A stretch of 52,185 bases of DNA from an uncultured Lachnospiraceae bacterium (lineage in GTDB: Bacteria; Bacillota; Clostridia; Lachnospirales; Lachnospiraceae), in the NCBI GenBank assembly GCA_946536155.1, contig CAMNEB010000002.1, forward strand, positions 1 to 52,185. Reading direction: 5' to 3'. Positions 1-52,185 of this stretch are shown piece by piece. The translations under genes and the position numbers were made by a program. The notes below the pieces were generated by a model. It worked only from the letters and a program-made list of their open reading frames with translations, searched no databases and was not told the DNA's origin. Numbering within the stretch: the first letter of the stretch is position 1; every line of letters begins with the position of its first letter.

Positions 1-43
1 TTGGCTTCTTCCTCATCTCGCTGTATTTTTCATTCTGCCCCAA
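1..43 (-). CDS. 5' end of an unidentified protein (partial)
   Basis: The reverse strand reads AAGGAG, then 7 bases, then TTG at 43, opening a frame that runs off the left edge. Only 14 codons are visible (MGQNEKYSEMRKKP), which is too few to name a family. An in-frame ATG lies ten codons on, but the ribosome-binding site favours the TTG. A promoter-like pair and an inverted repeat lie upstream at 121-180. The call is tentative because so little is inside the window. Confidence 0.35.
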   Translation of the reverse strand, partial: MGQNEKYSEMRKKP

Positions 44-120
44 AATCGTATCTCCTTACTCATTTATCTCAAAAAAACGACTCCGATCTGTTCCGTCTCA
101 TCCATCAATGATTTCCGTTT

Positions 121-140
121 TATCCGGTATGCTCCGGATA
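121..140. promoter_or_regulatory. Perfect 7-bp inverted repeat near a predicted transcription start
   Basis: TATCCGG and CCGGATA form perfect arms around a 6-base loop. The repeat lies a few bases inside the transcript expected from the minus-strand promoter at 152-180. It could be an operator or a 5' stem-loop. No binding protein can be named from sequence. Confidence 0.35.
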
Positions 141-151
141 AGTATGGCACT

Positions 152-180
152 TATGTACAATATTGATGTAATTATATCAA
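152..180 (-). promoter_or_regulatory. Candidate sigma-A promoter for the left-edge gene
   Basis: On the minus strand TTGATA (175-180) is followed after 17 bases by TACATA (152-157). Spacing is ideal and each box departs from consensus at one or two places. It would give a leader of about 100 bases before the TTG start at 43. Confidence 0.35.
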
Positions 181-186
181 AATTAA

Positions 187-423
187 TCCACACCATATTC
201 AATAAGAAATCAAAAACTCAGGGCATATTTCTTTACTCAGGTGGCATATTACAGTGATGCGAACAGGGCGCGCATCATGGGTGGACATTCCGATATCCGA
301 ACAACCCAGAGATATCTTAACAGGAGTATTACACCTAAAGACTATGAAACCGTTGATAAAGCCTTTAATTACGGCATTTCAACCAATTTCAACCAAGAAT
401 TAAGCAAAGAAAAAACCTCGTAA
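187..423 (+). pseudogene. Tyrosine recombinase (integrase) C-terminal remnant
   Basis: The frame from an upstream stop at 184-186 to the stop at 421-423 carries the C-terminal signature of phage-type tyrosine recombinases. An LR..F..T stretch near 217-237 matches the box around the second catalytic Arg, GGHSDIRTTQRYL carries the late His, and the Tyr nucleophile falls in RYL. The catalytic core N-terminal to this, the core-binding domain and a credible start are absent, so at most about 79 of some 300-400 residues remain. The fragment ends 27 bases from the 3' end of tRNA-Gly, a classic integration target, and its last codons overlap the tRNA terminator. I infer decay of an integrated element once present on the left side. 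A GTG at 241 opens the longest uninterrupted reading frame, but no ribosome-binding site supports expression. Confidence 0.75.
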
Positions 424-442
424 TCCGCTTGATTACGAGGTT
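414..442 (-). terminator. Rho-independent terminator after tRNA-Gly
   Basis: A perfect 12-bp stem (AACCTCGTAATC with GATTACGAGGTT, 5-base loop) is followed on the minus strand by TTTT and more T-rich sequence. It sits 9 bases beyond the tRNA 3' end and overlaps the last codons of the recombinase remnant. Confidence 0.8.
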
Positions 443-450
443 TCTGTGAG

Positions 451-521
451 AGCAGGTGATGGGAATCGGACCCACATATCCAGCTTGGAAGGCTGGTGTT
501 CTACCACTGAACTACACCTGC
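451..521 (-). tRNA. tRNA-Gly (anticodon TCC)
   Basis: The reverse complement folds as a 71-nt cloverleaf. The acceptor stem is GCAGGTG with CACCTGC, the D arm contains AGTTCAGTGGTAGAAC, the anticodon stem CCAGC/GCTGG encloses CTTCCAA giving anticodon TCC, and the T loop is TCCGATT. The discriminator base is T and CCA is not encoded. It has its own promoter (556-584) and terminator (414-442), so it is a monocistronic tRNA gene. Its 3' end faces the recombinase remnant. Confidence 0.95.
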
Positions 522-555
522 ATATTCTGTTCCTGTTTTTTCAACAGCGAAGTTT

Positions 556-584
556 ATATTACACAATATTTCATACGTTGTCAA
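556..584 (-). promoter_or_regulatory. Sigma-A promoter of tRNA-Gly
   Basis: Minus strand: TTGACA (579-584), a 17-base spacer and TAATAT (556-561). The -35 is a perfect consensus. The predicted start falls about 28 bases before the mature tRNA 5' end. Confidence 0.8.
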
Positions 585-616
585 GAAAAAATTTCAAGGT
601 TTTTCAAACGACTTTT

Positions 617-646
617 TTGACTTTTCCCGGAAGCCCTCTGTATACT
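617..646 (+). promoter_or_regulatory. Sigma-A promoter of the amidase gene
   Basis: TTGACT (617-622), an 18-base spacer and TATACT (641-646) lie about 50 bases before the ATG at 699. Both boxes are one base off consensus. It is divergent from the tRNA-Gly promoter. Confidence 0.7.
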
Positions 647-698
647 TTATTCAGTGATAAACAGCCCATCTGTTCCGCACTGTAAAGGACGGCAGCCT

Positions 699-1715
699 AT
701 GAAAAGAATCTTCCGTTTTCAGATACTCATCCTTCTTGCTTTTATTATCTGCGGCATAAAATTTGATACCAAAGCCGCCTCCGCCGCTCTTTTTCCCACG
801 GCAGATCTGTCCCCCGTCTATGATCATGATTACTACATAAACAGATATCCCGATCTTTATGCCGTTTATTCTGCAGATCCGGCAGGTGCATACGATCATT
901 TCCTTAAATGCGGTATGGCCGAAGGAAGACAGGCATCTCCTTCTTTCAACGTATATGCCTATATGAACAGATACCCCGATCTGAGGGAGGCCTTCAAAGA
1001 TGATCTTAAGGCTTACTATTACCACTATGTATCCTTCGGCATATCGGAGGGAAGATCCGCTTCAGGAGACGAGGCGGCTCCTTCGCAGACACCGTCTGAT
1101 GAAGGCGCTGACACACCGAAGGGCCCGCTTTCCGGAATGACCGTAATACTCGATGCCGGGCACGGCGGACGGGATCCCGGATGCATCAGGAACGGAGTGT
1201 ACGAAAAAAACGTAAACCTCTCCATAGTCATGAAGACAGGAGCAATGCTCGAATCATTCGGTGCGGAAGTTCTTTTCACCCGTCCGGGCGATTCCTTCGT
1301 AAGCCTCGAATACAGATATGCCTTTGAAAACCTTCATCCGAATGCGGTCTTTGTGAGCATCCACTGCAATGCACTGCCCGGCAATGCCTCACACAGCGGG
1401 ATGAACGCTTACTGTTTTGCCCCGGGCAATGAAAAAAGCTCCCTCTTCGCAGCATGCGTTTACTCGGGAGCTTTATATACAACAGGTGCAACCGCAAAAG
1501 GCCTGAAGACCGATTCGGATTACAAAGTCGTTCTCTACAGCACGATACCTTCAGTACTGCTTGAAACCGGATATATGTCTTCACCGAAAGAATTCAGACT
1601 TCTTACTTCATCGGGCTATCAGGATCTCATCGCAGCCGGCATCACGACCGGTCTGATAAATTACCGCCTCTGCACATCAGACAGTACAGTATCAGCGGAA
1701 GAGTCAGGACGTTGA
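699..1715 (+). CDS. Secreted N-acetylmuramoyl-L-alanine amidase (Amidase_3)
   Basis: This zinc amidase should cleave the bond between MurNAc and the stem peptide outside the cell. The ATG at 699 is chosen over one at 654 because it follows AAAGGA and begins a signal peptide (basic MKRIFR, hydrophobic core to about residue 19). Residues about 41-121 hold two copies of a roughly 40-residue repeat (Y-NRYPDL ... GxxEGR-AS), probably a surface-binding module. The Amidase_3 domain runs from about 147 to the end. Zinc and catalytic residues are all visible: H155 in DAGHGG, E169 in YEKNVNL, H222 in SIHCNA and E289 in LLETGY. Length is 338 residues. The last 74 bases overlap, on the opposite strand, the end of the next gene. 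Autolysin or peptidoglycan remodelling is the likely role. Confidence 0.9.
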   Translation: MKRIFRFQILILLAFIICGIKFDTKAASAALFPTADLSPVYDHDYYINRYPDLYAVYSADPAGAYDHFLKCGMAEGRQASPSFNVYAYMNRYPDLREAFKDDLKAYYYHYVSFGISEGRSASGDEAAPSQTPSDEGADTPKGPLSGMTVILDAGHGGRDPGCIRNGVYEKNVNLSIVMKTGAMLESFGAEVLFTRPGDSFVSLEYRYAFENLHPNAVFVSIHCNALPGNASHSGMNAYCFAPGNEKSSLFAACVYSGALYTTGATAKGLKTDSDYKVVLYSTIPSVLLETGYMSSPKEFRLLTSSGYQDLIAAGITTGLINYRLCTSDSTVSAEESGR

Positions 1716-3477
1716 AATACATATATCTGAACTGGCACAAAGGTCCCGCGAAGACCGTCACGAGGTAAAACAGCGGTACCGTGCTCATGCTCACCATATC
1801 CCTGTTCCTGCGTGCGATACCGTATATGAAAAGCAGTATCACCGCCCAGAAATAAACCGTGCCTCTGTAGCACCACGCAAGCAGCGGAAGTTTAAATCTG
1901 CCTGTATCGTTATATACGAAATCAAATAATCCGTCCATAAACGGGACCAGATCATGGTTTCTGACATCCGTGTATCCTTCCGGAAGCGGCTTGACGATAT
2001 GAGGCGTTGTCGAGCCCAGAGTAAATGCACGGAACGGATTCCAGTACCCGTATGTCAGCCAGGCGAGCTGATCCAGATAATCTCCCGGATACTTAAGTCC
2101 GTATTTTATGAACAGTCCGATGAACCTTCCGGTCTCCTCTTCAAGAAGCCCTTCGTTCGCTCTTGCTTTCACATCATCGGAAAAACTGATTATATAATGA
2201 TCCATCGCCTGCTGCGGGATGAACTCCTGTATGGCTCCGAGTTCTTCCGGAGACATCTCTTCACCGTGAAGTATCACGACTCTCGTAAGACACATGATGG
2301 GGAGCGGGAAGGTCTCCCTGTAACGGTCAGTGGTCACGGATCCTTCGGCATGCATCAGCACCGCCTCTTCCGCCTTGAACGATCCAAACAAAAGAGCCAC
2401 GATGAGCAGCATCAGAAGCTTTGCAGTCCCTTTCTTTCTTAACAGTGCGATCAGGATCCCGCCCGGCAGGAATGCATAGATCATGTTGTTCCTGAACAGA
2501 CATCCAAGGGATGCTGAGAGGATAAAGATCATGATCTCACAGACAGACTGCCTGTTCTTAAAACCCTTCCCGGCCTTTTCCGTATCAAGGATCTTCATGA
2601 GGCTGACCAGCGCGATCATCGCAAGGGCAACTCCCATGGTCCCTTTCTCCGCTGTAACGGCATAATATGCATTTACGGGATTAAGGATACTTACGAGAAA
2701 AAGTGCAATCCTTATCTTTTTACCGACACCTTTGTCATAAAGATAAAGAGATAATCTTGCTATCGCAAACGCCATAAGTCCCATCTGCAGCAGGGTCATG
2801 AACTGTATCCCGTACGAAGGATCTCCCAGCCTTATTCCCAGCAGATAAAACTTCCTCAGCATCAGTCCGTGGATAACGGTATGGTGGGTCGTCCTCACTC
2901 CGTTTATCTGTGATAAGAGCTCATCCCATGAATCGCCGAAAAAGTTCATGGGCCATACGTAGAGAAATAAAGGCACATAAGAGATCATGACAAGCGCCCA
3001 TATTCCGGCAAGATACAAAAGCCTCCTGCGAAGCCCCGAAGGAGCGTCCCCGTCCGAAAGCATTCCGGAGCATCTGTCCGCCAGCCCTATGATCTCGGAG
3101 GTAAGAGGAATAGTGAAAAAAGAGATGCCAAGACCCGTTATAAGTGCCGCAAGGACCTTGGATGCTGAATCAAACAGCGTTATCGAATAAAGGATATACT
3201 GGCTCCATACGGTACAAAAGCCGAGGAGCATTCCGAAAATAAAAGATGTAACGACTCTTGCCCTGTCGGAAAAGATCTCTTTTCTCAGGAATCTTCCCAG
3301 CAGAATGGCACAGAGTGCAAAAGCCATCAGCGATTCGGGCATAAAAGAAAAGATCCCGGTGCCCGTGTAAATGCCCTCATCACCCGACAGCCCGCAGGTA
3401 TACGCAAGTGCCGTCAGATTCAGATAAGCCATTACAGCGATCAGGATCTTCTTTTTGTTTTCCGTTATTTTCTCCAT
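1642..3477 (-). CDS. Large polytopic membrane protein, DUF6020-like
   Basis: A 611-residue protein with roughly ten to twelve hydrophobic segments and no secretion signal beyond the first helix. After a cytoplasmic loop comes an outside-facing stretch with WPMNFFGDSWDEL and then THHTVIHGLM. An acidic motif after the first large hydrophobic block, followed by a His-rich motif, is the pattern I associate with DUF6020 proteins, which resemble GtrIII/GT-C type glycosyltransferases using polyprenyl-phosphate sugars. That link comes from memory of the family and not from a search. It starts 8 bases after the murG stop on the same strand, so it is the last gene of the gtrA-murG group. A role in decorating a cell-surface polymer is plausible. 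Its C-terminal codons overlap the amidase end tail to tail. Confidence 0.7.
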   Translation of the reverse strand: MEKITENKKKILIAVMAYLNLTALAYTCGLSGDEGIYTGTGIFSFMPESLMAFALCAILLGRFLRKEIFSDRARVVTSFIFGMLLGFCTVWSQYILYSITLFDSASKVLAALITGLGISFFTIPLTSEIIGLADRCSGMLSDGDAPSGLRRRLLYLAGIWALVMISYVPLFLYVWPMNFFGDSWDELLSQINGVRTTHHTVIHGLMLRKFYLLGIRLGDPSYGIQFMTLLQMGLMAFAIARLSLYLYDKGVGKKIRIALFLVSILNPVNAYYAVTAEKGTMGVALAMIALVSLMKILDTEKAGKGFKNRQSVCEIMIFILSASLGCLFRNNMIYAFLPGGILIALLRKKGTAKLLMLLIVALLFGSFKAEEAVLMHAEGSVTTDRYRETFPLPIMCLTRVVILHGEEMSPEELGAIQEFIPQQAMDHYIISFSDDVKARANEGLLEEETGRFIGLFIKYGLKYPGDYLDQLAWLTYGYWNPFRAFTLGSTTPHIVKPLPEGYTDVRNHDLVPFMDGLFDFVYNDTGRFKLPLLAWCYRGTVYFWAVILLFIYGIARRNRDMVSMSTVPLFYLVTVFAGPLCQFRYMYFNVLTLPLILYCLMCRGGNLSDRS

Positions 3478-3485
3478 GTGGATCT

Positions 3486-4553
3486 TTATTCTGCCGCCTT
3501 TATCAAAATATCCGTTATAAGGCCTATGGCGTCGTTCTGCTTGCTCGCGGACATCGCCTTAATGAAGCTTTCACGGTTTGAATACAGGTAGTTGATCTTG
3601 TCTGTCAGATACGAAGTTGACAGATCGTCCTGGTCGATCATTATCGAGAAGCCCTGCTCCTGGAAGGATTCCGCATTCAGTATCTGGTCTCCCCTTCCGC
3701 CGGGAAGAGGTATCAGGATATTGGGTTTTCTCAGAGTGAGAAGTTCAAATATCGAGTTTGCACCCGCACGGGATACCACAATATCCGCCATGGCGAATAT
3801 ATCGGCAAGCCCGTCGGTGACATATTCAAACTGCTTGTATCCTTCCCTGGTAAGAAGGAGGTTATCCATCTTGTCTTTTCCGCACAGATGGACCACATAA
3901 TATTTCTGAAGGAGTCCGGGAAGAGCATCCCTTACGGCCTGGTTCACGGCAGCGGCTCCCTGGCTTCCGCCTATTACCATGAGAACGGGCTTGTCATCCG
4001 CAAATCCGCAGAGTTCCCTGCCCTTTTCGGCACTTCCTGTAAGAAGCTCACTCCTTACGGGAGAACCTGTCAGAACGCCCTTTCCTTCAGGGAGCATATG
4101 CATGGTCTCGGGGAAATCACAGCAGACCGTTTTTGCCATCGGAAAACAGAGCTTGTTGGCAAGTCCGGGTGTGAAGTCCGATTCGTGTACAACACAGGGG
4201 ATCTTGAGTGATGATGCGGCTTTCACGACAGGAACGCTTACAAAACCTCCCTTTGAAAAGACAATATCGGGAGAAATGTCCTTCAAGATCTTTTTCGCCT
4301 CGCGTATTCCCTTTAAAACCCTGAAAGGATCCGAGAAATTTCTGACATCCATGTATCTGCGGAACTTTCCGGTGGATACCCCGTAATAGGGAACACCCAG
4401 TTTTTCGATAAGTCCCTTTTCGATGCCCTCATAGGATCCGATATAGGAGATCTCAAAACCGGCCTCTTTGAGAGACGGCATAAGTGCTATGTTCGGGGTC
4501 ACATGTCCGGCGGTTCCTCCGCCTGTCATAACTATTTTTTTCATTCTGCTCAC
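3486..4553 (-). CDS. murG: UDP-GlcNAc:lipid I N-acetylglucosaminyltransferase MurG
   Basis: MurG adds GlcNAc to lipid I to form lipid II on the inner face of the membrane, the last cytoplasmic step of peptidoglycan synthesis. The 355-residue protein has the N-terminal GGGTAGHVTP loop (11-20), the acceptor-site region HESDFTPGLANKL, a GGSQGA loop and the C-terminal nucleotide-sugar signature SRAGANSIFEL with LIPLP. The length is normal for MurG. The start overlaps the gtrA stop by 4 bases (ATGA), indicating translational coupling. No other division or cell-wall cluster genes adjoin it, so this is murG away from the usual dcw cluster, or a second copy specialised for another polymer. The alternative start MKKIV lies three codons downstream. 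Confidence 0.88.
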   Translation of the reverse strand: MSRMKKIVMTGGGTAGHVTPNIALMPSLKEAGFEISYIGSYEGIEKGLIEKLGVPYYGVSTGKFRRYMDVRNFSDPFRVLKGIREAKKILKDISPDIVFSKGGFVSVPVVKAASSLKIPCVVHESDFTPGLANKLCFPMAKTVCCDFPETMHMLPEGKGVLTGSPVRSELLTGSAEKGRELCGFADDKPVLMVIGGSQGAAAVNQAVRDALPGLLQKYYVVHLCGKDKMDNLLLTREGYKQFEYVTDGLADIFAMADIVVSRAGANSIFELLTLRKPNILIPLPGGRGDQILNAESFQEQGFSIMIDQDDLSTSYLTDKINYLYSNRESFIKAMSASKQNDAIGLITDILIKAAE

Positions 4554-5062
4554 TTCTTTTTCTTAAAAATAAGAACCTTGCTGAATATATAGTTCAAAAC
4601 AGTAACAACGACTGCCGAGATACAGATCTTGGAGATCCAGTAATTCCAGGCAAGGACGTTTACCGTCAGCCACATAATAAATATATCGAGGAACCATGTG
4701 GAGAGTCTCGATGCCGCAAATCCGCCGAACTCTTTGGCGATATTGGGGTTTGTGCTCCTGAAGACCCAGCTTCTGTTGAGCGGATATCCGAAGCATACTC
4801 CCGCAACCCAGCCGAGAGTGTTGATGATCATGTTCTGCACCGATGATGAAGAGTCAAACACAAGTCCCGCAAGAAAGCATGCTCCCCAGGATACTATGGT
4901 AGTGAGCACTCCCACTACCAGATAGACGAGTATCTCCTCATATTTACAGAAGATCTTATGAGCCCAGGGCCACCACCGGAGCCAGTCCCGGAATTTATCC
5001 TCAAGGTTCCTTCTCCTTGTCTGCCCCGATTCATCAGTTATTTTTTCGTTACGACCGTTCAT
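4550..5062 (-). CDS. GtrA-family membrane protein
   Basis: A 170-residue protein with a charged N-terminal tail of about 45 residues and then four hydrophobic helices (the first contains YLVVGVLTTIVSW). The third region has the family's NRSWVF motif after a GYPLN turn. GtrA-like proteins are thought to help flip or present polyprenyl-phosphate sugars for surface polysaccharide glycosylation. The gene overlaps murG by 4 bases and is followed by the DUF6020-like protein, which fits a small envelope glycosylation group. It could be a flippase partner of that protein. Confidence 0.85.
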   Translation of the reverse strand: MNGRNEKITDESGQTRRRNLEDKFRDWLRWWPWAHKIFCKYEEILVYLVVGVLTTIVSWGACFLAGLVFDSSSSVQNMIINTLGWVAGVCFGYPLNRSWVFRSTNPNIAKEFGGFAASRLSTWFLDIFIMWLTVNVLAWNYWISKICISAVVVTVLNYIFSKVLIFKKKK

Positions 5063-5097
5063 TTATATTCCTCACTGCCTGACGGGAAGATCCCGCA

Positions 5098-6060
5098 TCA
5101 CTTATTGACCACATTGACGGGATGACCGTCAAGGAATGCCTTTATATTATCATACACCCCCATGACACATCTCGTTCTTGCCTCAACGGATCCCCATGCA
5201 AGATGAGGTGTGATGATAAGTTTCCCGGAATCCTTGATCCTGCTCAGAGGATTTGTGAGCCTGAGAGGTTCATCTTCCAGAACGTCCAGTCCCGCGCCTG
5301 ATATCTCTCCCGCTTCAAGTGCCTCGTACAGATCCGTATTGTTTACCACTCTGCCCCTTGCCACATTGATCAGGTATGCGGTCTTTTTCATCTTTTTCAG
5401 CGCATCCCTGTCTATATAGTTTAAGGTAATATCGCTCAAAGGACAATGAATGGAAAGAAAATCGCTCCTTTCAAGGAGTTCATCTTTTGAAACTCTTTCA
5501 TATTCGGTAACGGTGCTGCTGCCTGTGACGGATGTGAATATGACATTGCATCCGAATGCCTTAGCGATAGAAGCGACCTTTTTTCCGATATTTCCCATTC
5601 CCACTATTCCCCATGTCTTTCCGGCAAGCTCGCAGAAGGGAATGTCAAAATTTGAAAATCTGTCCTGTGCACTGTACCTTCCGGATTTGACATAATCGTC
5701 ATAATAGGAAAGATTCTGAGAAACCGCCAGGGCAAGTGTAAAGGTATGCTGTGCCACCATATCCGTGGAATATCCGACGACATTGCATACCGGAATGTTC
5801 CTGCTCCTCAGATATTCCAGGTCGCAGTTATCATATCCGGTGGCGAATTCGCACACAAGCTTTACTTTGTCCGACTTTCCGAGTGTGGCCTCGTTGATAC
5901 GGCACTTATTGGCGACAACGATGTCAGCATCGCGTGTCCTTTCGGCAATATCTTCCTCACCTGTCGTATTGGGATATGCCTCCACTTCACCCAGAGTACT
6001 GAGTATGTCGACGCTGATATCCGGTCCTACGCTGTTTCTCTCAAGTATTACTATCTTCAC
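5098..6060 (-). CDS. D-2-hydroxyacid dehydrogenase (NAD-dependent)
   Basis: A cytosolic oxidoreductase that interconverts a 2-oxoacid and a D-2-hydroxyacid. The Rossmann motif GIVGMGNIGKK is mid-protein. The catalytic Arg is in NVARG, the Glu in DVLEDEP and the catalytic His in ITPHLAW. The layout resembles glycerate/hydroxypyruvate reductases more than D-lactate dehydrogenase, but the substrate cannot be told. I prefer the GTG at 6060 because AAGGCGG ends 6 bases before it. An ATG two codons upstream touches that site with no spacing. The protein is about 320 residues, a usual length. It lies 35 bases before gtrA on the same strand. A duplicated leader segment lies upstream (6069-6158). Confidence 0.85.
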   Translation of the reverse strand: MKIVILERNSVGPDISVDILSTLGEVEAYPNTTGEEDIAERTRDADIVVANKCRINEATLGKSDKVKLVCEFATGYDNCDLEYLRSRNIPVCNVVGYSTDMVAQHTFTLALAVSQNLSYYDDYVKSGRYSAQDRFSNFDIPFCELAGKTWGIVGMGNIGKKVASIAKAFGCNVIFTSVTGSSTVTEYERVSKDELLERSDFLSIHCPLSDITLNYIDRDALKKMKKTAYLINVARGRVVNNTDLYEALEAGEISGAGLDVLEDEPLRLTNPLSRIKDSGKLIITPHLAWGSVEARTRCVMGVYDNIKAFLDGHPVNVVNK

Positions 6061-6068
6061 GATCATCC

Positions 6069-6158
6069 GCCTTATATTTACAAAAGGCCGAACGCGATAG
6101 TCTTCGACAAAACGATCTGTCGTACACTACATCAGGCGCCGGCCTTATATTTGTAAAA
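6069..6158. repeat. Duplicated 17-bp leader segment around a small hairpin
   Basis: GCCTTATATTTACAAAA (6069-6085) recurs as GCCTTATATTTGTAAAA (6142-6158) with two mismatches, 73 bases apart. On the minus strand each copy ends in ATAAGGC, and the copy nearer the gene supplies the ribosome-binding site of the dehydrogenase. Between them lies a 5-bp hairpin (CGACA/TGTCG at 6105-6122). Confidence 0.5.
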
Positions 6159-6169
6159 AAACAATCTGA

Positions 6170-6919
6170 TTATTTAACGGTTGCGATGGTGGTATGAACC
6201 TGAGGTCCCTCATACCAGTACATGAAACCGGTGATGTCTACGGTATTTCCTACTTCAAAGCTCTCAACAGTCTTGTAAACATCGCTGTCAGCTCCCCTTA
6301 AATAGGACTCAACAACGAAAGTATAGGTATTTCCGTTTGCATCGTTAAGGTTGAAGTAAAGGTCTGAACCCTGCTCTCCGGATCCGTCCCATCCGTAGGT
6401 GAATGCTGCGCCGTCTCTGTCGGCAACGGTAAGTCCGGTGAAAGTAACATACTGGTTCATGTAAGCTGAAAGAGCATCATTGTCGCCGAGCTTGTCGGTA
6501 ACATCGGTTGCTGTTGCAACATAGGTATCTCCGGACTCGATCTCATACTTAGCGTCTACGATCTCAACTTCTCCTGACCACTCAGCCTTGTATCCGGTAA
6601 CCTTGATCTTGGTTCCGGGAACCATCAGATCGTAATCTTCCTTGCTGCAGGGCATGTTGTAAAGGAAGTATCCGCCCTCTTTGTCCTGGGTATAGAAGGT
6701 TGCGTTTCCTACGCCTTCATTCTCCCACCATCCCTGCTTGTCCTGAACATAGGTCTCGATGGTGACTTCGGTGTCAACATCGGCAGCCGCATAGTCAGCA
6801 TAAGTCATGACACCTTCAGACTTTGCATCCGCAGCGGGTGCCGCATCTGTCTGTCCGCCGCATGCAGAAAGTGAAGCGATGACTGCTGCTGCAGCGAAAA
6901 TTGCTGTAAATTTTTTCAT
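6170..6919 (-). CDS. Secreted lipoprotein of unknown function
   Basis: The start has a strong site (AGGAGG, 5 bases, ATG). A short signal peptide ends in the lipobox LSAC with Cys20 as the likely lipidated residue. After an Ala/Asp-rich linker, the body is two similar beta-rich units, each with phrases such as VTIETYVQDKQ or VTFTGLTV followed by aromatic and Gly-rich turns. This looks like a tandem OB-fold type extracellular domain. The mature protein is acidic and rich in Tyr, Trp and Gly. It has its own promoter (6987-7015), so it is probably expressed separately from the transporter operon upstream. No function is assigned. Confidence 0.75.
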   Translation of the reverse strand: MKKFTAIFAAAAVIASLSACGGQTDAAPAADAKSEGVMTYADYAAADVDTEVTIETYVQDKQGWWENEGVGNATFYTQDKEGGYFLYNMPCSKEDYDLMVPGTKIKVTGYKAEWSGEVEIVDAKYEIESGDTYVATATDVTDKLGDNDALSAYMNQYVTFTGLTVADRDGAAFTYGWDGSGEQGSDLYFNLNDANGNTYTFVVESYLRGADSDVYKTVESFEVGNTVDITGFMYWYEGPQVHTTIATVK

Positions 6920-6965
6920 AATATCCTCCTGATCAGCCCGTATAAATGTTAACTGTCATTTGGCC

Positions 6966-7015
6966 GTCGGGCGCCGACCGCATAGCATTGTAAACCATTT
7001 GCTGTGAATTTACAA
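6966..7015 (-). promoter_or_regulatory. Promoter and 5' hairpin of the lipoprotein gene
   Basis: Minus strand: TTGTAA (7010-7015), a 17-base spacer and TACAAT (6987-6992). The inverted repeat GTCGG-GCG-CCGAC (6966-6978) falls at or just after the expected start, so the mRNA would begin with a stable stem-loop. This is also the only hairpin between the transporter operon and the lipoprotein gene. Confidence 0.6.
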
Positions 7016-7017
7016 CT

Positions 7018-8628
7018 TTATTCACCTTTGCCGCTTTTTTTTGCCTTAAGAACGTCCCGGAAATACACGATCCCCATGCATATCCAGGCGGCTGCGAGAC
7101 TGAGAAGAAGGATCACCGCGGTTTTCGGAAGAGGTCCGAGATCCCGGCTCCCCGCGTTCACTCTCTGCTCTCCGAGCCTGTACATCTGTGCCACATCCGA
7201 ATACATGCCCTGAAGATACTCATCATCGACCCTGCCTCCGCGTCTTACGGTCTTTACACAGTTTTCGACCATCTGACCCGCGGCGTTTCTGAGGGATGCA
7301 GACCCGTTAAAAACGGGTGTGATAAAGGTGTTGCCGATATTATCAAGTATCATCCTGACGCAGTCTATCTTTACCTGATAATGCTCACCGTTATCCTCAC
7401 CGCCCTTTGACAGATAGTCAAGGTATTCGGGATCGTTTAAAGCCTTGGTGGTCACGGGAACATAACCTTCTGTCTCCGAATAGCTTTCCTGCACTTTGTT
7501 TGTGAGAAGGAACTGTGCAAAGAGCCAGCTCGCAAGGACCTCCTGGGGGTCGTCCTTATTGAATATACATACGGAAGGACCCTGTGAGATCATCCTGATA
7601 TTTCCGGCATCATACTGGGGGACGGGGCGTACCACCGTTTCAAAATCCACCTTCTTGGAATCATGTATATCGGAAAGAGGGGCCCCCGATCCTATCCAGG
7701 TCGCACCCGCGGTGGAATCCACGGCGAGTATGCACTGTCCGGCATTCATAAAATTACCGGGATAGCTTGATATCTTGAATGTTGAGAAGGCTTTGGTCGC
7801 TCCGTGGGATGCGATCTCTTTTAATATCTGTCCGCATTTATCGTTGAAGATCAGGATATTTCCCTCATCATCCGAATATCCCGCATCCGCCTGCCTGAGC
7901 ATGGTGATGAGCATATTGTCGGTGGATTTATATATGAAGGGGATCATCACATCCTGTCCGTTTACCGCATATGTTCCGTCGGGATTCTGTGCAAGTGCGG
8001 CCTCGGATACCTCCCAGACCCAGTCCCATGTCGGAATATCGGGGATCTCATATCCCATGGCCTCAACATATGTCTTGTTGATATAGAGCGCCTCGGACGA
8101 CCTCATGAAGGGAAGTCCCATCAGATGGCCCGAAAGCTCAAGCTCGCCGAGATACTGCGGTACTATCTCGCCTGCAGAAGGCCCGTCAAAACGTATCTCG
8201 CTTCCGCCGAGTCCGTATTTTTCATCGTTTATGACATCATCGAGGCACACCACCTCTCCGGAACCCGTCATATAAGTTGCGATATGATCGGGATATGTGA
8301 TGCATACATTCGGTGTGGTATCGGTTGATATATTGGTTATGACATCGTTATAGATCGCCGAATAATCCGTATAGAGCTTCATGTTCACATCGACATTCGG
8401 ATACAGCGCTTCGAAATCTTCGACGCATTTTGCGTAGATCTCAGTCTGGGTCTTGTTTGTATCGTTCTTGGCCCAGAATACTATCTCTATATCCCTTGAA
8501 TCGTCAAAGCTTTCCGGCATCACAAAATCGCCACGGGCATTTCCGCCGTGGCATCCCGCAAGTCCCAGAGCCAGTGCCGAAAGGGAAAATGCCATCATAT
8601 GAGATTTGATTTTTTTCAGACTGATCAT
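7018..8628 (-). CDS. ABC sugar-type solute-binding lipoprotein with C-terminal membrane helix
   Basis: An extracellular binding protein of solute-binding family 1 (CUT1 type), 536 residues. A signal peptide ends at the lipobox LAGC with Cys26. The mature part begins with IEIVFWAKNDTNKTQTEI, the usual first strand and helix, and contains PQYLGELELSGHLMGLPF and TWDWVWEVSEAA typical of family 1. Unusually the C-terminus has a proline-marked stretch and then a strong hydrophobic helix (about 503-522) and a basic tail, predicting a second membrane anchor. It overlaps the permease stop by 4 bases and is the last gene of the operon that starts near 18.25 kb. The ligand is unknown; oligosaccharides or glycerophosphodiesters are possible from the family. 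Confidence 0.88.
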   Translation of the reverse strand: MISLKKIKSHMMAFSLSALALGLAGCHGGNARGDFVMPESFDDSRDIEIVFWAKNDTNKTQTEIYAKCVEDFEALYPNVDVNMKLYTDYSAIYNDVITNISTDTTPNVCITYPDHIATYMTGSGEVVCLDDVINDEKYGLGGSEIRFDGPSAGEIVPQYLGELELSGHLMGLPFMRSSEALYINKTYVEAMGYEIPDIPTWDWVWEVSEAALAQNPDGTYAVNGQDVMIPFIYKSTDNMLITMLRQADAGYSDDEGNILIFNDKCGQILKEIASHGATKAFSTFKISSYPGNFMNAGQCILAVDSTAGATWIGSGAPLSDIHDSKKVDFETVVRPVPQYDAGNIRMISQGPSVCIFNKDDPQEVLASWLFAQFLLTNKVQESYSETEGYVPVTTKALNDPEYLDYLSKGGEDNGEHYQVKIDCVRMILDNIGNTFITPVFNGSASLRNAAGQMVENCVKTVRRGGRVDDEYLQGMYSDVAQMYRLGEQRVNAGSRDLGPLPKTAVILLLSLAAAWICMGIVYFRDVLKAKKSGKGE

Positions 8629-9452
8629 CCCTTTGTTCCGCCTCTCGATACGCCTGCCATTATCTGTTTTCTGAATATAAGGAAAAGGATTATGAGCGGA
8701 AGTGAGATGACCACCACAGCCGCCATCATGGCGGGGATGTTCTCTCTTCCGAATCCGTTCTGTCTTATCTCCTGAATTCCGTTTGAAACGAGGAAATAGT
8801 TCTTGTCATCGGTGATGAGCCTGGGCCATACATATGAGTTCCAGCACTCTATGACCTTCAGGATGATGATAGTGACGACCGTGGGACGGCATATGGGAAG
8901 CATCACTCTGAACAGGTACTTAAGGTCGCTCGTTCCGTCAACCTTGGCGGCATAGTAGAGCTGGTCCGGAACCTGGGCAAAATTCTCTCTCAGCAGATAT
9001 ACATAAAAAACGCTCATGACGGACGGAAGGATCAGTCCGGTAAAGGTATTCCTCAGGTTCATATTCGTGATGGTGACAAAATTGGTGATGACTATCAGCT
9101 CGCTCGGTATCATCATCATGGAAAGGAATACCGTAAAGAGCAGATCCCTTCCCTTAAACTCGAGCCTTGAAAACGCAAATGCCGCAAGGGTTATGACAAT
9201 GACCATCACCGCGGTGGTGACTACGGTGAAGATCAGAGTGTTCAAAAGATACCGCCCGAGGGGAACCTGTGAAAAAGCCCCCGAATAGTTTGCGAATGTG
9301 GGATCCGTTACATAGAATTTAGGGATCTTCTCTCCGTTATAGGATGCATAGCTCTTAAAAGAGGTGAGCACCATCCAGTAGAAGGGAAACAGGACCATGA
9401 TCCCCCATATACTTAAGAATGCATATATGATGATCTTCTTAATCTTTTCCAT
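8625..9452 (-). CDS. ABC transporter permease, MalG/UgpE type
   Basis: A 275-residue inner membrane permease with six predicted helices. The cytoplasmic EAA loop that contacts the ATPase is visible as YYAAKVDGTSDLKYLFRVML. The C-terminus IMAGVSRGGTKG is typical of MalG-like subunits. It lies 8 bases after the partner permease and overlaps the binding-protein start by 4 bases. Together with the other permease it forms the membrane channel of a CUT1-family importer. Confidence 0.92.
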   Translation of the reverse strand: MEKIKKIIIYAFLSIWGIMVLFPFYWMVLTSFKSYASYNGEKIPKFYVTDPTFANYSGAFSQVPLGRYLLNTLIFTVVTTAVMVIVITLAAFAFSRLEFKGRDLLFTVFLSMMMIPSELIVITNFVTITNMNLRNTFTGLILPSVMSVFYVYLLRENFAQVPDQLYYAAKVDGTSDLKYLFRVMLPICRPTVVTIIILKVIECWNSYVWPRLITDDKNYFLVSNGIQEIRQNGFGRENIPAMMAAVVVISLPLIILFLIFRKQIMAGVSRGGTKG

Positions 9453-9460
9453 ATATCCAC

Positions 9461-10357
9461 CTACGAATAGAAAACATGTTTTTTGCTCACCAGGAGATTG
9501 ATGCTGGTTATGGTGAGGACGATGGCAAAGAGTATTATCGCTGCAGCCGAGGCAAAAGAAGGATATCCGCCGCTGTCCCCGTAGAGCATGTCATAGACAT
9601 ATCCGACTATTGTGTTCATGCCCGCGGCATTAAGATCCGTTCCGAACAGTGCGACGGCATCCGAATATTCCTTGAAAGCACCAATGAAGCCGGTGATGAC
9701 CAGGTAGAAGATCGTAGGGGATATCATCGGAAGTGTGATCCTGAAAAACACTCTCATGCTTCCGGTCCCGTCAACCCTGGCCGCATTGTAATAGGTCTTG
9801 TTGACAGAAGCCAGTGCGCTGGTGAGCAGAAGCACTTTAAAGGGAAGGACCACCCATATGATGTAGAAGCACATCACGAACATCTTGGCCCAGTACGGAC
9901 CGTCTATGAAGTCGACGCTCTTTCCGCCGAACATGGTGATCAGAAGGTTTACCAGTCCGTCCGAGTATGCGGTCTTTTTGAACAGGACCATGAAGACAAG
10001 TCCCACCGCAAGGGTGTTGGTGACGTAGGGAAGGAAATATATGGTCTGGAACAGCTCACGCACCTTTGTGACGGAGCTCAGCGCCAGAGAGATGAGCAGC
10101 GCAAATCCCGTAGACAGCGGCACCGTGATGATGACCATCAGGAATGTGTTCCTGACCGCCTGCAGAAAATACGTGTCATGTAGAACATATGAGAAATTAT
10201 AAAGGCCCGTTCCGCCGGATCTCTGGGATACGAAGTTGTATCCCTCTTCAAAGGAGTATACGAACACATCCAGCAGGGGGTAGACCATGAAAACGATCAT
10301 GAATATAAGTGCAGGCAGCAGATAGAGCCATGCTTTTATATTGTTCTTTTCAATCAT
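9461..10357 (-). CDS. ABC transporter permease, MalF/UgpA type
   Basis: A permease of about 298 residues starting MIEKNNIKAWLYLLPAL, with six hydrophobic helices. The EAA loop is YYNAARVDGTGSMRVFFRI. I take the ATG at 10357 as the start. An ATG at 10393 would overlap the FRG gene by 20 bases and lacks a ribosome-binding site, whereas 10357 follows GAGG and AAGG stretches. It sits 16 bases after the FRG-domain gene. It pairs with the following MalG-type subunit. Confidence 0.9.
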   Translation of the reverse strand: MIEKNNIKAWLYLLPALIFMIVFMVYPLLDVFVYSFEEGYNFVSQRSGGTGLYNFSYVLHDTYFLQAVRNTFLMVIITVPLSTGFALLISLALSSVTKVRELFQTIYFLPYVTNTLAVGLVFMVLFKKTAYSDGLVNLLITMFGGKSVDFIDGPYWAKMFVMCFYIIWVVLPFKVLLLTSALASVNKTYYNAARVDGTGSMRVFFRITLPMISPTIFYLVITGFIGAFKEYSDAVALFGTDLNAAGMNTIVGYVYDMLYGDSGGYPSFASAAAIILFAIVLTITSINLLVSKKHVFYS

Positions 10358-10373
10358 TGCCTTAACATCCTCA

Positions 10374-11144
10374 TCAGCGGGTACCGGCATCACCGTACTT
10401 GATGGTGCTCACCAGATCCTTGATCAACTGTGTATTCATAAAGAGCGAGTCTTCGGTAATATGCTTTTCGGCCAGCTCTTTGAGGATCTTTTTCTTATGC
10501 TCCGAAGAAATGACGATGGTGTCAAAAACATCCTTCTGATCTATTCCTTCTTTTTCAAGTATCTTCTCGAGGCTCATCTCGTCCCTGCCCCAGAGAAGGA
10601 ACAGGCCGCGCTGGGAATATATCCTGTCGAACTGCCTTGTGGCCTCGACAAAGATCGGCATATCCAGTCCGTCATCGCCGACCATCCTGGTATCGCTCTT
10701 ATCCACATAGTGCTGGAGCCATCTGTACAGATATTCGTTGCTCCTGACTATCTCGGCGCTGTTCTTTTTATGTTTTCTGAGGATCCACTCATATCTGCTC
10801 TTGTTGAAAACATATACCTTGCCGTCGTTCTCATAATATCTTCCCTTTGCGTCAAAGCAGGCAAAGAAAAGGCCGACTGTATAGGAATAGGAAAAATCCA
10901 GCATCCTGGTGGGAAGAGAAAAATGCTGAGCGATCTCGATACAGGTAAGTTCATCGTATCCGAAAACCTTCTTCATCTCGTCCACGAACCTGAACATCTG
11001 TGCATCAGCAGTCTGTATATGTGTTTCCCTGAGTCCGGAGGGGATCAGCACAAAATCACTGACGGGCTGACCTCTGAAGAGGATCACATCCCCTCTTCCT
11101 CCGAGAGCATCACAGAATTCATTGTATGATGTTATCTTATCCAT
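10374..11144 (-). CDS. FRG-domain protein
   Basis: A 256-residue soluble protein with the FRG signature near the N-terminus (LFRGQ, F23-Q26). The downstream family core is EIAQHFSLPTRMLDFSYSYT, followed by a small-residue helix (GLFFACFD). FRG domains are found alone or fused to many partners in bacteria and phages, and their biochemical activity is not established to my knowledge. There is no signal peptide and no membrane helix. The gene is wedged between the ABC ATPase (5-base gap) and the first permease (16-base gap), all on one strand, so it is almost certainly co-expressed with the transporter. No toxin, antitoxin or restriction gene adjoins it. Confidence 0.85.
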   Translation of the reverse strand: MDKITSYNEFCDALGGRGDVILFRGQPVSDFVLIPSGLRETHIQTADAQMFRFVDEMKKVFGYDELTCIEIAQHFSLPTRMLDFSYSYTVGLFFACFDAKGRYYENDGKVYVFNKSRYEWILRKHKKNSAEIVRSNEYLYRWLQHYVDKSDTRMVGDDGLDMPIFVEATRQFDRIYSQRGLFLLWGRDEMSLEKILEKEGIDQKDVFDTIVISSEHKKKILKELAEKHITEDSLFMNTQLIKDLVSTIKYGDAGTR

Positions 11145-11149
11145 ATCGT

Positions 11150-12250
11150 TTACTGCTTATCCGGCCTGATCCTTTCACCGGTCTCCGCATCAAAAACATG
11201 AACCTTTCCGGGTCTTAATCTGAATCTGACGGTCTTAATGCCTTCTTCGGGTCTTTCATCGGAATCTATTATCGATCTGACAACGGGTGCTTCGCATGCG
11301 GGATTTACAGACACTATACTGATATCCCTTCCCATGACCTCGACTCTGTCAAGTTCACATTTAAAGGGTCCCTGTGGATCGTAGATGAATCCCTCCGGTC
11401 TGATGCCGGCCTTGACGGGGCCGTCCTTTACTCCCGGGATATCGAGCACCGCATCATCGCCTATCATGAGCCTGCCCTTCTCGGCTCTTCCGTCAAATAC
11501 ATTAATGGCGGGGGTTCCGAGGAATTTTGCGACGAAGAGATTGACGGGATCATCATATACTTCCTGAGGTTTTCCGGACTGATGGAGCTCACCGTCCTTC
11601 ATTACGACAATGGTGTCGGAAATACTCATGGCCTCTTCCTGGTCATGGGTGACAAAAACGGTGGTGACTCCGGTCTCTTTCTGGATCCTGCGTATCTCCT
11701 CCCTGGTCTGAAGCCTCAGTCTCGCATCAAGGTTGGAAAGAGGTTCATCCATGAGAAGGAGTCTGGGAGTCTTTACAAGAGCCCTTGCGATGGCGACTCT
11801 CTGCTGCTGTCCTCCGGAGAGTTCTCCCGGTTTTCTGTCCATGAGCCTGTCTATCTGGACAAGCTTTGCGACCCTTTCCGCTCTCTCCTTCATGGCTTCC
11901 TTCGTCATCTTCTCCGCGCCTTTGAGATTGCCGAGAGGGAAGATTATGTTGTTGTACACGCTCATATGCGGGTAAAGTGCATAGTTCTGGAACACCATCC
12001 CCACGCCCCTGAGTTCCGGTGACACGTTTGTCACATCGTCCTCACCGAAAAAGATCTTTCCGGATGTGGGCTTTTCGAGACCGCATATCATATTGAGCAT
12101 GGTACTCTTTCCGCAGCCTGAAGGCCCGAGCAGCGCAACGAGCTTGCCGTCCGGTATCTCAAAGGAAAAGTTCTTTACTGCGGTGACCCCTTCACCCTTC
12201 CCGCCTCTCGGCGGGAATTGTTTGGTCAGTCCTTCCAATACAACTTTCAT
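11150..12250 (-). CDS. ABC transporter ATP-binding protein, MalK/UgpC type
   Basis: A 366-residue ATPase energising the importer encoded downstream. Walker A GPSGCGKST (42-50), Q-loop in MVFQNYALYPHMSV, signature LSGGQ (144-148), Walker B LLLMDEP (164-170) and H-loop His202 in FVTHDQEEA are all intact. The C-terminal third is a regulatory TOBE/OB domain (AGIRPEGF, then VEVMGRD), as in MalK, MsmX and UgpC. It begins 19 bases after tldE. Some Firmicute ATPases of this type serve several importers, but this one is embedded in a full transporter operon. Confidence 0.93.
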   Translation of the reverse strand: MKVVLEGLTKQFPPRGGKGEGVTAVKNFSFEIPDGKLVALLGPSGCGKSTMLNMICGLEKPTSGKIFFGEDDVTNVSPELRGVGMVFQNYALYPHMSVYNNIIFPLGNLKGAEKMTKEAMKERAERVAKLVQIDRLMDRKPGELSGGQQQRVAIARALVKTPRLLLMDEPLSNLDARLRLQTREEIRRIQKETGVTTVFVTHDQEEAMSISDTIVVMKDGELHQSGKPQEVYDDPVNLFVAKFLGTPAINVFDGRAEKGRLMIGDDAVLDIPGVKDGPVKAGIRPEGFIYDPQGPFKCELDRVEVMGRDISIVSVNPACEAPVVRSIIDSDERPEEGIKTVRFRLRPGKVHVFDAETGERIRPDKQ

Positions 12251-12269
12251 GTTTTTTCTCCAAAAAAGA

Positions 12270-13556
12270 TCATTCGGCTCCGGTCACGGTAACACCGGCA
12301 ATCCTTGTGTATGAGGGAATGATGGCACTGTCATAAAGGGTTCTTTCCCGGCTCATCTTCATATCTGATATGAGCTCTCTCAGATTTCCGGATACAGAGC
12401 CTCCGGTAACGGGTCTGACAGTTCCGTCAGCTTCATGAAGGTAAGCGAGTCTTATCTCTCCGAACATGTCGCCTGTCAGGGTATCAACCTGGAAATCGGA
12501 AAAGAACACGCACTCGAGGACCGGGCCTTTCAGCAGTTCTTCGGCGGAATAAGAGCCGCCTTCAACCTCATAATTTCCGACTATGAATGTGTCCTTTTCA
12601 TTCAGGTAATATGAGAATCTTGAGCTGCCGTGGAAGGAAACGGGAACGTTTTCCTCCATGAGAAGGGTATCCTTTATGGGACTGCCCTCTTCATCCGTGA
12701 CACGGTTGAGCGAAGATCCTTCAACGGATCTGAGCGCTCTTAATGTAACCTTGTCTCCCTTTACATCCTCTGCTATGGGCTCGCCTTTTTTGAACGGCGA
12801 ATATTTCATATAGATAAATGAAGTATCAAGACCGTCCTTGAATAATTCGTATATCCTGAGAGCATCCTCGCTGGAAAAGACAACATCGCACTTTTCGAGA
12901 TTCGGAGTGTTCTGAGCTCTGAGTCTTGCCCTTCCGTGCTCCATGGTCTTTCCGATATCGGCTTTGAGTGCCTCTTTCTGACATTCTCCGGAATCATAGA
13001 GTTTGTAGAATTCTATCTCATGATCACCGTTTTTGGCGTTTACCACCGTATCGAGCAGAGAAACAGGGTACTTTTCGGTAACGTCCGTTCCGGTGCTGGT
13101 AACGATCCTTCTCTCCACGGAGGAAACAAATATCTCATAGCTGTTCATATATGTCTCTTCCGTCTCGGGTATGGACTTGAAGGTATTGATAAAGTCAGCG
13201 GATATCGCATTCAGATCGATATCCCTGTCAGGGATCTCAAGGTCCTGCGCGGGAGCCTTCAGTTCATAGTATTTATCCTTTACGAGACCTGCCTGGAATA
13301 TAAGATCCTTTATCGTAAGCTCTATGTATTCCTTTGTTTCATCGGGGCCGACCTCTGCGGAGGCGCTTCCCACATACTCCCTGTCCTTGCTTGCGACAAA
13401 TACGGTGATCAGTATGTTCTCGAGGCTCTTTGATCTGTTCTGGTCAAGATCGTGCCTGATAAAATAGAATTCCCATCCTTTTTTGACGGTATCTGTGATC
13501 CTCCAGGCGTCAGCCCCGCTTTTTTTCAGTAATTCAATGATCTCATCTGTTTTCAT
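12270..13556 (-). CDS. TldE/PmbA-like subunit of the TldD/E metalloprotease
   Basis: A 428-residue protein of the PmbA/TldE family. It lacks the zinc-binding HExxxH helix, as expected for the non-catalytic partner. The C-terminal half has family-like beta segments such as FIVGNYEVEGGSYSAEELL and ends in IAGVTVTGAE. TldE with TldD forms a heterodimeric protease that degrades small unfolded peptides and matures some ribosomally made peptides. The start codon overlaps the tldD stop by one base (TAATG), giving tight coupling. Sequence divergence from enterobacterial PmbA appears high, so the family call rests mainly on its pairing and on C-terminal motifs. Confidence 0.8.
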   Translation of the reverse strand: MKTDEIIELLKKSGADAWRITDTVKKGWEFYFIRHDLDQNRSKSLENILITVFVASKDREYVGSASAEVGPDETKEYIELTIKDLIFQAGLVKDKYYELKAPAQDLEIPDRDIDLNAISADFINTFKSIPETEETYMNSYEIFVSSVERRIVTSTGTDVTEKYPVSLLDTVVNAKNGDHEIEFYKLYDSGECQKEALKADIGKTMEHGRARLRAQNTPNLEKCDVVFSSEDALRIYELFKDGLDTSFIYMKYSPFKKGEPIAEDVKGDKVTLRALRSVEGSSLNRVTDEEGSPIKDTLLMEENVPVSFHGSSRFSYYLNEKDTFIVGNYEVEGGSYSAEELLKGPVLECVFFSDFQVDTLTGDMFGEIRLAYLHEADGTVRPVTGGSVSGNLRELISDMKMSRERTLYDSAIIPSYTRIAGVTVTGAE

Positions 13557-14989
13557 TATCCGAGCCTCCCTCTGGTCTTAAGATACGGGCCGCCGTCGGC
13601 AACCTTGACCCACTCTTTATGTCCTTTTCCGCATCCGCCGCTTCCGAAGACTTCTCTGTCGGATGAACACATGGAAATACTGCCGAGAAGATCCGGAACA
13701 TATCCGGTCATGATGACAGGGGAAACAACTCTTCCGGTGAGCTTTCCGTCCTTTATCTCTCTGCCTTTCTGTATGATGCACTGTATTCCCCAGTGCTTGG
13801 GGTCTTCCATTCCGCTCTGCATTCCCTCAAGGAGGAATCCGTATTTGATGGAAGAGATCATCTCCTCTTTGGAATACGTGCCGGAATCAAACATCGTATT
13901 GGTCATACGTGTATAGACCTTGTGGGAGAAATTCTCCCTCTTTCCGTTTCCGGTGGGAACGGTTCCGAGTCTCTTTGCGGCAAGTGCATCGCAGATTCCG
14001 GTTTTGAGGATGCCGTTTTCGATCTCCGTGACATCTCCCGCCATGACGCCTTCGTCATCGAAGAAATAGCTGGTGACATCTTCGGCACAGAGCGCGCCTT
14101 CATGCATCGTGACATTGTCCGAAGCGACTCTCTTTCCGATATATTCTGCTCCGAGGGCACGGTTTTTGACGAACATATCCATCTCAACGCCGTGGCCGAA
14201 TGCCTCATGGGCGATGAGTCCGGTGACCTCGGGAGATGTTATGATGTCGTATTCTCCGGGCTCGATGGACTCTGCTCCGAGAAGCTCTGCGGCTCCGTTT
14301 ACCACATCGGGAAGGATCTCTTCCATCTCATCAAAAAGCTCGGGTCCCTTTATTCCGGATACGGATCTGTAATCTTCCTTTATTCTGCCATCGGATGCCA
14401 CAACCGCGGCAACGATCCCTTCGCTGTAGACATAGGACTGTCTGAGATCCCTGTTTTTTGTCAGGAACATCTTGCTGATGTGGGTTGACTGGGCGCGTGC
14501 TATGCACTCGATCATCTTGTCGTTCATAGCCATACCCTTGTCGGAGATGGCGGTAAGTTTGTTAACCAGGGTCTTAAGATCCGCCTCCTCGGGGAGCATG
14601 CCCGTTTCCTTCTGACCGAAGAATTCGCAGGGATCATCATCAAGGGGATCCGTCTCAAATACATTTGTCTCTGTGCTCTCAAGGAGTCTGTCCTGCATAG
14701 AGAGCTGGTCTCTTATCTCCTTTATCACAGCGGCGGTATCGTTCCAGTCTGCAGTATTCACCGCATACTCGCTGTATTTTCTGTTTTTGCAGACTCTTAT
14801 GACCACACCTCTTTCCGTGGTCATGGTCTTGTTGGATACGGTCTTGGCCTTGCTTCCGACCCTTATCATAAGACCCTTTGAATCAGTGCAGAGGGCACTG
14901 ACATAATCATGATCCGACGAAAGATCTTCGATCGCCTTTTTGACGGAAGGCGCGATCTGCGTCAGATATTCTGAAAATGGAGTTTTCAT
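13556..14989 (-). CDS. TldD-like metalloprotease catalytic subunit
   Basis: A 477-residue cytosolic protein with the family's zinc motif HEAFGH (261-266, HExxxH) in GLIAHEAFGHGVEMD. The C-terminal half has other family landmarks, including a FFDDEGVMAGDVTEIENGIL stretch and a Gly-rich segment near GSGGCGKGH. It should form the active subunit of the TldD/E peptidase with the next gene. It begins at an ATG overlapping the stop of the second licD gene by one base (TAATG). The location in a sugar-type transporter operon is unusual for a peptide protease. Confidence 0.9.
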   Translation of the reverse strand: MKTPFSEYLTQIAPSVKKAIEDLSSDHDYVSALCTDSKGLMIRVGSKAKTVSNKTMTTERGVVIRVCKNRKYSEYAVNTADWNDTAAVIKEIRDQLSMQDRLLESTETNVFETDPLDDDPCEFFGQKETGMLPEEADLKTLVNKLTAISDKGMAMNDKMIECIARAQSTHISKMFLTKNRDLRQSYVYSEGIVAAVVASDGRIKEDYRSVSGIKGPELFDEMEEILPDVVNGAAELLGAESIEPGEYDIITSPEVTGLIAHEAFGHGVEMDMFVKNRALGAEYIGKRVASDNVTMHEGALCAEDVTSYFFDDEGVMAGDVTEIENGILKTGICDALAAKRLGTVPTGNGKRENFSHKVYTRMTNTMFDSGTYSKEEMISSIKYGFLLEGMQSGMEDPKHWGIQCIIQKGREIKDGKLTGRVVSPVIMTGYVPDLLGSISMCSSDREVFGSGGCGKGHKEWVKVADGGPYLKTRGRLG

Positions 14990-16056
14990 TATTCCTGTTC
15001 CTTTCTGTATATTTGATCGAGGACCGTTTTCTTTTCCGGATCCTCATCATAGACATCCATTATGTAATATGCCGGCATGTCTTCGGCATATTCGGGATTT
15101 TTGATCACATGATCCCTGACCCATCTCTCCTGCTGCTTGTAATAAGGATATTCATGGGGCGAGGCATTCACGGGCTTCATATAGCCTTTTCCGTAATTGA
15201 TGGAAAGAACCTCATCATATCCCGCGGGAGCATATACGCTTCCCTTTTCGAAAGGGATCTCTATGCTCTTCGAAAAAGCCTTTTTGGGGAAGATCATATG
15301 GGGATGGCCGGTTGTCATGTGTGCCATGCATGCGACCATATCCGCATCCTTGCTCTTTGTGTAGGAAGACAGCCTGACGGCAAGGTCGTTGAGCTGGCGG
15401 AGGACATCTCCCCTTTTATCTATCTTCACGCCGGTCGCCCGGTAAATGGAATCGTATGCCTGATCCAGATCTATCCCCGCATAAGCGCCGTCCGGTATGC
15501 TGTATCTCTCCCAGTTAAGGCTCTTGTATCTGAAGCATACGCTGAGGATGAACTTGTTTATCTCTATGATCGTTCTGTACTCTTCGGAGTTGCGGGGGAC
15601 ATAGTCCATGGGATAGACATCGAGTCCCACGGTATAAGGGAAACGGTGGTGCGCATCAAGATACGGCGGGTTAAAGTCTGCCTTATGGATATTGTTGATC
15701 CTGGTGATCCCGAGTCCGTCGGTGTAGAAACCGTCCTCCGGATACTGCCTGTCATATGTCTCGACAAAATATCCCGGCATCTCCTTTGCGGCATACTGAA
15801 GGAAAAGATTGTAATCCCCCCTCAGCATGCATACATCCATATCATCATCCCAGGGGATGAAGCCTTTATGTCTGACGGCTCCGAGAAGAGTTCCGCAGAA
15901 AGCAAACCACTTCAGGGAGTGTCTCGAGCAGACGGCATCAAAATCCTCCAGCACCTGAAGCTGTGCTGCCCAGCATCTCTTCATGAGAGAATTGACTTTA
16001 AATCCGCATCTTTCCTCATCGGAATAGAATTGTTCATCTGTTTTAAAAGAGATCAT
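14989..16056 (-). CDS. LicD-family phosphotransferase, copy 2
   Basis: A 355-residue cytosolic protein with the LicD core near residues 45-80: LKWFAFCGTLLGAVRHKG, then IPWDDDMDVCM, whose Asp cluster is the proposed metal site. LicD enzymes belong to the nucleotidyltransferase fold and transfer phosphocholine or similar groups to surface glycans in pneumococcus and Haemophilus. The substrate here is unknown. It is a clear paralogue of the preceding gene, sharing long aligned stretches at both ends, including a similar N-terminal MKRCWAAQLQVLE and C-terminal ASPHEYPYY. It begins 9 bases after that gene and overlaps tldD by one base. Confidence 0.9.
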   Translation of the reverse strand: MISFKTDEQFYSDEERCGFKVNSLMKRCWAAQLQVLEDFDAVCSRHSLKWFAFCGTLLGAVRHKGFIPWDDDMDVCMLRGDYNLFLQYAAKEMPGYFVETYDRQYPEDGFYTDGLGITRINNIHKADFNPPYLDAHHRFPYTVGLDVYPMDYVPRNSEEYRTIIEINKFILSVCFRYKSLNWERYSIPDGAYAGIDLDQAYDSIYRATGVKIDKRGDVLRQLNDLAVRLSSYTKSKDADMVACMAHMTTGHPHMIFPKKAFSKSIEIPFEKGSVYAPAGYDEVLSINYGKGYMKPVNASPHEYPYYKQQERWVRDHVIKNPEYAEDMPAYYIMDVYDEDPEKKTVLDQIYRKEQE

Positions 16057-16065
16057 CTCTGCTCC

Positions 16066-17055
16066 TTAAAGGTATCTGTCGGCCCACTCATCCGGTATCT
16101 CGCCGGGGTGCTTTTCCATGTATTCCCTGACCACCTTCTGATGCGCGGAATAGTACGGATAATCATGAGGTGACGATCTGCGGGGGATGTAATAATTCTT
16201 CCCGTAGTTCCTGCCCAGGATCGTATCATACCCCGAAGGTATGCGGATATATCCGCTCTCAAAGGGGACCATGAAAACATCGTCAAAGCATTCCTTCGGG
16301 AACATCATGTGTTCGCCTTCAAACGTAAGATGTCCGATATTTGCGATATATCTGCTCTCCTCCGGAGTGTTCATTGAATCCGTAAGGTCCAGCAGGATGT
16401 TCAGCTGTCTGAGAATATCCCTGTCCGGATCGAATTCATATCCGGTGATCATGGATATCTGTGAGAGCACCTCCGAAGGCTCAAGCCTGTTACCGTCCCT
16501 GTCTGTAAGGGGGCCCGCTCCGTTCATTATCTTCCTGCACAGTTCCGTTGCCTGATAGATCCTGTAATGGAGATCCGTATGCGCCCTTCTCTCCTCTTCA
16601 TCTCCGACGACATAGTCGAGAGGATATATATCAAGGCCCGCAGGGAAAGGAAAACCGCAGAACTCCTCAGCTCTTTTCTCATTGAAGATGACACTGCGGG
16701 TATTGTTCAGCCTGGTGATGCAGTCATATTCATGAGTCGGTTCGTCGTAATTGATCAGCAGATAACCCTGCGGAAGCAGTGCCGGAGCCACTCTCAGGAA
16801 CTGCTCATAATCACTCCTCAGCATAGCGACATCCACATCGTCGTCCCAGGGAACAAAGCCCTTGTGCCTTACGGCACCGAGGAGCGTTCCGCAGAATGCG
16901 AACCATTTGAGGGAGTGAGCCTCGCAGATCCTGTCGAATACTTCAAGGACCTTAAGCTGCGCACCCCAGCATCTCTTCATGAGTCCCGGGACAGGAAAAT
17001 CATCGCGGACCTCATCCTGAAAGAAATCTTCATCTAGCTCAAAATGAACGGACAT
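16066..17055 (-). CDS. LicD-family phosphotransferase, copy 1
   Basis: A 329-residue paralogue of the next gene. The LicD core runs over residues 48-80 with LKWFAFCGTLLGAVRHKG and PWDDDVDVAM; the three consecutive Asp residues are intact. The N-terminus MKRCWGAQLKVLE and the C-terminal SSPHDYPYY recur in the partner, showing tandem duplication. The start overlaps the radical SAM stop by one base. With the choline-type cell-wall-binding lysozyme at 23-24.5 kb, phosphocholine or phosphoethanolamine decoration of a surface polymer is possible, but that is inference. Confidence 0.9.
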   Translation of the reverse strand: MSVHFELDEDFFQDEVRDDFPVPGLMKRCWGAQLKVLEVFDRICEAHSLKWFAFCGTLLGAVRHKGFVPWDDDVDVAMLRSDYEQFLRVAPALLPQGYLLINYDEPTHEYDCITRLNNTRSVIFNEKRAEEFCGFPFPAGLDIYPLDYVVGDEEERRAHTDLHYRIYQATELCRKIMNGAGPLTDRDGNRLEPSEVLSQISMITGYEFDPDRDILRQLNILLDLTDSMNTPEESRYIANIGHLTFEGEHMMFPKECFDDVFMVPFESGYIRIPSGYDTILGRNYGKNYYIPRRSSPHDYPYYSAHQKVVREYMEKHPGEIPDEWADRYL

Positions 17056-18032
17056 TAACTCCTCCAGTCAAAGATACTCACGTTACCGCACGACTTTTTA
17101 AGGGCTTCCTTCATAAAACCTTCCATACAGATCCTGACCTTTTCGGGATACTGATAATATCCGTCTTCACAGATATACGGATACTGCGCGATCAGAGAAT
17201 CCGGCATTTTCTTTCTCATATTCTTAAGGTACTGGTCGGAGATCCTGAAGGATCCTATGCTGATATCCTTTATCAGAGCGGTATCCAGGCTGCCTGCTAT
17301 CGTCTCAGCCAGCTGTCCGTAGATATCCCTCCAGTTCCTCACATAGATCATCGGATCGATGCACAGTCTGACGGGGAATCCCGCCTCCTGCGCGGCCGAT
17401 GCGGCTTTAAGCCTGGCAGCCGGTCCCGGAGCACCCTTTTCATATTTCAGAGCGATATCATCGGGCGAAAGAGTAAAGGCAAAGATCGCCCTGTCACTTA
17501 CGGGAAGTTTTGAATAGATGTCAGTCCTCGAGCACTTGGTTCGAAACTCCGCGCTCAGGTTCTCATGATCTCTGACTCTTTCGCACCACGCTGCGATAAA
17601 TCCCGTGATGTCCTCTATCGCGGTAAGGTCGGTATTGTACGAAGCACACACATATACGGGGAACTGACGCTCCAGATCTTCAAGCTCCGTAAAGGTCTCT
17701 TCAAGATCCGTAAAGATGCACATATCCTTTCCGGGATACATCCCCTTAAGAAAACAGTACTCGCAGTCATAGACGCAGTTCATCACTCCGGGAGAATAGT
17801 AGAAATGCTCATTTCCGAAGCTCTGGCATACCGGCGCGCCCTCATAGAGCCTTTTTCCGGGATTGTGCGCAAGGATCAGGTTCCTGCCTTCTTTTTTCCT
17901 GTCGAATATATCCTTGTAATGATCTATATAAACAGGCTCATCGCACCCGAGCCTTTTCAGGATGCCGAGAGTGACTCGATCGGATGCGGCTCTTTTCTCC
18001 ACATATATATTTTCAAAAAGCGCATGCGACAT
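17055..18032 (-). CDS. Spore-photoproduct-lyase-like radical SAM protein
   Basis: A 325-residue radical SAM protein. The cluster motif C86-x3-C90-x2-C93 sits in NCVYDCEYCFLKGMYP. It is preceded by IDHYKDIF, LILAHNPG and PVCQSFGNEHFYYS, which are hallmarks of spore photoproduct lyase (SplB) and its relatives. Cys129 in YVCASYNTD may correspond to the hydrogen-donor cysteine region, but the alignment is by eye. Classical SplB repairs the thymine dimer of spore DNA. Relatives in other species have unknown substrates. The start overlaps the 77-aa gene by 20 bases. Its place at the head of a licD/transporter operon does not suggest spore DNA repair by itself. Confidence 0.85.
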   Translation of the reverse strand: MSHALFENIYVEKRAASDRVTLGILKRLGCDEPVYIDHYKDIFDRKKEGRNLILAHNPGKRLYEGAPVCQSFGNEHFYYSPGVMNCVYDCEYCFLKGMYPGKDMCIFTDLEETFTELEDLERQFPVYVCASYNTDLTAIEDITGFIAAWCERVRDHENLSAEFRTKCSRTDIYSKLPVSDRAIFAFTLSPDDIALKYEKGAPGPAARLKAASAAQEAGFPVRLCIDPMIYVRNWRDIYGQLAETIAGSLDTALIKDISIGSFRISDQYLKNMRKKMPDSLIAQYPYICEDGYYQYPEKVRICMEGFMKEALKKSCGNVSIFDWRS

Positions 18033-18246
18033 TATCGTATATCTCCGCCAGAGCCTTTTTCGATCCGTTTTTGTCGGTGCAGGGGAGCACCCCCTTGTCG
18101 ATCAGTTCCTTCCTGATGCTCTCCATATCTATCCCCGCGATATCCGCATAAATGCATATCTGTCTGAGCCGGTTTTTCATGGAAAAACTCAGCTCCATTT
18201 CTGAGGATAAGATATCAAATATTTCCGTGTTTTTAATTTCGCCCAT
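18013..18246 (-). CDS. Small 77-aa protein upstream of the SPL-like gene
   Basis: A small protein predicted to be mostly helical (IFDILSSEMELSFSMKNRLR, then a KELIDKG turn). It has no recognised domain. A promoter with consensus-like boxes ends 10 bases before its start codon, so it is the first gene of the operon, and its last 20 bases overlap the radical SAM gene. In Bacillus the lyase splB is preceded by splA, a regulator of similar size. I see no clear sequence match to SplA, so the parallel is positional only. The gene is judged real from promoter, overlap and amino acid composition. Confidence 0.6.
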   Translation of the reverse strand: MGEIKNTEIFDILSSEMELSFSMKNRLRQICIYADIAGIDMESIRKELIDKGVLPCTDKNGSKKALAEIYDNVACAF

Positions 18247-18256
18247 AATCTGTTTA

Positions 18257-18285
18257 AGTATACCTTTTTTAAAAATCCCCTACAA
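18257..18285 (-). promoter_or_regulatory. Promoter of the radical SAM/licD/tldDE/ABC operon
   Basis: Minus strand: TTGTAG (18280-18285), a 17-base spacer and TATACT (18257-18262). It is the only good promoter pair seen before the compact block of genes that ends at 7018. The transcript start would lie within a few bases of the first ATG, implying a very short leader. Confidence 0.55.
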
Positions 18286-18300
18286 TGATGAAATTTACTG

Positions 18301-18306
18301 TATAAT
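18301..18306 (+). promoter_or_regulatory. -10 box of the divergent plus-strand pair
   Basis: A perfect TATAAT lies 39 bases before the ATG at 18346. No good -35 box is seen at the right distance, so the promoter may be weak or activator-dependent. The ribosome-binding site GGGAG follows 8 bases before the start. Confidence 0.4.
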
Positions 18307-18345
18307 GCTGTATTAGGGTGCTTTGACGCCCTTTGGGAGATCAAT

Positions 18346-19962
18346 ATGAAGTTCGATATTCTGAAGAACAGATACTATCTGTATATAACGGAATTCTTTT
18401 CCGGAATGGCACTGATGGCGGTGGAACTGGGCGCATCCAGGCTCCTTGCACCGTATTTTTCTTCATCACAGATAGTCTGGACCATAATCATAGGAACGAT
18501 AATGATAGCAATGGCTCTCGGCAACGTGGCGGGAGGGAGATGGGCGGACAAGGATCCCGATCCCAAAAGGCTCTTTTTCAGGATCCTGATCGCAGCCGTC
18601 TGGATCGCGTTCATACCCGTCCTCGGAAAATATATCATCCTTGCCATCACGGGACTCATGGTGGTGACCGTCTCCACCGGACTCCTGATATGGTCATCCT
18701 TCATCGCCTGCATGGTGATATTCGTCTATCCCCTTTTCCTTCTGGGCACGGTGACCCCCTCCCTAGTCAAATACACCATCTCCGACATCGAAGAGAGCGG
18801 ATCCGTCGCGGGCAGGCTGGGCGCATGCAACACCATCGGTTCCATAATAGGCACCTTTCTTCCCACATTTGTGACGATACCGTCGGTGGGAACGAGCATA
18901 ACCTTCCTGATCTTTTCCGGGATACTCCTTGCGATAGGCCTGCTGTATTTTGTCTCTGCGGGCAAAAAGCTCATCTTCTCCGCCGTATGTCTCGTGCTTT
19001 TTGTCATCGCCTGCATATTCGGCCACACATCCAATTTTGCCTTCTGGGAATCCTCCCTGACATACGAAGGGGAATCCGTCTACAATTACCTTCAGGTAAG
19101 AGATACCGAAAGGGCCACATATCTTTCCACCAATGTCATCTTCGGAGTGCAGTCCATGAGAGTCAAATCCGGCGACCTCACGGGAATGTACTATGATTAC
19201 GCACTTGCAGCTCCCGTTATGGCCATGGGGGATGAAGATACGGTCCCTTCTTCGGAGGAAGGCCCGGAGATCCTCATTCTCGGAATGGGCACCGGAACCT
19301 ATGCCGTCCAGTGCAAAAAATATTTCGAGGGCTGCGACATAACGGGCGTCGAGATTGACGAGAAGATAACGGATCTTGCCCGGGAATACTTCGCACTTCC
19401 GGATGATATAAAGGTCTATACCTATGACGGAAGGGCGTTTCTCAATGCCGATGACAAAAAATACGATGTGATAATGGTGGATGCATACCAGGACATAACG
19501 ATCCCCTTTCAGATGAGCTCCGCGGAATTCTTCACTCTCGTAAGAGACCATCTCAAGGATAACGGAATAATGGTCATGAACATGAACATGCACGGAAACG
19601 GTGAGACCGACATCACGACCTACCTGTCGGATACCGTCTCTTCCGTTTTCAGAAATGTCTCCACGGTAAATGTCGCAGGCTCCACAAACCGCGAGCTCTT
19701 CGCTTCACAGAATGTGGATCTTTCCGATGCCCTTTATAACGGTTCCTTAAGCATCTCGGATCCGTCCCTCAAAAGGCAGCTGGATACCGTTTCCGAAAAC
19801 ATGATCCCCTACGAAAACACCGGTCTCATATTTACGGATGACAAGGCTCCCGTTGAGCTCCTCGGAATGGAAGTCATCGACACTCTCATAAACGGAGAGA
19901 TCGGATACTACAAGGAGATATTTGAAAAAGACGGCCTTAGCGGACTGATAGAAAGCTTTTAG
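18346..19962 (+). CDS. Membrane-fused spermidine-synthase-like protein
   Basis: A 538-residue fusion. Residues 1 to about 230 hold seven or eight membrane helices, beginning YLYITEFFSGMALMAVELG, with a Gly-rich GNVAGGRWADKD loop. The C-terminal half is an aminopropyltransferase-type Rossmann domain: ILGMGTGTYAV for the nucleoside pocket, VEID for its acidic residue, YDGRAFL and MVDAYQD in the active-site region. Such fusions are common in Clostridia and are usually annotated as spermidine synthase or fused MFS/spermidine synthase, yet the substrate is unproven. The gene is followed 9 bases later by an acyltransferase gene and both have good ribosome-binding sites, so they form an operon. Confidence 0.85.
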   Translation: MKFDILKNRYYLYITEFFSGMALMAVELGASRLLAPYFSSSQIVWTIIIGTIMIAMALGNVAGGRWADKDPDPKRLFFRILIAAVWIAFIPVLGKYIILAITGLMVVTVSTGLLIWSSFIACMVIFVYPLFLLGTVTPSLVKYTISDIEESGSVAGRLGACNTIGSIIGTFLPTFVTIPSVGTSITFLIFSGILLAIGLLYFVSAGKKLIFSAVCLVLFVIACIFGHTSNFAFWESSLTYEGESVYNYLQVRDTERATYLSTNVIFGVQSMRVKSGDLTGMYYDYALAAPVMAMGDEDTVPSSEEGPEILILGMGTGTYAVQCKKYFEGCDITGVEIDEKITDLAREYFALPDDIKVYTYDGRAFLNADDKKYDVIMVDAYQDITIPFQMSSAEFFTLVRDHLKDNGIMVMNMNMHGNGETDITTYLSDTVSSVFRNVSTVNVAGSTNRELFASQNVDLSDALYNGSLSISDPSLKRQLDTVSENMIPYENTGLIFTDDKAPVELLGMEVIDTLINGEIGYYKEIFEKDGLSGLIESF

Positions 19963-19971
19963 AGGATAAAG

Positions 19972-21258
19972 ATGAAGATAAAGACCGTAAAACTCTCATA
20001 CGAAGAGGTCATGGCCCTTCCCCGCCCGAAGGTCCGCAGTCCCCGGAAGCCCTCTCCCTTTCTCAGGCTCCTCGTAAAAACCCTTGCTTCGGGAGAACTG
20101 AAAAAGGCGGACTTTACGGTAAACGAAGGCGATATGAAAGGCATCCCGTCAGGCAGGAGCATTCTCTATCTCATGAACCATTCCTGTTTTACGGATCTGA
20201 TGATAGCCTCGCACGTCATCAAAGAACCCTACAGCATCGTCAGCACGACGGATGCGATGGTCGGAAAACAGGCGCTCATGAGAGCCGTCGGATGCATCCC
20301 CACCAGAAAATTCCAGCCGGATATCAGGCTGATCAGGGACATATCCTATTCCCTCGATACCCTGGGGTGTTCCGTCCTCATGTACCCGGAGGCGGGATAC
20401 TCTTTTGACGGGACCACCACCACGCTTCCCGAATCTCTCGGAAAGCTGATCAAGGTACTCGGTCACCCCGTGGTGATGATACGGTCACACGGAGCATTCC
20501 TTCACGATCCTCTCTATAACGGACTGAGGCTCAGGAAATGCAGGATATCCGCGGACAAATACACCCTCTTTACGGAGGAAGAACTGGGCACCCTGTCTGT
20601 TCCGGATATAAACAGACGTATAGGCGAAGCTTTTTCTTTTGACAATCTGAAGGAACAGTTCGAAACGGGAACAAAGATCACGGAGCCTTTCCGTGCCGAG
20701 GGTCTTTCAAGAGTGCTCTATAAATGTCCGGTATGCGGATGCGAAGGAAAAATGCACGCCTCAGGCATAAGCCTTAAATGCGGCGCCTGTGAGGCATCAT
20801 GGGATCTTACGGAGCTGGGAAAAATGGAATTTAAGGGAAGCGCCGAAGGCCCCCTTGCGGCTCCCGTCATGTTCGATCATATCCCGGACTGGTTTGCATG
20901 GGAGCGGAGCTGTGTGAGAAAAGAACTGGAAGATAAAACATACTCTCTCGATGTCCCAGTACATATCTGTATGATAGTCGACAACAAAGCCTTTTATGAT
21001 GTGGGGGACGGAAGGCTCACCCACTCTCTGTCAGGCTTTCACCTGACAGGATGTGACGGAAAGCTTGATTTTCTGCAGAAGCCACTGGCTTCATACAGCG
21101 TCAATTCGGATTATTTTTTCTATGAGATCGGCGATATGATCTCCATAGGAGACAACGATAAACTCTTTTACTGTTTTCCGCCGCAGGATACGGACGTGGT
21201 CGCCAAAACCCGTCTTGCAGCGGAGGAACTCTATAAGATGCGTAAAGGCAGGCTTTAA
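19972..21258 (+). CDS. PlsC-like acyltransferase with C-terminal zinc ribbon
   Basis: A 428-residue protein. The first 200 residues form a lysophospholipid acyltransferase-like domain: NHSCFTD matches NHx4D, and MYPEAGYSFDG occupies the position of the substrate-binding EGTR motif. Around residue 250 follows a zinc ribbon (CPVC and CGAC pairs about 20 residues apart) and a C-terminal domain of about 150 residues that I do not recognise. Normal PlsC proteins are about 240 residues and lack the ribbon. It probably acylates a membrane lipid or related alcohol. The stop overlaps the convergent GGDEF gene by 4 bases. Confidence 0.82.
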   Translation: MKIKTVKLSYEEVMALPRPKVRSPRKPSPFLRLLVKTLASGELKKADFTVNEGDMKGIPSGRSILYLMNHSCFTDLMIASHVIKEPYSIVSTTDAMVGKQALMRAVGCIPTRKFQPDIRLIRDISYSLDTLGCSVLMYPEAGYSFDGTTTTLPESLGKLIKVLGHPVVMIRSHGAFLHDPLYNGLRLRKCRISADKYTLFTEEELGTLSVPDINRRIGEAFSFDNLKEQFETGTKITEPFRAEGLSRVLYKCPVCGCEGKMHASGISLKCGACEASWDLTELGKMEFKGSAEGPLAAPVMFDHIPDWFAWERSCVRKELEDKTYSLDVPVHICMIVDNKAFYDVGDGRLTHSLSGFHLTGCDGKLDFLQKPLASYSVNSDYFFYEIGDMISIGDNDKLFYCFPPQDTDVVAKTRLAAEELYKMRKGRL

Positions 21259-22976
21259 CGGCCTGCCTTCATTTCTTTCTTCATTTCATACATTCTGTTA
21301 TCCGCGATCCTGAGTCCGTCCCTTACTGATGCAGCGGTGCCCTCCTTAGAATCATAGACCCCGTATGCAGTGCTCATCGTAAGCCCCGAATGCCCCGTAT
21401 CCCTGCCGGAGAGTATCGCGTTCAGGTCCCTGAGCTTTTCGTCCAGCCACTGTCTGTCCCTGTCTTCTTCCGGCAGCATTACCAGCACGAACTCGTCACC
21501 GCCGGTCCTTGCCATATATCCCTTTCCTTCGAAGACCAGCTTCAGAGTCTCCGCAAACTGCACGATGTATCTGTCTCCCTGGTCATGTCCGTAGGTATCG
21601 TTTGCCTTCTTCAGGTAGTTTAAGTCAAACTGGACCAGCACATAACGCGAACCGGAATAATCAACCTCGTCGTAATAATTCTCGGCGGACTGTCTGTTGT
21701 AGAATCCCGTGAGCGGATCGGTAAATGCGAGCTTTGAGATGATGCCGAGCCTCTCTTCTTCCCTTGCGTCATTGATCGCACCGCTCATGTAGTCAAAGAA
21801 CAGCGACAGGACGAAGAATATCATCACCACGTAAATGGTGTTCATGGAAAAACCGGCGCCGCCGTTGGGCGAAAAATAATACAGATAATTGAATCTGACA
21901 AGATCGATCATCGCGGCTATTCCGGTAAAGAGAGTTGCGTAGGTGGAGATCCTGCGCCTTCCCTGACCCTTTTTAAGATCGATGATGCGGGTGCCCACAA
22001 CAAGGATGAGTGTCACGGCATCGAGAGCGTGCGAAACGGACAGATGTGCCCTGAGGCTCTGGCCGTTTATCATATGCTGATGGAGATTGAGAAGGAAGAA
22101 CAGCGCACATGCCACCCACGCCATTCCGAATATGACATTCCTTGTGGCGATCCTGTCACTTTTGTCATTTTCAAAATGATATCCGACAAAAAATACGGGG
22201 ATCAGATAGAAGGCAAAATATTTGATCTCAGACTTGAGGATGATATCCTCCATGAAGATCTCGGTAAGATCCATCTCTCCCATGATCCAGATGCCGAGTG
22301 CTATGGCAAAGAGCGCAAGGTTACCCAGCCTGAAGATATCGATGGGTGAATAGGTCCTTCTGAATTCAAGAGCCACGGTGGTAAGTGCCATGGAGCATCC
22401 GACCACTATAAAGAAAAATGCAAGGGCAAGGTACCATATCCTGTCTGCCGCATAGTCCTGACGGAAGGTTGAAGCCCTCCATATCTCGGGACTGTCTATG
22501 GACGAAAAGGCATTGTCCTCTCCCGCCCTCATCACAATGGACAGCTTCCTTCCGCCGCTTCCGGGGCCGGGCATCACGGTATAGAATCCGTTTCCCAGCG
22601 GCTGTCCCGTTGCATACCTTGCGGTATCTTCCCTGAATATCTCCTCACCGTCTATATACACGATCACGTCGGTATAGTGAAGATGCACCAGAATGGTGGA
22701 ATCATCGGACATATTTTCCGGAAGGATGCAGTTAAGAGTGATCCTGTCACCCTTTCTGATATTCCTGAAAGTGAAGGTCCTGAGGTCTATGCCGGAGTAC
22801 CTCTCGGAGTTGACGACAACATCCCATCCGTAGTTCAGAACGGTCTTCGGGGCCGCGTTTTTTCCCATTCTCGCAAACAGCCAGACTGTAAAGACAACGC
22901 AGCTCAAGCACAGGAGTCCGATGAACATAACTCCGAACAGCAGAAGTATCTTGTTTATGCCAACCTTATTTTTCAT
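21255..22976 (-). CDS. Membrane diguanylate cyclase (7TM sensor + GGDEF)
   Basis: A 573-residue protein predicted to make cyclic di-GMP. After an N-terminal helix (about 10-35) comes an extracellular beta-rich region of about 140 residues, then about seven helices, a layout like 7TMR-DISM sensors. The C-terminal GGDEF domain has the exact GGDEF motif at 492-496 and the upstream DPLTGFYNR signature. No RxxD inhibitory site is seen at the usual place five residues before the motif, so product inhibition through that site is not expected. It is transcribed towards the acyltransferase gene, with ends overlapping by 4 bases. Confidence 0.9.
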   Translation of the reverse strand: MKNKVGINKILLLFGVMFIGLLCLSCVVFTVWLFARMGKNAAPKTVLNYGWDVVVNSERYSGIDLRTFTFRNIRKGDRITLNCILPENMSDDSTILVHLHYTDVIVYIDGEEIFREDTARYATGQPLGNGFYTVMPGPGSGGRKLSIVMRAGEDNAFSSIDSPEIWRASTFRQDYAADRIWYLALAFFFIVVGCSMALTTVALEFRRTYSPIDIFRLGNLALFAIALGIWIMGEMDLTEIFMEDIILKSEIKYFAFYLIPVFFVGYHFENDKSDRIATRNVIFGMAWVACALFFLLNLHQHMINGQSLRAHLSVSHALDAVTLILVVGTRIIDLKKGQGRRRISTYATLFTGIAAMIDLVRFNYLYYFSPNGGAGFSMNTIYVVMIFFVLSLFFDYMSGAINDAREEERLGIISKLAFTDPLTGFYNRQSAENYYDEVDYSGSRYVLVQFDLNYLKKANDTYGHDQGDRYIVQFAETLKLVFEGKGYMARTGGDEFVLVMLPEEDRDRQWLDEKLRDLNAILSGRDTGHSGLTMSTAYGVYDSKEGTAASVRDGLRIADNRMYEMKKEMKAGR

Positions 22977-23008
22977 TTTTCATGCCGCCTTTAAAAGCGG
23001 CGGGCGGG

Positions 23009-24454
23009 TCATCTGATCATCACTGCAAGTCCGGTGGGATCCGCAGCATAGACATGGCCGAGTGCATCCGTTGCAGTTCCGTTTACGAGAAGTGCTCCTC
23101 CCTTTGCGGGATCAAAGTAGAATGAAAGTCCGCTCATGGTCACAAGTCCGGTCTGAAGATGTCCCGACAGGTCCGAGAAATACATGGAATTTCCGTCCGA
23201 GAACAATCCCTTCTGAAGCGAACCGTCGACGCCGAAATAATAGATATTTATTCCGTCGGATATGAATCCTTTGGTCATTGCGCCGCCCTTTGCGGGATCA
23301 AAGAAATATGTGAGACCGTTAACGGTCTGGAATCCGCTCTGAATGTGGCCGAGTAAATCCGCATAATAGAACTGTCCGTTTGCCGCAAAGAGTCCGGTCT
23401 GCATGACTCCGGCTTCATTCAGGTAATAGATATTTACTCCGTCCGATATGAATCCGGTCTTCATCAGTCCGGTTATATCAAAGAAATAAGTATTGCCCGC
23501 TATGTTCCTCCATCCGGTCACCATATGTCCGTTCTCATCGAAGAATCTGACGCCGTCCGCAAGGTTTACAAAGCCCGTCCTCATAAGGCCCGTCTCATCA
23601 AAATAATAAACGAACTCACCGATGGGATAAAGCATGCCGGCGATCATATGTCCGAAAGGATCCAGGAAATAAGTACCGCCGTTTACAGTTGCGAAGGTGT
23701 TGGCCTGTCTGCGGTAATTGACATAGTAATAGGTGTATCCGTCCCTTGATATGAAGCCGCCCGGAACAAGATATGCGGACAGATCCTTGAACTGATAATC
23801 GATATCAACGGTTCCGGCTATTCCGGGAATGACTCCCTTATCGGTAGCCTGCCAGAATGCTGCGGTCTCATCTCCGCAGTAGCTGTACCACTGGGCCACC
23901 CACTTATCGTATCCGAAGGGTGCTATCTTATCGCGGAACATGCTCCTGTTCGAATATACCATTGGGTAATAGCCTGCGGCTTCGACCGTCTGGCAGAAGA
24001 CCTGGCATATCATGGCATTTGTAATGGGATCGAGTCTCTCCTGTCTGTAATTCTCAAGGTCTAAAACAACAGGCATGCTGATAACATAGGGAGCTATCGC
24101 ATTGATGATCCACTGAGCCTCGATCATCGCATCCGTGACATTTGAGGCGTAAGAATAAATGTACACGCCGGTCTTGATACCGGCAGCCTGTGCTGCGGCC
24201 ATATTCTGGAAAAATTTATCATCATATCCGTAAATGGTACCGCCGCATTTTATGAATGCAAACTCCACTCCGCTTGCCTTGACCGCATTCCAGTCGATAT
24301 TTCCCTGCCACGCGGATACGTCGATCCCCCATGAAATGGCGGATTCTGCGCCCTTGGCCTTAACTCTTCCGGCTTCTGCGGGAACGCAGGTGAAAGTGAT
24401 GATCACTGCAAGAACAATACAAACAACAGAACGAAATACTTTAAAAATCTTCAT
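23009..24454 (-). CDS. Secreted GH25 lysozyme with cell-wall-binding repeats
   Basis: A 481-residue secreted muramidase. The ATG at 24454 is preferred because GAGAGGGG lies 5 bases upstream and a signal peptide follows (to about residue 30, ending near VPAEAG). The GH25 domain starts at SWGIDVSAWQGNIDW with the catalytic Asp region and ends with WQATDKG and VDIDYQF. From about residue 235 onward about ten 20-residue units of the choline-binding/cell-wall-binding type follow (e.g. GLMRTGFVNLADGVRFFD). The ATGA overlap with the upstream acetyltransferase shows coupling. Such repeats bind choline in some species, but many clostridial ones bind other polymers. Confidence 0.93.
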   Translation of the reverse strand: MKIFKVFRSVVCIVLAVIITFTCVPAEAGRVKAKGAESAISWGIDVSAWQGNIDWNAVKASGVEFAFIKCGGTIYGYDDKFFQNMAAAQAAGIKTGVYIYSYASNVTDAMIEAQWIINAIAPYVISMPVVLDLENYRQERLDPITNAMICQVFCQTVEAAGYYPMVYSNRSMFRDKIAPFGYDKWVAQWYSYCGDETAAFWQATDKGVIPGIAGTVDIDYQFKDLSAYLVPGGFISRDGYTYYYVNYRRQANTFATVNGGTYFLDPFGHMIAGMLYPIGEFVYYFDETGLMRTGFVNLADGVRFFDENGHMVTGWRNIAGNTYFFDITGLMKTGFISDGVNIYYLNEAGVMQTGLFAANGQFYYADLLGHIQSGFQTVNGLTYFFDPAKGGAMTKGFISDGINIYYFGVDGSLQKGLFSDGNSMYFSDLSGHLQTGLVTMSGLSFYFDPAKGGALLVNGTATDALGHVYAADPTGLAVMIR

Positions 24455-25389
24455 TTTTCCCCTCTCGATAAAACATTGTCCGCAAGATCGCGCGGACCGA
24501 TGCATAGATTATAACATACCCTATGAGCCATTTGGCAGGTTCTTCTTTCCTCATCCGGATCTGCGGTCTCATTAAACCCGAGTTTTTCAAGGAGGCATAC
24601 GGATGCTTTATTCTCCGGATCGGTGAAGCTCATCACTTCATAAATGCCCTGCTCCTTAGCCCATTTGAGGATCCCTCTGCACACTTCCTCCGCAAGTCCC
24701 TTTCTCTGCCACTTTCTGCCTATCAGAAAGCCAAGCTCCGGCATATCCGAACCTGCTCTCTCATCAAGGCCCGCACGTCCTATTATCTCCCCTGTCTCTT
24801 TATATATGACAGTCCAGATACCGTGTCCGTATATCTCATAGATAAGGTCACGGTAATTGTCCGTGTAAATCTCCTCTTCGCTTCGTTCCATAAGATCCTC
24901 CGTATATGCGGTGATCGAAGGCTCGGCATATATCTCATAGAAAGCATCCAGGTCATCCCTGCAGGTCTCCCTGACAAGACACCTGTCAGTCTCAAGGATA
25001 TCAAGAGGTATCTTCATGAGGCGTCTGTACACAAGCTCCAGGTAATCTTCGTCCGCATCATCCGGATCAAAATCACCCTCAACCTCCAGCACGTATCTGA
25101 AACAGTCACGGTATGTGCCCGCATCAGGATCATTTCCGTCATCGTTCCGGGATACAGGGTAAGCATCCTGATCTTTTCCGCCATCGTTCCGGGATGCAGG
25201 ATCTGTATCCGGATATCTGCCGTTTTCATCCGTATCGATATACAATACTGCGGGCATATCCTTTAACGGGGAGGTGCAAAAATCCGCCGCATCCGCACTC
25301 CGCACTATAAACAGAGTCCCCTCCTGCGGGCATACATCACCCGGGGAAAATACTTTTATTTTTTTCAGATATCTCTTTTCGGAAAACAT
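24451..25389 (-). CDS. GNAT-family acetyltransferase with extended N-terminus
   Basis: A 312-residue protein. The C-terminal 170 residues are a GNAT domain of the RimJ-like class: LETDRCLVRET opens it, then GRAGLDERAGSDMPELGFLI and RKWQRKGLAEEV, the acetyl-CoA-binding R/Q-x-x-G-x-G/A segment. The N-terminal 130 residues are acidic and contain a tandem duplication of 14 residues (SRND-G pattern). The acceptor is unknown. Its last codon and stop overlap the lysozyme start (ATGA), suggesting the two are made together, though the acetyltransferase is cytosolic. Confidence 0.85.
   Translation of the reverse strand: MFSEKRYLKKIKVFSPGDVCPQEGTLFIVRSADAADFCTSPLKDMPAVLYIDTDENGRYPDTDPASRNDGGKDQDAYPVSRNDDGNDPDAGTYRDCFRYVLEVEGDFDPDDADEDYLELVYRRLMKIPLDILETDRCLVRETCRDDLDAFYEIYAEPSITAYTEDLMERSEEEIYTDNYRDLIYEIYGHGIWTVIYKETGEIIGRAGLDERAGSDMPELGFLIGRKWQRKGLAEEVCRGILKWAKEQGIYEVMSFTDPENKASVCLLEKLGFNETADPDEERRTCQMAHRVCYNLCIGPRDLADNVLSRGEK
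25124..25200 (-). repeat. In-frame 42-bp tandem repeat in the acetyltransferase gene
   Basis: The segment 25124-25158 recurs at 25166-25200 with a period of 42 bases (14 codons). The cores CATCGTTCCGGGAT are identical. In protein this gives two ASRND/VSRND units within an Asp-rich linker. The repeat keeps frame, so it looks like slipped-strand or unequal duplication tolerated in a disordered region. Confidence 0.75.
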
Positions 25390-25398
25390 GAGCTTATA

Positions 25399-25407
25399 TG
25401 TTATAAT
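25399..25407 (+). promoter_or_regulatory. Extended -10 promoter of the cyclophilin gene
   Basis: TGTTATAAT is an exact extended -10 element, 35 bases before the ATG at 25443. A recognisable -35 is lacking, as is usual with extended -10 promoters. The ribosome-binding site AAAGGA follows. Confidence 0.6.
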
Positions 25408-25442
25408 GAATCGTCAAAATAAAACACCTGAAAGGAAACGAT

Positions 25443-25979
25443 ATGGCAGACACTAAACATCCTCTTGTAACATTCACAATGGAGGACGGATCCGTGATCA
25501 AAGCAGAGCTTTATCCCGAGATTGCTCCTCAATCAGTTTACAATTTTATAAGCCTCATATCAAAGGGATTCTATGACGGACTCACCTTCCACCGCATCAT
25601 CGCAGGATTCATGATCCAGGGCGGAGATCCCGACGGAAACGGAACCGGAGGTCCCGGATACAGCATCAAAGGCGAGTTTAAGAGCAACGGATTTGACAAC
25701 GATCTTAAGCACACCGCAGGCGTACTCTCCATGGCACGCTCCATGTTCCCCGATTCAGCGGGAAGCCAGTTCTTCCTCATGCACAAGGATGCTCCCCACC
25801 TCGACGGTGATTATGCGGCATTCGGAAAAGTCATCGAAGGAATGGATGTTGTGGACAAGATTGCGGAAACTCCCACCAACTTCTTTAATGACGCACCCCT
25901 TACCCCTCAGGTCATGAAGACCGTCACCGTGGAAACTTACGGAGTAGAGTATCCCGAACCCGAAAAGCTCCCCCGCTGA
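25443..25979 (+). CDS. Peptidyl-prolyl cis-trans isomerase, cyclophilin type
   Basis: A 178-residue cytosolic cyclophilin that speeds proline isomerisation in folding proteins. Active-site segments are clear: FHRIIAGFMIQGG carries the catalytic Arg with Phe, Met and Gln, then SAGSQFFLM and the HLDGDYAAFGKVIEGMD region. No signal peptide or membrane helix is present. Length is standard. It is monocistronic, with an extended -10 promoter before it and a strong terminator after it, and is divergent from the acetyltransferase gene. Confidence 0.95.
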   Translation: MADTKHPLVTFTMEDGSVIKAELYPEIAPQSVYNFISLISKGFYDGLTFHRIIAGFMIQGGDPDGNGTGGPGYSIKGEFKSNGFDNDLKHTAGVLSMARSMFPDSAGSQFFLMHKDAPHLDGDYAAFGKVIEGMDVVDKIAETPTNFFNDAPLTPQVMKTVTVETYGVEYPEPEKLPR

Positions 25980-26000
25980 GCCGTTTTTACAGAGAAAATA

Positions 26001-26040
26001 AAAAGCTTTTCCTCTTTCATCAGAGAGGAAAAGCTTTTTT
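26001..26040 (+). terminator. Rho-independent terminator of the cyclophilin gene
   Basis: A 15-bp stem (26001-26015 with 26024-26038, core GCTTTTCCTCT) with an 8-base loop ends in a run of six T. Confidence 0.85.
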
Positions 26041-26143
26041 GCTGTTCATAATTTGTTTACAATTTATTTCCCGATTGTTAAATAGACACTAATTTTTTAT
26101 ACACCTTTATAGAATATATTATTGTCGTGGAGTGAGAATAATT

Positions 26144-26167
26144 AACCTTTTAACCCTTCAACCCTTC
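26144..26167. repeat. Three tandem 8-mers, AACC[C/T]TT[C/T]
   Basis: The copies are AACCTTTT, AACCCTTC and AACCCTTC. The last two are identical. They lie in the non-coding stretch before the hairpin shared by the aldolase 3' end. Confidence 0.6.
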
Positions 26168-26193
26168 GTAATAATTTAATCTTTTTCATAATA

Positions 26194-26221
26194 ATGCCGG
26201 GCATCAGATGATGCCCGGCAT
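26194..26221 (-). terminator. Hairpin after the aldolase gene
   Basis: A perfect 12-bp stem (ATGCCGGGCATC with GATGCCCGGCAT, 4-base loop) lies 23 bases past the aldolase stop. On the minus strand only a short TATTAT follows, so termination there may be partial. On the plus strand a second hairpin and a T run follow, so it may serve both directions. Confidence 0.6.
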
Positions 26222-26244
26222 CCTCCCATTTATGGGGTATTTTT

Positions 26245-27111
26245 TTAATCCGCTTTTCCTATCGATCCGAACATTTCCATCTTCAGTCTGACCGTCGCCT
26301 TGATGCCTTCGCATCCGGGAGCCAGGAGTTTTCTGGGATCGAAGCCCTTTCCTTCAAGATCCTTTCCTTCCTCGATGTATTTTCTGACAGCCTCGGCAAA
26401 TGCGATCTGACATTCTGTGTTCACATTCACCTTGGAAACTCCCAGAGTTATCGCCTTGCGGACCTGATCCGCGGGGATTCCCGTTCCGCCGTGCAGAACA
26501 AGGGGAAGGTCACCCGTGAGCTTCTGGATATTTTCAAGAGTTTCGAATGAAAGCCCCGCCCAGTTTGCGGGATATTTGCCATGGATATTTCCAATGCCCG
26601 CAGCAAGGAAATCAACTCCGAGATCTCCGATCAGCTTACACTCGGCGGGATCTGCGCATTCGCCCGCTGCCACGACGCCGTCCTCTTCTCCGCCGATGGC
26701 ACCGACCTCGGCTTCGATGGAAAGTCCTCTGCTGTGCGCAGCCTTTACCAGTTCCCTGGTCTTGGCGATATTTTCATCGATGGGATAATGCGATCCGTCA
26801 AACATTATGGAAGAAAATCCGGCCTCTATGCATTTATAGCATCCTTCATAGGTTCCGTGATCGAGATGAAGAGCTACGGGGACGTCAATATCAAGGTCCT
26901 TAAGGAGTGCATTCACCATGCCCGTTACAACATGGTATCCTCCCATATATTTGCCTGCCCCCTCGGACACTCCAAGTATAACGGGGCTTCTCAGTTCCTT
27001 AGCAGTCAGCAGGATGCTCTTGGTCCACTCAAGATTGTTGATATTGAAGTGGCCTACGGCATAATGACCTGCTTTGGCTTTTTTCAGCATGTCTGTTGCA
27101 CTGACTAACAT
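26245..27111 (-). CDS. fba: Class II fructose-bisphosphate aldolase
   Basis: A zinc-dependent glycolytic and gluconeogenic enzyme splitting fructose-1,6-bisphosphate into two triose phosphates. The start at 27111 follows AAGGAGGGATCAAA; a longer frame from 27177 has no site. Of the 288 residues, HLDHGTYEGC carries the catalytic Asp and zinc His, EAEVGAIGGEEDG is the typical acidic loop, and GIGNIHGKYP and LVLHGGTGIP hold the other zinc His residues and the phosphate-binding loop. NVNTECQIAF follows as expected. A 13-base palindrome lies in its leader at 27149-27161. The lipid kinase gene is upstream on the same strand. Confidence 0.95.
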   Translation of the reverse strand: MLVSATDMLKKAKAGHYAVGHFNINNLEWTKSILLTAKELRSPVILGVSEGAGKYMGGYHVVTGMVNALLKDLDIDVPVALHLDHGTYEGCYKCIEAGFSSIMFDGSHYPIDENIAKTRELVKAAHSRGLSIEAEVGAIGGEEDGVVAAGECADPAECKLIGDLGVDFLAAGIGNIHGKYPANWAGLSFETLENIQKLTGDLPLVLHGGTGIPADQVRKAITLGVSKVNVNTECQIAFAEAVRKYIEEGKDLEGKGFDPRKLLAPGCEGIKATVRLKMEMFGSIGKAD

Positions 27112-27148
27112 TTTGATCCCTCCTTGTATAGTAATGACGGTCACCGCC

Positions 27149-27161
27149 ATCTGTGACAGAT
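27149..27161. promoter_or_regulatory. Perfect palindrome in the aldolase leader
   Basis: ATCTGT-G-ACAGAT is a 13-base inverted repeat 38 bases before the aldolase ATG. It may be an operator or chance. No clear promoter could be paired with it. Confidence 0.3.
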
Positions 27162-27206
27162 GCTGCGAATCCCGCATATACCGTTATATGATCACGCGCT
27201 ATACCG

Positions 27207-28097
27207 TCACTTGCTCACACGTATATCTATGGCCCGGGGAATATTATCGATGATGACGGATCTGTGCTCTCCGCCGTCCTCTCCGTCTAAGGTCCACGCC
27301 ACGGCTTCATCCGAAGATATCTTAATATGACCGGATGTGAAGGATACGATCCTGTCGGACAGATCGTGATGTCCCATGACTATGGCACCCAAAAGCTGCT
27401 GAAAATCGATACCGTTCTTCAGCTCCCTGATAAGATTGACCTCAAAGAGTCCGTCCGCCAGATCCACATTATTGCCCGTCAGGCCTTTGACTCCTCCCAC
27501 ACTGACGGAATTTGTTATCATGCCCAGAATGAAATTGTCCTCAATGACCTCGCCGTCATGTTCCACCTTCATGTGAATGGGTCTGATCTTGCCGACGCTC
27601 TTTACTCCCTCTATGAGATATGCCGAATGACCGATGGCATTCTTCATATCCTGATCCGTCTTGTAGCTGACCTCGGTAAAAGCACCGAATGCCGCAACAT
27701 AGACGAATGCTTCATCATTGAACATTCCGACGTCAACGGCTTTGTTCACCCCGTCCACGATTATCTCCGCGGACTTGAGCATATCCTTGGGAAGCGCAAG
27801 AGAGCCGCCGAAGTCATTGGTCGATCCGGCGGGAATATATCCCAGAGGAGTGCGGAAATCGTTCTTCATCATTCCCCTGACAGTCTCGTCAAGAGTTCCG
27901 TCTCCGCCGCAACAGACCACGATATCGAAGTCGCCTTCCCTCTCGGACGCGATCCTGACCGCTTCACCGTGCTGCCTGGTGGGGGCAATGGTTATCTCGT
28001 AATCACCGGATGCAAAAATATCCAGTATATCGGCCAGTTCGGACCTTATCCGGCCCCTTCCGGCTCTTGGATTGTAAATAAAAAGCATTTTTTTCAT
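27207..28097 (-). CDS. Diacylglycerol/lipid kinase (DagK/YegS family)
   Basis: A 296-residue soluble lipid kinase. The N-terminus MLFIYNPRAGRGR and the nucleotide motif CCGGDGTLDE (GGDGT at 64-68) are diagnostic, and GYIPAGSTNDFGGSL follows as in the family. It likely phosphorylates diacylglycerol, returning it to phospholipid synthesis, which matters where teichoic acid synthesis releases diacylglycerol. The ribosome-binding site is weak. A tandem 22-bp repeat and a cre-like box lie upstream. Alternative substrates within the family (sphingosine-like, undecaprenol) cannot be excluded. Confidence 0.9.
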   Translation of the reverse strand: MKKMLFIYNPRAGRGRIRSELADILDIFASGDYEITIAPTRQHGEAVRIASEREGDFDIVVCCGGDGTLDETVRGMMKNDFRTPLGYIPAGSTNDFGGSLALPKDMLKSAEIIVDGVNKAVDVGMFNDEAFVYVAAFGAFTEVSYKTDQDMKNAIGHSAYLIEGVKSVGKIRPIHMKVEHDGEVIEDNFILGMITNSVSVGGVKGLTGNNVDLADGLFEVNLIRELKNGIDFQQLLGAIVMGHHDLSDRIVSFTSGHIKISSDEAVAWTLDGEDGGEHRSVIIDNIPRAIDIRVSK

Positions 28098-28158
28098 CGT
28101 AAATAGATGATATCACATGCGGGGGGCAAATTACATTAAGAGTTGGTTAAACATTTTT

Positions 28159-28192
28159 ACCTGTCAAACAAAAAACATTAACCTGTCAAACA
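28159..28192 (-). repeat. Tandem direct repeat with a 22-bp period
   Basis: ACCTGTCAAACA occurs at 28159-28170 and again at 28181-28192, exactly 22 bases apart (about two helical turns). On the minus strand each contains TTTGACAGG, so each includes a perfect -35 hexamer, but neither has a good -10 at the right distance. The spacing suits a protein binding to one face of the DNA. Confidence 0.5.
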
Positions 28193-28228
28193 CAAAGAAC
28201 TTATGCAGAGCAGATCGGAACCCATGAT

Positions 28229-28242
28229 TGTAAGCATTTACA
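28229..28242. promoter_or_regulatory. cre-like (CcpA) box
   Basis: TGTAAGCATTTACA matches the cre consensus TGWAANCGNTNWCA at every fixed base except the central G. It lies about 130 bases upstream of the lipid kinase start and just past the terminator of the Crh-like gene. CcpA bound to Ser-phosphorylated HPr or Crh recognises such sites in Firmicutes. No ccpA gene is in the window. Confidence 0.45.
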
Positions 28243-28243
28243 C

Positions 28244-28276
28244 AAAAAATACGGAATCCCCTCAGGGATCCCGTAT
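28244..28276 (-). terminator. Rho-independent terminator of the ftsH-to-crh operon
   Basis: A 12-bp stem (28249-28260 with 28265-28276, one mismatch pair, loop CTCA) is followed on the minus strand by six T. It lies about 40 bases past the stop of the Crh-like gene. Confidence 0.85.
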
Positions 28277-28315
28277 CAAAGATCAATATACAGTAAACAA
28301 ACTGAGTATGCTTAT

Positions 28316-28576
28316 TTAAGCTTCTGCTCCGGTAAGAAAACTGCCGACCGAGTCAAGTGCATCTCCCTCATCGGTTCCGTCACATCTGATCATGAGCTCG
28401 TCACCCTCATCGAGAGCTATGCTCATCATTCCCATGATGGACTTGGCATTCACCTTTCTCTCGCCTGCTTCGATGTAGATGATGCTGTCGAATTTGCTGG
28501 CCTTCTGTACAAGAAGAGCCACCGGCGAAGCGGAAAGATTCTTAGGCAGTTTTACGTTTACGGTTCTGGTAATCAT
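28316..28576 (-). CDS. Crh-like HPr paralogue lacking the catalytic His
   Basis: An 86-residue protein with the HPr fold pattern. It starts at 28576 after GAGGAG; a longer frame to 28681 has no support. In canonical HPr, PEP-dependent phosphorylation uses His15 in GLHARPA. Here residues 13-19 read NLSASPV, so position 15 is Ser and position 17 is Ser in place of Arg. The regulatory site is kept: Ser46 in KSIMGMMS. This is the situation of Bacillus Crh (Gln at 15), which cannot carry sugar phosphoryl groups but is phosphorylated by HprK and acts through CcpA. As in Bacillus, the gene directly follows whiA. hprK is in the same operon. Naming it crh is an inference, hence no symbol. Confidence 0.88.
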   Translation of the reverse strand: MITRTVNVKLPKNLSASPVALLVQKASKFDSIIYIEAGERKVNAKSIMGMMSIALDEGDELMIRCDGTDEGDALDSVGSFLTGAEA

Positions 28577-28593
28577 AATACACTCCTCACATC

Positions 28594-28673
28594 TCTCTTC
28601 CCCCAAGAAGAGACCAGCCTTTTCACGCAAGGCCTTGCGTTCCCCTGTACCATAAACGGCGCCCCAAGCCGTT
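28594..28673 (-). other. Three consecutive hairpins between whiA and the Crh-like gene
   Basis: Perfect inverted repeats occur at 28655-28673 (AACGGC/GCCGTT), 28625-28640 (a 16-base palindrome ACGCAAGGCCTTGCGT) and 28594-28613 (TCTCTTC/GAAGAGA). The last lies just before the ribosome-binding site of the Crh-like gene. There is no T run after any of them, so this is a structured intercistronic leader and not a plain terminator. Confidence 0.5.
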
Positions 28674-28677
28674 ATTC

Positions 28678-29544
28678 TCAATTGTATCTCTTACCGGCTA
28701 TCTCACTGAGTTTTGCGAGCCTGTGATTGATGCCTGATTTCCCCACAGGCGGATCCATCATGGCTCCCAGTTCCGAAAGAGTCGCATCCGGATGTTCAAG
28801 TCTTCCGTATGCGGCTTCTCTGAGCGTATCGGGAAGAGTCTGCAGTATGCCGTGCTCCTCAAGATATCTGATATCATCAAGCTGTCTCGAAGCGGCAGTG
28901 ACTGTCTTGCGTATATTGGACGTCTCACAGTTGACCCTGCGGTTTACCGTATTGCTGACATCCTTGTATATACGGCGGTTCTCAAAATCCATATATGAAT
29001 TCTGGGCACCCATAACGCTCAAAAGCTCGCCGATCATCTCGCCTTCTTTGACATAGACGATATTTTCACCGCGTCTTACCGTCATCCGGGCAGGTATCTC
29101 GAAATCGGAACATACCTTTACGATCTGATCTGCCTGCGCGTCGTTCCTGCAGACAAACTCAAGATGGTAGCCTTTTCCGGGATCGCTCACGGAACCCGAT
29201 GCAAGAAATGCTCCTCTTAAGAATGCTCTCTTGCAGCAGGAGCTCTTCAGCACAAGATCGCTCACCTTGTCGTAGCAGTCTCCCATGGCACGGGTGAATG
29301 CTTCAAACTCCGGATCGGAACTTTTCAGCGACTTCCCTATATTAAATGTTATTTCAAGTAAAGTAAAGCCTTTTTTTATAAGTGAAGAACCGGAAGTGGA
29401 AAAACCGATGGCAACGCTTCCGTCACCGTTGGCCCCGATCTGACCCGCAAAATGCATTATCGCGGAGATCTCCGCAAGCCTGCAATGCCTTGCCTGAGGC
29501 AGCACTTTTGCCAGTTCTTCTTTTACTTCGGAAGAAAAAGACAT
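28678..29544 (-). CDS. whiA: WhiA DNA-binding protein
   Basis: A 288-residue protein of the WhiA family, conserved in Gram-positives. It begins MSFSSEVKEELAKVLP, followed by the LAGLIDADG-like core (RGAFLASGSVSDPGKGYHLE). The C-terminal helix-turn-helix region includes RVNCETSNIRKTVTAASRQ and SELGAMMDPPVGKSGINHRL. WhiA affects division and sporulation genes in actinomycetes and chromosome segregation in Bacillus. It starts 18 bases after rapZ. The usual intervening yvcK/mgfK gene of Bacillus is missing from this cluster. Confidence 0.95.
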   Translation of the reverse strand: MSFSSEVKEELAKVLPQARHCRLAEISAIMHFAGQIGANGDGSVAIGFSTSGSSLIKKGFTLLEITFNIGKSLKSSDPEFEAFTRAMGDCYDKVSDLVLKSSCCKRAFLRGAFLASGSVSDPGKGYHLEFVCRNDAQADQIVKVCSDFEIPARMTVRRGENIVYVKEGEMIGELLSVMGAQNSYMDFENRRIYKDVSNTVNRRVNCETSNIRKTVTAASRQLDDIRYLEEHGILQTLPDTLREAAYGRLEHPDATLSELGAMMDPPVGKSGINHRLAKLSEIAGKRYN

Positions 29545-29562
29545 ATAGATCCTCTCCCGCGA

Positions 29563-30420
29563 TCAGTTATTTACATCCCTGTGAGTAAGCTTGAATCCTA
29601 TATCCGTCCTGGTCTTCATCCTCTCATAAAGAGCGGTGGCAAGAGTGACGGACCTGTGCTTTCCTCCGGTACATCCGATCGCAACAACGAGATTGTACTT
29701 GCCCTCTTTTACATAATTGGGAATGAGGAAATCCAGCATATCGGTGAGTTTATCCAGGAACTCCCCTGTCTCTTTGAACCGGCAGACATAATCCCTGACT
29801 TCCTCATCAAGACCGGTCTTGGTCTTGAGTTCATCGATATAGAAAGGATTCGGAAGAAATCTGACATCGAAGACAAGATCCGCATCCGAAGGTATTCCGT
29901 ACTTGAAACCAAAGGACACTATGCTCACGTTCAGATTGCTGTATTTTTCATTCTTCCTGAAGATGGAATCAATCTCTGCCTTGAACTCCCTTGTCAGGAG
30001 GTTTGAAGTGTCGATGATGTATGTCGCCTGTTTCCTGATGGGTGCAAGCTCGGCACGTTCTTTCCTGATGCCTTCCTCAATGGTCCCGTCACCTGCGAGG
30101 GGATGAAGCCTTCTGGTCTCCTTGTACCTGCGGATAAGGGTCTTGTCGGAAGCTTCGAGGAAGAGAACCTCCGTCTCATGTCCTCCGGACTTAAGGCCCT
30201 TTATGACCTGAGCCAGGTTCTTCATGGAACCTGCGGTCCTTATGTCTATTCCCAGTGCGACCTTGCTGTATTCATTTCCCGGCTGTGCGAGGAGATCCAC
30301 AAATCTCTCGACCAGTCCCGCGGGAAGATTGTCGATGCAGTAAAAGCCTATGTCCTCCAGCATCTTCATGCCGGTCCTCTTACCGCTTCCGCTCATTCCC
30401 GTTATGATAACTATGCGCAT
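29563..30420 (-). CDS. rapZ: RapZ-type nucleotide-binding protein (YvcJ)
   Basis: A 285-residue protein of the RapZ/YvcJ family, known to regulate GlmS via small RNA in E. coli and to bind nucleotides in Bacillus. The N-terminal motif is GMSGSGKRTGMKML: the P-loop Lys14 is present but the following residue is Arg15 where GKS or GKT is normal. Downstream FYCIDNLPAGL, SFGFKYGIPSDADLVFDVRF and IGCTGGKHRSVTLA are standard family blocks, the last being the C-terminal nucleotide or metabolite site. The gene begins 1 base after the murB stop. The odd P-loop may lower ATPase activity. Confidence 0.93.
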   Translation of the reverse strand: MRIVIITGMSGSGKRTGMKMLEDIGFYCIDNLPAGLVERFVDLLAQPGNEYSKVALGIDIRTAGSMKNLAQVIKGLKSGGHETEVLFLEASDKTLIRRYKETRRLHPLAGDGTIEEGIRKERAELAPIRKQATYIIDTSNLLTREFKAEIDSIFRKNEKYSNLNVSIVSFGFKYGIPSDADLVFDVRFLPNPFYIDELKTKTGLDEEVRDYVCRFKETGEFLDKLTDMLDFLIPNYVKEGKYNLVVAIGCTGGKHRSVTLATALYERMKTRTDIGFKLTHRDVNN

Positions 30421-30421
30421 A

Positions 30422-31348
30422 TCAATACCTTCTGGAATTACCGTATACTACCAGTTCGGGTTCAAGGCGTGCGCCCGTCTCCCTGAACACCTCTCTCTGG
30501 ACATTTTCCATCAGTCTGAGGATGTCCGTTGCAGAGGCATTTCCTCTGTTGACGATGAATCCGCAATGCTTTTCGGAGACCATCGCACCGCCCACATATG
30601 CACCGCCGAGACCTGTCTGGTCTATGAGCTGGGCCGCATGTCTTCCGTCCCTGGGATTCTTAAATATGCTGCCCGCATTCGGCATATCGAGAGGCTGCTT
30701 TTCACGGCGCTCCCTGGCATATTTTTCGATCAGTTCCTTTATCTGGTTCTTGTCACCCTTTTTGAGTTCTATCACCGCTTCGATAACGGTATATTTTTTC
30801 TCGCAGAACAGGCTGTGACGGTATCCGAATTTCATCTCGTGGGGAAGGAGGGTTATCTCCTCTCCGGAAGTCGTGATCGCCCTGACTCTTTTTACTATGG
30901 ATGACATATCGGAACCAAAGCACCCTGCGTTCATCCTGATGGCACCGCCGACGGTTCCGGGTATCCCGCAGGCCCATTCCATTCCGGTGAGCCACATATC
31001 CGCCGCCATGCGTCCTGCCTGTGCAAGAAGCGCTCCGCCTCCGCATGTGACGTCATAGCCGGTAACATCTATTTTGGTGAAATCCCCTTTCAGCATCACT
31101 GCTATTCCGGGATATCCTTCATCTTTTACAAGAACGTTGGTGCCGTTTCCGAGAACAAAATACGGAAGAAATTTTTTCCTGACAAATGTAAGGACACGCC
31201 GCATTTCCTCAATGCTGTGAACCTCAACAACGCAAAGGGCCTTTCCGCCCGCCCGAAATGACGTATATTCGGACATAGGCTGATCAGGGTGTATGCACTT
31301 TTCATCGATATATTCGGATAAGCTATCGAATATCTCCTGACCCGTCAT
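30422..31348 (-). CDS. murB: UDP-N-acetylenolpyruvoylglucosamine reductase
   Basis: A 308-residue FAD enzyme making UDP-MurNAc, the second committed step of peptidoglycan synthesis. FAD-binding motifs are GNGTNVLV and GIPGTVGGAIRMNAG. The proton-donor Ser is in RGNASATDIL, and the short form (type IIb) is indicated by YRHSLF and SIFKNP. Length is standard. It starts 20 bases after the glucokinase gene and almost touches rapZ. Its position in the hprK-rapZ-whiA cluster is common in Firmicutes. Confidence 0.95.
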   Translation of the reverse strand: MTGQEIFDSLSEYIDEKCIHPDQPMSEYTSFRAGGKALCVVEVHSIEEMRRVLTFVRKKFLPYFVLGNGTNVLVKDEGYPGIAVMLKGDFTKIDVTGYDVTCGGGALLAQAGRMAADMWLTGMEWACGIPGTVGGAIRMNAGCFGSDMSSIVKRVRAITTSGEEITLLPHEMKFGYRHSLFCEKKYTVIEAVIELKKGDKNQIKELIEKYARERREKQPLDMPNAGSIFKNPRDGRHAAQLIDQTGLGGAYVGGAMVSEKHCGFIVNRGNASATDILRLMENVQREVFRETGARLEPELVVYGNSRRY

Positions 31349-31368
31349 TTAAAACATCCTCCTAAAGA

Positions 31369-32316
31369 TCATCCTTCGAAAAGGACCATTCCCGCACATC
31401 CGTAGATGCCGGCATCATTTCCGAGCTGTGCAAGGGCAAAACGCGCTCCTTTGCACGGAGGGAATACATACTTTTCAAACTCGGGCTCAACAAAGCTCAA
31501 AAGGATCTCACCTGCTTTGGATACGCCTCCGCCTATGACAAAGATCTCGGGATTTACCACATCCGCAACGGATGCAAGTCCTTTTCCGAGATATTTTCCG
31601 AAGGTCTGTGCGATCTCGATCGCAACAGCATCGGAAGCCTTTACGGCATCAAAAACAGCCTTCGCATCGAGGACCTCAGCGTTCCTGAGAACGGAAGGAG
31701 CATCGTCTGCCGCAAGTCTCTTTGCCGCAAGTCTTGCTATTCCGGTGGCCGAAGCAAACTGCTCAAGGCAGCCTGTGTGGCCGCAGTTGCACTTTGCGGT
31801 CTCTTCATCATCAACTCTGATATGTCCGATCTCACCGGCAGCACCGGTCGCGCCGGTTATGAGTCTTCCGCCTATGATGACTCCGCCGCCGACTCCGGTC
31901 CCGAGGGTTACGGCAACAACATTTTTATGTCCCTTGCCGCCGCCTTTTACCATCTCTCCGTAAGCCGCAACATTCGCATCGTTTGCGGGGATGACCTTTA
32001 TTCCGTCAAGCTTTTCTTCCATGGCGGTCTTAAGGTTGAATACATCCCAGCCTAAGTTTACCGCACCGCCCGTCATTACGCCCTCTTCATTCACCGCTCC
32101 TGGAGCGCCTACTCCGACGCCTATGATATCAGAAGATGAAAGAGATCTGCTCTCCATCTTTTCTTTGATGCTCCCACATACATCAGATACGATATTCTTA
32201 CCCTTATCGCTCTTATCGGTGGGGATCTCCCACTTCTCGATCAGTTCACCGTTTTCGTCAAAAAATCCGAGCTTGACGGTGGTTCCTCCTATATCTGCTC
32301 CGAAAACATACTTCAT
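31369..32316 (-). CDS. ROK-family glucokinase
   Basis: A 315-residue sugar kinase phosphorylating glucose (or a near relative) with ATP. The phosphate-1 motif is ADIGGTTVK (residues 7-15), the catalytic base Asp113 is in ANDANVAAYG, ROK signature GEIGH is at 161-165, and the zinc Cys are in CNCGHTGC (176, 178, 183). It starts 2 bases after hprK stops, an informative pairing: the enzyme makes glucose-6-phosphate, an upstream source of the glycolytic signals that activate HprK. Some ROK proteins are repressors, but no DNA-binding domain is present. Confidence 0.93.
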   Translation of the reverse strand: MKYVFGADIGGTTVKLGFFDENGELIEKWEIPTDKSDKGKNIVSDVCGSIKEKMESRSLSSSDIIGVGVGAPGAVNEEGVMTGGAVNLGWDVFNLKTAMEEKLDGIKVIPANDANVAAYGEMVKGGGKGHKNVVAVTLGTGVGGGVIIGGRLITGATGAAGEIGHIRVDDEETAKCNCGHTGCLEQFASATGIARLAAKRLAADDAPSVLRNAEVLDAKAVFDAVKASDAVAIEIAQTFGKYLGKGLASVADVVNPEIFVIGGGVSKAGEILLSFVEPEFEKYVFPPCKGARFALAQLGNDAGIYGCAGMVLFEG

Positions 32317-32318
32317 AA

Positions 32319-33272
32319 TTACTGTTCTTCCCCTTCTTCGTCAGCGCGTTTTTTAGCCAGCGACTGCTGTACTCTCTTGTAAAGCTCCTGTGCCGCATTG
32401 TAACCCATCTGCTTCTGACGGTAGTTGACTGCCGCGGTCTCACAGATAACGGCAAGGTTTCGTCCGGGTCTGACCGGTATGTTGTGACAGACCACCCTTA
32501 CTCCGAGATATTCGGTATAGCTCTCCTCAAGTCCGAGTCTGTCGTAATCCTTGTCCTTGTCCCAGTCCTCAAGCCTTATGACAAGGTCCACCTGCTGGGA
32601 ATCCTTGACGCTGGATGCACCGAACAGAGCCTTCACATCCACTATTCCGATACCTCTGAGCTCGATGAAATGCTTGGTGATATCGGGAGCCGTTCCCACA
32701 AGAAGAGTGTCGGAAAGCTTCCTCAGTTCGACGGCATCGTCCGTCACAAGTCTGTGGCCTCTCTTTATCAGCTCAAGCGCGGCCTCGGATTTACCGATAC
32801 CGCTCTCGCCCGTGATGAGGACGCCTTCACCATAACAGTCCACCAGAACTCCGTGTACGGATATCATGGGAGCCAGCTGTTCGTTGAGCCACCTGATGAG
32901 CTCTGCGGTAAATCCGGAAGTTGCTTCTCCGGTGAGAAGAACGGGAATGCCATACTTCCTCGCAAGCTCCATGAATATATCGTTGGGCTTTAATCCCCTG
33001 CAGAAGATGATAGCAGGCATGGGATGTTCCAGGAACTTGTCATATGCCTCATATTTCTGCTCATCATCCAGGGCATTCTCCATGTAGGAGTACTCGACAT
33101 ATCCGATGACCTGGATACGCGAAGGATCAAAGTATTCAAAATATCCCGCGATCTGAAGCGCAGGCCTGTTTATATCGGGCTGTGTTATACGGATACGCGA
33201 GACATCGATCTCGGGAGTTAGATTCGTAAGATCCATCCTCTCGATGACTCTTGTCAGTTTTACACTTGCCAT
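32319..33272 (-). CDS. hprK: HPr kinase/phosphorylase
   Basis: A 317-residue bifunctional enzyme that phosphorylates HPr or Crh on Ser46 with ATP or pyrophosphate and reverses this with phosphate. The P-loop is GESGIGKS (155-162), with His140 in VHGVLVD and the acidic pair in VTDDAVEL (178-179). The C-terminal capping segment GRNLAVICETAAVNYRQ is the K3/HprK signature. The start overlaps the thioredoxin stop (TGATG). Its substrate-like gene (28316) lies six genes downstream in the same operon. Confidence 0.96.
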   Translation of the reverse strand: MASVKLTRVIERMDLTNLTPEIDVSRIRITQPDINRPALQIAGYFEYFDPSRIQVIGYVEYSYMENALDDEQKYEAYDKFLEHPMPAIIFCRGLKPNDIFMELARKYGIPVLLTGEATSGFTAELIRWLNEQLAPMISVHGVLVDCYGEGVLITGESGIGKSEAALELIKRGHRLVTDDAVELRKLSDTLLVGTAPDITKHFIELRGIGIVDVKALFGASSVKDSQQVDLVIRLEDWDKDKDYDRLGLEESYTEYLGVRVVCHNIPVRPGRNLAVICETAAVNYRQKQMGYNAAQELYKRVQQSLAKKRADEEGEEQ

Positions 33273-33589
33273 CAGATATTCTCCCTTATCCAGTTCTCAA
33301 AATCAGCGGGTGATGTGGCACCGATCTTCTCGGATACGACTTTTCCGTTCTTTATGATCATGAAATAAGGAATGCTGGAGATGCCGTACTTCTCAGCAAC
33401 AGCTCCGCTCTCGTCCACATTGCACTTTACGACCTTGAGCACGGATGAAAGCTTCTCTCCCATGGAATCAACAACGGGAGACATCATCTTGCAGGGGCCG
33501 CACCAGTCTGCATAGCAGTCTACGAGTACGGGAAGCTCAGACTGAAGTACCTCTTTCTCAAAGTCGTTGGAATTAACAAGTTGTGCCAT
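33272..33589 (-). CDS. Thioredoxin
   Basis: A 105-residue cytosolic thioredoxin with the active site WCGPCK (Cys30, Cys33), a buried Asp before it (VDCYADWC) and the cis-Pro loop SIPYFMI. I chose the ATG at 33589, which follows AAAGGAG by 5 bases; a longer frame begins at 33628 inside the trmB region. The cis-Pro neighbour is Ile, as in ordinary thioredoxins. It lies 11 bases after trmB and overlaps hprK by one base. Confidence 0.95.
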   Translation of the reverse strand: MAQLVNSNDFEKEVLQSELPVLVDCYADWCGPCKMMSPVVDSMGEKLSSVLKVVKCNVDESGAVAEKYGISSIPYFMIIKNGKVVSEKIGATSPADFENWIRENI

Positions 33590-33600
33590 AAGCGCTCCTT

Positions 33601-34248
33601 TCACTTTCGTGTGATTATATATTTGCAAATAGGATTTCCCATACCGGAAAATTTCTCTTCATACTCCGTCATCACGTTTCCTTCCATGAGTTTTTCATCG
33701 GAATGAAGGTCATATGTGATGACATCGGCACCAAACACCGATCCGGGAAGTTCCTCGACAGCCCAGTCAAAAAGAACCCTGTTGTCCGTCTTGAATTCTA
33801 TCCTTCCGTCTGCCTTCAATATCTTATCATATCTTGCAAGGAATTCGCGAGATGGAAGTCTTCTTTTTGCATGTCTGTCCTTGGGCCAGGGATCCGAAAA
33901 ATTCAGATATATCCTGTCCACCTCTCCCGGTGCGAACACATCGGCTATATTCTCGGCATCCATCCTGATAAATATCAGATTTCCCTTGGGCTCTTCCTCC
34001 ATCTTCTGGACAGCCCTCAAAAGAACTGCCGAGTATTTTTCTATGCCGATATAGAGGATATCCGGGTTCAACGACGCAAGTTCATGTATGAACCTTCCCT
34101 TGCCCATTCCGATCTCTATGTGGATCTCGCCTTCCCTTCCGAATATCTCGTGCCATCTCCCCGCACAGGATGCCAGTTCTTCCTCGGGGATGACATATTT
34201 ACTTTCGGCGATCCTTTCCCTGCAGCCCGGGACGTTTTTTAGTCTCAT
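33601..34248 (-). CDS. trmB: tRNA (guanine-N7)-methyltransferase
   Basis: A 215-residue SAM-dependent enzyme methylating G46 in the tRNA variable loop. It begins MRLKNVPGCRERIAESKYVI, a start conserved in Firmicutes, followed by IEIGMGKGRFIHELA (SAM pocket), IRMDAENIADVF, YLNFSDPWPKDRHAKRRL (catalytic and RNA-binding signature) and a C-terminal EEKFSGMGNPI. The first 50 bases overlap the end of the carboxypeptidase-like gene in another frame; the conserved start argues the overlap is real. Confidence 0.96.
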   Translation of the reverse strand: MRLKNVPGCRERIAESKYVIPEEELASCAGRWHEIFGREGEIHIEIGMGKGRFIHELASLNPDILYIGIEKYSAVLLRAVQKMEEEPKGNLIFIRMDAENIADVFAPGEVDRIYLNFSDPWPKDRHAKRRLPSREFLARYDKILKADGRIEFKTDNRVLFDWAVEELPGSVFGADVITYDLHSDEKLMEGNVMTEYEEKFSGMGNPICKYIITRK

Positions 34249-35704
34249 TTTTCTTTCTGATCTTCCATCCCGAAAAAACAGTTCTCCGTCTTTCCTTACG
34301 GTACTGTTTTCTCCAGTTGGGATGAACCTTTCTGTATTTTTTATACCACTGACGTATCCAGTATAAAAGGATTATTCCGCCTGCTATCGCAAGACTGACG
34401 AGGGCCACTCTCACAATGTTTATAAAGACGAAGGTCCTTCCTTTCGTCTCTTCGGGTGCGGGTTCTTCCTCCCTTATGCCGAAGTCGTAGGTTTCGGAGG
34501 CTTCGCCCAGAAGGATAGAGCATTTGCCCAGGTAATTCCCTCCGTAAGAGTAGATTATCCTTGCGGCTTCACCCGCAGATACGTTTTCATAAGTTATCCT
34601 GCTGTCAAGATCCGGGAATGAGGCGGTCAGCGGCAGCACCACCCTGTCGGTCTTATCCAGCGAGAGCATGGAGTGTGAGTCGCCCATGATATCGGTGCTT
34701 CCGTAGGATCCGACACCTAAGCTCAGGTCATATGACTTTTCGTTCTCCGATGCGCTCACAAGGTCGAAGTTTGAAAAACCGTAATTAAAGAGCGATATCG
34801 CATCCTCATATCTCGAATCGCTTCCCGCGTCCATGATGACTGCGACCAGCCTGATCCCGTCCTTCTCGGCTCCCGCGATCAGACAATACCCGGCTTCATC
34901 CGTATAACCGGTCCTTGCGCCTATCAGATACTCATATTCGTAAGCGCCGCCGGGAGTCATCTTCGAGGAATTGTGCTCCAGTATCTCATCGCCCTGGGTC
35001 TGCGTCGGGAAAAGATGCAGAGTCTTCTGAAGCGAATATTTGCACAGCAGCTCATTTTCAAAAAAATCCCTGCCTATGAGAGCCATGTCATAGGCCGTGG
35101 TGTAATGGTCTTCGGAATGGAGTCCCACGGGATTGGTGAAGTTCGTCTCCCTGCATCCTAAGGCCGCCGCACGGGAATTCATCATGGCCACGAAGGCATC
35201 CCTTGATCCTCCGCCAACATGCTCCGCAAGGGCAAAACTGCATTCAGCCGCACCTCTTATGAGAACGGCCTGCAGGCATTCCGCAACGCTCATGGATTCA
35301 CCGACACCTATGGCGATGTTCACAACGCCGGGAGGAACATCATACACAGACGATGCGGTAAAATCGACCATATCGTCAAGGTCGCACATCTCGGCCGCCA
35401 GCATGCTGGTCATCACCGCCGTCATTGCCGCAGGATAGGCCTTTTCGTGGATGTTCTTGGCATACAGCACGGCGCCCGTTGAATTCTCCATGAGGATAAC
35501 GCACCGCCCGCTCGTTGCCGGACCTTTTGGCCAGTTTTCTATCTCGTTTGTCTCGACAGTCTCCCCTTCATAGGATCCGGCTTCCGCACCGGTACCCTGT
35601 ACTCTCATCGGAAAAGTCATCAATATAAGAAGCACAAGAGGCAGAGTAAAAACTCTGCCCTTGATGATGTTCTTTCTGCTTTTTTTCCGGGTACCGGTCC
35701 GCAT
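34199..35704 (-). CDS. D-Ala-D-Ala carboxypeptidase homologue with no catalytic residues
   Basis: A 501-residue envelope protein of the peptidase S11/DacA fold. A signal-anchor segment (about 17-37) precedes the domain. All three catalytic motifs are changed: the SxxK site reads AMTA (93-96), the SxN site reads GAA (151-153) and KTG reads RTG (264-266). Surrounding sequence, such as YPAAMTAVMTS, FALAEHVGGG and GARTGYTDEAGYCL, is well kept, so this is a preserved pseudoenzyme and not a decayed one. A beta domain and then a C-terminal membrane helix (about 432-452) with a strongly basic cytosolic tail follow. It lies 10 bases after ftsH. A structural or binding role is inferred. Confidence 0.88.
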   Translation of the reverse strand: MRTGTRKKSRKNIIKGRVFTLPLVLLILMTFPMRVQGTGAEAGSYEGETVETNEIENWPKGPATSGRCVILMENSTGAVLYAKNIHEKAYPAAMTAVMTSMLAAEMCDLDDMVDFTASSVYDVPPGVVNIAIGVGESMSVAECLQAVLIRGAAECSFALAEHVGGGSRDAFVAMMNSRAAALGCRETNFTNPVGLHSEDHYTTAYDMALIGRDFFENELLCKYSLQKTLHLFPTQTQGDEILEHNSSKMTPGGAYEYEYLIGARTGYTDEAGYCLIAGAEKDGIRLVAVIMDAGSDSRYEDAISLFNYGFSNFDLVSASENEKSYDLSLGVGSYGSTDIMGDSHSMLSLDKTDRVVLPLTASFPDLDSRITYENVSAGEAARIIYSYGGNYLGKCSILLGEASETYDFGIREEEPAPEETKGRTFVFINIVRVALVSLAIAGGIILLYWIRQWYKKYRKVHPNWRKQYRKERRRTVFSGWKIRKKNETKKRPGLQGKDRRK

Positions 35705-35714
35705 GCTGAATAAC

Positions 35715-37874
35715 TCACACCGAATGATTTGAGAAAATACCTATATCCGGAGTTTCGGAAGGCCCTGCCGGCGTATCATCCGCTGCAGACTCTTTTGCGG
35801 CATCATCCGCATCCCCTGCATCCGCCGTCTTTCCGGCATCCGCGCCGGGCTCTTTGTCCGCACCCTCATCCGCATTATTTTCGGCTGAAGGCGTTTCGGA
35901 AGAACCGGTTATGTCCTTTTCTTCCTCTTCGGGCTCGGGGAGTCCTTTCTCCGCTCTGAATATCTTCATGAATTCCTTGCCGGTAATGGTCTCTTTTTCA
36001 ATGAGATATCCCGCAAGCTTATCCATGAGCTCCCTGTTTTCCGAGAGCATTTCCTTTGCCTTCTCATAGGCTGTTTTGAGCATTACTACGATCTCGTCAT
36101 CTATCGCCGCAGCGGTCTTGTCCGAGCAGTTCATCGCGGTACGTCCCTCGAGATACTGGCTCTCAACCGTTGCAAATCCGGCGAGTCCGAACCTTTTGCT
36201 CATTCCGAACCTCGTGATCATGTTCCTTGCTATAGAGGTTGCTTTTTCTATATCGTTGGCAGCTCCGGTGGTAACATTTCCGAATACCACTTCTTCCGCC
36301 GCACGTCCGCCGAGGAGGGATACGATCATGTCTTCAAGCTCTTCCTTGGAATTGAGATATTTCTCTTCCTCGGGAACCTGCATGACATATCCGAGAGCTC
36401 CCATAGTCCTGGGCACGATGGTTATCTTCTGTACGGGCTCGGAGTTTTTCTGAAGAGCGGTGATGAGTGCATGTCCGACTTCATGATAGGAGACGATCTT
36501 CCTCTCCTCGGGACTCATGATCCTGTCCTTCTTCTCCTTACCTACAAGGACCTGCTCAACGGCATTGAAGAGATCCTTCTGGCAGACAAACTCTCTGCCT
36601 TCCTTGACCGCATTGATGGCGGCCTCGTTGATCATATTCGCAAGATCCGAACCTACGGCACCGCTGGTGGCAAGAGCTATGGCGTCGAGGTCAACGCTCT
36701 CATCCATCTTGACATCCTTGGCATGTACCTTGAGTATCTCTACTCTTCCCTTAAGATCGGGCTTATCAACTATGATACGTCTGTCAAAACGTCCGGGTCT
36801 GAGGAGTGCTTTATCAAGTATCTCGGGACGGTTGGTCGCTCCGAGGATCAGGATTCCCTTTGATGAATCAAATCCGTCCATCTCGGACAGGAGCTGGTTC
36901 AGCGTCTGTTCTCTTTCCTCGTTTCCTCCGCCGTACTTGGAATCACGGCTTCGTCCTATGGCATCTATCTCATCGATGAATATGATACAGGGCGCGTTCT
37001 TGGTAGCTTCCTTGAAAAGGTCTCTGACTCTCGATGCACCGACACCGACATAGAGCTCTATGAAATCGGATCCTGTGAGTGAAAAGAAGGGCACATGCGC
37101 TTCACCCGCAACAGCCTTTGCAAGAAGCGTCTTACCGGTTCCGGGAGGGCCCACGAGAAGGGCTCCCTTGGGAAGTCTTGCACCGATCCCCGAATACTTT
37201 CCGGGATTGTGGAGGAAATCCACCACCTCAACCAGGGATTCCTTGGCTTCGTCTTCACCCGCAACATCCTTGAACGTAACGCCGGTCTCTTTCTGGACAT
37301 AGACCTTGGCATTGCTCTTTCCCACATTGAGAGGTCCGCCGCCTCCGCCCATCCTCCTCATGAGGAAAGATGCGAGAAGCCACAGCAGGAGTACGGGAAG
37401 GACCACTCCCACGAATATCTCGGTGAGAAGACCGGAAGAAGTGCTTACGACTCGCTGTCCGACAACGCCGTGGGCCTCAAGTCTCTCGGTGAGAGAGTCC
37501 ATGGACTCCATCAGCCTTGTTGTGTATATCTGTGCATTCTTTATCTGTACGTAATAGGCATACTGCTCGATCCTGCTGGTATCGGCGCCTGCTGCCTCCA
37601 TCTCGGGATCCTGAAGGACCGCCGACATCTTGAGGGTTACGGTCAGTTCCGCATTCTCCGCATCAAGTTCGACCGCCTCGACCCTGTCATTTTCAAGATC
37701 GTTCAGAAACTCCGTATACTCTTTGGTCTGGGTGGCACCCTTTCCGCCGAAGAGCATATTGTAGACCAGGAAGATCACCACCACCGTGCAGAGCAGGGCG
37801 AGGAGCATCATCCAGGAATTGTTGTGCCCCGGTCCGGGCCGCTTATTATTTTGATTCTGCGAATTATTATCCAC
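35715..37874 (-). CDS. ftsH: ATP-dependent zinc metalloprotease FtsH
   Basis: A 719-residue membrane AAA protease that degrades misfolded membrane and some cytosolic proteins. Two membrane helices (about 21-43 and 151-171) flank an extracytoplasmic domain. Walker [10 protein letters not shown] (241-249), Walker [10 protein letters not shown], second region of homology [20 protein letters not shown] and zinc motif HEVGH (464-468) are intact. The C-terminal 75 residues are an acidic Ala/Asp/Glu/Pro-rich tail. The start is GTG, preceded by AAGGTGA with 7 bases of spacing. It is the first gene of the block ending at the Crh-like gene. Confidence 0.96.
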
Positions 37875-37957
37875 TTGTCTGTCACCTTAAATACTTAAAA
37901 ACCTGTAACAACACTACATTTTTATAACAGATACCCATTATAAACAAGCATAGCGGA

Positions 37958-39436
37958 TCAGACGAAATCTTTTCCTCTTTCATACTCGGGAGTGCAGGTA
38001 AGCCTGATACCGAGCTTGCGGTAAACATTCTCATCAACTCTTGAGAGTATGACGCTTGAATGAGCCTCCGCGCCTCTCAGCCCGGGAAGGCAGTCAAGAG
38101 CGGCCTTCGCAAGGGGATTGGTCGAAGCGGAGCTCGAAAGGGCAATGAGCATCTCATCCGTATGAAGTCTGGGGTTACGTGCTCCCATGTAACTCGTCTT
38201 AAGGGTCTGTATGGGGATCAGGGTCTCCTCGCTCATGACCTTTACCTCATGAGGTATGCCGGCGATGACCTTGATCGCATTGAGAAGGCATGATGCTGCG
38301 GCTCCCAGAAGAGGATTGGTACGTCCGGTGACTATAGTTCCGTCCGGAAGCTCGATCGCTGCGGCGGGCGTTCCGCTCTCAGTCTGTCTCTCCATTGCGG
38401 CAACAGCCACCTTCCTGTCTTCGGGAGTGATGCCTGCCTGCTTGAGGAGCAGCTCCTGCTTGTAGAGCTCTGCCTTGGGGGCATCTCCTTTTTTGACGGC
38501 AACGGCACTTGCATAATATCTTCTGAGTATTTCCTGGCATGAAGCCTCTCTGCAGACTTCATCGTCCGTAATGGCATAGCCTGCCATATTGACTCCCATA
38601 TCGGTGGGAGACTTGTAAGGGCATTCTCCGCTTATGGCCTCGAACAGAGCACTGAGGACGGGGAAGATCTCCACGTCGCGGTTATAGTTGACCGTTGTCT
38701 CGTTGTACGCTTCAAGATGAAAAGGATCGATCATGTTGACGTCGTCAAGATCTGCGGTCGCCGCTTCATAGGCGATATTTACGGGATGGCGGAGAGGGAG
38801 ATTCCAGATGGGGAAGGTCTCGAACTTTGCATATCCCGCATTTACGCCTCTCTTGTGCTCATGATAGAGCTGTGAAAGGCATGTTGCCATCTTGCCGCTT
38901 CCGGGTCCGGGAGCGGTCACGACAACAAGAGGCCTTGTGGTCTCTATATAATCGTTCTTGCCGTATCCCTCATCAGATACGATAAGAGGGATATTGGAAG
39001 GGTAGCCGTCGATGGGATAGTGGAGATAGCTCTTTAGATCGTGTGAATCAAGAAGCTGTCTGAATCTGTCAGCCGCAGGCTGACCCGCATATTTGGTTAT
39101 AACTATGCTGGAGACAAGGAATCCGATCTCCCTGAATACCTTTACGAGCCTCAGAACGTCCTGGTCATAAGTGATGCCCAGGTCTCCTCTTACCTTGTTC
39201 TGCTCGATCGCATCGGCGCTTATTACGATGACTATCTCTGCCTGATCCTTGAGCTGTTCGAGCATGAGGAGCTTATTGTTGGGAGCAAAACCGGGCAGAA
39301 CCCTCGATGCGTGATAATCATCATAGAGTTTGCCTCCGAATTCCAGATACAGCTTGCCGAATCTGGATATCCTCTCCCTGATGTGAGCAGACTGAAGTTC
39401 AAGATATTTAGCGGAATCAAAACCTGTCTTTCCCAT
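37958..39436 (-). CDS. DUF1846 family protein
   Basis: A 492-residue cytosolic protein of the DUF1846 family, whose reaction is not established. The N-terminus MGKTGFDSAKYLELQ, the VVVTAPGPGSGKMATCLSQL segment (a P-loop-like GPGSGK) and the region FETFPIWNLPLRHPVN are characteristic. It has no membrane helix. A sizeable intergenic gap with hairpins separates it from uvrC, and ftsH follows after 83 bases in the same direction, so it may have its own promoter. Nucleotide-dependent activity is plausible from the P-loop. Confidence 0.9.
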   Translation of the reverse strand: MGKTGFDSAKYLELQSAHIRERISRFGKLYLEFGGKLYDDYHASRVLPGFAPNNKLLMLEQLKDQAEIVIVISADAIEQNKVRGDLGITYDQDVLRLVKVFREIGFLVSSIVITKYAGQPAADRFRQLLDSHDLKSYLHYPIDGYPSNIPLIVSDEGYGKNDYIETTRPLVVVTAPGPGSGKMATCLSQLYHEHKRGVNAGYAKFETFPIWNLPLRHPVNIAYEAATADLDDVNMIDPFHLEAYNETTVNYNRDVEIFPVLSALFEAISGECPYKSPTDMGVNMAGYAITDDEVCREASCQEILRRYYASAVAVKKGDAPKAELYKQELLLKQAGITPEDRKVAVAAMERQTESGTPAAAIELPDGTIVTGRTNPLLGAAASCLLNAIKVIAGIPHEVKVMSEETLIPIQTLKTSYMGARNPRLHTDEMLIALSSSASTNPLAKAALDCLPGLRGAEAHSSVILSRVDENVYRKLGIRLTCTPEYERGKDFV

Positions 39437-39540
39437 TTTTATTCTCCAAACAAGATACTGAATATCATACGTCTTGCCATTGTACGATATAACTACGATA
39501 TCATACCACCATTTTGCGGTTTTCTCTACTTAATGTTACA

Positions 39541-39608
39541 GTGCACGAATTAACTAATTGCACTTTCGCGGACTGCAAATGGCTTAGATGATACATTTTC
39601 AGCCCGCG
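39541..39608. other. Two hairpins between uvrC and the DUF1846 gene
   Basis: A long stem-loop (39567-39608: CGCGGACTG with CAGCCCGCG, then AAATG/CATTT inside) and a smaller one (39541-39563: GTGCA/TGCAC with inner ATTA/TAAT) lie within 80 bases of the uvrC stop. Neither is followed by a T run on the minus strand, so they may be a 3' stabiliser or a weak terminator of uvrC. Confidence 0.45.
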
Positions 39609-39620
39609 ATACGGCAATTA

Positions 39621-41531
39621 CTAAATTCGTTGACTATAGCTTTGCGGGACTTTTGCCTGTTCTTTTTCCCTGAAGTCTTTAAAGAAAGCGACTATATTCT
39701 CCGCCACATCCGGAGGGATCTCGGGAAGCGATGAAAGAGTCTCCGCATCCGCAGATGCTATCTCCGATATCGACTGGAACCTCTTCATGAGCGCCTTCTT
39801 TCTGGAAGGTCCCACACCGGGTATGTCGTCGAGAAGGGATCTTGTCTGCTTTTTGGCCCTCAGGGATTTGTGATATTCGATCGCAAATCTGTGTGCTTCG
39901 TCCTGGATCCTCGTTATGAGTTTGAACCCCTCGGAGTGGATATCTATCGGGAGCTCAATATTGTTAAAATACAGCCCTCTCGTCCTGTGCCTGTCATCCT
40001 TGACCATTCCGCAGACAGGGATATCAAGTCCCAGCTCATCCATGACCTCAAGGGCTATTCCGACCTGGCCCCTTCCTCCGTCCATGAGCAGCAGATCCGG
40101 AAGGTGCGAGAAGCTGACGATCCCGGCATCCTCGCCCTTATCCCTGATGCGCTCCGCTTCCTCCATTCCGTGGGTGAAGCGCCTGGTAAGAGCTTCTTTC
40201 ATGCATGCGTAATCATTGGGGCCTTCAACCGACCTGATCTTAAACTTCCTGTAATCGCTCCTCTTTGGTCTTCCGTTTTCGAAGACCACCATGGATGCAA
40301 CATTTTCAAAACCGTTGGTGTTAGATATATCGAAGGCTTCCATCCTGACAAGGGAATCCATCCCCAGCACCGATTCTATCTCCCTTACGGCGCCGAGAGT
40401 CCTTGCCTCTTCGCGCTTTATCTTCTCGGAATCGTTGTGGAGTATGATCTCCGCATTCTCCTCACTCATCTCAAGGAGCTTTTCCTTTGTGCCTATCAGG
40501 GGAACGACCAGGCTGACCTTGTGTCCGCTCTTTGCGCTGAGCCACCCCGATATTACCTCGGAATCTTCCGGAGCGTTACGGACCATGATCTCCCTGGGGA
40601 TAAAAGGAGTTCCGGAATAGAACTGCTTTATGAATTCTCCGGTCACTTCACCTTCTGTCTGCATGAGAGTATCCGTCATATGATAATGCTCTCTGCCCAT
40701 GAGTCTTCCGTCTCTTACGAAAAAGACCTGGAGGACTATATCTTCGCCCTCCCGCTTCATGCCTATTATGTCCCTGTCTATGCCGGATCCTCCGGATATC
40801 TTCTGCTTCTGGGCAACGCTCTTTACGGATTCCGCAAGATCCCTGTATTTGGCAGCCTCCTCGAATTTCATCTCATCGGAAAGCTCCCTCATTTTTTTCT
40901 CAAGATCCCTTATGATGGGACCATAATTGCCACTTAGAAAATCCAGTGCCCCGGATACTTTTTTCGCATATTCTTCACGGGAAATGTATTCCTGACAGGG
41001 GCCCATACACTGCCCGATATGATAATTCAGGCAGGGCCTTTCAAGTCCGATATCTTCGGGAAGCTTTCTCGAGCAGGTCCTGAGCCTGAATATCCTGTTC
41101 AGGAGCTCTATGGTATCCTTGACCGCCTGTGCAGAGCTGTAGGGCCCGAAATACCTGGACTTGTCCCGCTTCATGGTCCTTGAAAAAAGGATCCTGGGAT
41201 AAGCCTCGGAAACGGTGACCTTGATATAGGGATAGGTCTTGTCGTCCTTTAAAAGCGTGTTGTATTTGGGAGAATGCTCCTTGATCAGATTGTTTTCAAG
41301 GACCAGAGCTTCGAGCTCCGAATTTGTCACGATGAATTCGAACCTGTCGATCTGCTCCACCATATTGTCGATGGCGGGGCCTCTTCCGATATTCTTACGG
41401 AAATACGACCTGACACGGTTCCTGAGATTTATGGCTTTGCCGACATACATGATGGTATCCGAAGAATCCCGCATGATGTACACTCCGGGTTCGGTGGGAA
41501 GCTTCTTAAGTTCTTCGGAAAAATCCTTCAT
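39621..41531 (-). CDS. uvrC: Excinuclease ABC subunit C
   Basis: A 636-residue nuclease that makes both incisions around bulky DNA lesions with UvrAB. The N-terminal GIY-YIG domain shows PGVYIMRDSSDTIMYVGKA and RNRVRSYF. A UvrB-interacting helix lies near 200-230, where the acidic helix KKMRELSDEMKFEEAAKYRD is visible. The RNase H-like 5' nuclease core includes MEAFDISNTNG and LLLMDGGRGQ. Two helix-hairpin-helix motifs end the protein, with DDIPGVGPSRKKALM the first. Length is standard. It is divergent from the HD gene, with 90 bases between. No clear ribosome-binding site precedes the ATG. Confidence 0.96.
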   Translation of the reverse strand: MKDFSEELKKLPTEPGVYIMRDSSDTIMYVGKAINLRNRVRSYFRKNIGRGPAIDNMVEQIDRFEFIVTNSELEALVLENNLIKEHSPKYNTLLKDDKTYPYIKVTVSEAYPRILFSRTMKRDKSRYFGPYSSAQAVKDTIELLNRIFRLRTCSRKLPEDIGLERPCLNYHIGQCMGPCQEYISREEYAKKVSGALDFLSGNYGPIIRDLEKKMRELSDEMKFEEAAKYRDLAESVKSVAQKQKISGGSGIDRDIIGMKREGEDIVLQVFFVRDGRLMGREHYHMTDTLMQTEGEVTGEFIKQFYSGTPFIPREIMVRNAPEDSEVISGWLSAKSGHKVSLVVPLIGTKEKLLEMSEENAEIILHNDSEKIKREEARTLGAVREIESVLGMDSLVRMEAFDISNTNGFENVASMVVFENGRPKRSDYRKFKIRSVEGPNDYACMKEALTRRFTHGMEEAERIRDKGEDAGIVSFSHLPDLLLMDGGRGQVGIALEVMDELGLDIPVCGMVKDDRHRTRGLYFNNIELPIDIHSEGFKLITRIQDEAHRFAIEYHKSLRAKKQTRSLLDDIPGVGPSRKKALMKRFQSISEIASADAETLSSLPEIPPDVAENIVAFFKDFREKEQAKVPQSYSQRI

Positions 41532-41621
41532 AAAATGCCGGAAAAAAGAAAACTGTTTCCTTTAAAAAAATGACCTGCCGTCCTTGTTTTAGGCAGCGGA
41601 CGGATATAAAATACAGAAATC

Positions 41622-42128
41622 ATGAGGTCAAAAGAAGAACTCGAAAACGAAATAATGGAGGCCGGAAAAGACATACTCAGCTCTGAGTGGTTCCTGAAAG
41701 GCTTTGAACAGCCTCATCATTTCGGATCAAATGTGAGCGATCATGAGCTCCACGTTGCGTTTGTCTCGCTGAAAATAGCGGGACTGTTCAGAAACGCCGA
41801 CAGGAGAGCATTGATCAGAGCATGTCTCTGTCACGATATGGGACTCATCGGGAACCGGAAGGCCGTCTATACCACGGGAAGGATGTGCATCACGCAGCAC
41901 CCTCTCGATTCCGCAAAAAGAGCCGAGGAGATCCTCGGAGCGCTCACTGATATAGAGAGGGATATCATAGTAAACCACATGTTTCCTCTTGTCCTGAACC
42001 CTCCGAAGACCGGAGAAGGTGCACTCATATGTGTGGCGGACAAGATATGCGCTATCTTCGATCCGATCATGATCGGCCGCAGATCCGCAAGATTTCGCGA
42101 GCGCATGAACATATCGGTCAGAGCATGA
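41622..42128 (+). CDS. HD-domain phosphohydrolase
   Basis: A 168-residue soluble protein with a full HD metal site: His44, the His71-Asp72 pair in CLCHDMGLI, His93 in TQHPLDS, His119 in IIVNHMFPL and Asp140 in VADKI. Small HD proteins of this kind are often annotated as phosphohydrolases; the substrate is unknown. No convincing Shine-Dalgarno precedes the ATG, and a TATAAA box sits unusually close before it, so translation may be leaderless or the start may be wrong. The stop lies 2 bases from the end of the convergent exonuclease gene. Confidence 0.85.
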   Translation: MRSKEELENEIMEAGKDILSSEWFLKGFEQPHHFGSNVSDHELHVAFVSLKIAGLFRNADRRALIRACLCHDMGLIGNRKAVYTTGRMCITQHPLDSAKRAEEILGALTDIERDIIVNHMFPLVLNPPKTGEGALICVADKICAIFDPIMIGRRSARFRERMNISVRA

Positions 42129-42130
42129 CA

Positions 42131-43150
42131 TCAGCCTAAATCTTTATCCTCGGGAAGAACTCCCGAGGTATTTTTTTTGTTCTTTCTGATCAGACCCGCA
42201 GTGTTGTTCTTATGATAGTTACGCACTTTGTTGAAGCGCTTTTCTATGACGGCCGCTTCCTTGTCGTTCACGCGTCTTAAGATCCTGACAAAGAATACCC
42301 CGGCAGGATCGGTTGACGGATACATTATGATCTTGCCCTTTATGAGACCGTGCTCTTCGCATTCGCAGAGACAGTAATATTTCTTGTCTCCCATGGAAAA
42401 CCATTTGATCCTGCGCTTTGCTCTTTTGCCGCACACATAGCACCTTGTGGCAAGGAGCTCTTTATCCTTAAAGGCCTCTTCCCTGCTCTCAAACACTCTC
42501 GTGATGTATTTTTCATAGGTGGGGAAGAGTTTTCTGATCTCCTGCTGTCTGCCGGAGGGCGGAAAAGTGGTATCAAAAGAGATAAAGCTCTCGCATCCGG
42601 GATCTTTTTCGATCACCTTCGAAAAAACCTTTGCGGTATAATACGCGTCGCTGAAGGCTCTGTGGAATGGGATATCCTTCTCAATTCCGAAATGATCCAC
42701 GGCGTATTCCAGATTTCTGCGGTTCTTGCTGCCGTTCTCACAGGAGAGGGCAAACAGCTTCTGGGCGTCGATGTAGGCAACGGGTCCTTCGCTTAAGAGC
42801 GGAAGCCCGAAGAATTTGAGGTTTCTCTGGAGAACGCCTATATCCCCGGGGCCCCAGGTCACGAAGACCGGATCATCCCCGCACCACTTAAAGAAGCGCT
42901 CCATTACCGTTTCAAACGGATCACCCTTTTCAAGCTCCTCCATCTGAAGATGAACGAGCTTGCTGGTGAAATTATGCATTTTCTTGTAGACCCGGGGTTT
43001 TATGAGTTCGCTGAATTCTGAAAGCGGTCTTCCGTCATCGCTGCATTTCAGTGCGCCTATCTCGATTATCTCGAAGGGCATCTCCGCAACTTCCGGCTCC
43101 GTTCCTGTGGAACTCTGATTCCACTCAAGGTCTATGACGATCTTATTCAT
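42131..43150 (-). CDS. DnaQ-like 3'-5' exonuclease with zinc-binding tail
   Basis: A 339-residue protein. The first 190 residues are a DEDDh exonuclease: Asp7 and Glu9 in VIDLEW, an Asp in WGPGDIGVLQ, and the His-x4-Asp pair in FHRAFSDAYYTA. The C-terminal third has a Cys-rich unit (CYVCGKR and CLCEC about 25 residues apart), probably binding zinc, and a basic end. It starts 3 bases after proS. The final codons also encode the terminator of the convergent HD gene. The substrate, DNA or RNA, is unknown. Confidence 0.85.
   Translation of the reverse strand: MNKIVIDLEWNQSSTGTEPEVAEMPFEIIEIGALKCSDDGRPLSEFSELIKPRVYKKMHNFTSKLVHLQMEELEKGDPFETVMERFFKWCGDDPVFVTWGPGDIGVLQRNLKFFGLPLLSEGPVAYIDAQKLFALSCENGSKNRRNLEYAVDHFGIEKDIPFHRAFSDAYYTAKVFSKVIEKDPGCESFISFDTTFPPSGRQQEIRKLFPTYEKYITRVFESREEAFKDKELLATRCYVCGKRAKRRIKWFSMGDKKYYCLCECEEHGLIKGKIIMYPSTDPAGVFFVRILRRVNDKEAAVIEKRFNKVRNYHKNNTAGLIRKNKKNTSGVLPEDKDLG
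42149..42179 (+). terminator. Terminator of the HD gene inside the exonuclease coding end
   Basis: The 8-bp stem CCTCGGGA/TCCCGAGG with a 5-base loop is followed by TA and eight T on the plus strand. The whole element lies in the last 16 codons of the exonuclease gene on the other strand. Confidence 0.8.
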
Positions 43151-43153
43151 TTA

Positions 43154-44587
43154 TCAATATGCTCTGCCCCAGTAAACCATCTTCTGAGCGGGTTTTCCGC
43201 AGCAGACACAGGTATCGGCCAGTTTTTCCTGCTCAAAAGGTATGCATCTGCTGGTAACCGCAAGGTCTGCCTTGATCTTGTCTTCGCATTCCCTGTTTCC
43301 GCACCACATAGCCTTTACAAAGCCTGATTTTTCATTAAATGTCTTTACGAACTCGTCGTAGTTTCTTGCCACGTATGTATGTGCATCCCTGTGTGCCCTT
43401 GCGGCCTCGAGCATATCCTTCTGGATGGTGTCAAGGAGCTCACATACCTTTGTCTCGACCTCATCAAGACCGATCTCGATCTTCTCCCTGGTATCCCTGC
43501 GGACGAGCACGCACTTTCCGGCTTCGATATCCTTGGGACCGATCTCAAGACGGAGAGGATATCCTCTCATCTCGGCCTCGGAGAATTTCCATCCGGGAGT
43601 CTTGTCGGTATCATCAACCTTGACCCTTACGGATGCCTTGAGTCTGTCGCGGAGTTCATATGCCTTGTCTAAAACTCCTTCCTTCTTCTGCTGGATAGGG
43701 ATGATGCAGAGCTGTACGGGAGCGACTCTGGGAGGAAGCTTGAGTCCTTCGTTGTCGCCGTGGACCATGATAAGGGCTCCGATGAGTCTTGTAGTCATTC
43801 CCCATGAAGTCTGATGGACATACTTGAGGGTATTGTCCTTGTCTGTGTACTGGATATCAAAGGCCTTTGCGAATCCGTCTCCGAAGTTGTGGCTGGTTCC
43901 GGACTGAAGTGCCTTGCCATCATGCATGAGAGCTTCGATGGTATATGTGGCCTCGGCTCCCGCAAACTTCTCCTTCTCGGTCTTTCTTCCCTTTACAACG
44001 GGAATTGCAAGGAAGTCCTCAAGGAAATCCGCATAGACGTTAAGCATCTGCTCGGTGCGCTCCTGTGCCTCTTCTGCGGTGGCATGAGCGGTATGGCCCT
44101 CCTGCCACAGAAACTCTCTTGAACGGAGGAAGGGTCTGGTCTCCTTCTCCCATCTTACGACGGAGCACCACTGGTTATAGACCTTGGGAAGGTCTCTGTA
44201 GGAATGGACATTGTTCTTGTAATGATCACAGAAAAGAGTCTCGGAAGTGGGTCTTACGCACATTCTCTCCTGAAGGGGCTCGAGGCCTCCGTGGGTGACC
44301 CAGGCGACTTCGGGCGCAAAGCCCTCGACATGATCCTTCTCCTTCTCAAGAAGCGATTCGGGGATGAACATAGGCATGTAGACATTCCTGACACCGGTCT
44401 CCTTGAACCTCTTATCCAGCTCAGCCTGGATATTCTCCCAGATCGCATATCCGTCGGGCTTGATCGCCATGCATCCCTTGACGGAGGTATAATCGATAAG
44501 TTCGGCCTTGCGGACGATATCCGTATACCACTGCGCAAAATCCACATCCATGGATGTGATCTCTTCTACCATTTTCTTGTCTGCCAT
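43154..44587 (-). CDS. proS: Prolyl-tRNA synthetase, short archaeal/eukaryotic type
   Basis: A 477-residue class II synthetase charging tRNA-Pro. It lacks the inserted editing domain of the longer bacterial form. The class II motif 2 region shows [20 protein letters not shown], and [15 protein letters not shown]-like text (MCVRPTSET) precedes it. Motif 3 is in [18 protein letters not shown]. The C-terminal zinc-like end [11 protein letters not shown] and [18 protein letters not shown] matches type 3 enzymes found in many clostridia. It is preceded by the HAD gene and followed closely by the exonuclease gene. Confidence 0.96.
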
Positions 44588-44643
44588 AATTCATACCTCA
44601 GTTTCTTATTTTAGAGCGGCCTTATCCGCCGCAATCGTGACTG

Positions 44644-45300
44644 TTATCTTTTCCCTGTGACCGCCTCAAATACCTCTTCGGGCGTATCGCATATCATCCG
44701 GGCTCCGTGCTCTTCAAGAAACTCCCGGCCACGGAATCCCCATGATACGAGGATCTCATCAAGTCCGGAATTTCTCGCGGTCATTATATCCGTATCCGAA
44801 TCACCTATGTATACCGCATCACCCGGGTTTACGCCCAGTTCTCCGAGTATTCTGTTACACATATCCGGTGCGGGCTTTACGGCCTGACCCTCCATATCGC
44901 CGACGGCTCCGGAGAAAAGTCCGTCGAAATATGTCTTTACAAGATTTCTTACTGCGGGATCCGGCTTATTTGATACGACAGCCGTAAGTATACCGCAGGC
45001 TGTGAGTTTTTCAAGAAGTTCCTTTATCCCTTCATACGGGCCGGTGTTGTCGGAATCATGAACCGTATAATGATCCATGAACGCCTTCTTCACCCGTGCC
45101 CTTTCCGCATCGGACGATCCGGCGGGCAGCGCTCTTTCTATGAGCTTGTCCACTCCGTTTCCTACATAGAACCTGACTTCTTCCTTCGTATGTTCCTCAT
45201 ATCCGCATGCTCTCAGAGCATGATTCACGGAATTCGTCAGATCCGTGAGGGTGTTCAGTATCGTTCCGTCCATATCGAACACTGCAAGTTTGTATTTCAT
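44644..45300 (-). CDS. HAD-family phosphatase, phosphoglycolate phosphatase-like
   Basis: A 218-residue cytosolic HAD hydrolase. Motif I is FDMDGTILNT with nucleophile Asp9 and acid Asp11, motif II is VVSNKPD, and motif IV is GDSDTDIMTARN. A helical cap begins after residue 15. The subgroup resembles Gph/PGP, which hydrolyse phosphoglycolate, but the true substrate needs assay. A GC-rich stem (GCGGC/GCCGC) lies between it and proS without a strong T run, so transcription may continue into proS. Confidence 0.92.
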   Translation of the reverse strand: MKYKLAVFDMDGTILNTLTDLTNSVNHALRACGYEEHTKEEVRFYVGNGVDKLIERALPAGSSDAERARVKKAFMDHYTVHDSDNTGPYEGIKELLEKLTACGILTAVVSNKPDPAVRNLVKTYFDGLFSGAVGDMEGQAVKPAPDMCNRILGELGVNPGDAVYIGDSDTDIMTARNSGLDEILVSWGFRGREFLEEHGARMICDTPEEVFEAVTGKR

Positions 45301-45319
45301 ATCAGGTACCTTTCATGCG

Positions 45320-46144
45320 TCAGAATCCGTGATGGCCGCCGCCACCGCTGTGGTGACCGCCTCCGCCGCTCCTGTGGCCGCCTCCGCCGCTCGAGCCCGA
45401 AGACTGGGGTGAATAGGTCCTGGTCTGACCTGTCTGCACCACCTGAGGGGTCGAAAAGCCGAGCTTCTTGGAAGCACCCTCGAGCATCTCCGCTCCCGAT
45501 GTATTCTGTATCTTCGATGCACTGTTGACTATGATGAAATTGATCAGCAGCGAGAGCAGTATCGCCATCAGCGCACAGCAGATGTATTTCATGGGACGTG
45601 CTATCTTCTGGCCGTCAAGCAGTCTGTATATCTGGTCGAAGCCGGATGAAGCACATGAATAATAATCGCCGTTTGAAGCATAGCGGTAAATATTATCGGT
45701 TATGTCATAGCCGTAAGCATCGGTAATGACCTTGTGTGCGGCTCCGTCCGAATATACGGAGATCTCTCTTTCATCCATGTCAATGATGATCATGGTGCCG
45801 CTTGAGCTTCCGAAGAGAGCATAGTACATATTCTCGGAATATCTCATTATGTCTCCGTAGCTGTTACTGTCAGTGGAGATAAATGCCACATTACAATAGT
45901 CTGTGACAGGAGACATATCCTCCGCAAGCTGCTTTATCTGGGAAGCGGAAAGTATATCCGCCCCGTCGTATATGACAAGTCTGAATCCCGTATCGGGATT
46001 GAGTTTGTCAACATCGGCATCTTCTTTCATGTCAAGCGGACTGAACGCAGAGGCACCCGCATAAGGGACCAGGCACAGAATGATGAGAAGTGCCGCCGTT
46101 AAAAGTACGGTCAGTGATCTTTTCAGAATATTCCTTTTCATCAT
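45320..46144 (-). CDS. TPM-domain membrane protein with Gly/His-rich tail
   Basis: A 274-residue protein with a signal-anchor at about 10-32. The TPM domain starts near IYDGADILSASQIKQLAEDM and includes FISTDSNSYGD and a metal-binding acidic set (IIDMDEREISV). A second membrane helix sits near 190-210. The C-terminus is a run of Gly with spaced His (e.g. SGGGGHRSGGGGHH), unlike the Ser-rich tails more usual here. TPM proteins occur as photosystem repair factors and as bacterial envelope proteins of unclear role. The ATG overlaps the upstream zinc-ribbon gene stop (ATGA). Confidence 0.85.
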   Translation of the reverse strand: MMKRNILKRSLTVLLTAALLIILCLVPYAGASAFSPLDMKEDADVDKLNPDTGFRLVIYDGADILSASQIKQLAEDMSPVTDYCNVAFISTDSNSYGDIMRYSENMYYALFGSSSGTMIIIDMDEREISVYSDGAAHKVITDAYGYDITDNIYRYASNGDYYSCASSGFDQIYRLLDGQKIARPMKYICCALMAILLSLLINFIIVNSASKIQNTSGAEMLEGASKKLGFSTPQVVQTGQTRTYSPQSSGSSGGGGHRSGGGGHHSGGGGHHGF

Positions 46145-47784
46145 TCGTCACCTCCCCTTTTGTCAAACTGAGGAAGTTTCCTCGTCGAAAGCTCGTTGTG
46201 GCACTTGATTATATCAAGGAACGAGAGCAGGACTCCGGCGATGCATGCTACGGCCGCAATGTAATAATACTCGTCCGCAGCCGGGGCAAATATCCATACA
46301 CAGACAGCCAGCACCGCGCCTATGAGCGGTTTCAGGCACAGGATGAATTTGTCCCTTCCGGGCGCCTTTTCGCTTATCTTCTCCCCGGTCGTGACCAGCT
46401 TACTGTCCTTCTTGTTCTTCATGGACAAAGCGATCGGAACTATCACGAATGCCGCAATGAGTCCTCCGATAGCTCCGCCGACCATCAGCAGCACCACCAC
46501 GAAGACAACGAGGAAAAATGTTCCGACGCCCGAGGATGCTTTTTGCTGAGCTGGGGCGGTAACGGGTTTTGCCTCAGCGGGTTTGGGCGCTCCGGCACCT
46601 GAATTGCCTTTCGCCGCTTTCCTGGACATAAGTCCCTTATCATCGAGACTGTGCTCCCTGATATGTATCTTGTTTTTCTGGGAGCAGAGTATGATCATGC
46701 TCGCGATCGCAAAAGCAAGAGATGCGATCAGAAGATACTGGGGTCTCATGACGGGGATCAGGGTCAGCAGCAAAAACAGCGGTATCGCCAGGATCAGCGA
46801 GGAAATGATGTACTTCTTGTGATCCACCGGAATATCCGTTGCCACCTCACCGGTCTGTCCGTTTACCACTGCGTAAGTGAGGCGGTCCTTGTGTCTCACC
46901 GACAAAAACCATACAGGGAAATAACCCATCTCGATGTCGGTGTGCTCGGGACCCAGATTTGCCGCGCTGGCAGCCTTTAAAGAAATACTCCTTAAGGCCG
47001 GATGCTTCGATATATGGCTGTAGATATCGGAGATCACGATGGATTTGCAGTTGTCCTCATAAAGACCCGAATCCGTATCCGCCGCATCCGCATAGAAACC
47101 GCTCATATATGAGGTATTGAAGGGGACCGCAGTCTTAATGTCAAAAGGCGCTATGGCTTCGCTCAGATTATCCGAAAACTGGGAGGAAGCGTCAAAGGCA
47201 AGTCCGTTGTATTCGGCATCCACCTTAGTATTTACGTCATAAAAAGTATGGATGATATAATCTCCGCTCCTGTGGTCTTTCTGTGCACGGAGTGATACGG
47301 GACGGTTTTCACGGAAGTTATAGATCCAGTAGGGCATATATATTCCGCGGAATTTGTCTACGACCGTTTCTTCCTTCATGTACTTGGGAGCAAAAAGGGC
47401 CTTTCCGACCGCCTTCTTGTAGAGTTCTCCGCTCTGCTCCTTTGTGATCCTGAAAGGAATGATATGTTCCGGTGCCCTTTCCTTTCCGACCCTGCTCGCA
47501 AGGACAGTGGATGCTCCGCAGTAGCTGCAGAAGGTTGCGACGGTGTTGTCATTTGCAAGGATCTCGCCTCCGCACTCTTTACAGGTGTAAATGGTGGTGG
47601 TGTACTCCCTGTATCCCGTTTCGGAACTCTCATCCGCCTCGGTCTCGGTGTAAGTGTCTTCCTTGGCATCGTCCACCTGTATAACGGAATCCGGCGAAAG
47701 ATCCGTATCACAGAAATCGCAGTGCAGCAGCTGCCTGCCGGGATCAAAGTTTATATTGGCCCCGCAATTAGGACATACGAACAT
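46141..47784 (-). CDS. Zinc-ribbon membrane protein
   Basis: A 547-residue protein. It opens with a zinc ribbon (CPNC at 4-7, CDFC at 22-25) and has a second one about 65 residues later (CKECGGE and CSYCGAS). An extended beta-rich region follows, with PYWIYNFRENRPVS. Membrane helices come in two groups, about 335-375 and 425-470, and a final hairpin (about 500-530). Such proteins are often mislabelled as primosomal protein N'. It is translationally coupled to the TPM gene, so the two may work together in the membrane. A good AGGAGGG site precedes the start. Confidence 0.82.
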   Translation of the reverse strand: MFVCPNCGANINFDPGRQLLHCDFCDTDLSPDSVIQVDDAKEDTYTETEADESSETGYREYTTTIYTCKECGGEILANDNTVATFCSYCGASTVLASRVGKERAPEHIIPFRITKEQSGELYKKAVGKALFAPKYMKEETVVDKFRGIYMPYWIYNFRENRPVSLRAQKDHRSGDYIIHTFYDVNTKVDAEYNGLAFDASSQFSDNLSEAIAPFDIKTAVPFNTSYMSGFYADAADTDSGLYEDNCKSIVISDIYSHISKHPALRSISLKAASAANLGPEHTDIEMGYFPVWFLSVRHKDRLTYAVVNGQTGEVATDIPVDHKKYIISSLILAIPLFLLLTLIPVMRPQYLLIASLAFAIASMIILCSQKNKIHIREHSLDDKGLMSRKAAKGNSGAGAPKPAEAKPVTAPAQQKASSGVGTFFLVVFVVVLLMVGGAIGGLIAAFVIVPIALSMKNKKDSKLVTTGEKISEKAPGRDKFILCLKPLIGAVLAVCVWIFAPAADEYYYIAAVACIAGVLLSFLDIIKCHNELSTRKLPQFDKRGGDE

Positions 47785-47820
47785 ATATCTCCCTCCTGTA
47801 TAACCCCATAAAACAATTTA

Positions 47821-47849
47821 AGGCGGCCCCCATATTCCGGGAGCCGCCT
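47821..47849 (-). terminator. Hairpin after the mecA-like gene
   Basis: AGGCGGC with GCCGCCT plus further GC pairs forms a strong stem 12 bases past the stop. The following minus-strand sequence is AT-rich with a TTGTTTT, so termination is likely but imperfect. Confidence 0.6.
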
Positions 47850-47861
47850 GTAATCTCAGTA

Positions 47862-48602
47862 TCATTTGCGGAATTTATTGACCGCCTTCGATGCTATCAT
47901 CACCTCGCCGTGTTCTTTCAAGGCTTCATCGCATCCGCCCCCCGCACTGAAGAGCTCTGCAAACTCCAAAGCCTGTACGCAGCTCCTGCTGAAGCGGTCA
48001 TACGAAGCTCCGCCTCTTCCTATATGGAGAAAATACCTGTCATCCATCTTGTACAGGACCGAATCCAGACGTATGCCCCTCGGAAGCCCCTGTGCATATT
48101 CGATGAAATCGGACAGGAAGTTGAACATGAAGACGGCTTCGTTCACATCGGAAGCAGCAGGCCGCTCCTCCGTTTTTCCGTCAGCCTTCTTCACTGCAGG
48201 CGCGGCAGGCGCAGGAAGCGCAAATGCGCCCTGTCCGAGTCCGGGCAATGCACCGAGTGAACCGGTACTTCCGGCAGCCTCTCCTCTGACATGCTCAAGC
48301 AGATGCTTGAGGGTATCGATAAAACCGCCGAGCTTCTCGGGATCGACTCCCAGAGCGGGATCCTTCTCCGAAAAAGTAAGGACCATTCCCTGTTCGGGAA
48401 CCATCATTATCTGCATCTCAAAAGCAATCTCGGGAGGCCGGTAGCCGACTTCCGTCTTGGCCTGCTCAATGACCTCTCTCAAAAGCCTCTGGGCATTCTC
48501 GCTCCTTGAGATGAAATCGCTGTAATCCACCTGGTAATAAGCCAGTTCGTCTTTGGAAAGATAGCATTTTATTGTTTTGTCATCTACTCGTTCAATTCTC
48601 AT
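47862..48602 (-). CDS. MecA-family adaptor protein
   Basis: A 246-residue protein that resembles MecA, the adaptor delivering substrates to the ClpC AAA protease. The N-terminus MRIERVDDKTIKCYLSKDEL and the following helix with LLREVIEQAKTEVGY match the MecA N-terminal domain. The C-terminal domain (from about residue 160) keeps ENAVFMF-like folding text such as VFMFNFLSDFIEYAQGL. The linker is rich in Ala, Pro and Gly. The substrate is unknown, with ComK or Spo0A regulation known only in Bacillus. Start ATG follows GTGAGG. It lies 67 bases after tatD. Confidence 0.82.
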   Translation of the reverse strand: MRIERVDDKTIKCYLSKDELAYYQVDYSDFISRSENAQRLLREVIEQAKTEVGYRPPEIAFEMQIMMVPEQGMVLTFSEKDPALGVDPEKLGGFIDTLKHLLEHVRGEAAGSTGSLGALPGLGQGAFALPAPAAPAVKKADGKTEERPAASDVNEAVFMFNFLSDFIEYAQGLPRGIRLDSVLYKMDDRYFLHIGRGGASYDRFSRSCVQALEFAELFSAGGGCDEALKEHGEVMIASKAVNKFRK

Positions 48603-48669
48603 AGTCAGTACCTCACAACCCCCGGTACCACAAGAAAAACTTTGCTTCTTTCTATTTGGGTTTATTTTA

Positions 48670-49452
48670 TCATGTTTCGGCTATTTTGTATAGTCTGTGG
48701 GCATTGTGCCAGGCCGCTTCAAGCACCTCTTCCGTGCTGATTTTCCTGATCTCTGCGATGCGGTCCGCGACAAGTCCCAGGTATGCCGAAGTGTTCCTCT
48801 CACCCCTGTGCGGGACAGGTGCAAGATAGGGGCAGTCCGTCTCGAGAACCAGATTCGACAGAGGGATGTACTCTACAGCCTCCACAAGCTTTCTGGCATT
48901 CTTGAATGTGACAACCCCGCCTATCCCGAAAAAGAAGTCCATTTCCAGAAGTTCCCGGGCAGTCTCTTTTGTATAGGAATAACAGTGCATCACTCCGCCT
49001 ATATCCCCGGCGTGTTCCGCCTTCATAATATCTATCGTATCCCGGGCGGCTTCTCTTGAGTGTATGACGACAGGTTTTGACACCTCTGCGGCAAGCCTGA
49101 GCTGTCTTGAGAACCACTCCTTCTGAACATCCGCGGGATCATCGTCCCAGTGATAATCCAGCCCGATCTCCCCGATGGCTACACATTTATCCTCGCGGGC
49201 AGCTGCAGCCTGCAGCCATTCCCAGGTTTCGTCGTTCAGCTCACTGCACTGTCCCGGTATGACCCCGAGAGCACAGTACATCCATGGATATCTCCGGGAA
49301 AGCTCAAGTGCGGTCTTTGAAGACGCGATCCCCGCACCTATGTCCGTAACCCTGAGCACACCCGAATCCTTAAGGGATGCAAGGACCTCTTCCCTGTCGG
49401 AGTCAAATGCGGCGTCATCATAATGCACATGTGTATCAAATATCCGGATCAT
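48670..49452 (-). CDS. TatD-family metal-dependent hydrolase
   Basis: A 260-residue TIM-barrel hydrolase of the TatD DNase/deacylase family. Metal ligands are visible: His8 and His10 in DTHVHYD, Glu in GEIGLDYHWD, His in VIHSREA, His in MHCYS and Asp in ETDCPYLAP. The ATG at 49452 follows GGGGAG by 4 bases. A longer frame to 49593 merely reads through the tRNA-Lys gene. Known members are 3'-5' DNases or D-aminoacyl-tRNA deacylase relatives; the substrate here is not given by sequence. Confidence 0.93.
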   Translation of the reverse strand: MIRIFDTHVHYDDAAFDSDREEVLASLKDSGVLRVTDIGAGIASSKTALELSRRYPWMYCALGVIPGQCSELNDETWEWLQAAAAREDKCVAIGEIGLDYHWDDDPADVQKEWFSRQLRLAAEVSKPVVIHSREAARDTIDIMKAEHAGDIGGVMHCYSYTKETARELLEMDFFFGIGGVVTFKNARKLVEAVEYIPLSNLVLETDCPYLAPVPHRGERNTSAYLGLVADRIAEIRKISTEEVLEAAWHNAHRLYKIAET

Positions 49453-49502
49453 AGATCTCCCCAAACATCCGGCAAAAACCGGAGAAATAAAAGAAAAGGC
49501 CA

Positions 49503-49525
49503 CAAACCCGCTTATAGCAAGCCTG
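49503..49525 (-). terminator. Terminator after tRNA-Lys
   Basis: Minus strand CAGGCTTGC and GCGGGTTTG pair over 9 bp (with G-T pairs) around the loop TATAA, and TTTTCTTTTATT follows. It separates the tRNA from tatD. Confidence 0.65.
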
Positions 49526-49535
49526 CGACCTCGCA

Positions 49536-49608
49536 TGCACCTCCAGGGGCTCGAACCCTGGACACCCTGATTAAGAGTCAGGTGCTCTACCAACTGAGCT
49601 AGAGGTGC
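49536..49608 (-). tRNA. tRNA-Lys (anticodon CTT)
   Basis: The reverse complement folds as a 73-nt cloverleaf: acceptor GCACCTC with GAGGTGC and discriminator A, D arm AGCTCAGTTGGTAGAGC, anticodon stem CCTGA/TCAGG with loop CTCTTAA (anticodon CTT), and T arm CAGGG-TTCGAGC-CCCTG. CCA is not encoded. It has a promoter at 49630-49658 and a terminator after it. Confidence 0.95.
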
Positions 49609-49629
49609 GTTCTTTAGTGCAACGATGAG

Positions 49630-49658
49630 ATATTACCACCTATTAAAAAGAAAAGCAA
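49630..49658 (-). promoter_or_regulatory. Promoter of tRNA-Lys
   Basis: Minus strand TTGCTT (49653-49658), a 17-base spacer and TAATAT (49630-49635). The -35 lacks two consensus bases. The start would be about 15 bases before the mature tRNA. Confidence 0.6.
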
Positions 49659-49729
49659 CAAAAAAATTATTTTTTTTCATATTTTTTTGAAGAAGACGGT
49701 TTTTCGGGCTTTTTCCCACCGTTTCCGGC

Positions 49730-51622
49730 CTATTTTCTTCTCCCGGGTTTATTCACCTTCTGCTCATACATCCTGGCATCGGCGATCTTCAAAAACTCTT
49801 CTATCATGCCGAAAGAATCCGTTTCGGTAATGTATGCGCCCCAGCTGAAATCCAGCAGATAATCCTTATCGTTGGTTTTATTGAATTCAGCGGTCAGCTC
49901 CTTCATGCGGCCCACAAACCTCTCCAACCTTATCTCGGAATAATCCGGGGCAAAGATGTAGAACTCATCGCCTCCCGTTCTTCCGGCTATTTCTCCGGAA
50001 TCACAGCATTTCGTTATGATGCCCGCAAGCGCCCTGATGGCGCGGTCTCCCTCATAATGGCCGAATTCGTCATTGATGCGCTTTAATCCGTCCATATCCA
50101 TCACGATCGTACAGACATTCTTTCTCTCCGCCAGATTCGAGATCATGGCGCGGGATCTGTCATCGAATCCTCTCCTGTTCAGCATTCCGGTAAGACCGTC
50201 GGATATGCTGAGTCCTTCCAGCCTGCCAATGAGCTTGCTTATATGATCCTTCTGGTGGAGCGAGTTCAGCGTAAGTCCCAGAGTGTGGAGCCAGACATTA
50301 TGGAATTCGTTGAATATGTCCTTGCCGGTCATCTCCACTACGGAATATCCGAAGATCCTTTCGGCAAAGTGGACCACCATTATATAGTACACATGACATC
50401 TGTCAGTGGATGGCTGCGGGATGAGGGATGAGGTGCTGAAGGAATGCGGGCTCTTTGTATACTCCTTGTTCTTGTCGATCCATATAACGGGGATGAATCT
50501 TCCCGAAGGCGCGGTATAGCCGCTGTCATAAACAGGCTTCCCGTTCAGATCGGTATGGACCATCATAAAGAATGCGGAATAGTCACCGAAATTGACCGAA
50601 TCTTCTGCAAAAACAGCCTCCATCTGGCGGACGCTGTCGACCTTATTCAGCTTCAGCATCGCAGACTCAAGTTCATAGACGGCGGTGGACATGAGTCTCT
50701 TGTCTTCGTGCGCACGGTCAATGGTCTCAAGCACATGTCTGTACTCGAGGGGATCGCAGCCGCACGACTGTGAAGGCACGATCCTGGGGAATACGCGCAG
50801 ATCATGATCTTTTGCGTCTTTTCCGTCGGAAAGATCTGTCAGAAGCCTTAATGCCTTATATGCTATGTCCATGCGCTCACGCGTAACGGAGGTGATGTGC
50901 GGGAGAAATTCCTTTCCGTCGGGAGTTCCGTCGTAACCCGAAACGCAGATATCCTCGGGAACCTTGATCCCCATCTGCCTGAAGGCGTTGATAAGTGATA
51001 TCGCCATATAGTCGTTGCCGCACACAACAGCCTGGGGACGGTCGGGAAGGGACAGGAAATAGTGAGCCGCCTCAACGCCCTTGTTGTACCAGAAATCCCC
51101 TTCGAACATGCCGACGCCGTCTTCGGGGAATCCGTATTCCTTCATGACGGTGCGGAACTCGTTCAGACGCAGACGCGCATCGGGATGGGTGAGATAACCT
51201 GACATATACCCGATCCTGGTAAAGTGGTGATGGTTGATAAAATGCTCAACCATTGCCCTGAGTCCGCCGGCATCGTCAAACTCTATATTGTAAAAACCCT
51301 CAACATGACTGCTGATGGATACCACGGGGCATTTCGCGCTCCGCAGCTTTCTCTCGACCCTGTCGGCCATTCCTTCGATGTTGTAGCCTTCACCGTCAAA
51401 AATGATGCCGTCAAACTGATCCAGATCCACAAACTCCAGAAAGCCGGACTCCTGATCCTCCGCCACGGTATTGATGCTGCGAAGCTTGCCGTATGAATTG
51501 AAATACACGAGGTTCACACCAAGATCCTCGGCAGCAATATTCAGGACTCTGCACAGGCTGCATTTGTACCTGCCTGTAAGTCCGCTTGAAAACACTGCTA
51601 TCATTTTTCTGCGGCCGCTCAT
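49730..51622 (-). CDS. LacI-type sugar-sensor/GGDEF diguanylate cyclase
   Basis: A 630-residue soluble protein. Residues about 7-290 form a periplasmic-binding-like domain as in LacI/PurR repressors (SGLTGRYKCSLCRV, then AVVCGNDYMAISLINAFRQM and EDICVSGYDGTPDGKE), but no helix-turn-helix precedes it and no signal peptide exists, so it is an internal sensor. A middle region of about 170 residues is unrecognised. The GGDEF domain has SDGLTGMLNRRGFD and the exact GGDEF at 550-554; no RxxD inhibitory site is seen. GGAGGT precedes the ATG. It follows the GH3 gene by 33 bases. An imperfect hairpin near 49696-49722 may end the transcript. Sugar-controlled cyclic di-GMP synthesis is the inference. 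Confidence 0.9.
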   Translation of the reverse strand: MSGRRKMIAVFSSGLTGRYKCSLCRVLNIAAEDLGVNLVYFNSYGKLRSINTVAEDQESGFLEFVDLDQFDGIIFDGEGYNIEGMADRVERKLRSAKCPVVSISSHVEGFYNIEFDDAGGLRAMVEHFINHHHFTRIGYMSGYLTHPDARLRLNEFRTVMKEYGFPEDGVGMFEGDFWYNKGVEAAHYFLSLPDRPQAVVCGNDYMAISLINAFRQMGIKVPEDICVSGYDGTPDGKEFLPHITSVTRERMDIAYKALRLLTDLSDGKDAKDHDLRVFPRIVPSQSCGCDPLEYRHVLETIDRAHEDKRLMSTAVYELESAMLKLNKVDSVRQMEAVFAEDSVNFGDYSAFFMMVHTDLNGKPVYDSGYTAPSGRFIPVIWIDKNKEYTKSPHSFSTSSLIPQPSTDRCHVYYIMVVHFAERIFGYSVVEMTGKDIFNEFHNVWLHTLGLTLNSLHQKDHISKLIGRLEGLSISDGLTGMLNRRGFDDRSRAMISNLAERKNVCTIVMDMDGLKRINDEFGHYEGDRAIRALAGIITKCCDSGEIAGRTGGDEFYIFAPDYSEIRLERFVGRMKELTAEFNKTNDKDYLLDFSWGAYITETDSFGMIEEFLKIADARMYEQKVNKPGRRK

Positions 51623-51655
51623 ACGGTACCTCCGTTACGAAAGATCAAAAATCTG

Positions 51656-52185
51656 TCATCTCCTGCGGGGATATGCCCCTTCAATGTCCACGGGTGCACT
51701 GAGAACCACCTCATTGGCATTCTTTGCGATCTGTATCTCATATTCACCGGTATAGTGGACATAGGCTTTGCACTCATCGTTCCAGTGTGCAAAATCTCTT
51801 GATGAGAGCTCAAATGTCACGGTCTCGCTCTCGCCGGGCTTAAGGAGCTTTGTCTTGGCAAATCCCTTAAGCTCTCTTACGGGTCTGGGAAGTGCGCATT
51901 TATTCACTCCGACATATAGCTGAACAACTTCTCTTCCCGCTTTTTTGCCGGTATTGGTGACCTTTACGGAAACCGTGATGCCTCCGGACTTTTCATCGCC
52001 GATAAATCCCTTTGCATTTATCTGAAGATCCGAATACTTGAAAGTCGTATATGAGAGTCCGTATCCGAAGGGGAAAAGAACGGGCATCTTCTTGGAGGTG
52101 TAATATCTGTATCCGACGAACTCTCCCTCACTGTATTTTACGGAATCGTCACATCCGAAATAGTACAGATATGAAGGATTGTCCT
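51656..52185 (-). CDS. GH3 beta-glucosidase, C-terminal part (truncated by window edge)
   Basis: The frame is open to the right edge, so at least 175 residues are visible and the catalytic domain lies outside. The segment YYTSKKMPVLFPFGYGLSYT is the conserved end of the GH3 C-terminal domain, and a fibronectin-III-like domain follows (VKVTNTGKKAGREVVQLYV, PRPVRELKGFAK, GESETVTFEL). The enzyme would hydrolyse terminal beta-linked glucose or related sugars. The internal ATG at 52087 is not the start. The following gene encodes a sugar-sensing diguanylate cyclase, 33 bases on. Confidence 0.93.
   Translation of the reverse strand, partial: DNPSYLYYFGCDDSVKYSEGEFVGYRYYTSKKMPVLFPFGYGLSYTTFKYSDLQINAKGFIGDEKSGGITVSVKVTNTGKKAGREVVQLYVGVNKCALPRPVRELKGFAKTKLLKPGESETVTFELSSRDFAHWNDECKAYVHYTGEYEIQIAKNANEVVLSAPVDIEGAYPRRR

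Follow-up and report, generated by a model that had tools for sequence, protein, structure and literature searches.

What does an FRG-domain protein do inside the operon of a nutrient importer? FRG proteins are usually suspected of an antiviral role, and to our knowledge neither they nor DUF2971 proteins have an established function. In a group of gut and rumen bacteria, an FRG gene is found interleaved with the genes of one nutrient importer, as in the 52,185-nt stretch of DNA that was analysed here as a whole (the window). The explanation that we consider best, and that we put forward with a little less than even confidence, is that this operon joins two units and that its FRG protein acts as an NAD+-consuming regulator of the importer.

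Gene content and layout of the operon

The operon consists of eleven intact open reading frames (ORFs), all on the minus strand and tightly packed, that run from position 18246 to 7018; the preliminary description of a compact set of eleven genes on a single strand was thus confirmed. It begins with a 77-aa ORF (18013..18246), which stands alone and is related to the last ~65 aa of a nucleosidase-like (PNP_UDP_1) protein, and an SPL-like radical SAM gene whose product has the CxxxCxxC motif (17055..18032; PF20903, 52.3 bits with a cut-off of 27). Two LicD genes, which form an optional cassette, follow (16066..17055 and 14989..16056; PF04991, 112.5 and 120.1 bits), and then come TldD, the catalytic subunit with HEAFGH as its HExxxH motif (13556..14989; PF19289, 156.6 bits), and its partner TldE, which is without HExxxH (12270..13556; PF19289, 46.8 bits). 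The importer core starts with a MalK/UgpC-like ABC ATPase (11150..12250; PF00005, 132.9 bits). Between the ATPase gene and the permease genes lies the gene for the FRG-domain protein (10374..11144; PF08867, 51.1 bits with a cut-off of 25), followed by two CUT1 permeases (9461..10357 from an ATG start, and 8625..9452; both PF00528) and a binding protein that starts with a lipobox-like sequence and has a hydrophobic helix at its C-terminus (7018..8628; PF13416, 83.4 bits). The top Pfam families, all above their cut-offs, were SPL, LicD (twice), PmbA_TldD_3rd (twice, for TldD and the divergent TldE), ABC_tran, FRG, BPD_transp_1 (twice), and SBP_bac_8.

The unit does not end at 7018, as had been thought, but continues with an importer-associated lipoprotein gene on the same strand (6170..6919), which lies 98 nt downstream of the binding protein gene and outside the 7018..18246 segment. 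This lipoprotein gene is present in 30 of 31 genomes of the genus and follows the binding protein gene in all 13 genus loci where this position is visible. Of 11 more distant FRG loci, 9 have it in this position too, and none was seen in L131 and L137.

The TAATG couplings noted earlier at the radical SAM/LicD 1, LicD 2/TldD, and TldD/TldE junctions are present in the sequence. The claim that overlaps span 1 to 4 nt stood as far as tight packing is concerned and failed in two places. The 77-aa ORF and the radical SAM gene overlap by 20 nt, identically in all 15 genus loci that show both. In addition, a GTG start for permease 1, which is possible at 10393, gives a 20-nt overlap into the FRG gene; relatives begin at the following ATG (10357), and the two genes are then 16 nt apart. 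The single promoter that had been placed near 18.27 kb corresponds to a weak candidate only (TTGTAG-17-TATACT, 18285/18262), which fails a consensus scan, and promoter-like sites show no excess in the window (21, vs. 18.4 in shuffles). Terminator-like sites in the window numbered 20, vs. 11.5 in shuffles, and those on the coding strand of the operon all lie inside genes. Apart from two tRNAs, no riboswitch or other RNA was found in the window. Judged from its sequence, the conserved 11-gene set is probably co-transcribed.

The operon joins an importer core to a separate front unit

The operon order was found by tblastn and ORF tables in 16 of the 31 genomes of the genus, which belongs to the Lachnospiraceae and is mostly from the rumen; in ten of these genomes it lies on a single contig and in six in consistent pieces. 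The preliminary description had named a gene order unique to one strain as the finding that would speak against a joint system, and its view of one conserved set was borne out in this respect. More distant loci came from a pattern search of genome contigs with two short peptide patterns only, which gave 30 loci. L123-L137 were read by automatic ORF picking with tblastn for the front genes, and L151-L181 by automatic ORF picking; this procedure also accepted frames that run from the end of a contig, and at times its choice fell on a longer start or on a frame that overlaps on the opposite strand (e.g. L110, L117, L156, and L168-L170).

Comparison of these loci divides the operon in two. The rear unit has the order ATPase-FRG-permease-permease-binding protein, usually followed by the lipoprotein gene, whereas the front unit comprises the SPL-like radical SAM gene with its 77-aa partner, TldD/TldE, and 0-3 LicD genes. 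In all 15 more distant FRG loci, which apparently represent other genera, mostly of the Lachnospiraceae, the rear unit occurs without any front gene in the fetched DNA (tblastn; 13 of the 15 show at least 1 kb upstream). Among the loci examined, the front unit is joined to the importer core only in this genus. The operon is thus a join of an importer core and a separate front unit, an architecture of which we are confident.

This bears on the earlier suggestion of a single pathway, in which a group brought in by the importer is transferred by LicD to a surface polymer while TldD/E or the radical SAM protein processes a peptide or lipid part. Such a pathway would suit one compact conserved operon, and the window does encode a GH25 protein with choline-binding repeats (23009-24505). 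However, the number of LicD copies between the radical SAM gene and TldD was 0, 1, 2, and 3 in 7, 1, 5, and 2 of 15 genomes, respectively, and no LicD match was found anywhere in five of the seven genomes without LicD at that place (these genomes are incomplete). Choline kinase, sought as PF01633 only, scored above cut-off in just 1 of the 31 incomplete assemblies and had no match in the window's own genome (83% complete); this scarcity is inconclusive and offers no help to a phosphocholine pathway. Since LicD is optional and the importer core occurs without front genes, we rejected the single pathway, which now appears very unlikely. As for TldD, the copy in the operon is the sole match in the window's own genome (83% complete), and in three genus members without the operon (G002, G010, and G019) TldD and the importer lie on different contigs.

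A small ORF immediately ahead of a radical SAM gene also invites the reading that the 77-aa ORF is a RiPP precursor peptide, modified by the radical SAM protein and trimmed by TldD/E, and TldD/E does trim RiPP leaders in other systems according to PMC10885120. The 77-aa ORF had no Pfam match, and its alignment (A7) matched that of PNP-like proteins (A8) with an hhalign probability of 94.3 and an E value of 1e-7. In other genera, nucleosidase-like (PNP_UDP_1) proteins of 274-324 aa precede the radical SAM gene. These profile comparisons show the 77-aa ORF to be a homologue of the C-terminal portion of such proteins. Given this homology to a nucleosidase-like partner domain, we rejected the ORF as a precursor candidate; the RiPP reading is thereby largely refuted, and we give it almost no weight. 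In the radical SAM protein itself, C86, C90, and C93 are invariant in 16 aligned sequences (alignment A2), and the best match among PDB entries of SPL had an E value of 4.9e-6.

FRG and DUF2971 genes recur beside the importer

In all 16 genus loci the FRG gene occupies the same slot, with the ATPase gene on one side and the permease genes on the other, and in 10 of the 16 it overlaps the permease start by 4 nt. FRG genes are scarce: of 97 genomes, 30 had a single copy each, and the 14 control genomes had none. The embedded form is rare in the order, since only 3 of 392 genomes had it at E 1e-20, all of them within the genus and the window's own genome included. It probably entered once, to judge from a tree support of 0.72; the importer tree left out G007, G024, G030, L124, and L132, as well as L108-L122, which are repeats of genus genomes. 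Within the genus, FRG proteins are 82-87% identical and thereby exceed the average identities of the binding protein and of the TldD, TldE, radical SAM, and LicD proteins; permeases 1 and 2 reach 88-92% and 90-94%, respectively (averages exclude pieces below 80% of gene length). FRG and importer distances correlated at 0.88-0.98 in 25 chosen taxa, as is expected for any linked, vertically inherited genes.

Every one of the 31 genus genomes encodes FRG or DUF2971, with both only in G002, and in 27 of the 31 the gene lies inside or beside the importer. DUF2971 adjoins the lipoprotein gene of the same importer in 10 of 10 strong genus cases, which form one clade in the tree. In the fetched DNA of G002, G010, and G019 no FRG gene was found beside the importer (G024 was not placed). 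Among the 64 sampled genomes that are without the importer, 7 had FRG and 11 had DUF2971.

In two other genera an FRG gene again lies beside the importer. In G036 it precedes the ATPase gene by 15 nt, and in G086 and G021 it adjoins the lipoprotein gene, a pair that in G021 is 7.4 kb away from the gene of the binding protein. The FRG protein of G036 is only 26-28% identical to those of G086/G021, and all of them match embedded FRG weakly. Because of this low identity, at least two FRG-importer links look independent in origin. A rough estimate of the chance that 3 of 7 non-embedded FRG genes lie beside the importer gave 3e-5 to 3e-4, or 1.5e-3 to 6e-3 with G086/G021 counted once. Altogether, we consider it probable that FRG works with the importer in some way. 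The preliminary description did not contain this recurrent link of FRG or DUF2971 with the importer, nor the lipoprotein gene or where the 77-aa ORF comes from, and no description of the link was found among the open-access literature matches listed.

Regulator, sentinel, or processing enzyme

The FRG protein has the hallmarks of its family, as the residues FRG, QH, TRxLD, and QxG are invariant in 19 aligned FRG proteins. According to PMC9503650, Frg belongs to the ADP-ribosyltransferase (ART) superfamily, might act as an NADase, and is proposed as an antiviral effector. No PDB sequence matched the FRG profile (up to E 5) or the DUF2971 profile, and an AlphaFold model of FRG (pLDDT 42 from 19 sequences) was too poor to judge the fold.

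In the mechanism that we propose, the importer would take up a sugar-like or glycerophosphodiester-like solute, and FRG, as a putative ART-superfamily member, would consume NAD+ and thereby set or shut off importer activity. The stop codon of the FRG gene overlaps the permease start or lies near it, which may couple production of the FRG protein to that of the permeases. Regulation of the importer through NAD+ chemistry is a tentative proposal, one that we hold to be possible and somewhat less than probable. Besides the published family assignment, a Nudix gene that adjoins the FRG gene in L135 speaks for the NAD+ link, in a single locus. DUF2971 may fill the role of FRG where FRG is missing. 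More speculatively, exchangeable NAD+-using enzymes (separate FRG subfamilies, or DUF2971) might serve one importer as dedicated partners with a regulatory or sentinel role, which we think rather doubtful. FRG and DUF2971 were not detectably homologous (hhalign probability 5.6), so that their exchange could be a coincidence of clades. The front genes would share the transcript, but their products probably have tasks of their own, with unfolded peptides as the targets of TldD/E, surface polymers as those of LicD, and a nucleic acid or nucleoside as that of the radical SAM protein.

An alternative is that FRG and DUF2971 are abortive-infection effectors that stand guard beside a surface-exposed importer and are triggered by its disturbance; on this view the importer might be a site where phages attach or a target in the membrane. 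Consistent with this, FRG matched PADLOC family PDC-S15 (best E 4.6e-30) and DUF2971 matched PDC-S31, both putative defence candidates in PADLOC, the two adjoin the same importer, and the proposal of Frg as an antiviral effector points the same way. However, most PDC families are without experimental validation according to PMC12988326, the embedded FRG gene is stably inherited and slow-evolving, unlike what we would expect of a defence gene, and inspection by eye showed no obvious defence genes among the listed neighbours. We therefore consider an effector of this kind unlikely.

FRG might instead process the imported compound, for example an NAD+-like or ADP-ribose-like nucleotide or a phosphodiester, together with a Nudix enzyme in L135, the one locus in which such a gene lies directly next to that of FRG. 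The importer set is complete, with Pfam scores above cut-off for the ATPase, both permeases, and the binding protein and with Walker A, LSGGQ, and Walker B motifs in the ATPase, whose match to the MalK OB domain is below cut-off. Among named NCBIfam models, its subunits score best with the Ugp glycerol-3-phosphate set, which would fit such a compound. All of these scores are nevertheless below the model cut-offs (UgpB 31.9/411, UgpE 106.8/297, UgpA 85/335, and UgpC 345.7/432 bits), and the AlphaFold model of the binding protein (pLDDT 48 from 16 sequences) is too poor for ligand inference. Close importers without embedded FRG moreover exist in genomes of other genera (G036 and G086). Substrate processing is, in our judgement, quite unlikely.

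Should the importer partners indeed be exchangeable NAD+-using enzymes, part of the current phage-defence candidates would be importer control. An importer operon with FRG or DUF2971 in any case gives both families a defined partner, and single-gene defence calls may include metabolic regulators.

Comparison with known systems

The importer resembles MalEFGK and UgpABCE in having a binding protein, two BPD_transp_1 permeases, and a MalK/UgpC-like ATPase. It differs from them in the FRG gene that lies between the ATPase gene and those of the permeases, in the extra hydrophobic helix at the C-terminus of the binding protein (23 of 25 relatives have such a tail, and the remaining two are incomplete), and in the lipoprotein gene downstream. 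The radical SAM protein shares the PF20903 match and the radical SAM cysteines with SPL, but its 63.4 bits are far under the SPL equivalog cut-off of 400. At the position of the catalytic cysteine of SPL it has an invariant Tyr132, in a weak alignment. The LicD proteins match PF04991 like LicD phosphocholine transferases, but are optional here, with 0-3 copies, and their own genome is without a choline kinase match. TldD and TldE are encoded by adjacent genes and have HExxxH in TldD only, as in other TldD/TldE (M103) peptidases, but stand here in one gene row with an importer. The FRG protein, finally, conforms to FRG/PDC-S15 in its PF08867 score above cut-off, its hallmark residues, and its PDC-S15 match, and differs in that its gene is not a lone gene but a stable member of an importer operon.

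Layout and conservation of the operon

Eleven intact ORFs follow one another on the minus strand of the window from 18246 to 7018, in the order 77-aa ORF, SPL-like radical SAM (rSAM), LicD, LicD, TldD, TldE, ABC ATPase, FRG, permease, permease and binding protein, and each of the ten larger ORFs was assigned by Pfam. Their junctions are as given in the preliminary description (overlaps of a few bases or gaps below 20), except for a 20-nt overlap of the 77-aa ORF with rSAM and the start of the first permease. A lipoprotein gene (6170-6919), downstream of the binding protein gene, belongs with this set. Elsewhere in the window, a GGDEF-domain protein is encoded on the minus strand ∼3 kb beyond the operon start (21255-22976), and a GH25 lysozyme-like protein with choline-binding repeats (23009-24505) hints at a possible role of choline on the surface of this cell.

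The operon proved genuine and conserved. In a search of 97 genomes, FRG of the operon type was found in 16 of the 31 from the window's genus, its own included, and in all 16 loci it lies between the ATPase and permease genes (embedded FRG), with 83-88% identity to the window's FRG in the 15 other carriers. The entire row from 77-aa ORF to binding protein is present on one contig in 10 genomes and as consistent pieces in the other six. rSAM was found in 15 of the 16 carriers (the sequence of the sixteenth, G018, stops at a contig edge inside LicD) and in none of the remaining 15 genus genomes. The number of LicD copies between rSAM and TldD was zero in seven genomes, one in one, two in five and three in two (15 genomes); LicD is genuine by Pfam, yet optional in the operon. 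Named genus contigs, AC2028 and P6A3 among them, bear Lachnospiraceae titles, and many derive from rumen or omasum. Mean identity to the window was 91-92% for the permeases, 84% for ATPase and FRG, 79% for the binding protein and about 60% for the lipoprotein; for the front genes it was 80% (TldD), 70% (TldE), 64-70% (LicD), 67% (rSAM) and 61% (77-aa ORF). In the G003 assembly (L105/L115) TldE has an interrupted reading frame, through either assembly error or real loss.

An importer core without the front genes

An FRG-alignment scan of genome contigs returned 30 loci, 15 of which match the genus (FRG identity 82-87%). The other 15 (64-68%) apparently come from other genera, with titles naming Lachnospiraceae, Acetatifactor sp., a Firmicutes, a 'bacterium' and a 'Mollicutes bacterium'. 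In these distant loci FRG occupies its usual slot among the importer genes, after which the lipoprotein gene comes in 9 of the 11 that show that place. Two of them, L127 and L135, show no ATPase gene ahead of FRG in the DNA covered, and FRG thus stays with the permeases even there. rSAM, LicD, TldD and TldE were absent from the fetched DNA of all 15 (13 show at least 1 kb upstream; several contigs are short), and the front genes therefore look like an attachment to the importer core in one genus. With LicD optional and the core standing without front genes, the earlier reading of all eleven genes as a single pathway is rejected as unlikely. TldD/E serves to trim unfolded peptides, RiPP leaders among them (PMC10885120); in three other genus members (G002, G010, G019) TldD is on different contigs from the importer.

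One importer repeatedly linked with FRG or DUF2971

The importer is commoner than embedded FRG. Among the 31 genus genomes, 30 have a permease orthologue (73-92% identity in relatives); in G022, the one miss, a contig end interrupts the sequence. Beyond the genus, the orthologue occurs in G036, of the same family, and G086, of another family, and at E 1e-60 in no further genome of the 97. Where embedded FRG is missing, the order ATPase-permease-permease-binding protein-lipoprotein is retained as far as contigs permit, some loci having an extra gene ahead of the lipoprotein gene. G010 has two divergently placed permease copies on one contig (L152:4735-18396). Among named models the importer subunits come nearest to those of Ugp, with scores below cut-off, and the binding protein has a lipobox-like start together with a hydrophobic C-terminal helix (helix in 23 of 25 relatives, the other two incomplete), a combination not known from the CUT1 binding proteins that are well studied.

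Unexpectedly, FRG or DUF2971 is repeatedly tied to this importer. FRG is scarce: it occurs once per genome in 30 of 97 genomes, and in 0 of 14 control genomes. Within the genus FRG occurs in 21 genomes and DUF2971 in 11, one or the other in all 31 and both in G002 only; the gene lies within the importer in 16 of these genomes and next to the importer or its lipoprotein gene in another 11, 27 of the 31 in total. DUF2971 adjoins the lipoprotein gene in 10 genus genomes; for two of these, G007 and G029, the contig concerned includes no more than a fragment of the binding protein. FRG adjoins the lipoprotein gene in G086 and also in G021, but there 7.4 kb separate the pair from the binding protein gene, and in G036 another FRG gene precedes the ATPase gene by 15 nt. 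Among themselves the G086, G021 and G024 FRG proteins share 63-75% identity, and the G036 protein shares 26-28% with them; we count three FRG-importer events, namely the G086/G021 pair, G036 and embedded FRG. By a rough estimate made after the pattern was seen (span 25-40 kb in 1.9-2.5 Mb), random placement would bring three of seven non-embedded FRG genes near the importer with a chance of 3e-5 to 3e-4, or two of six, with the pair counted once, of 1.5e-3 to 6e-3.

Against the tie, FRG was not beside the importer in DNA fetched from G002, G010 and G019 (G024 being left aside), and of 64 sampled genomes that lack the importer, seven have FRG and 11 have DUF2971. In the importer tree (43 taxa) the embedded-FRG loci form a single, modestly supported branch (0.72) and the DUF2971 loci (9 taxa) a single branch with full support; because of the latter, DUF2971 is one event and the FRG/DUF2971 complementarity does not amount to 31 independent facts. 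As a genomic fact the tie is well supported in its embedded form and moderately supported in the non-embedded forms, and the matches listed from open-access literature include no description of an FRG-importer link.

Loci of the DUF2971 group have signalling-type neighbours of the same importer: a ∼715-aa protein between the binding protein and lipoprotein genes (L159-L162, L164, L167, L180), with an EAL domain by Pfam in L161, and a ∼746-aa protein before the ATPase gene (L159-L164, L167), with a weak, below-cut-off cNMP-binding match in L161.

Possible role of FRG

Any mechanism for the tie is a proposal. We favour FRG as a putative regulator that would be produced in step with the permeases, because its distances follow those of ATPase, permeases and binding protein (r 0.88-0.98) and its 4-nt overlap with the permease start is preserved in 10 of 16 loci. 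A guard role for FRG and DUF2971 remains the main rival, since they match the PADLOC candidates PDC-S15 and PDC-S31, respectively; most PDC candidates are without validation (PMC12988326), and the slow evolution and fixed place of FRG favour housekeeping. In L135, the distant locus with no ATPase gene seen in its importer operon, a Nudix gene abuts FRG (L135:9426-10756), which in this one case suits ADP-ribose chemistry.

The radical SAM protein and the 77-aa ORF

Outside the genus, rSAM is flanked by a PNP_UDP_1 nucleosidase-like gene before and an SDR gene after in L036, L037, L038, L040 and L042 (Pfam applied to L036 only), a repeated row that possibly serves nucleoside or lesion chemistry. 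By hhalign (probability 94.3, E 1e-7) the 77-aa ORF aligns with the C-terminal portion of these nucleosidase-like proteins. In L035, rSAM is accompanied by genes for an 8-oxoguanine DNA glycosylase and a 212-aa protein without Pfam match whose end resembles the 77-aa ORF, and this row (L035:7445-9892) is a candidate DNA repair set. The rSAM protein falls short of membership in spore photoproduct lyase (SPL) by equivalog score and probably also by the catalytic cysteine, at whose position an invariant tyrosine aligns; three residues ahead of that tyrosine, the subfamily carries an invariant cysteine of its own.
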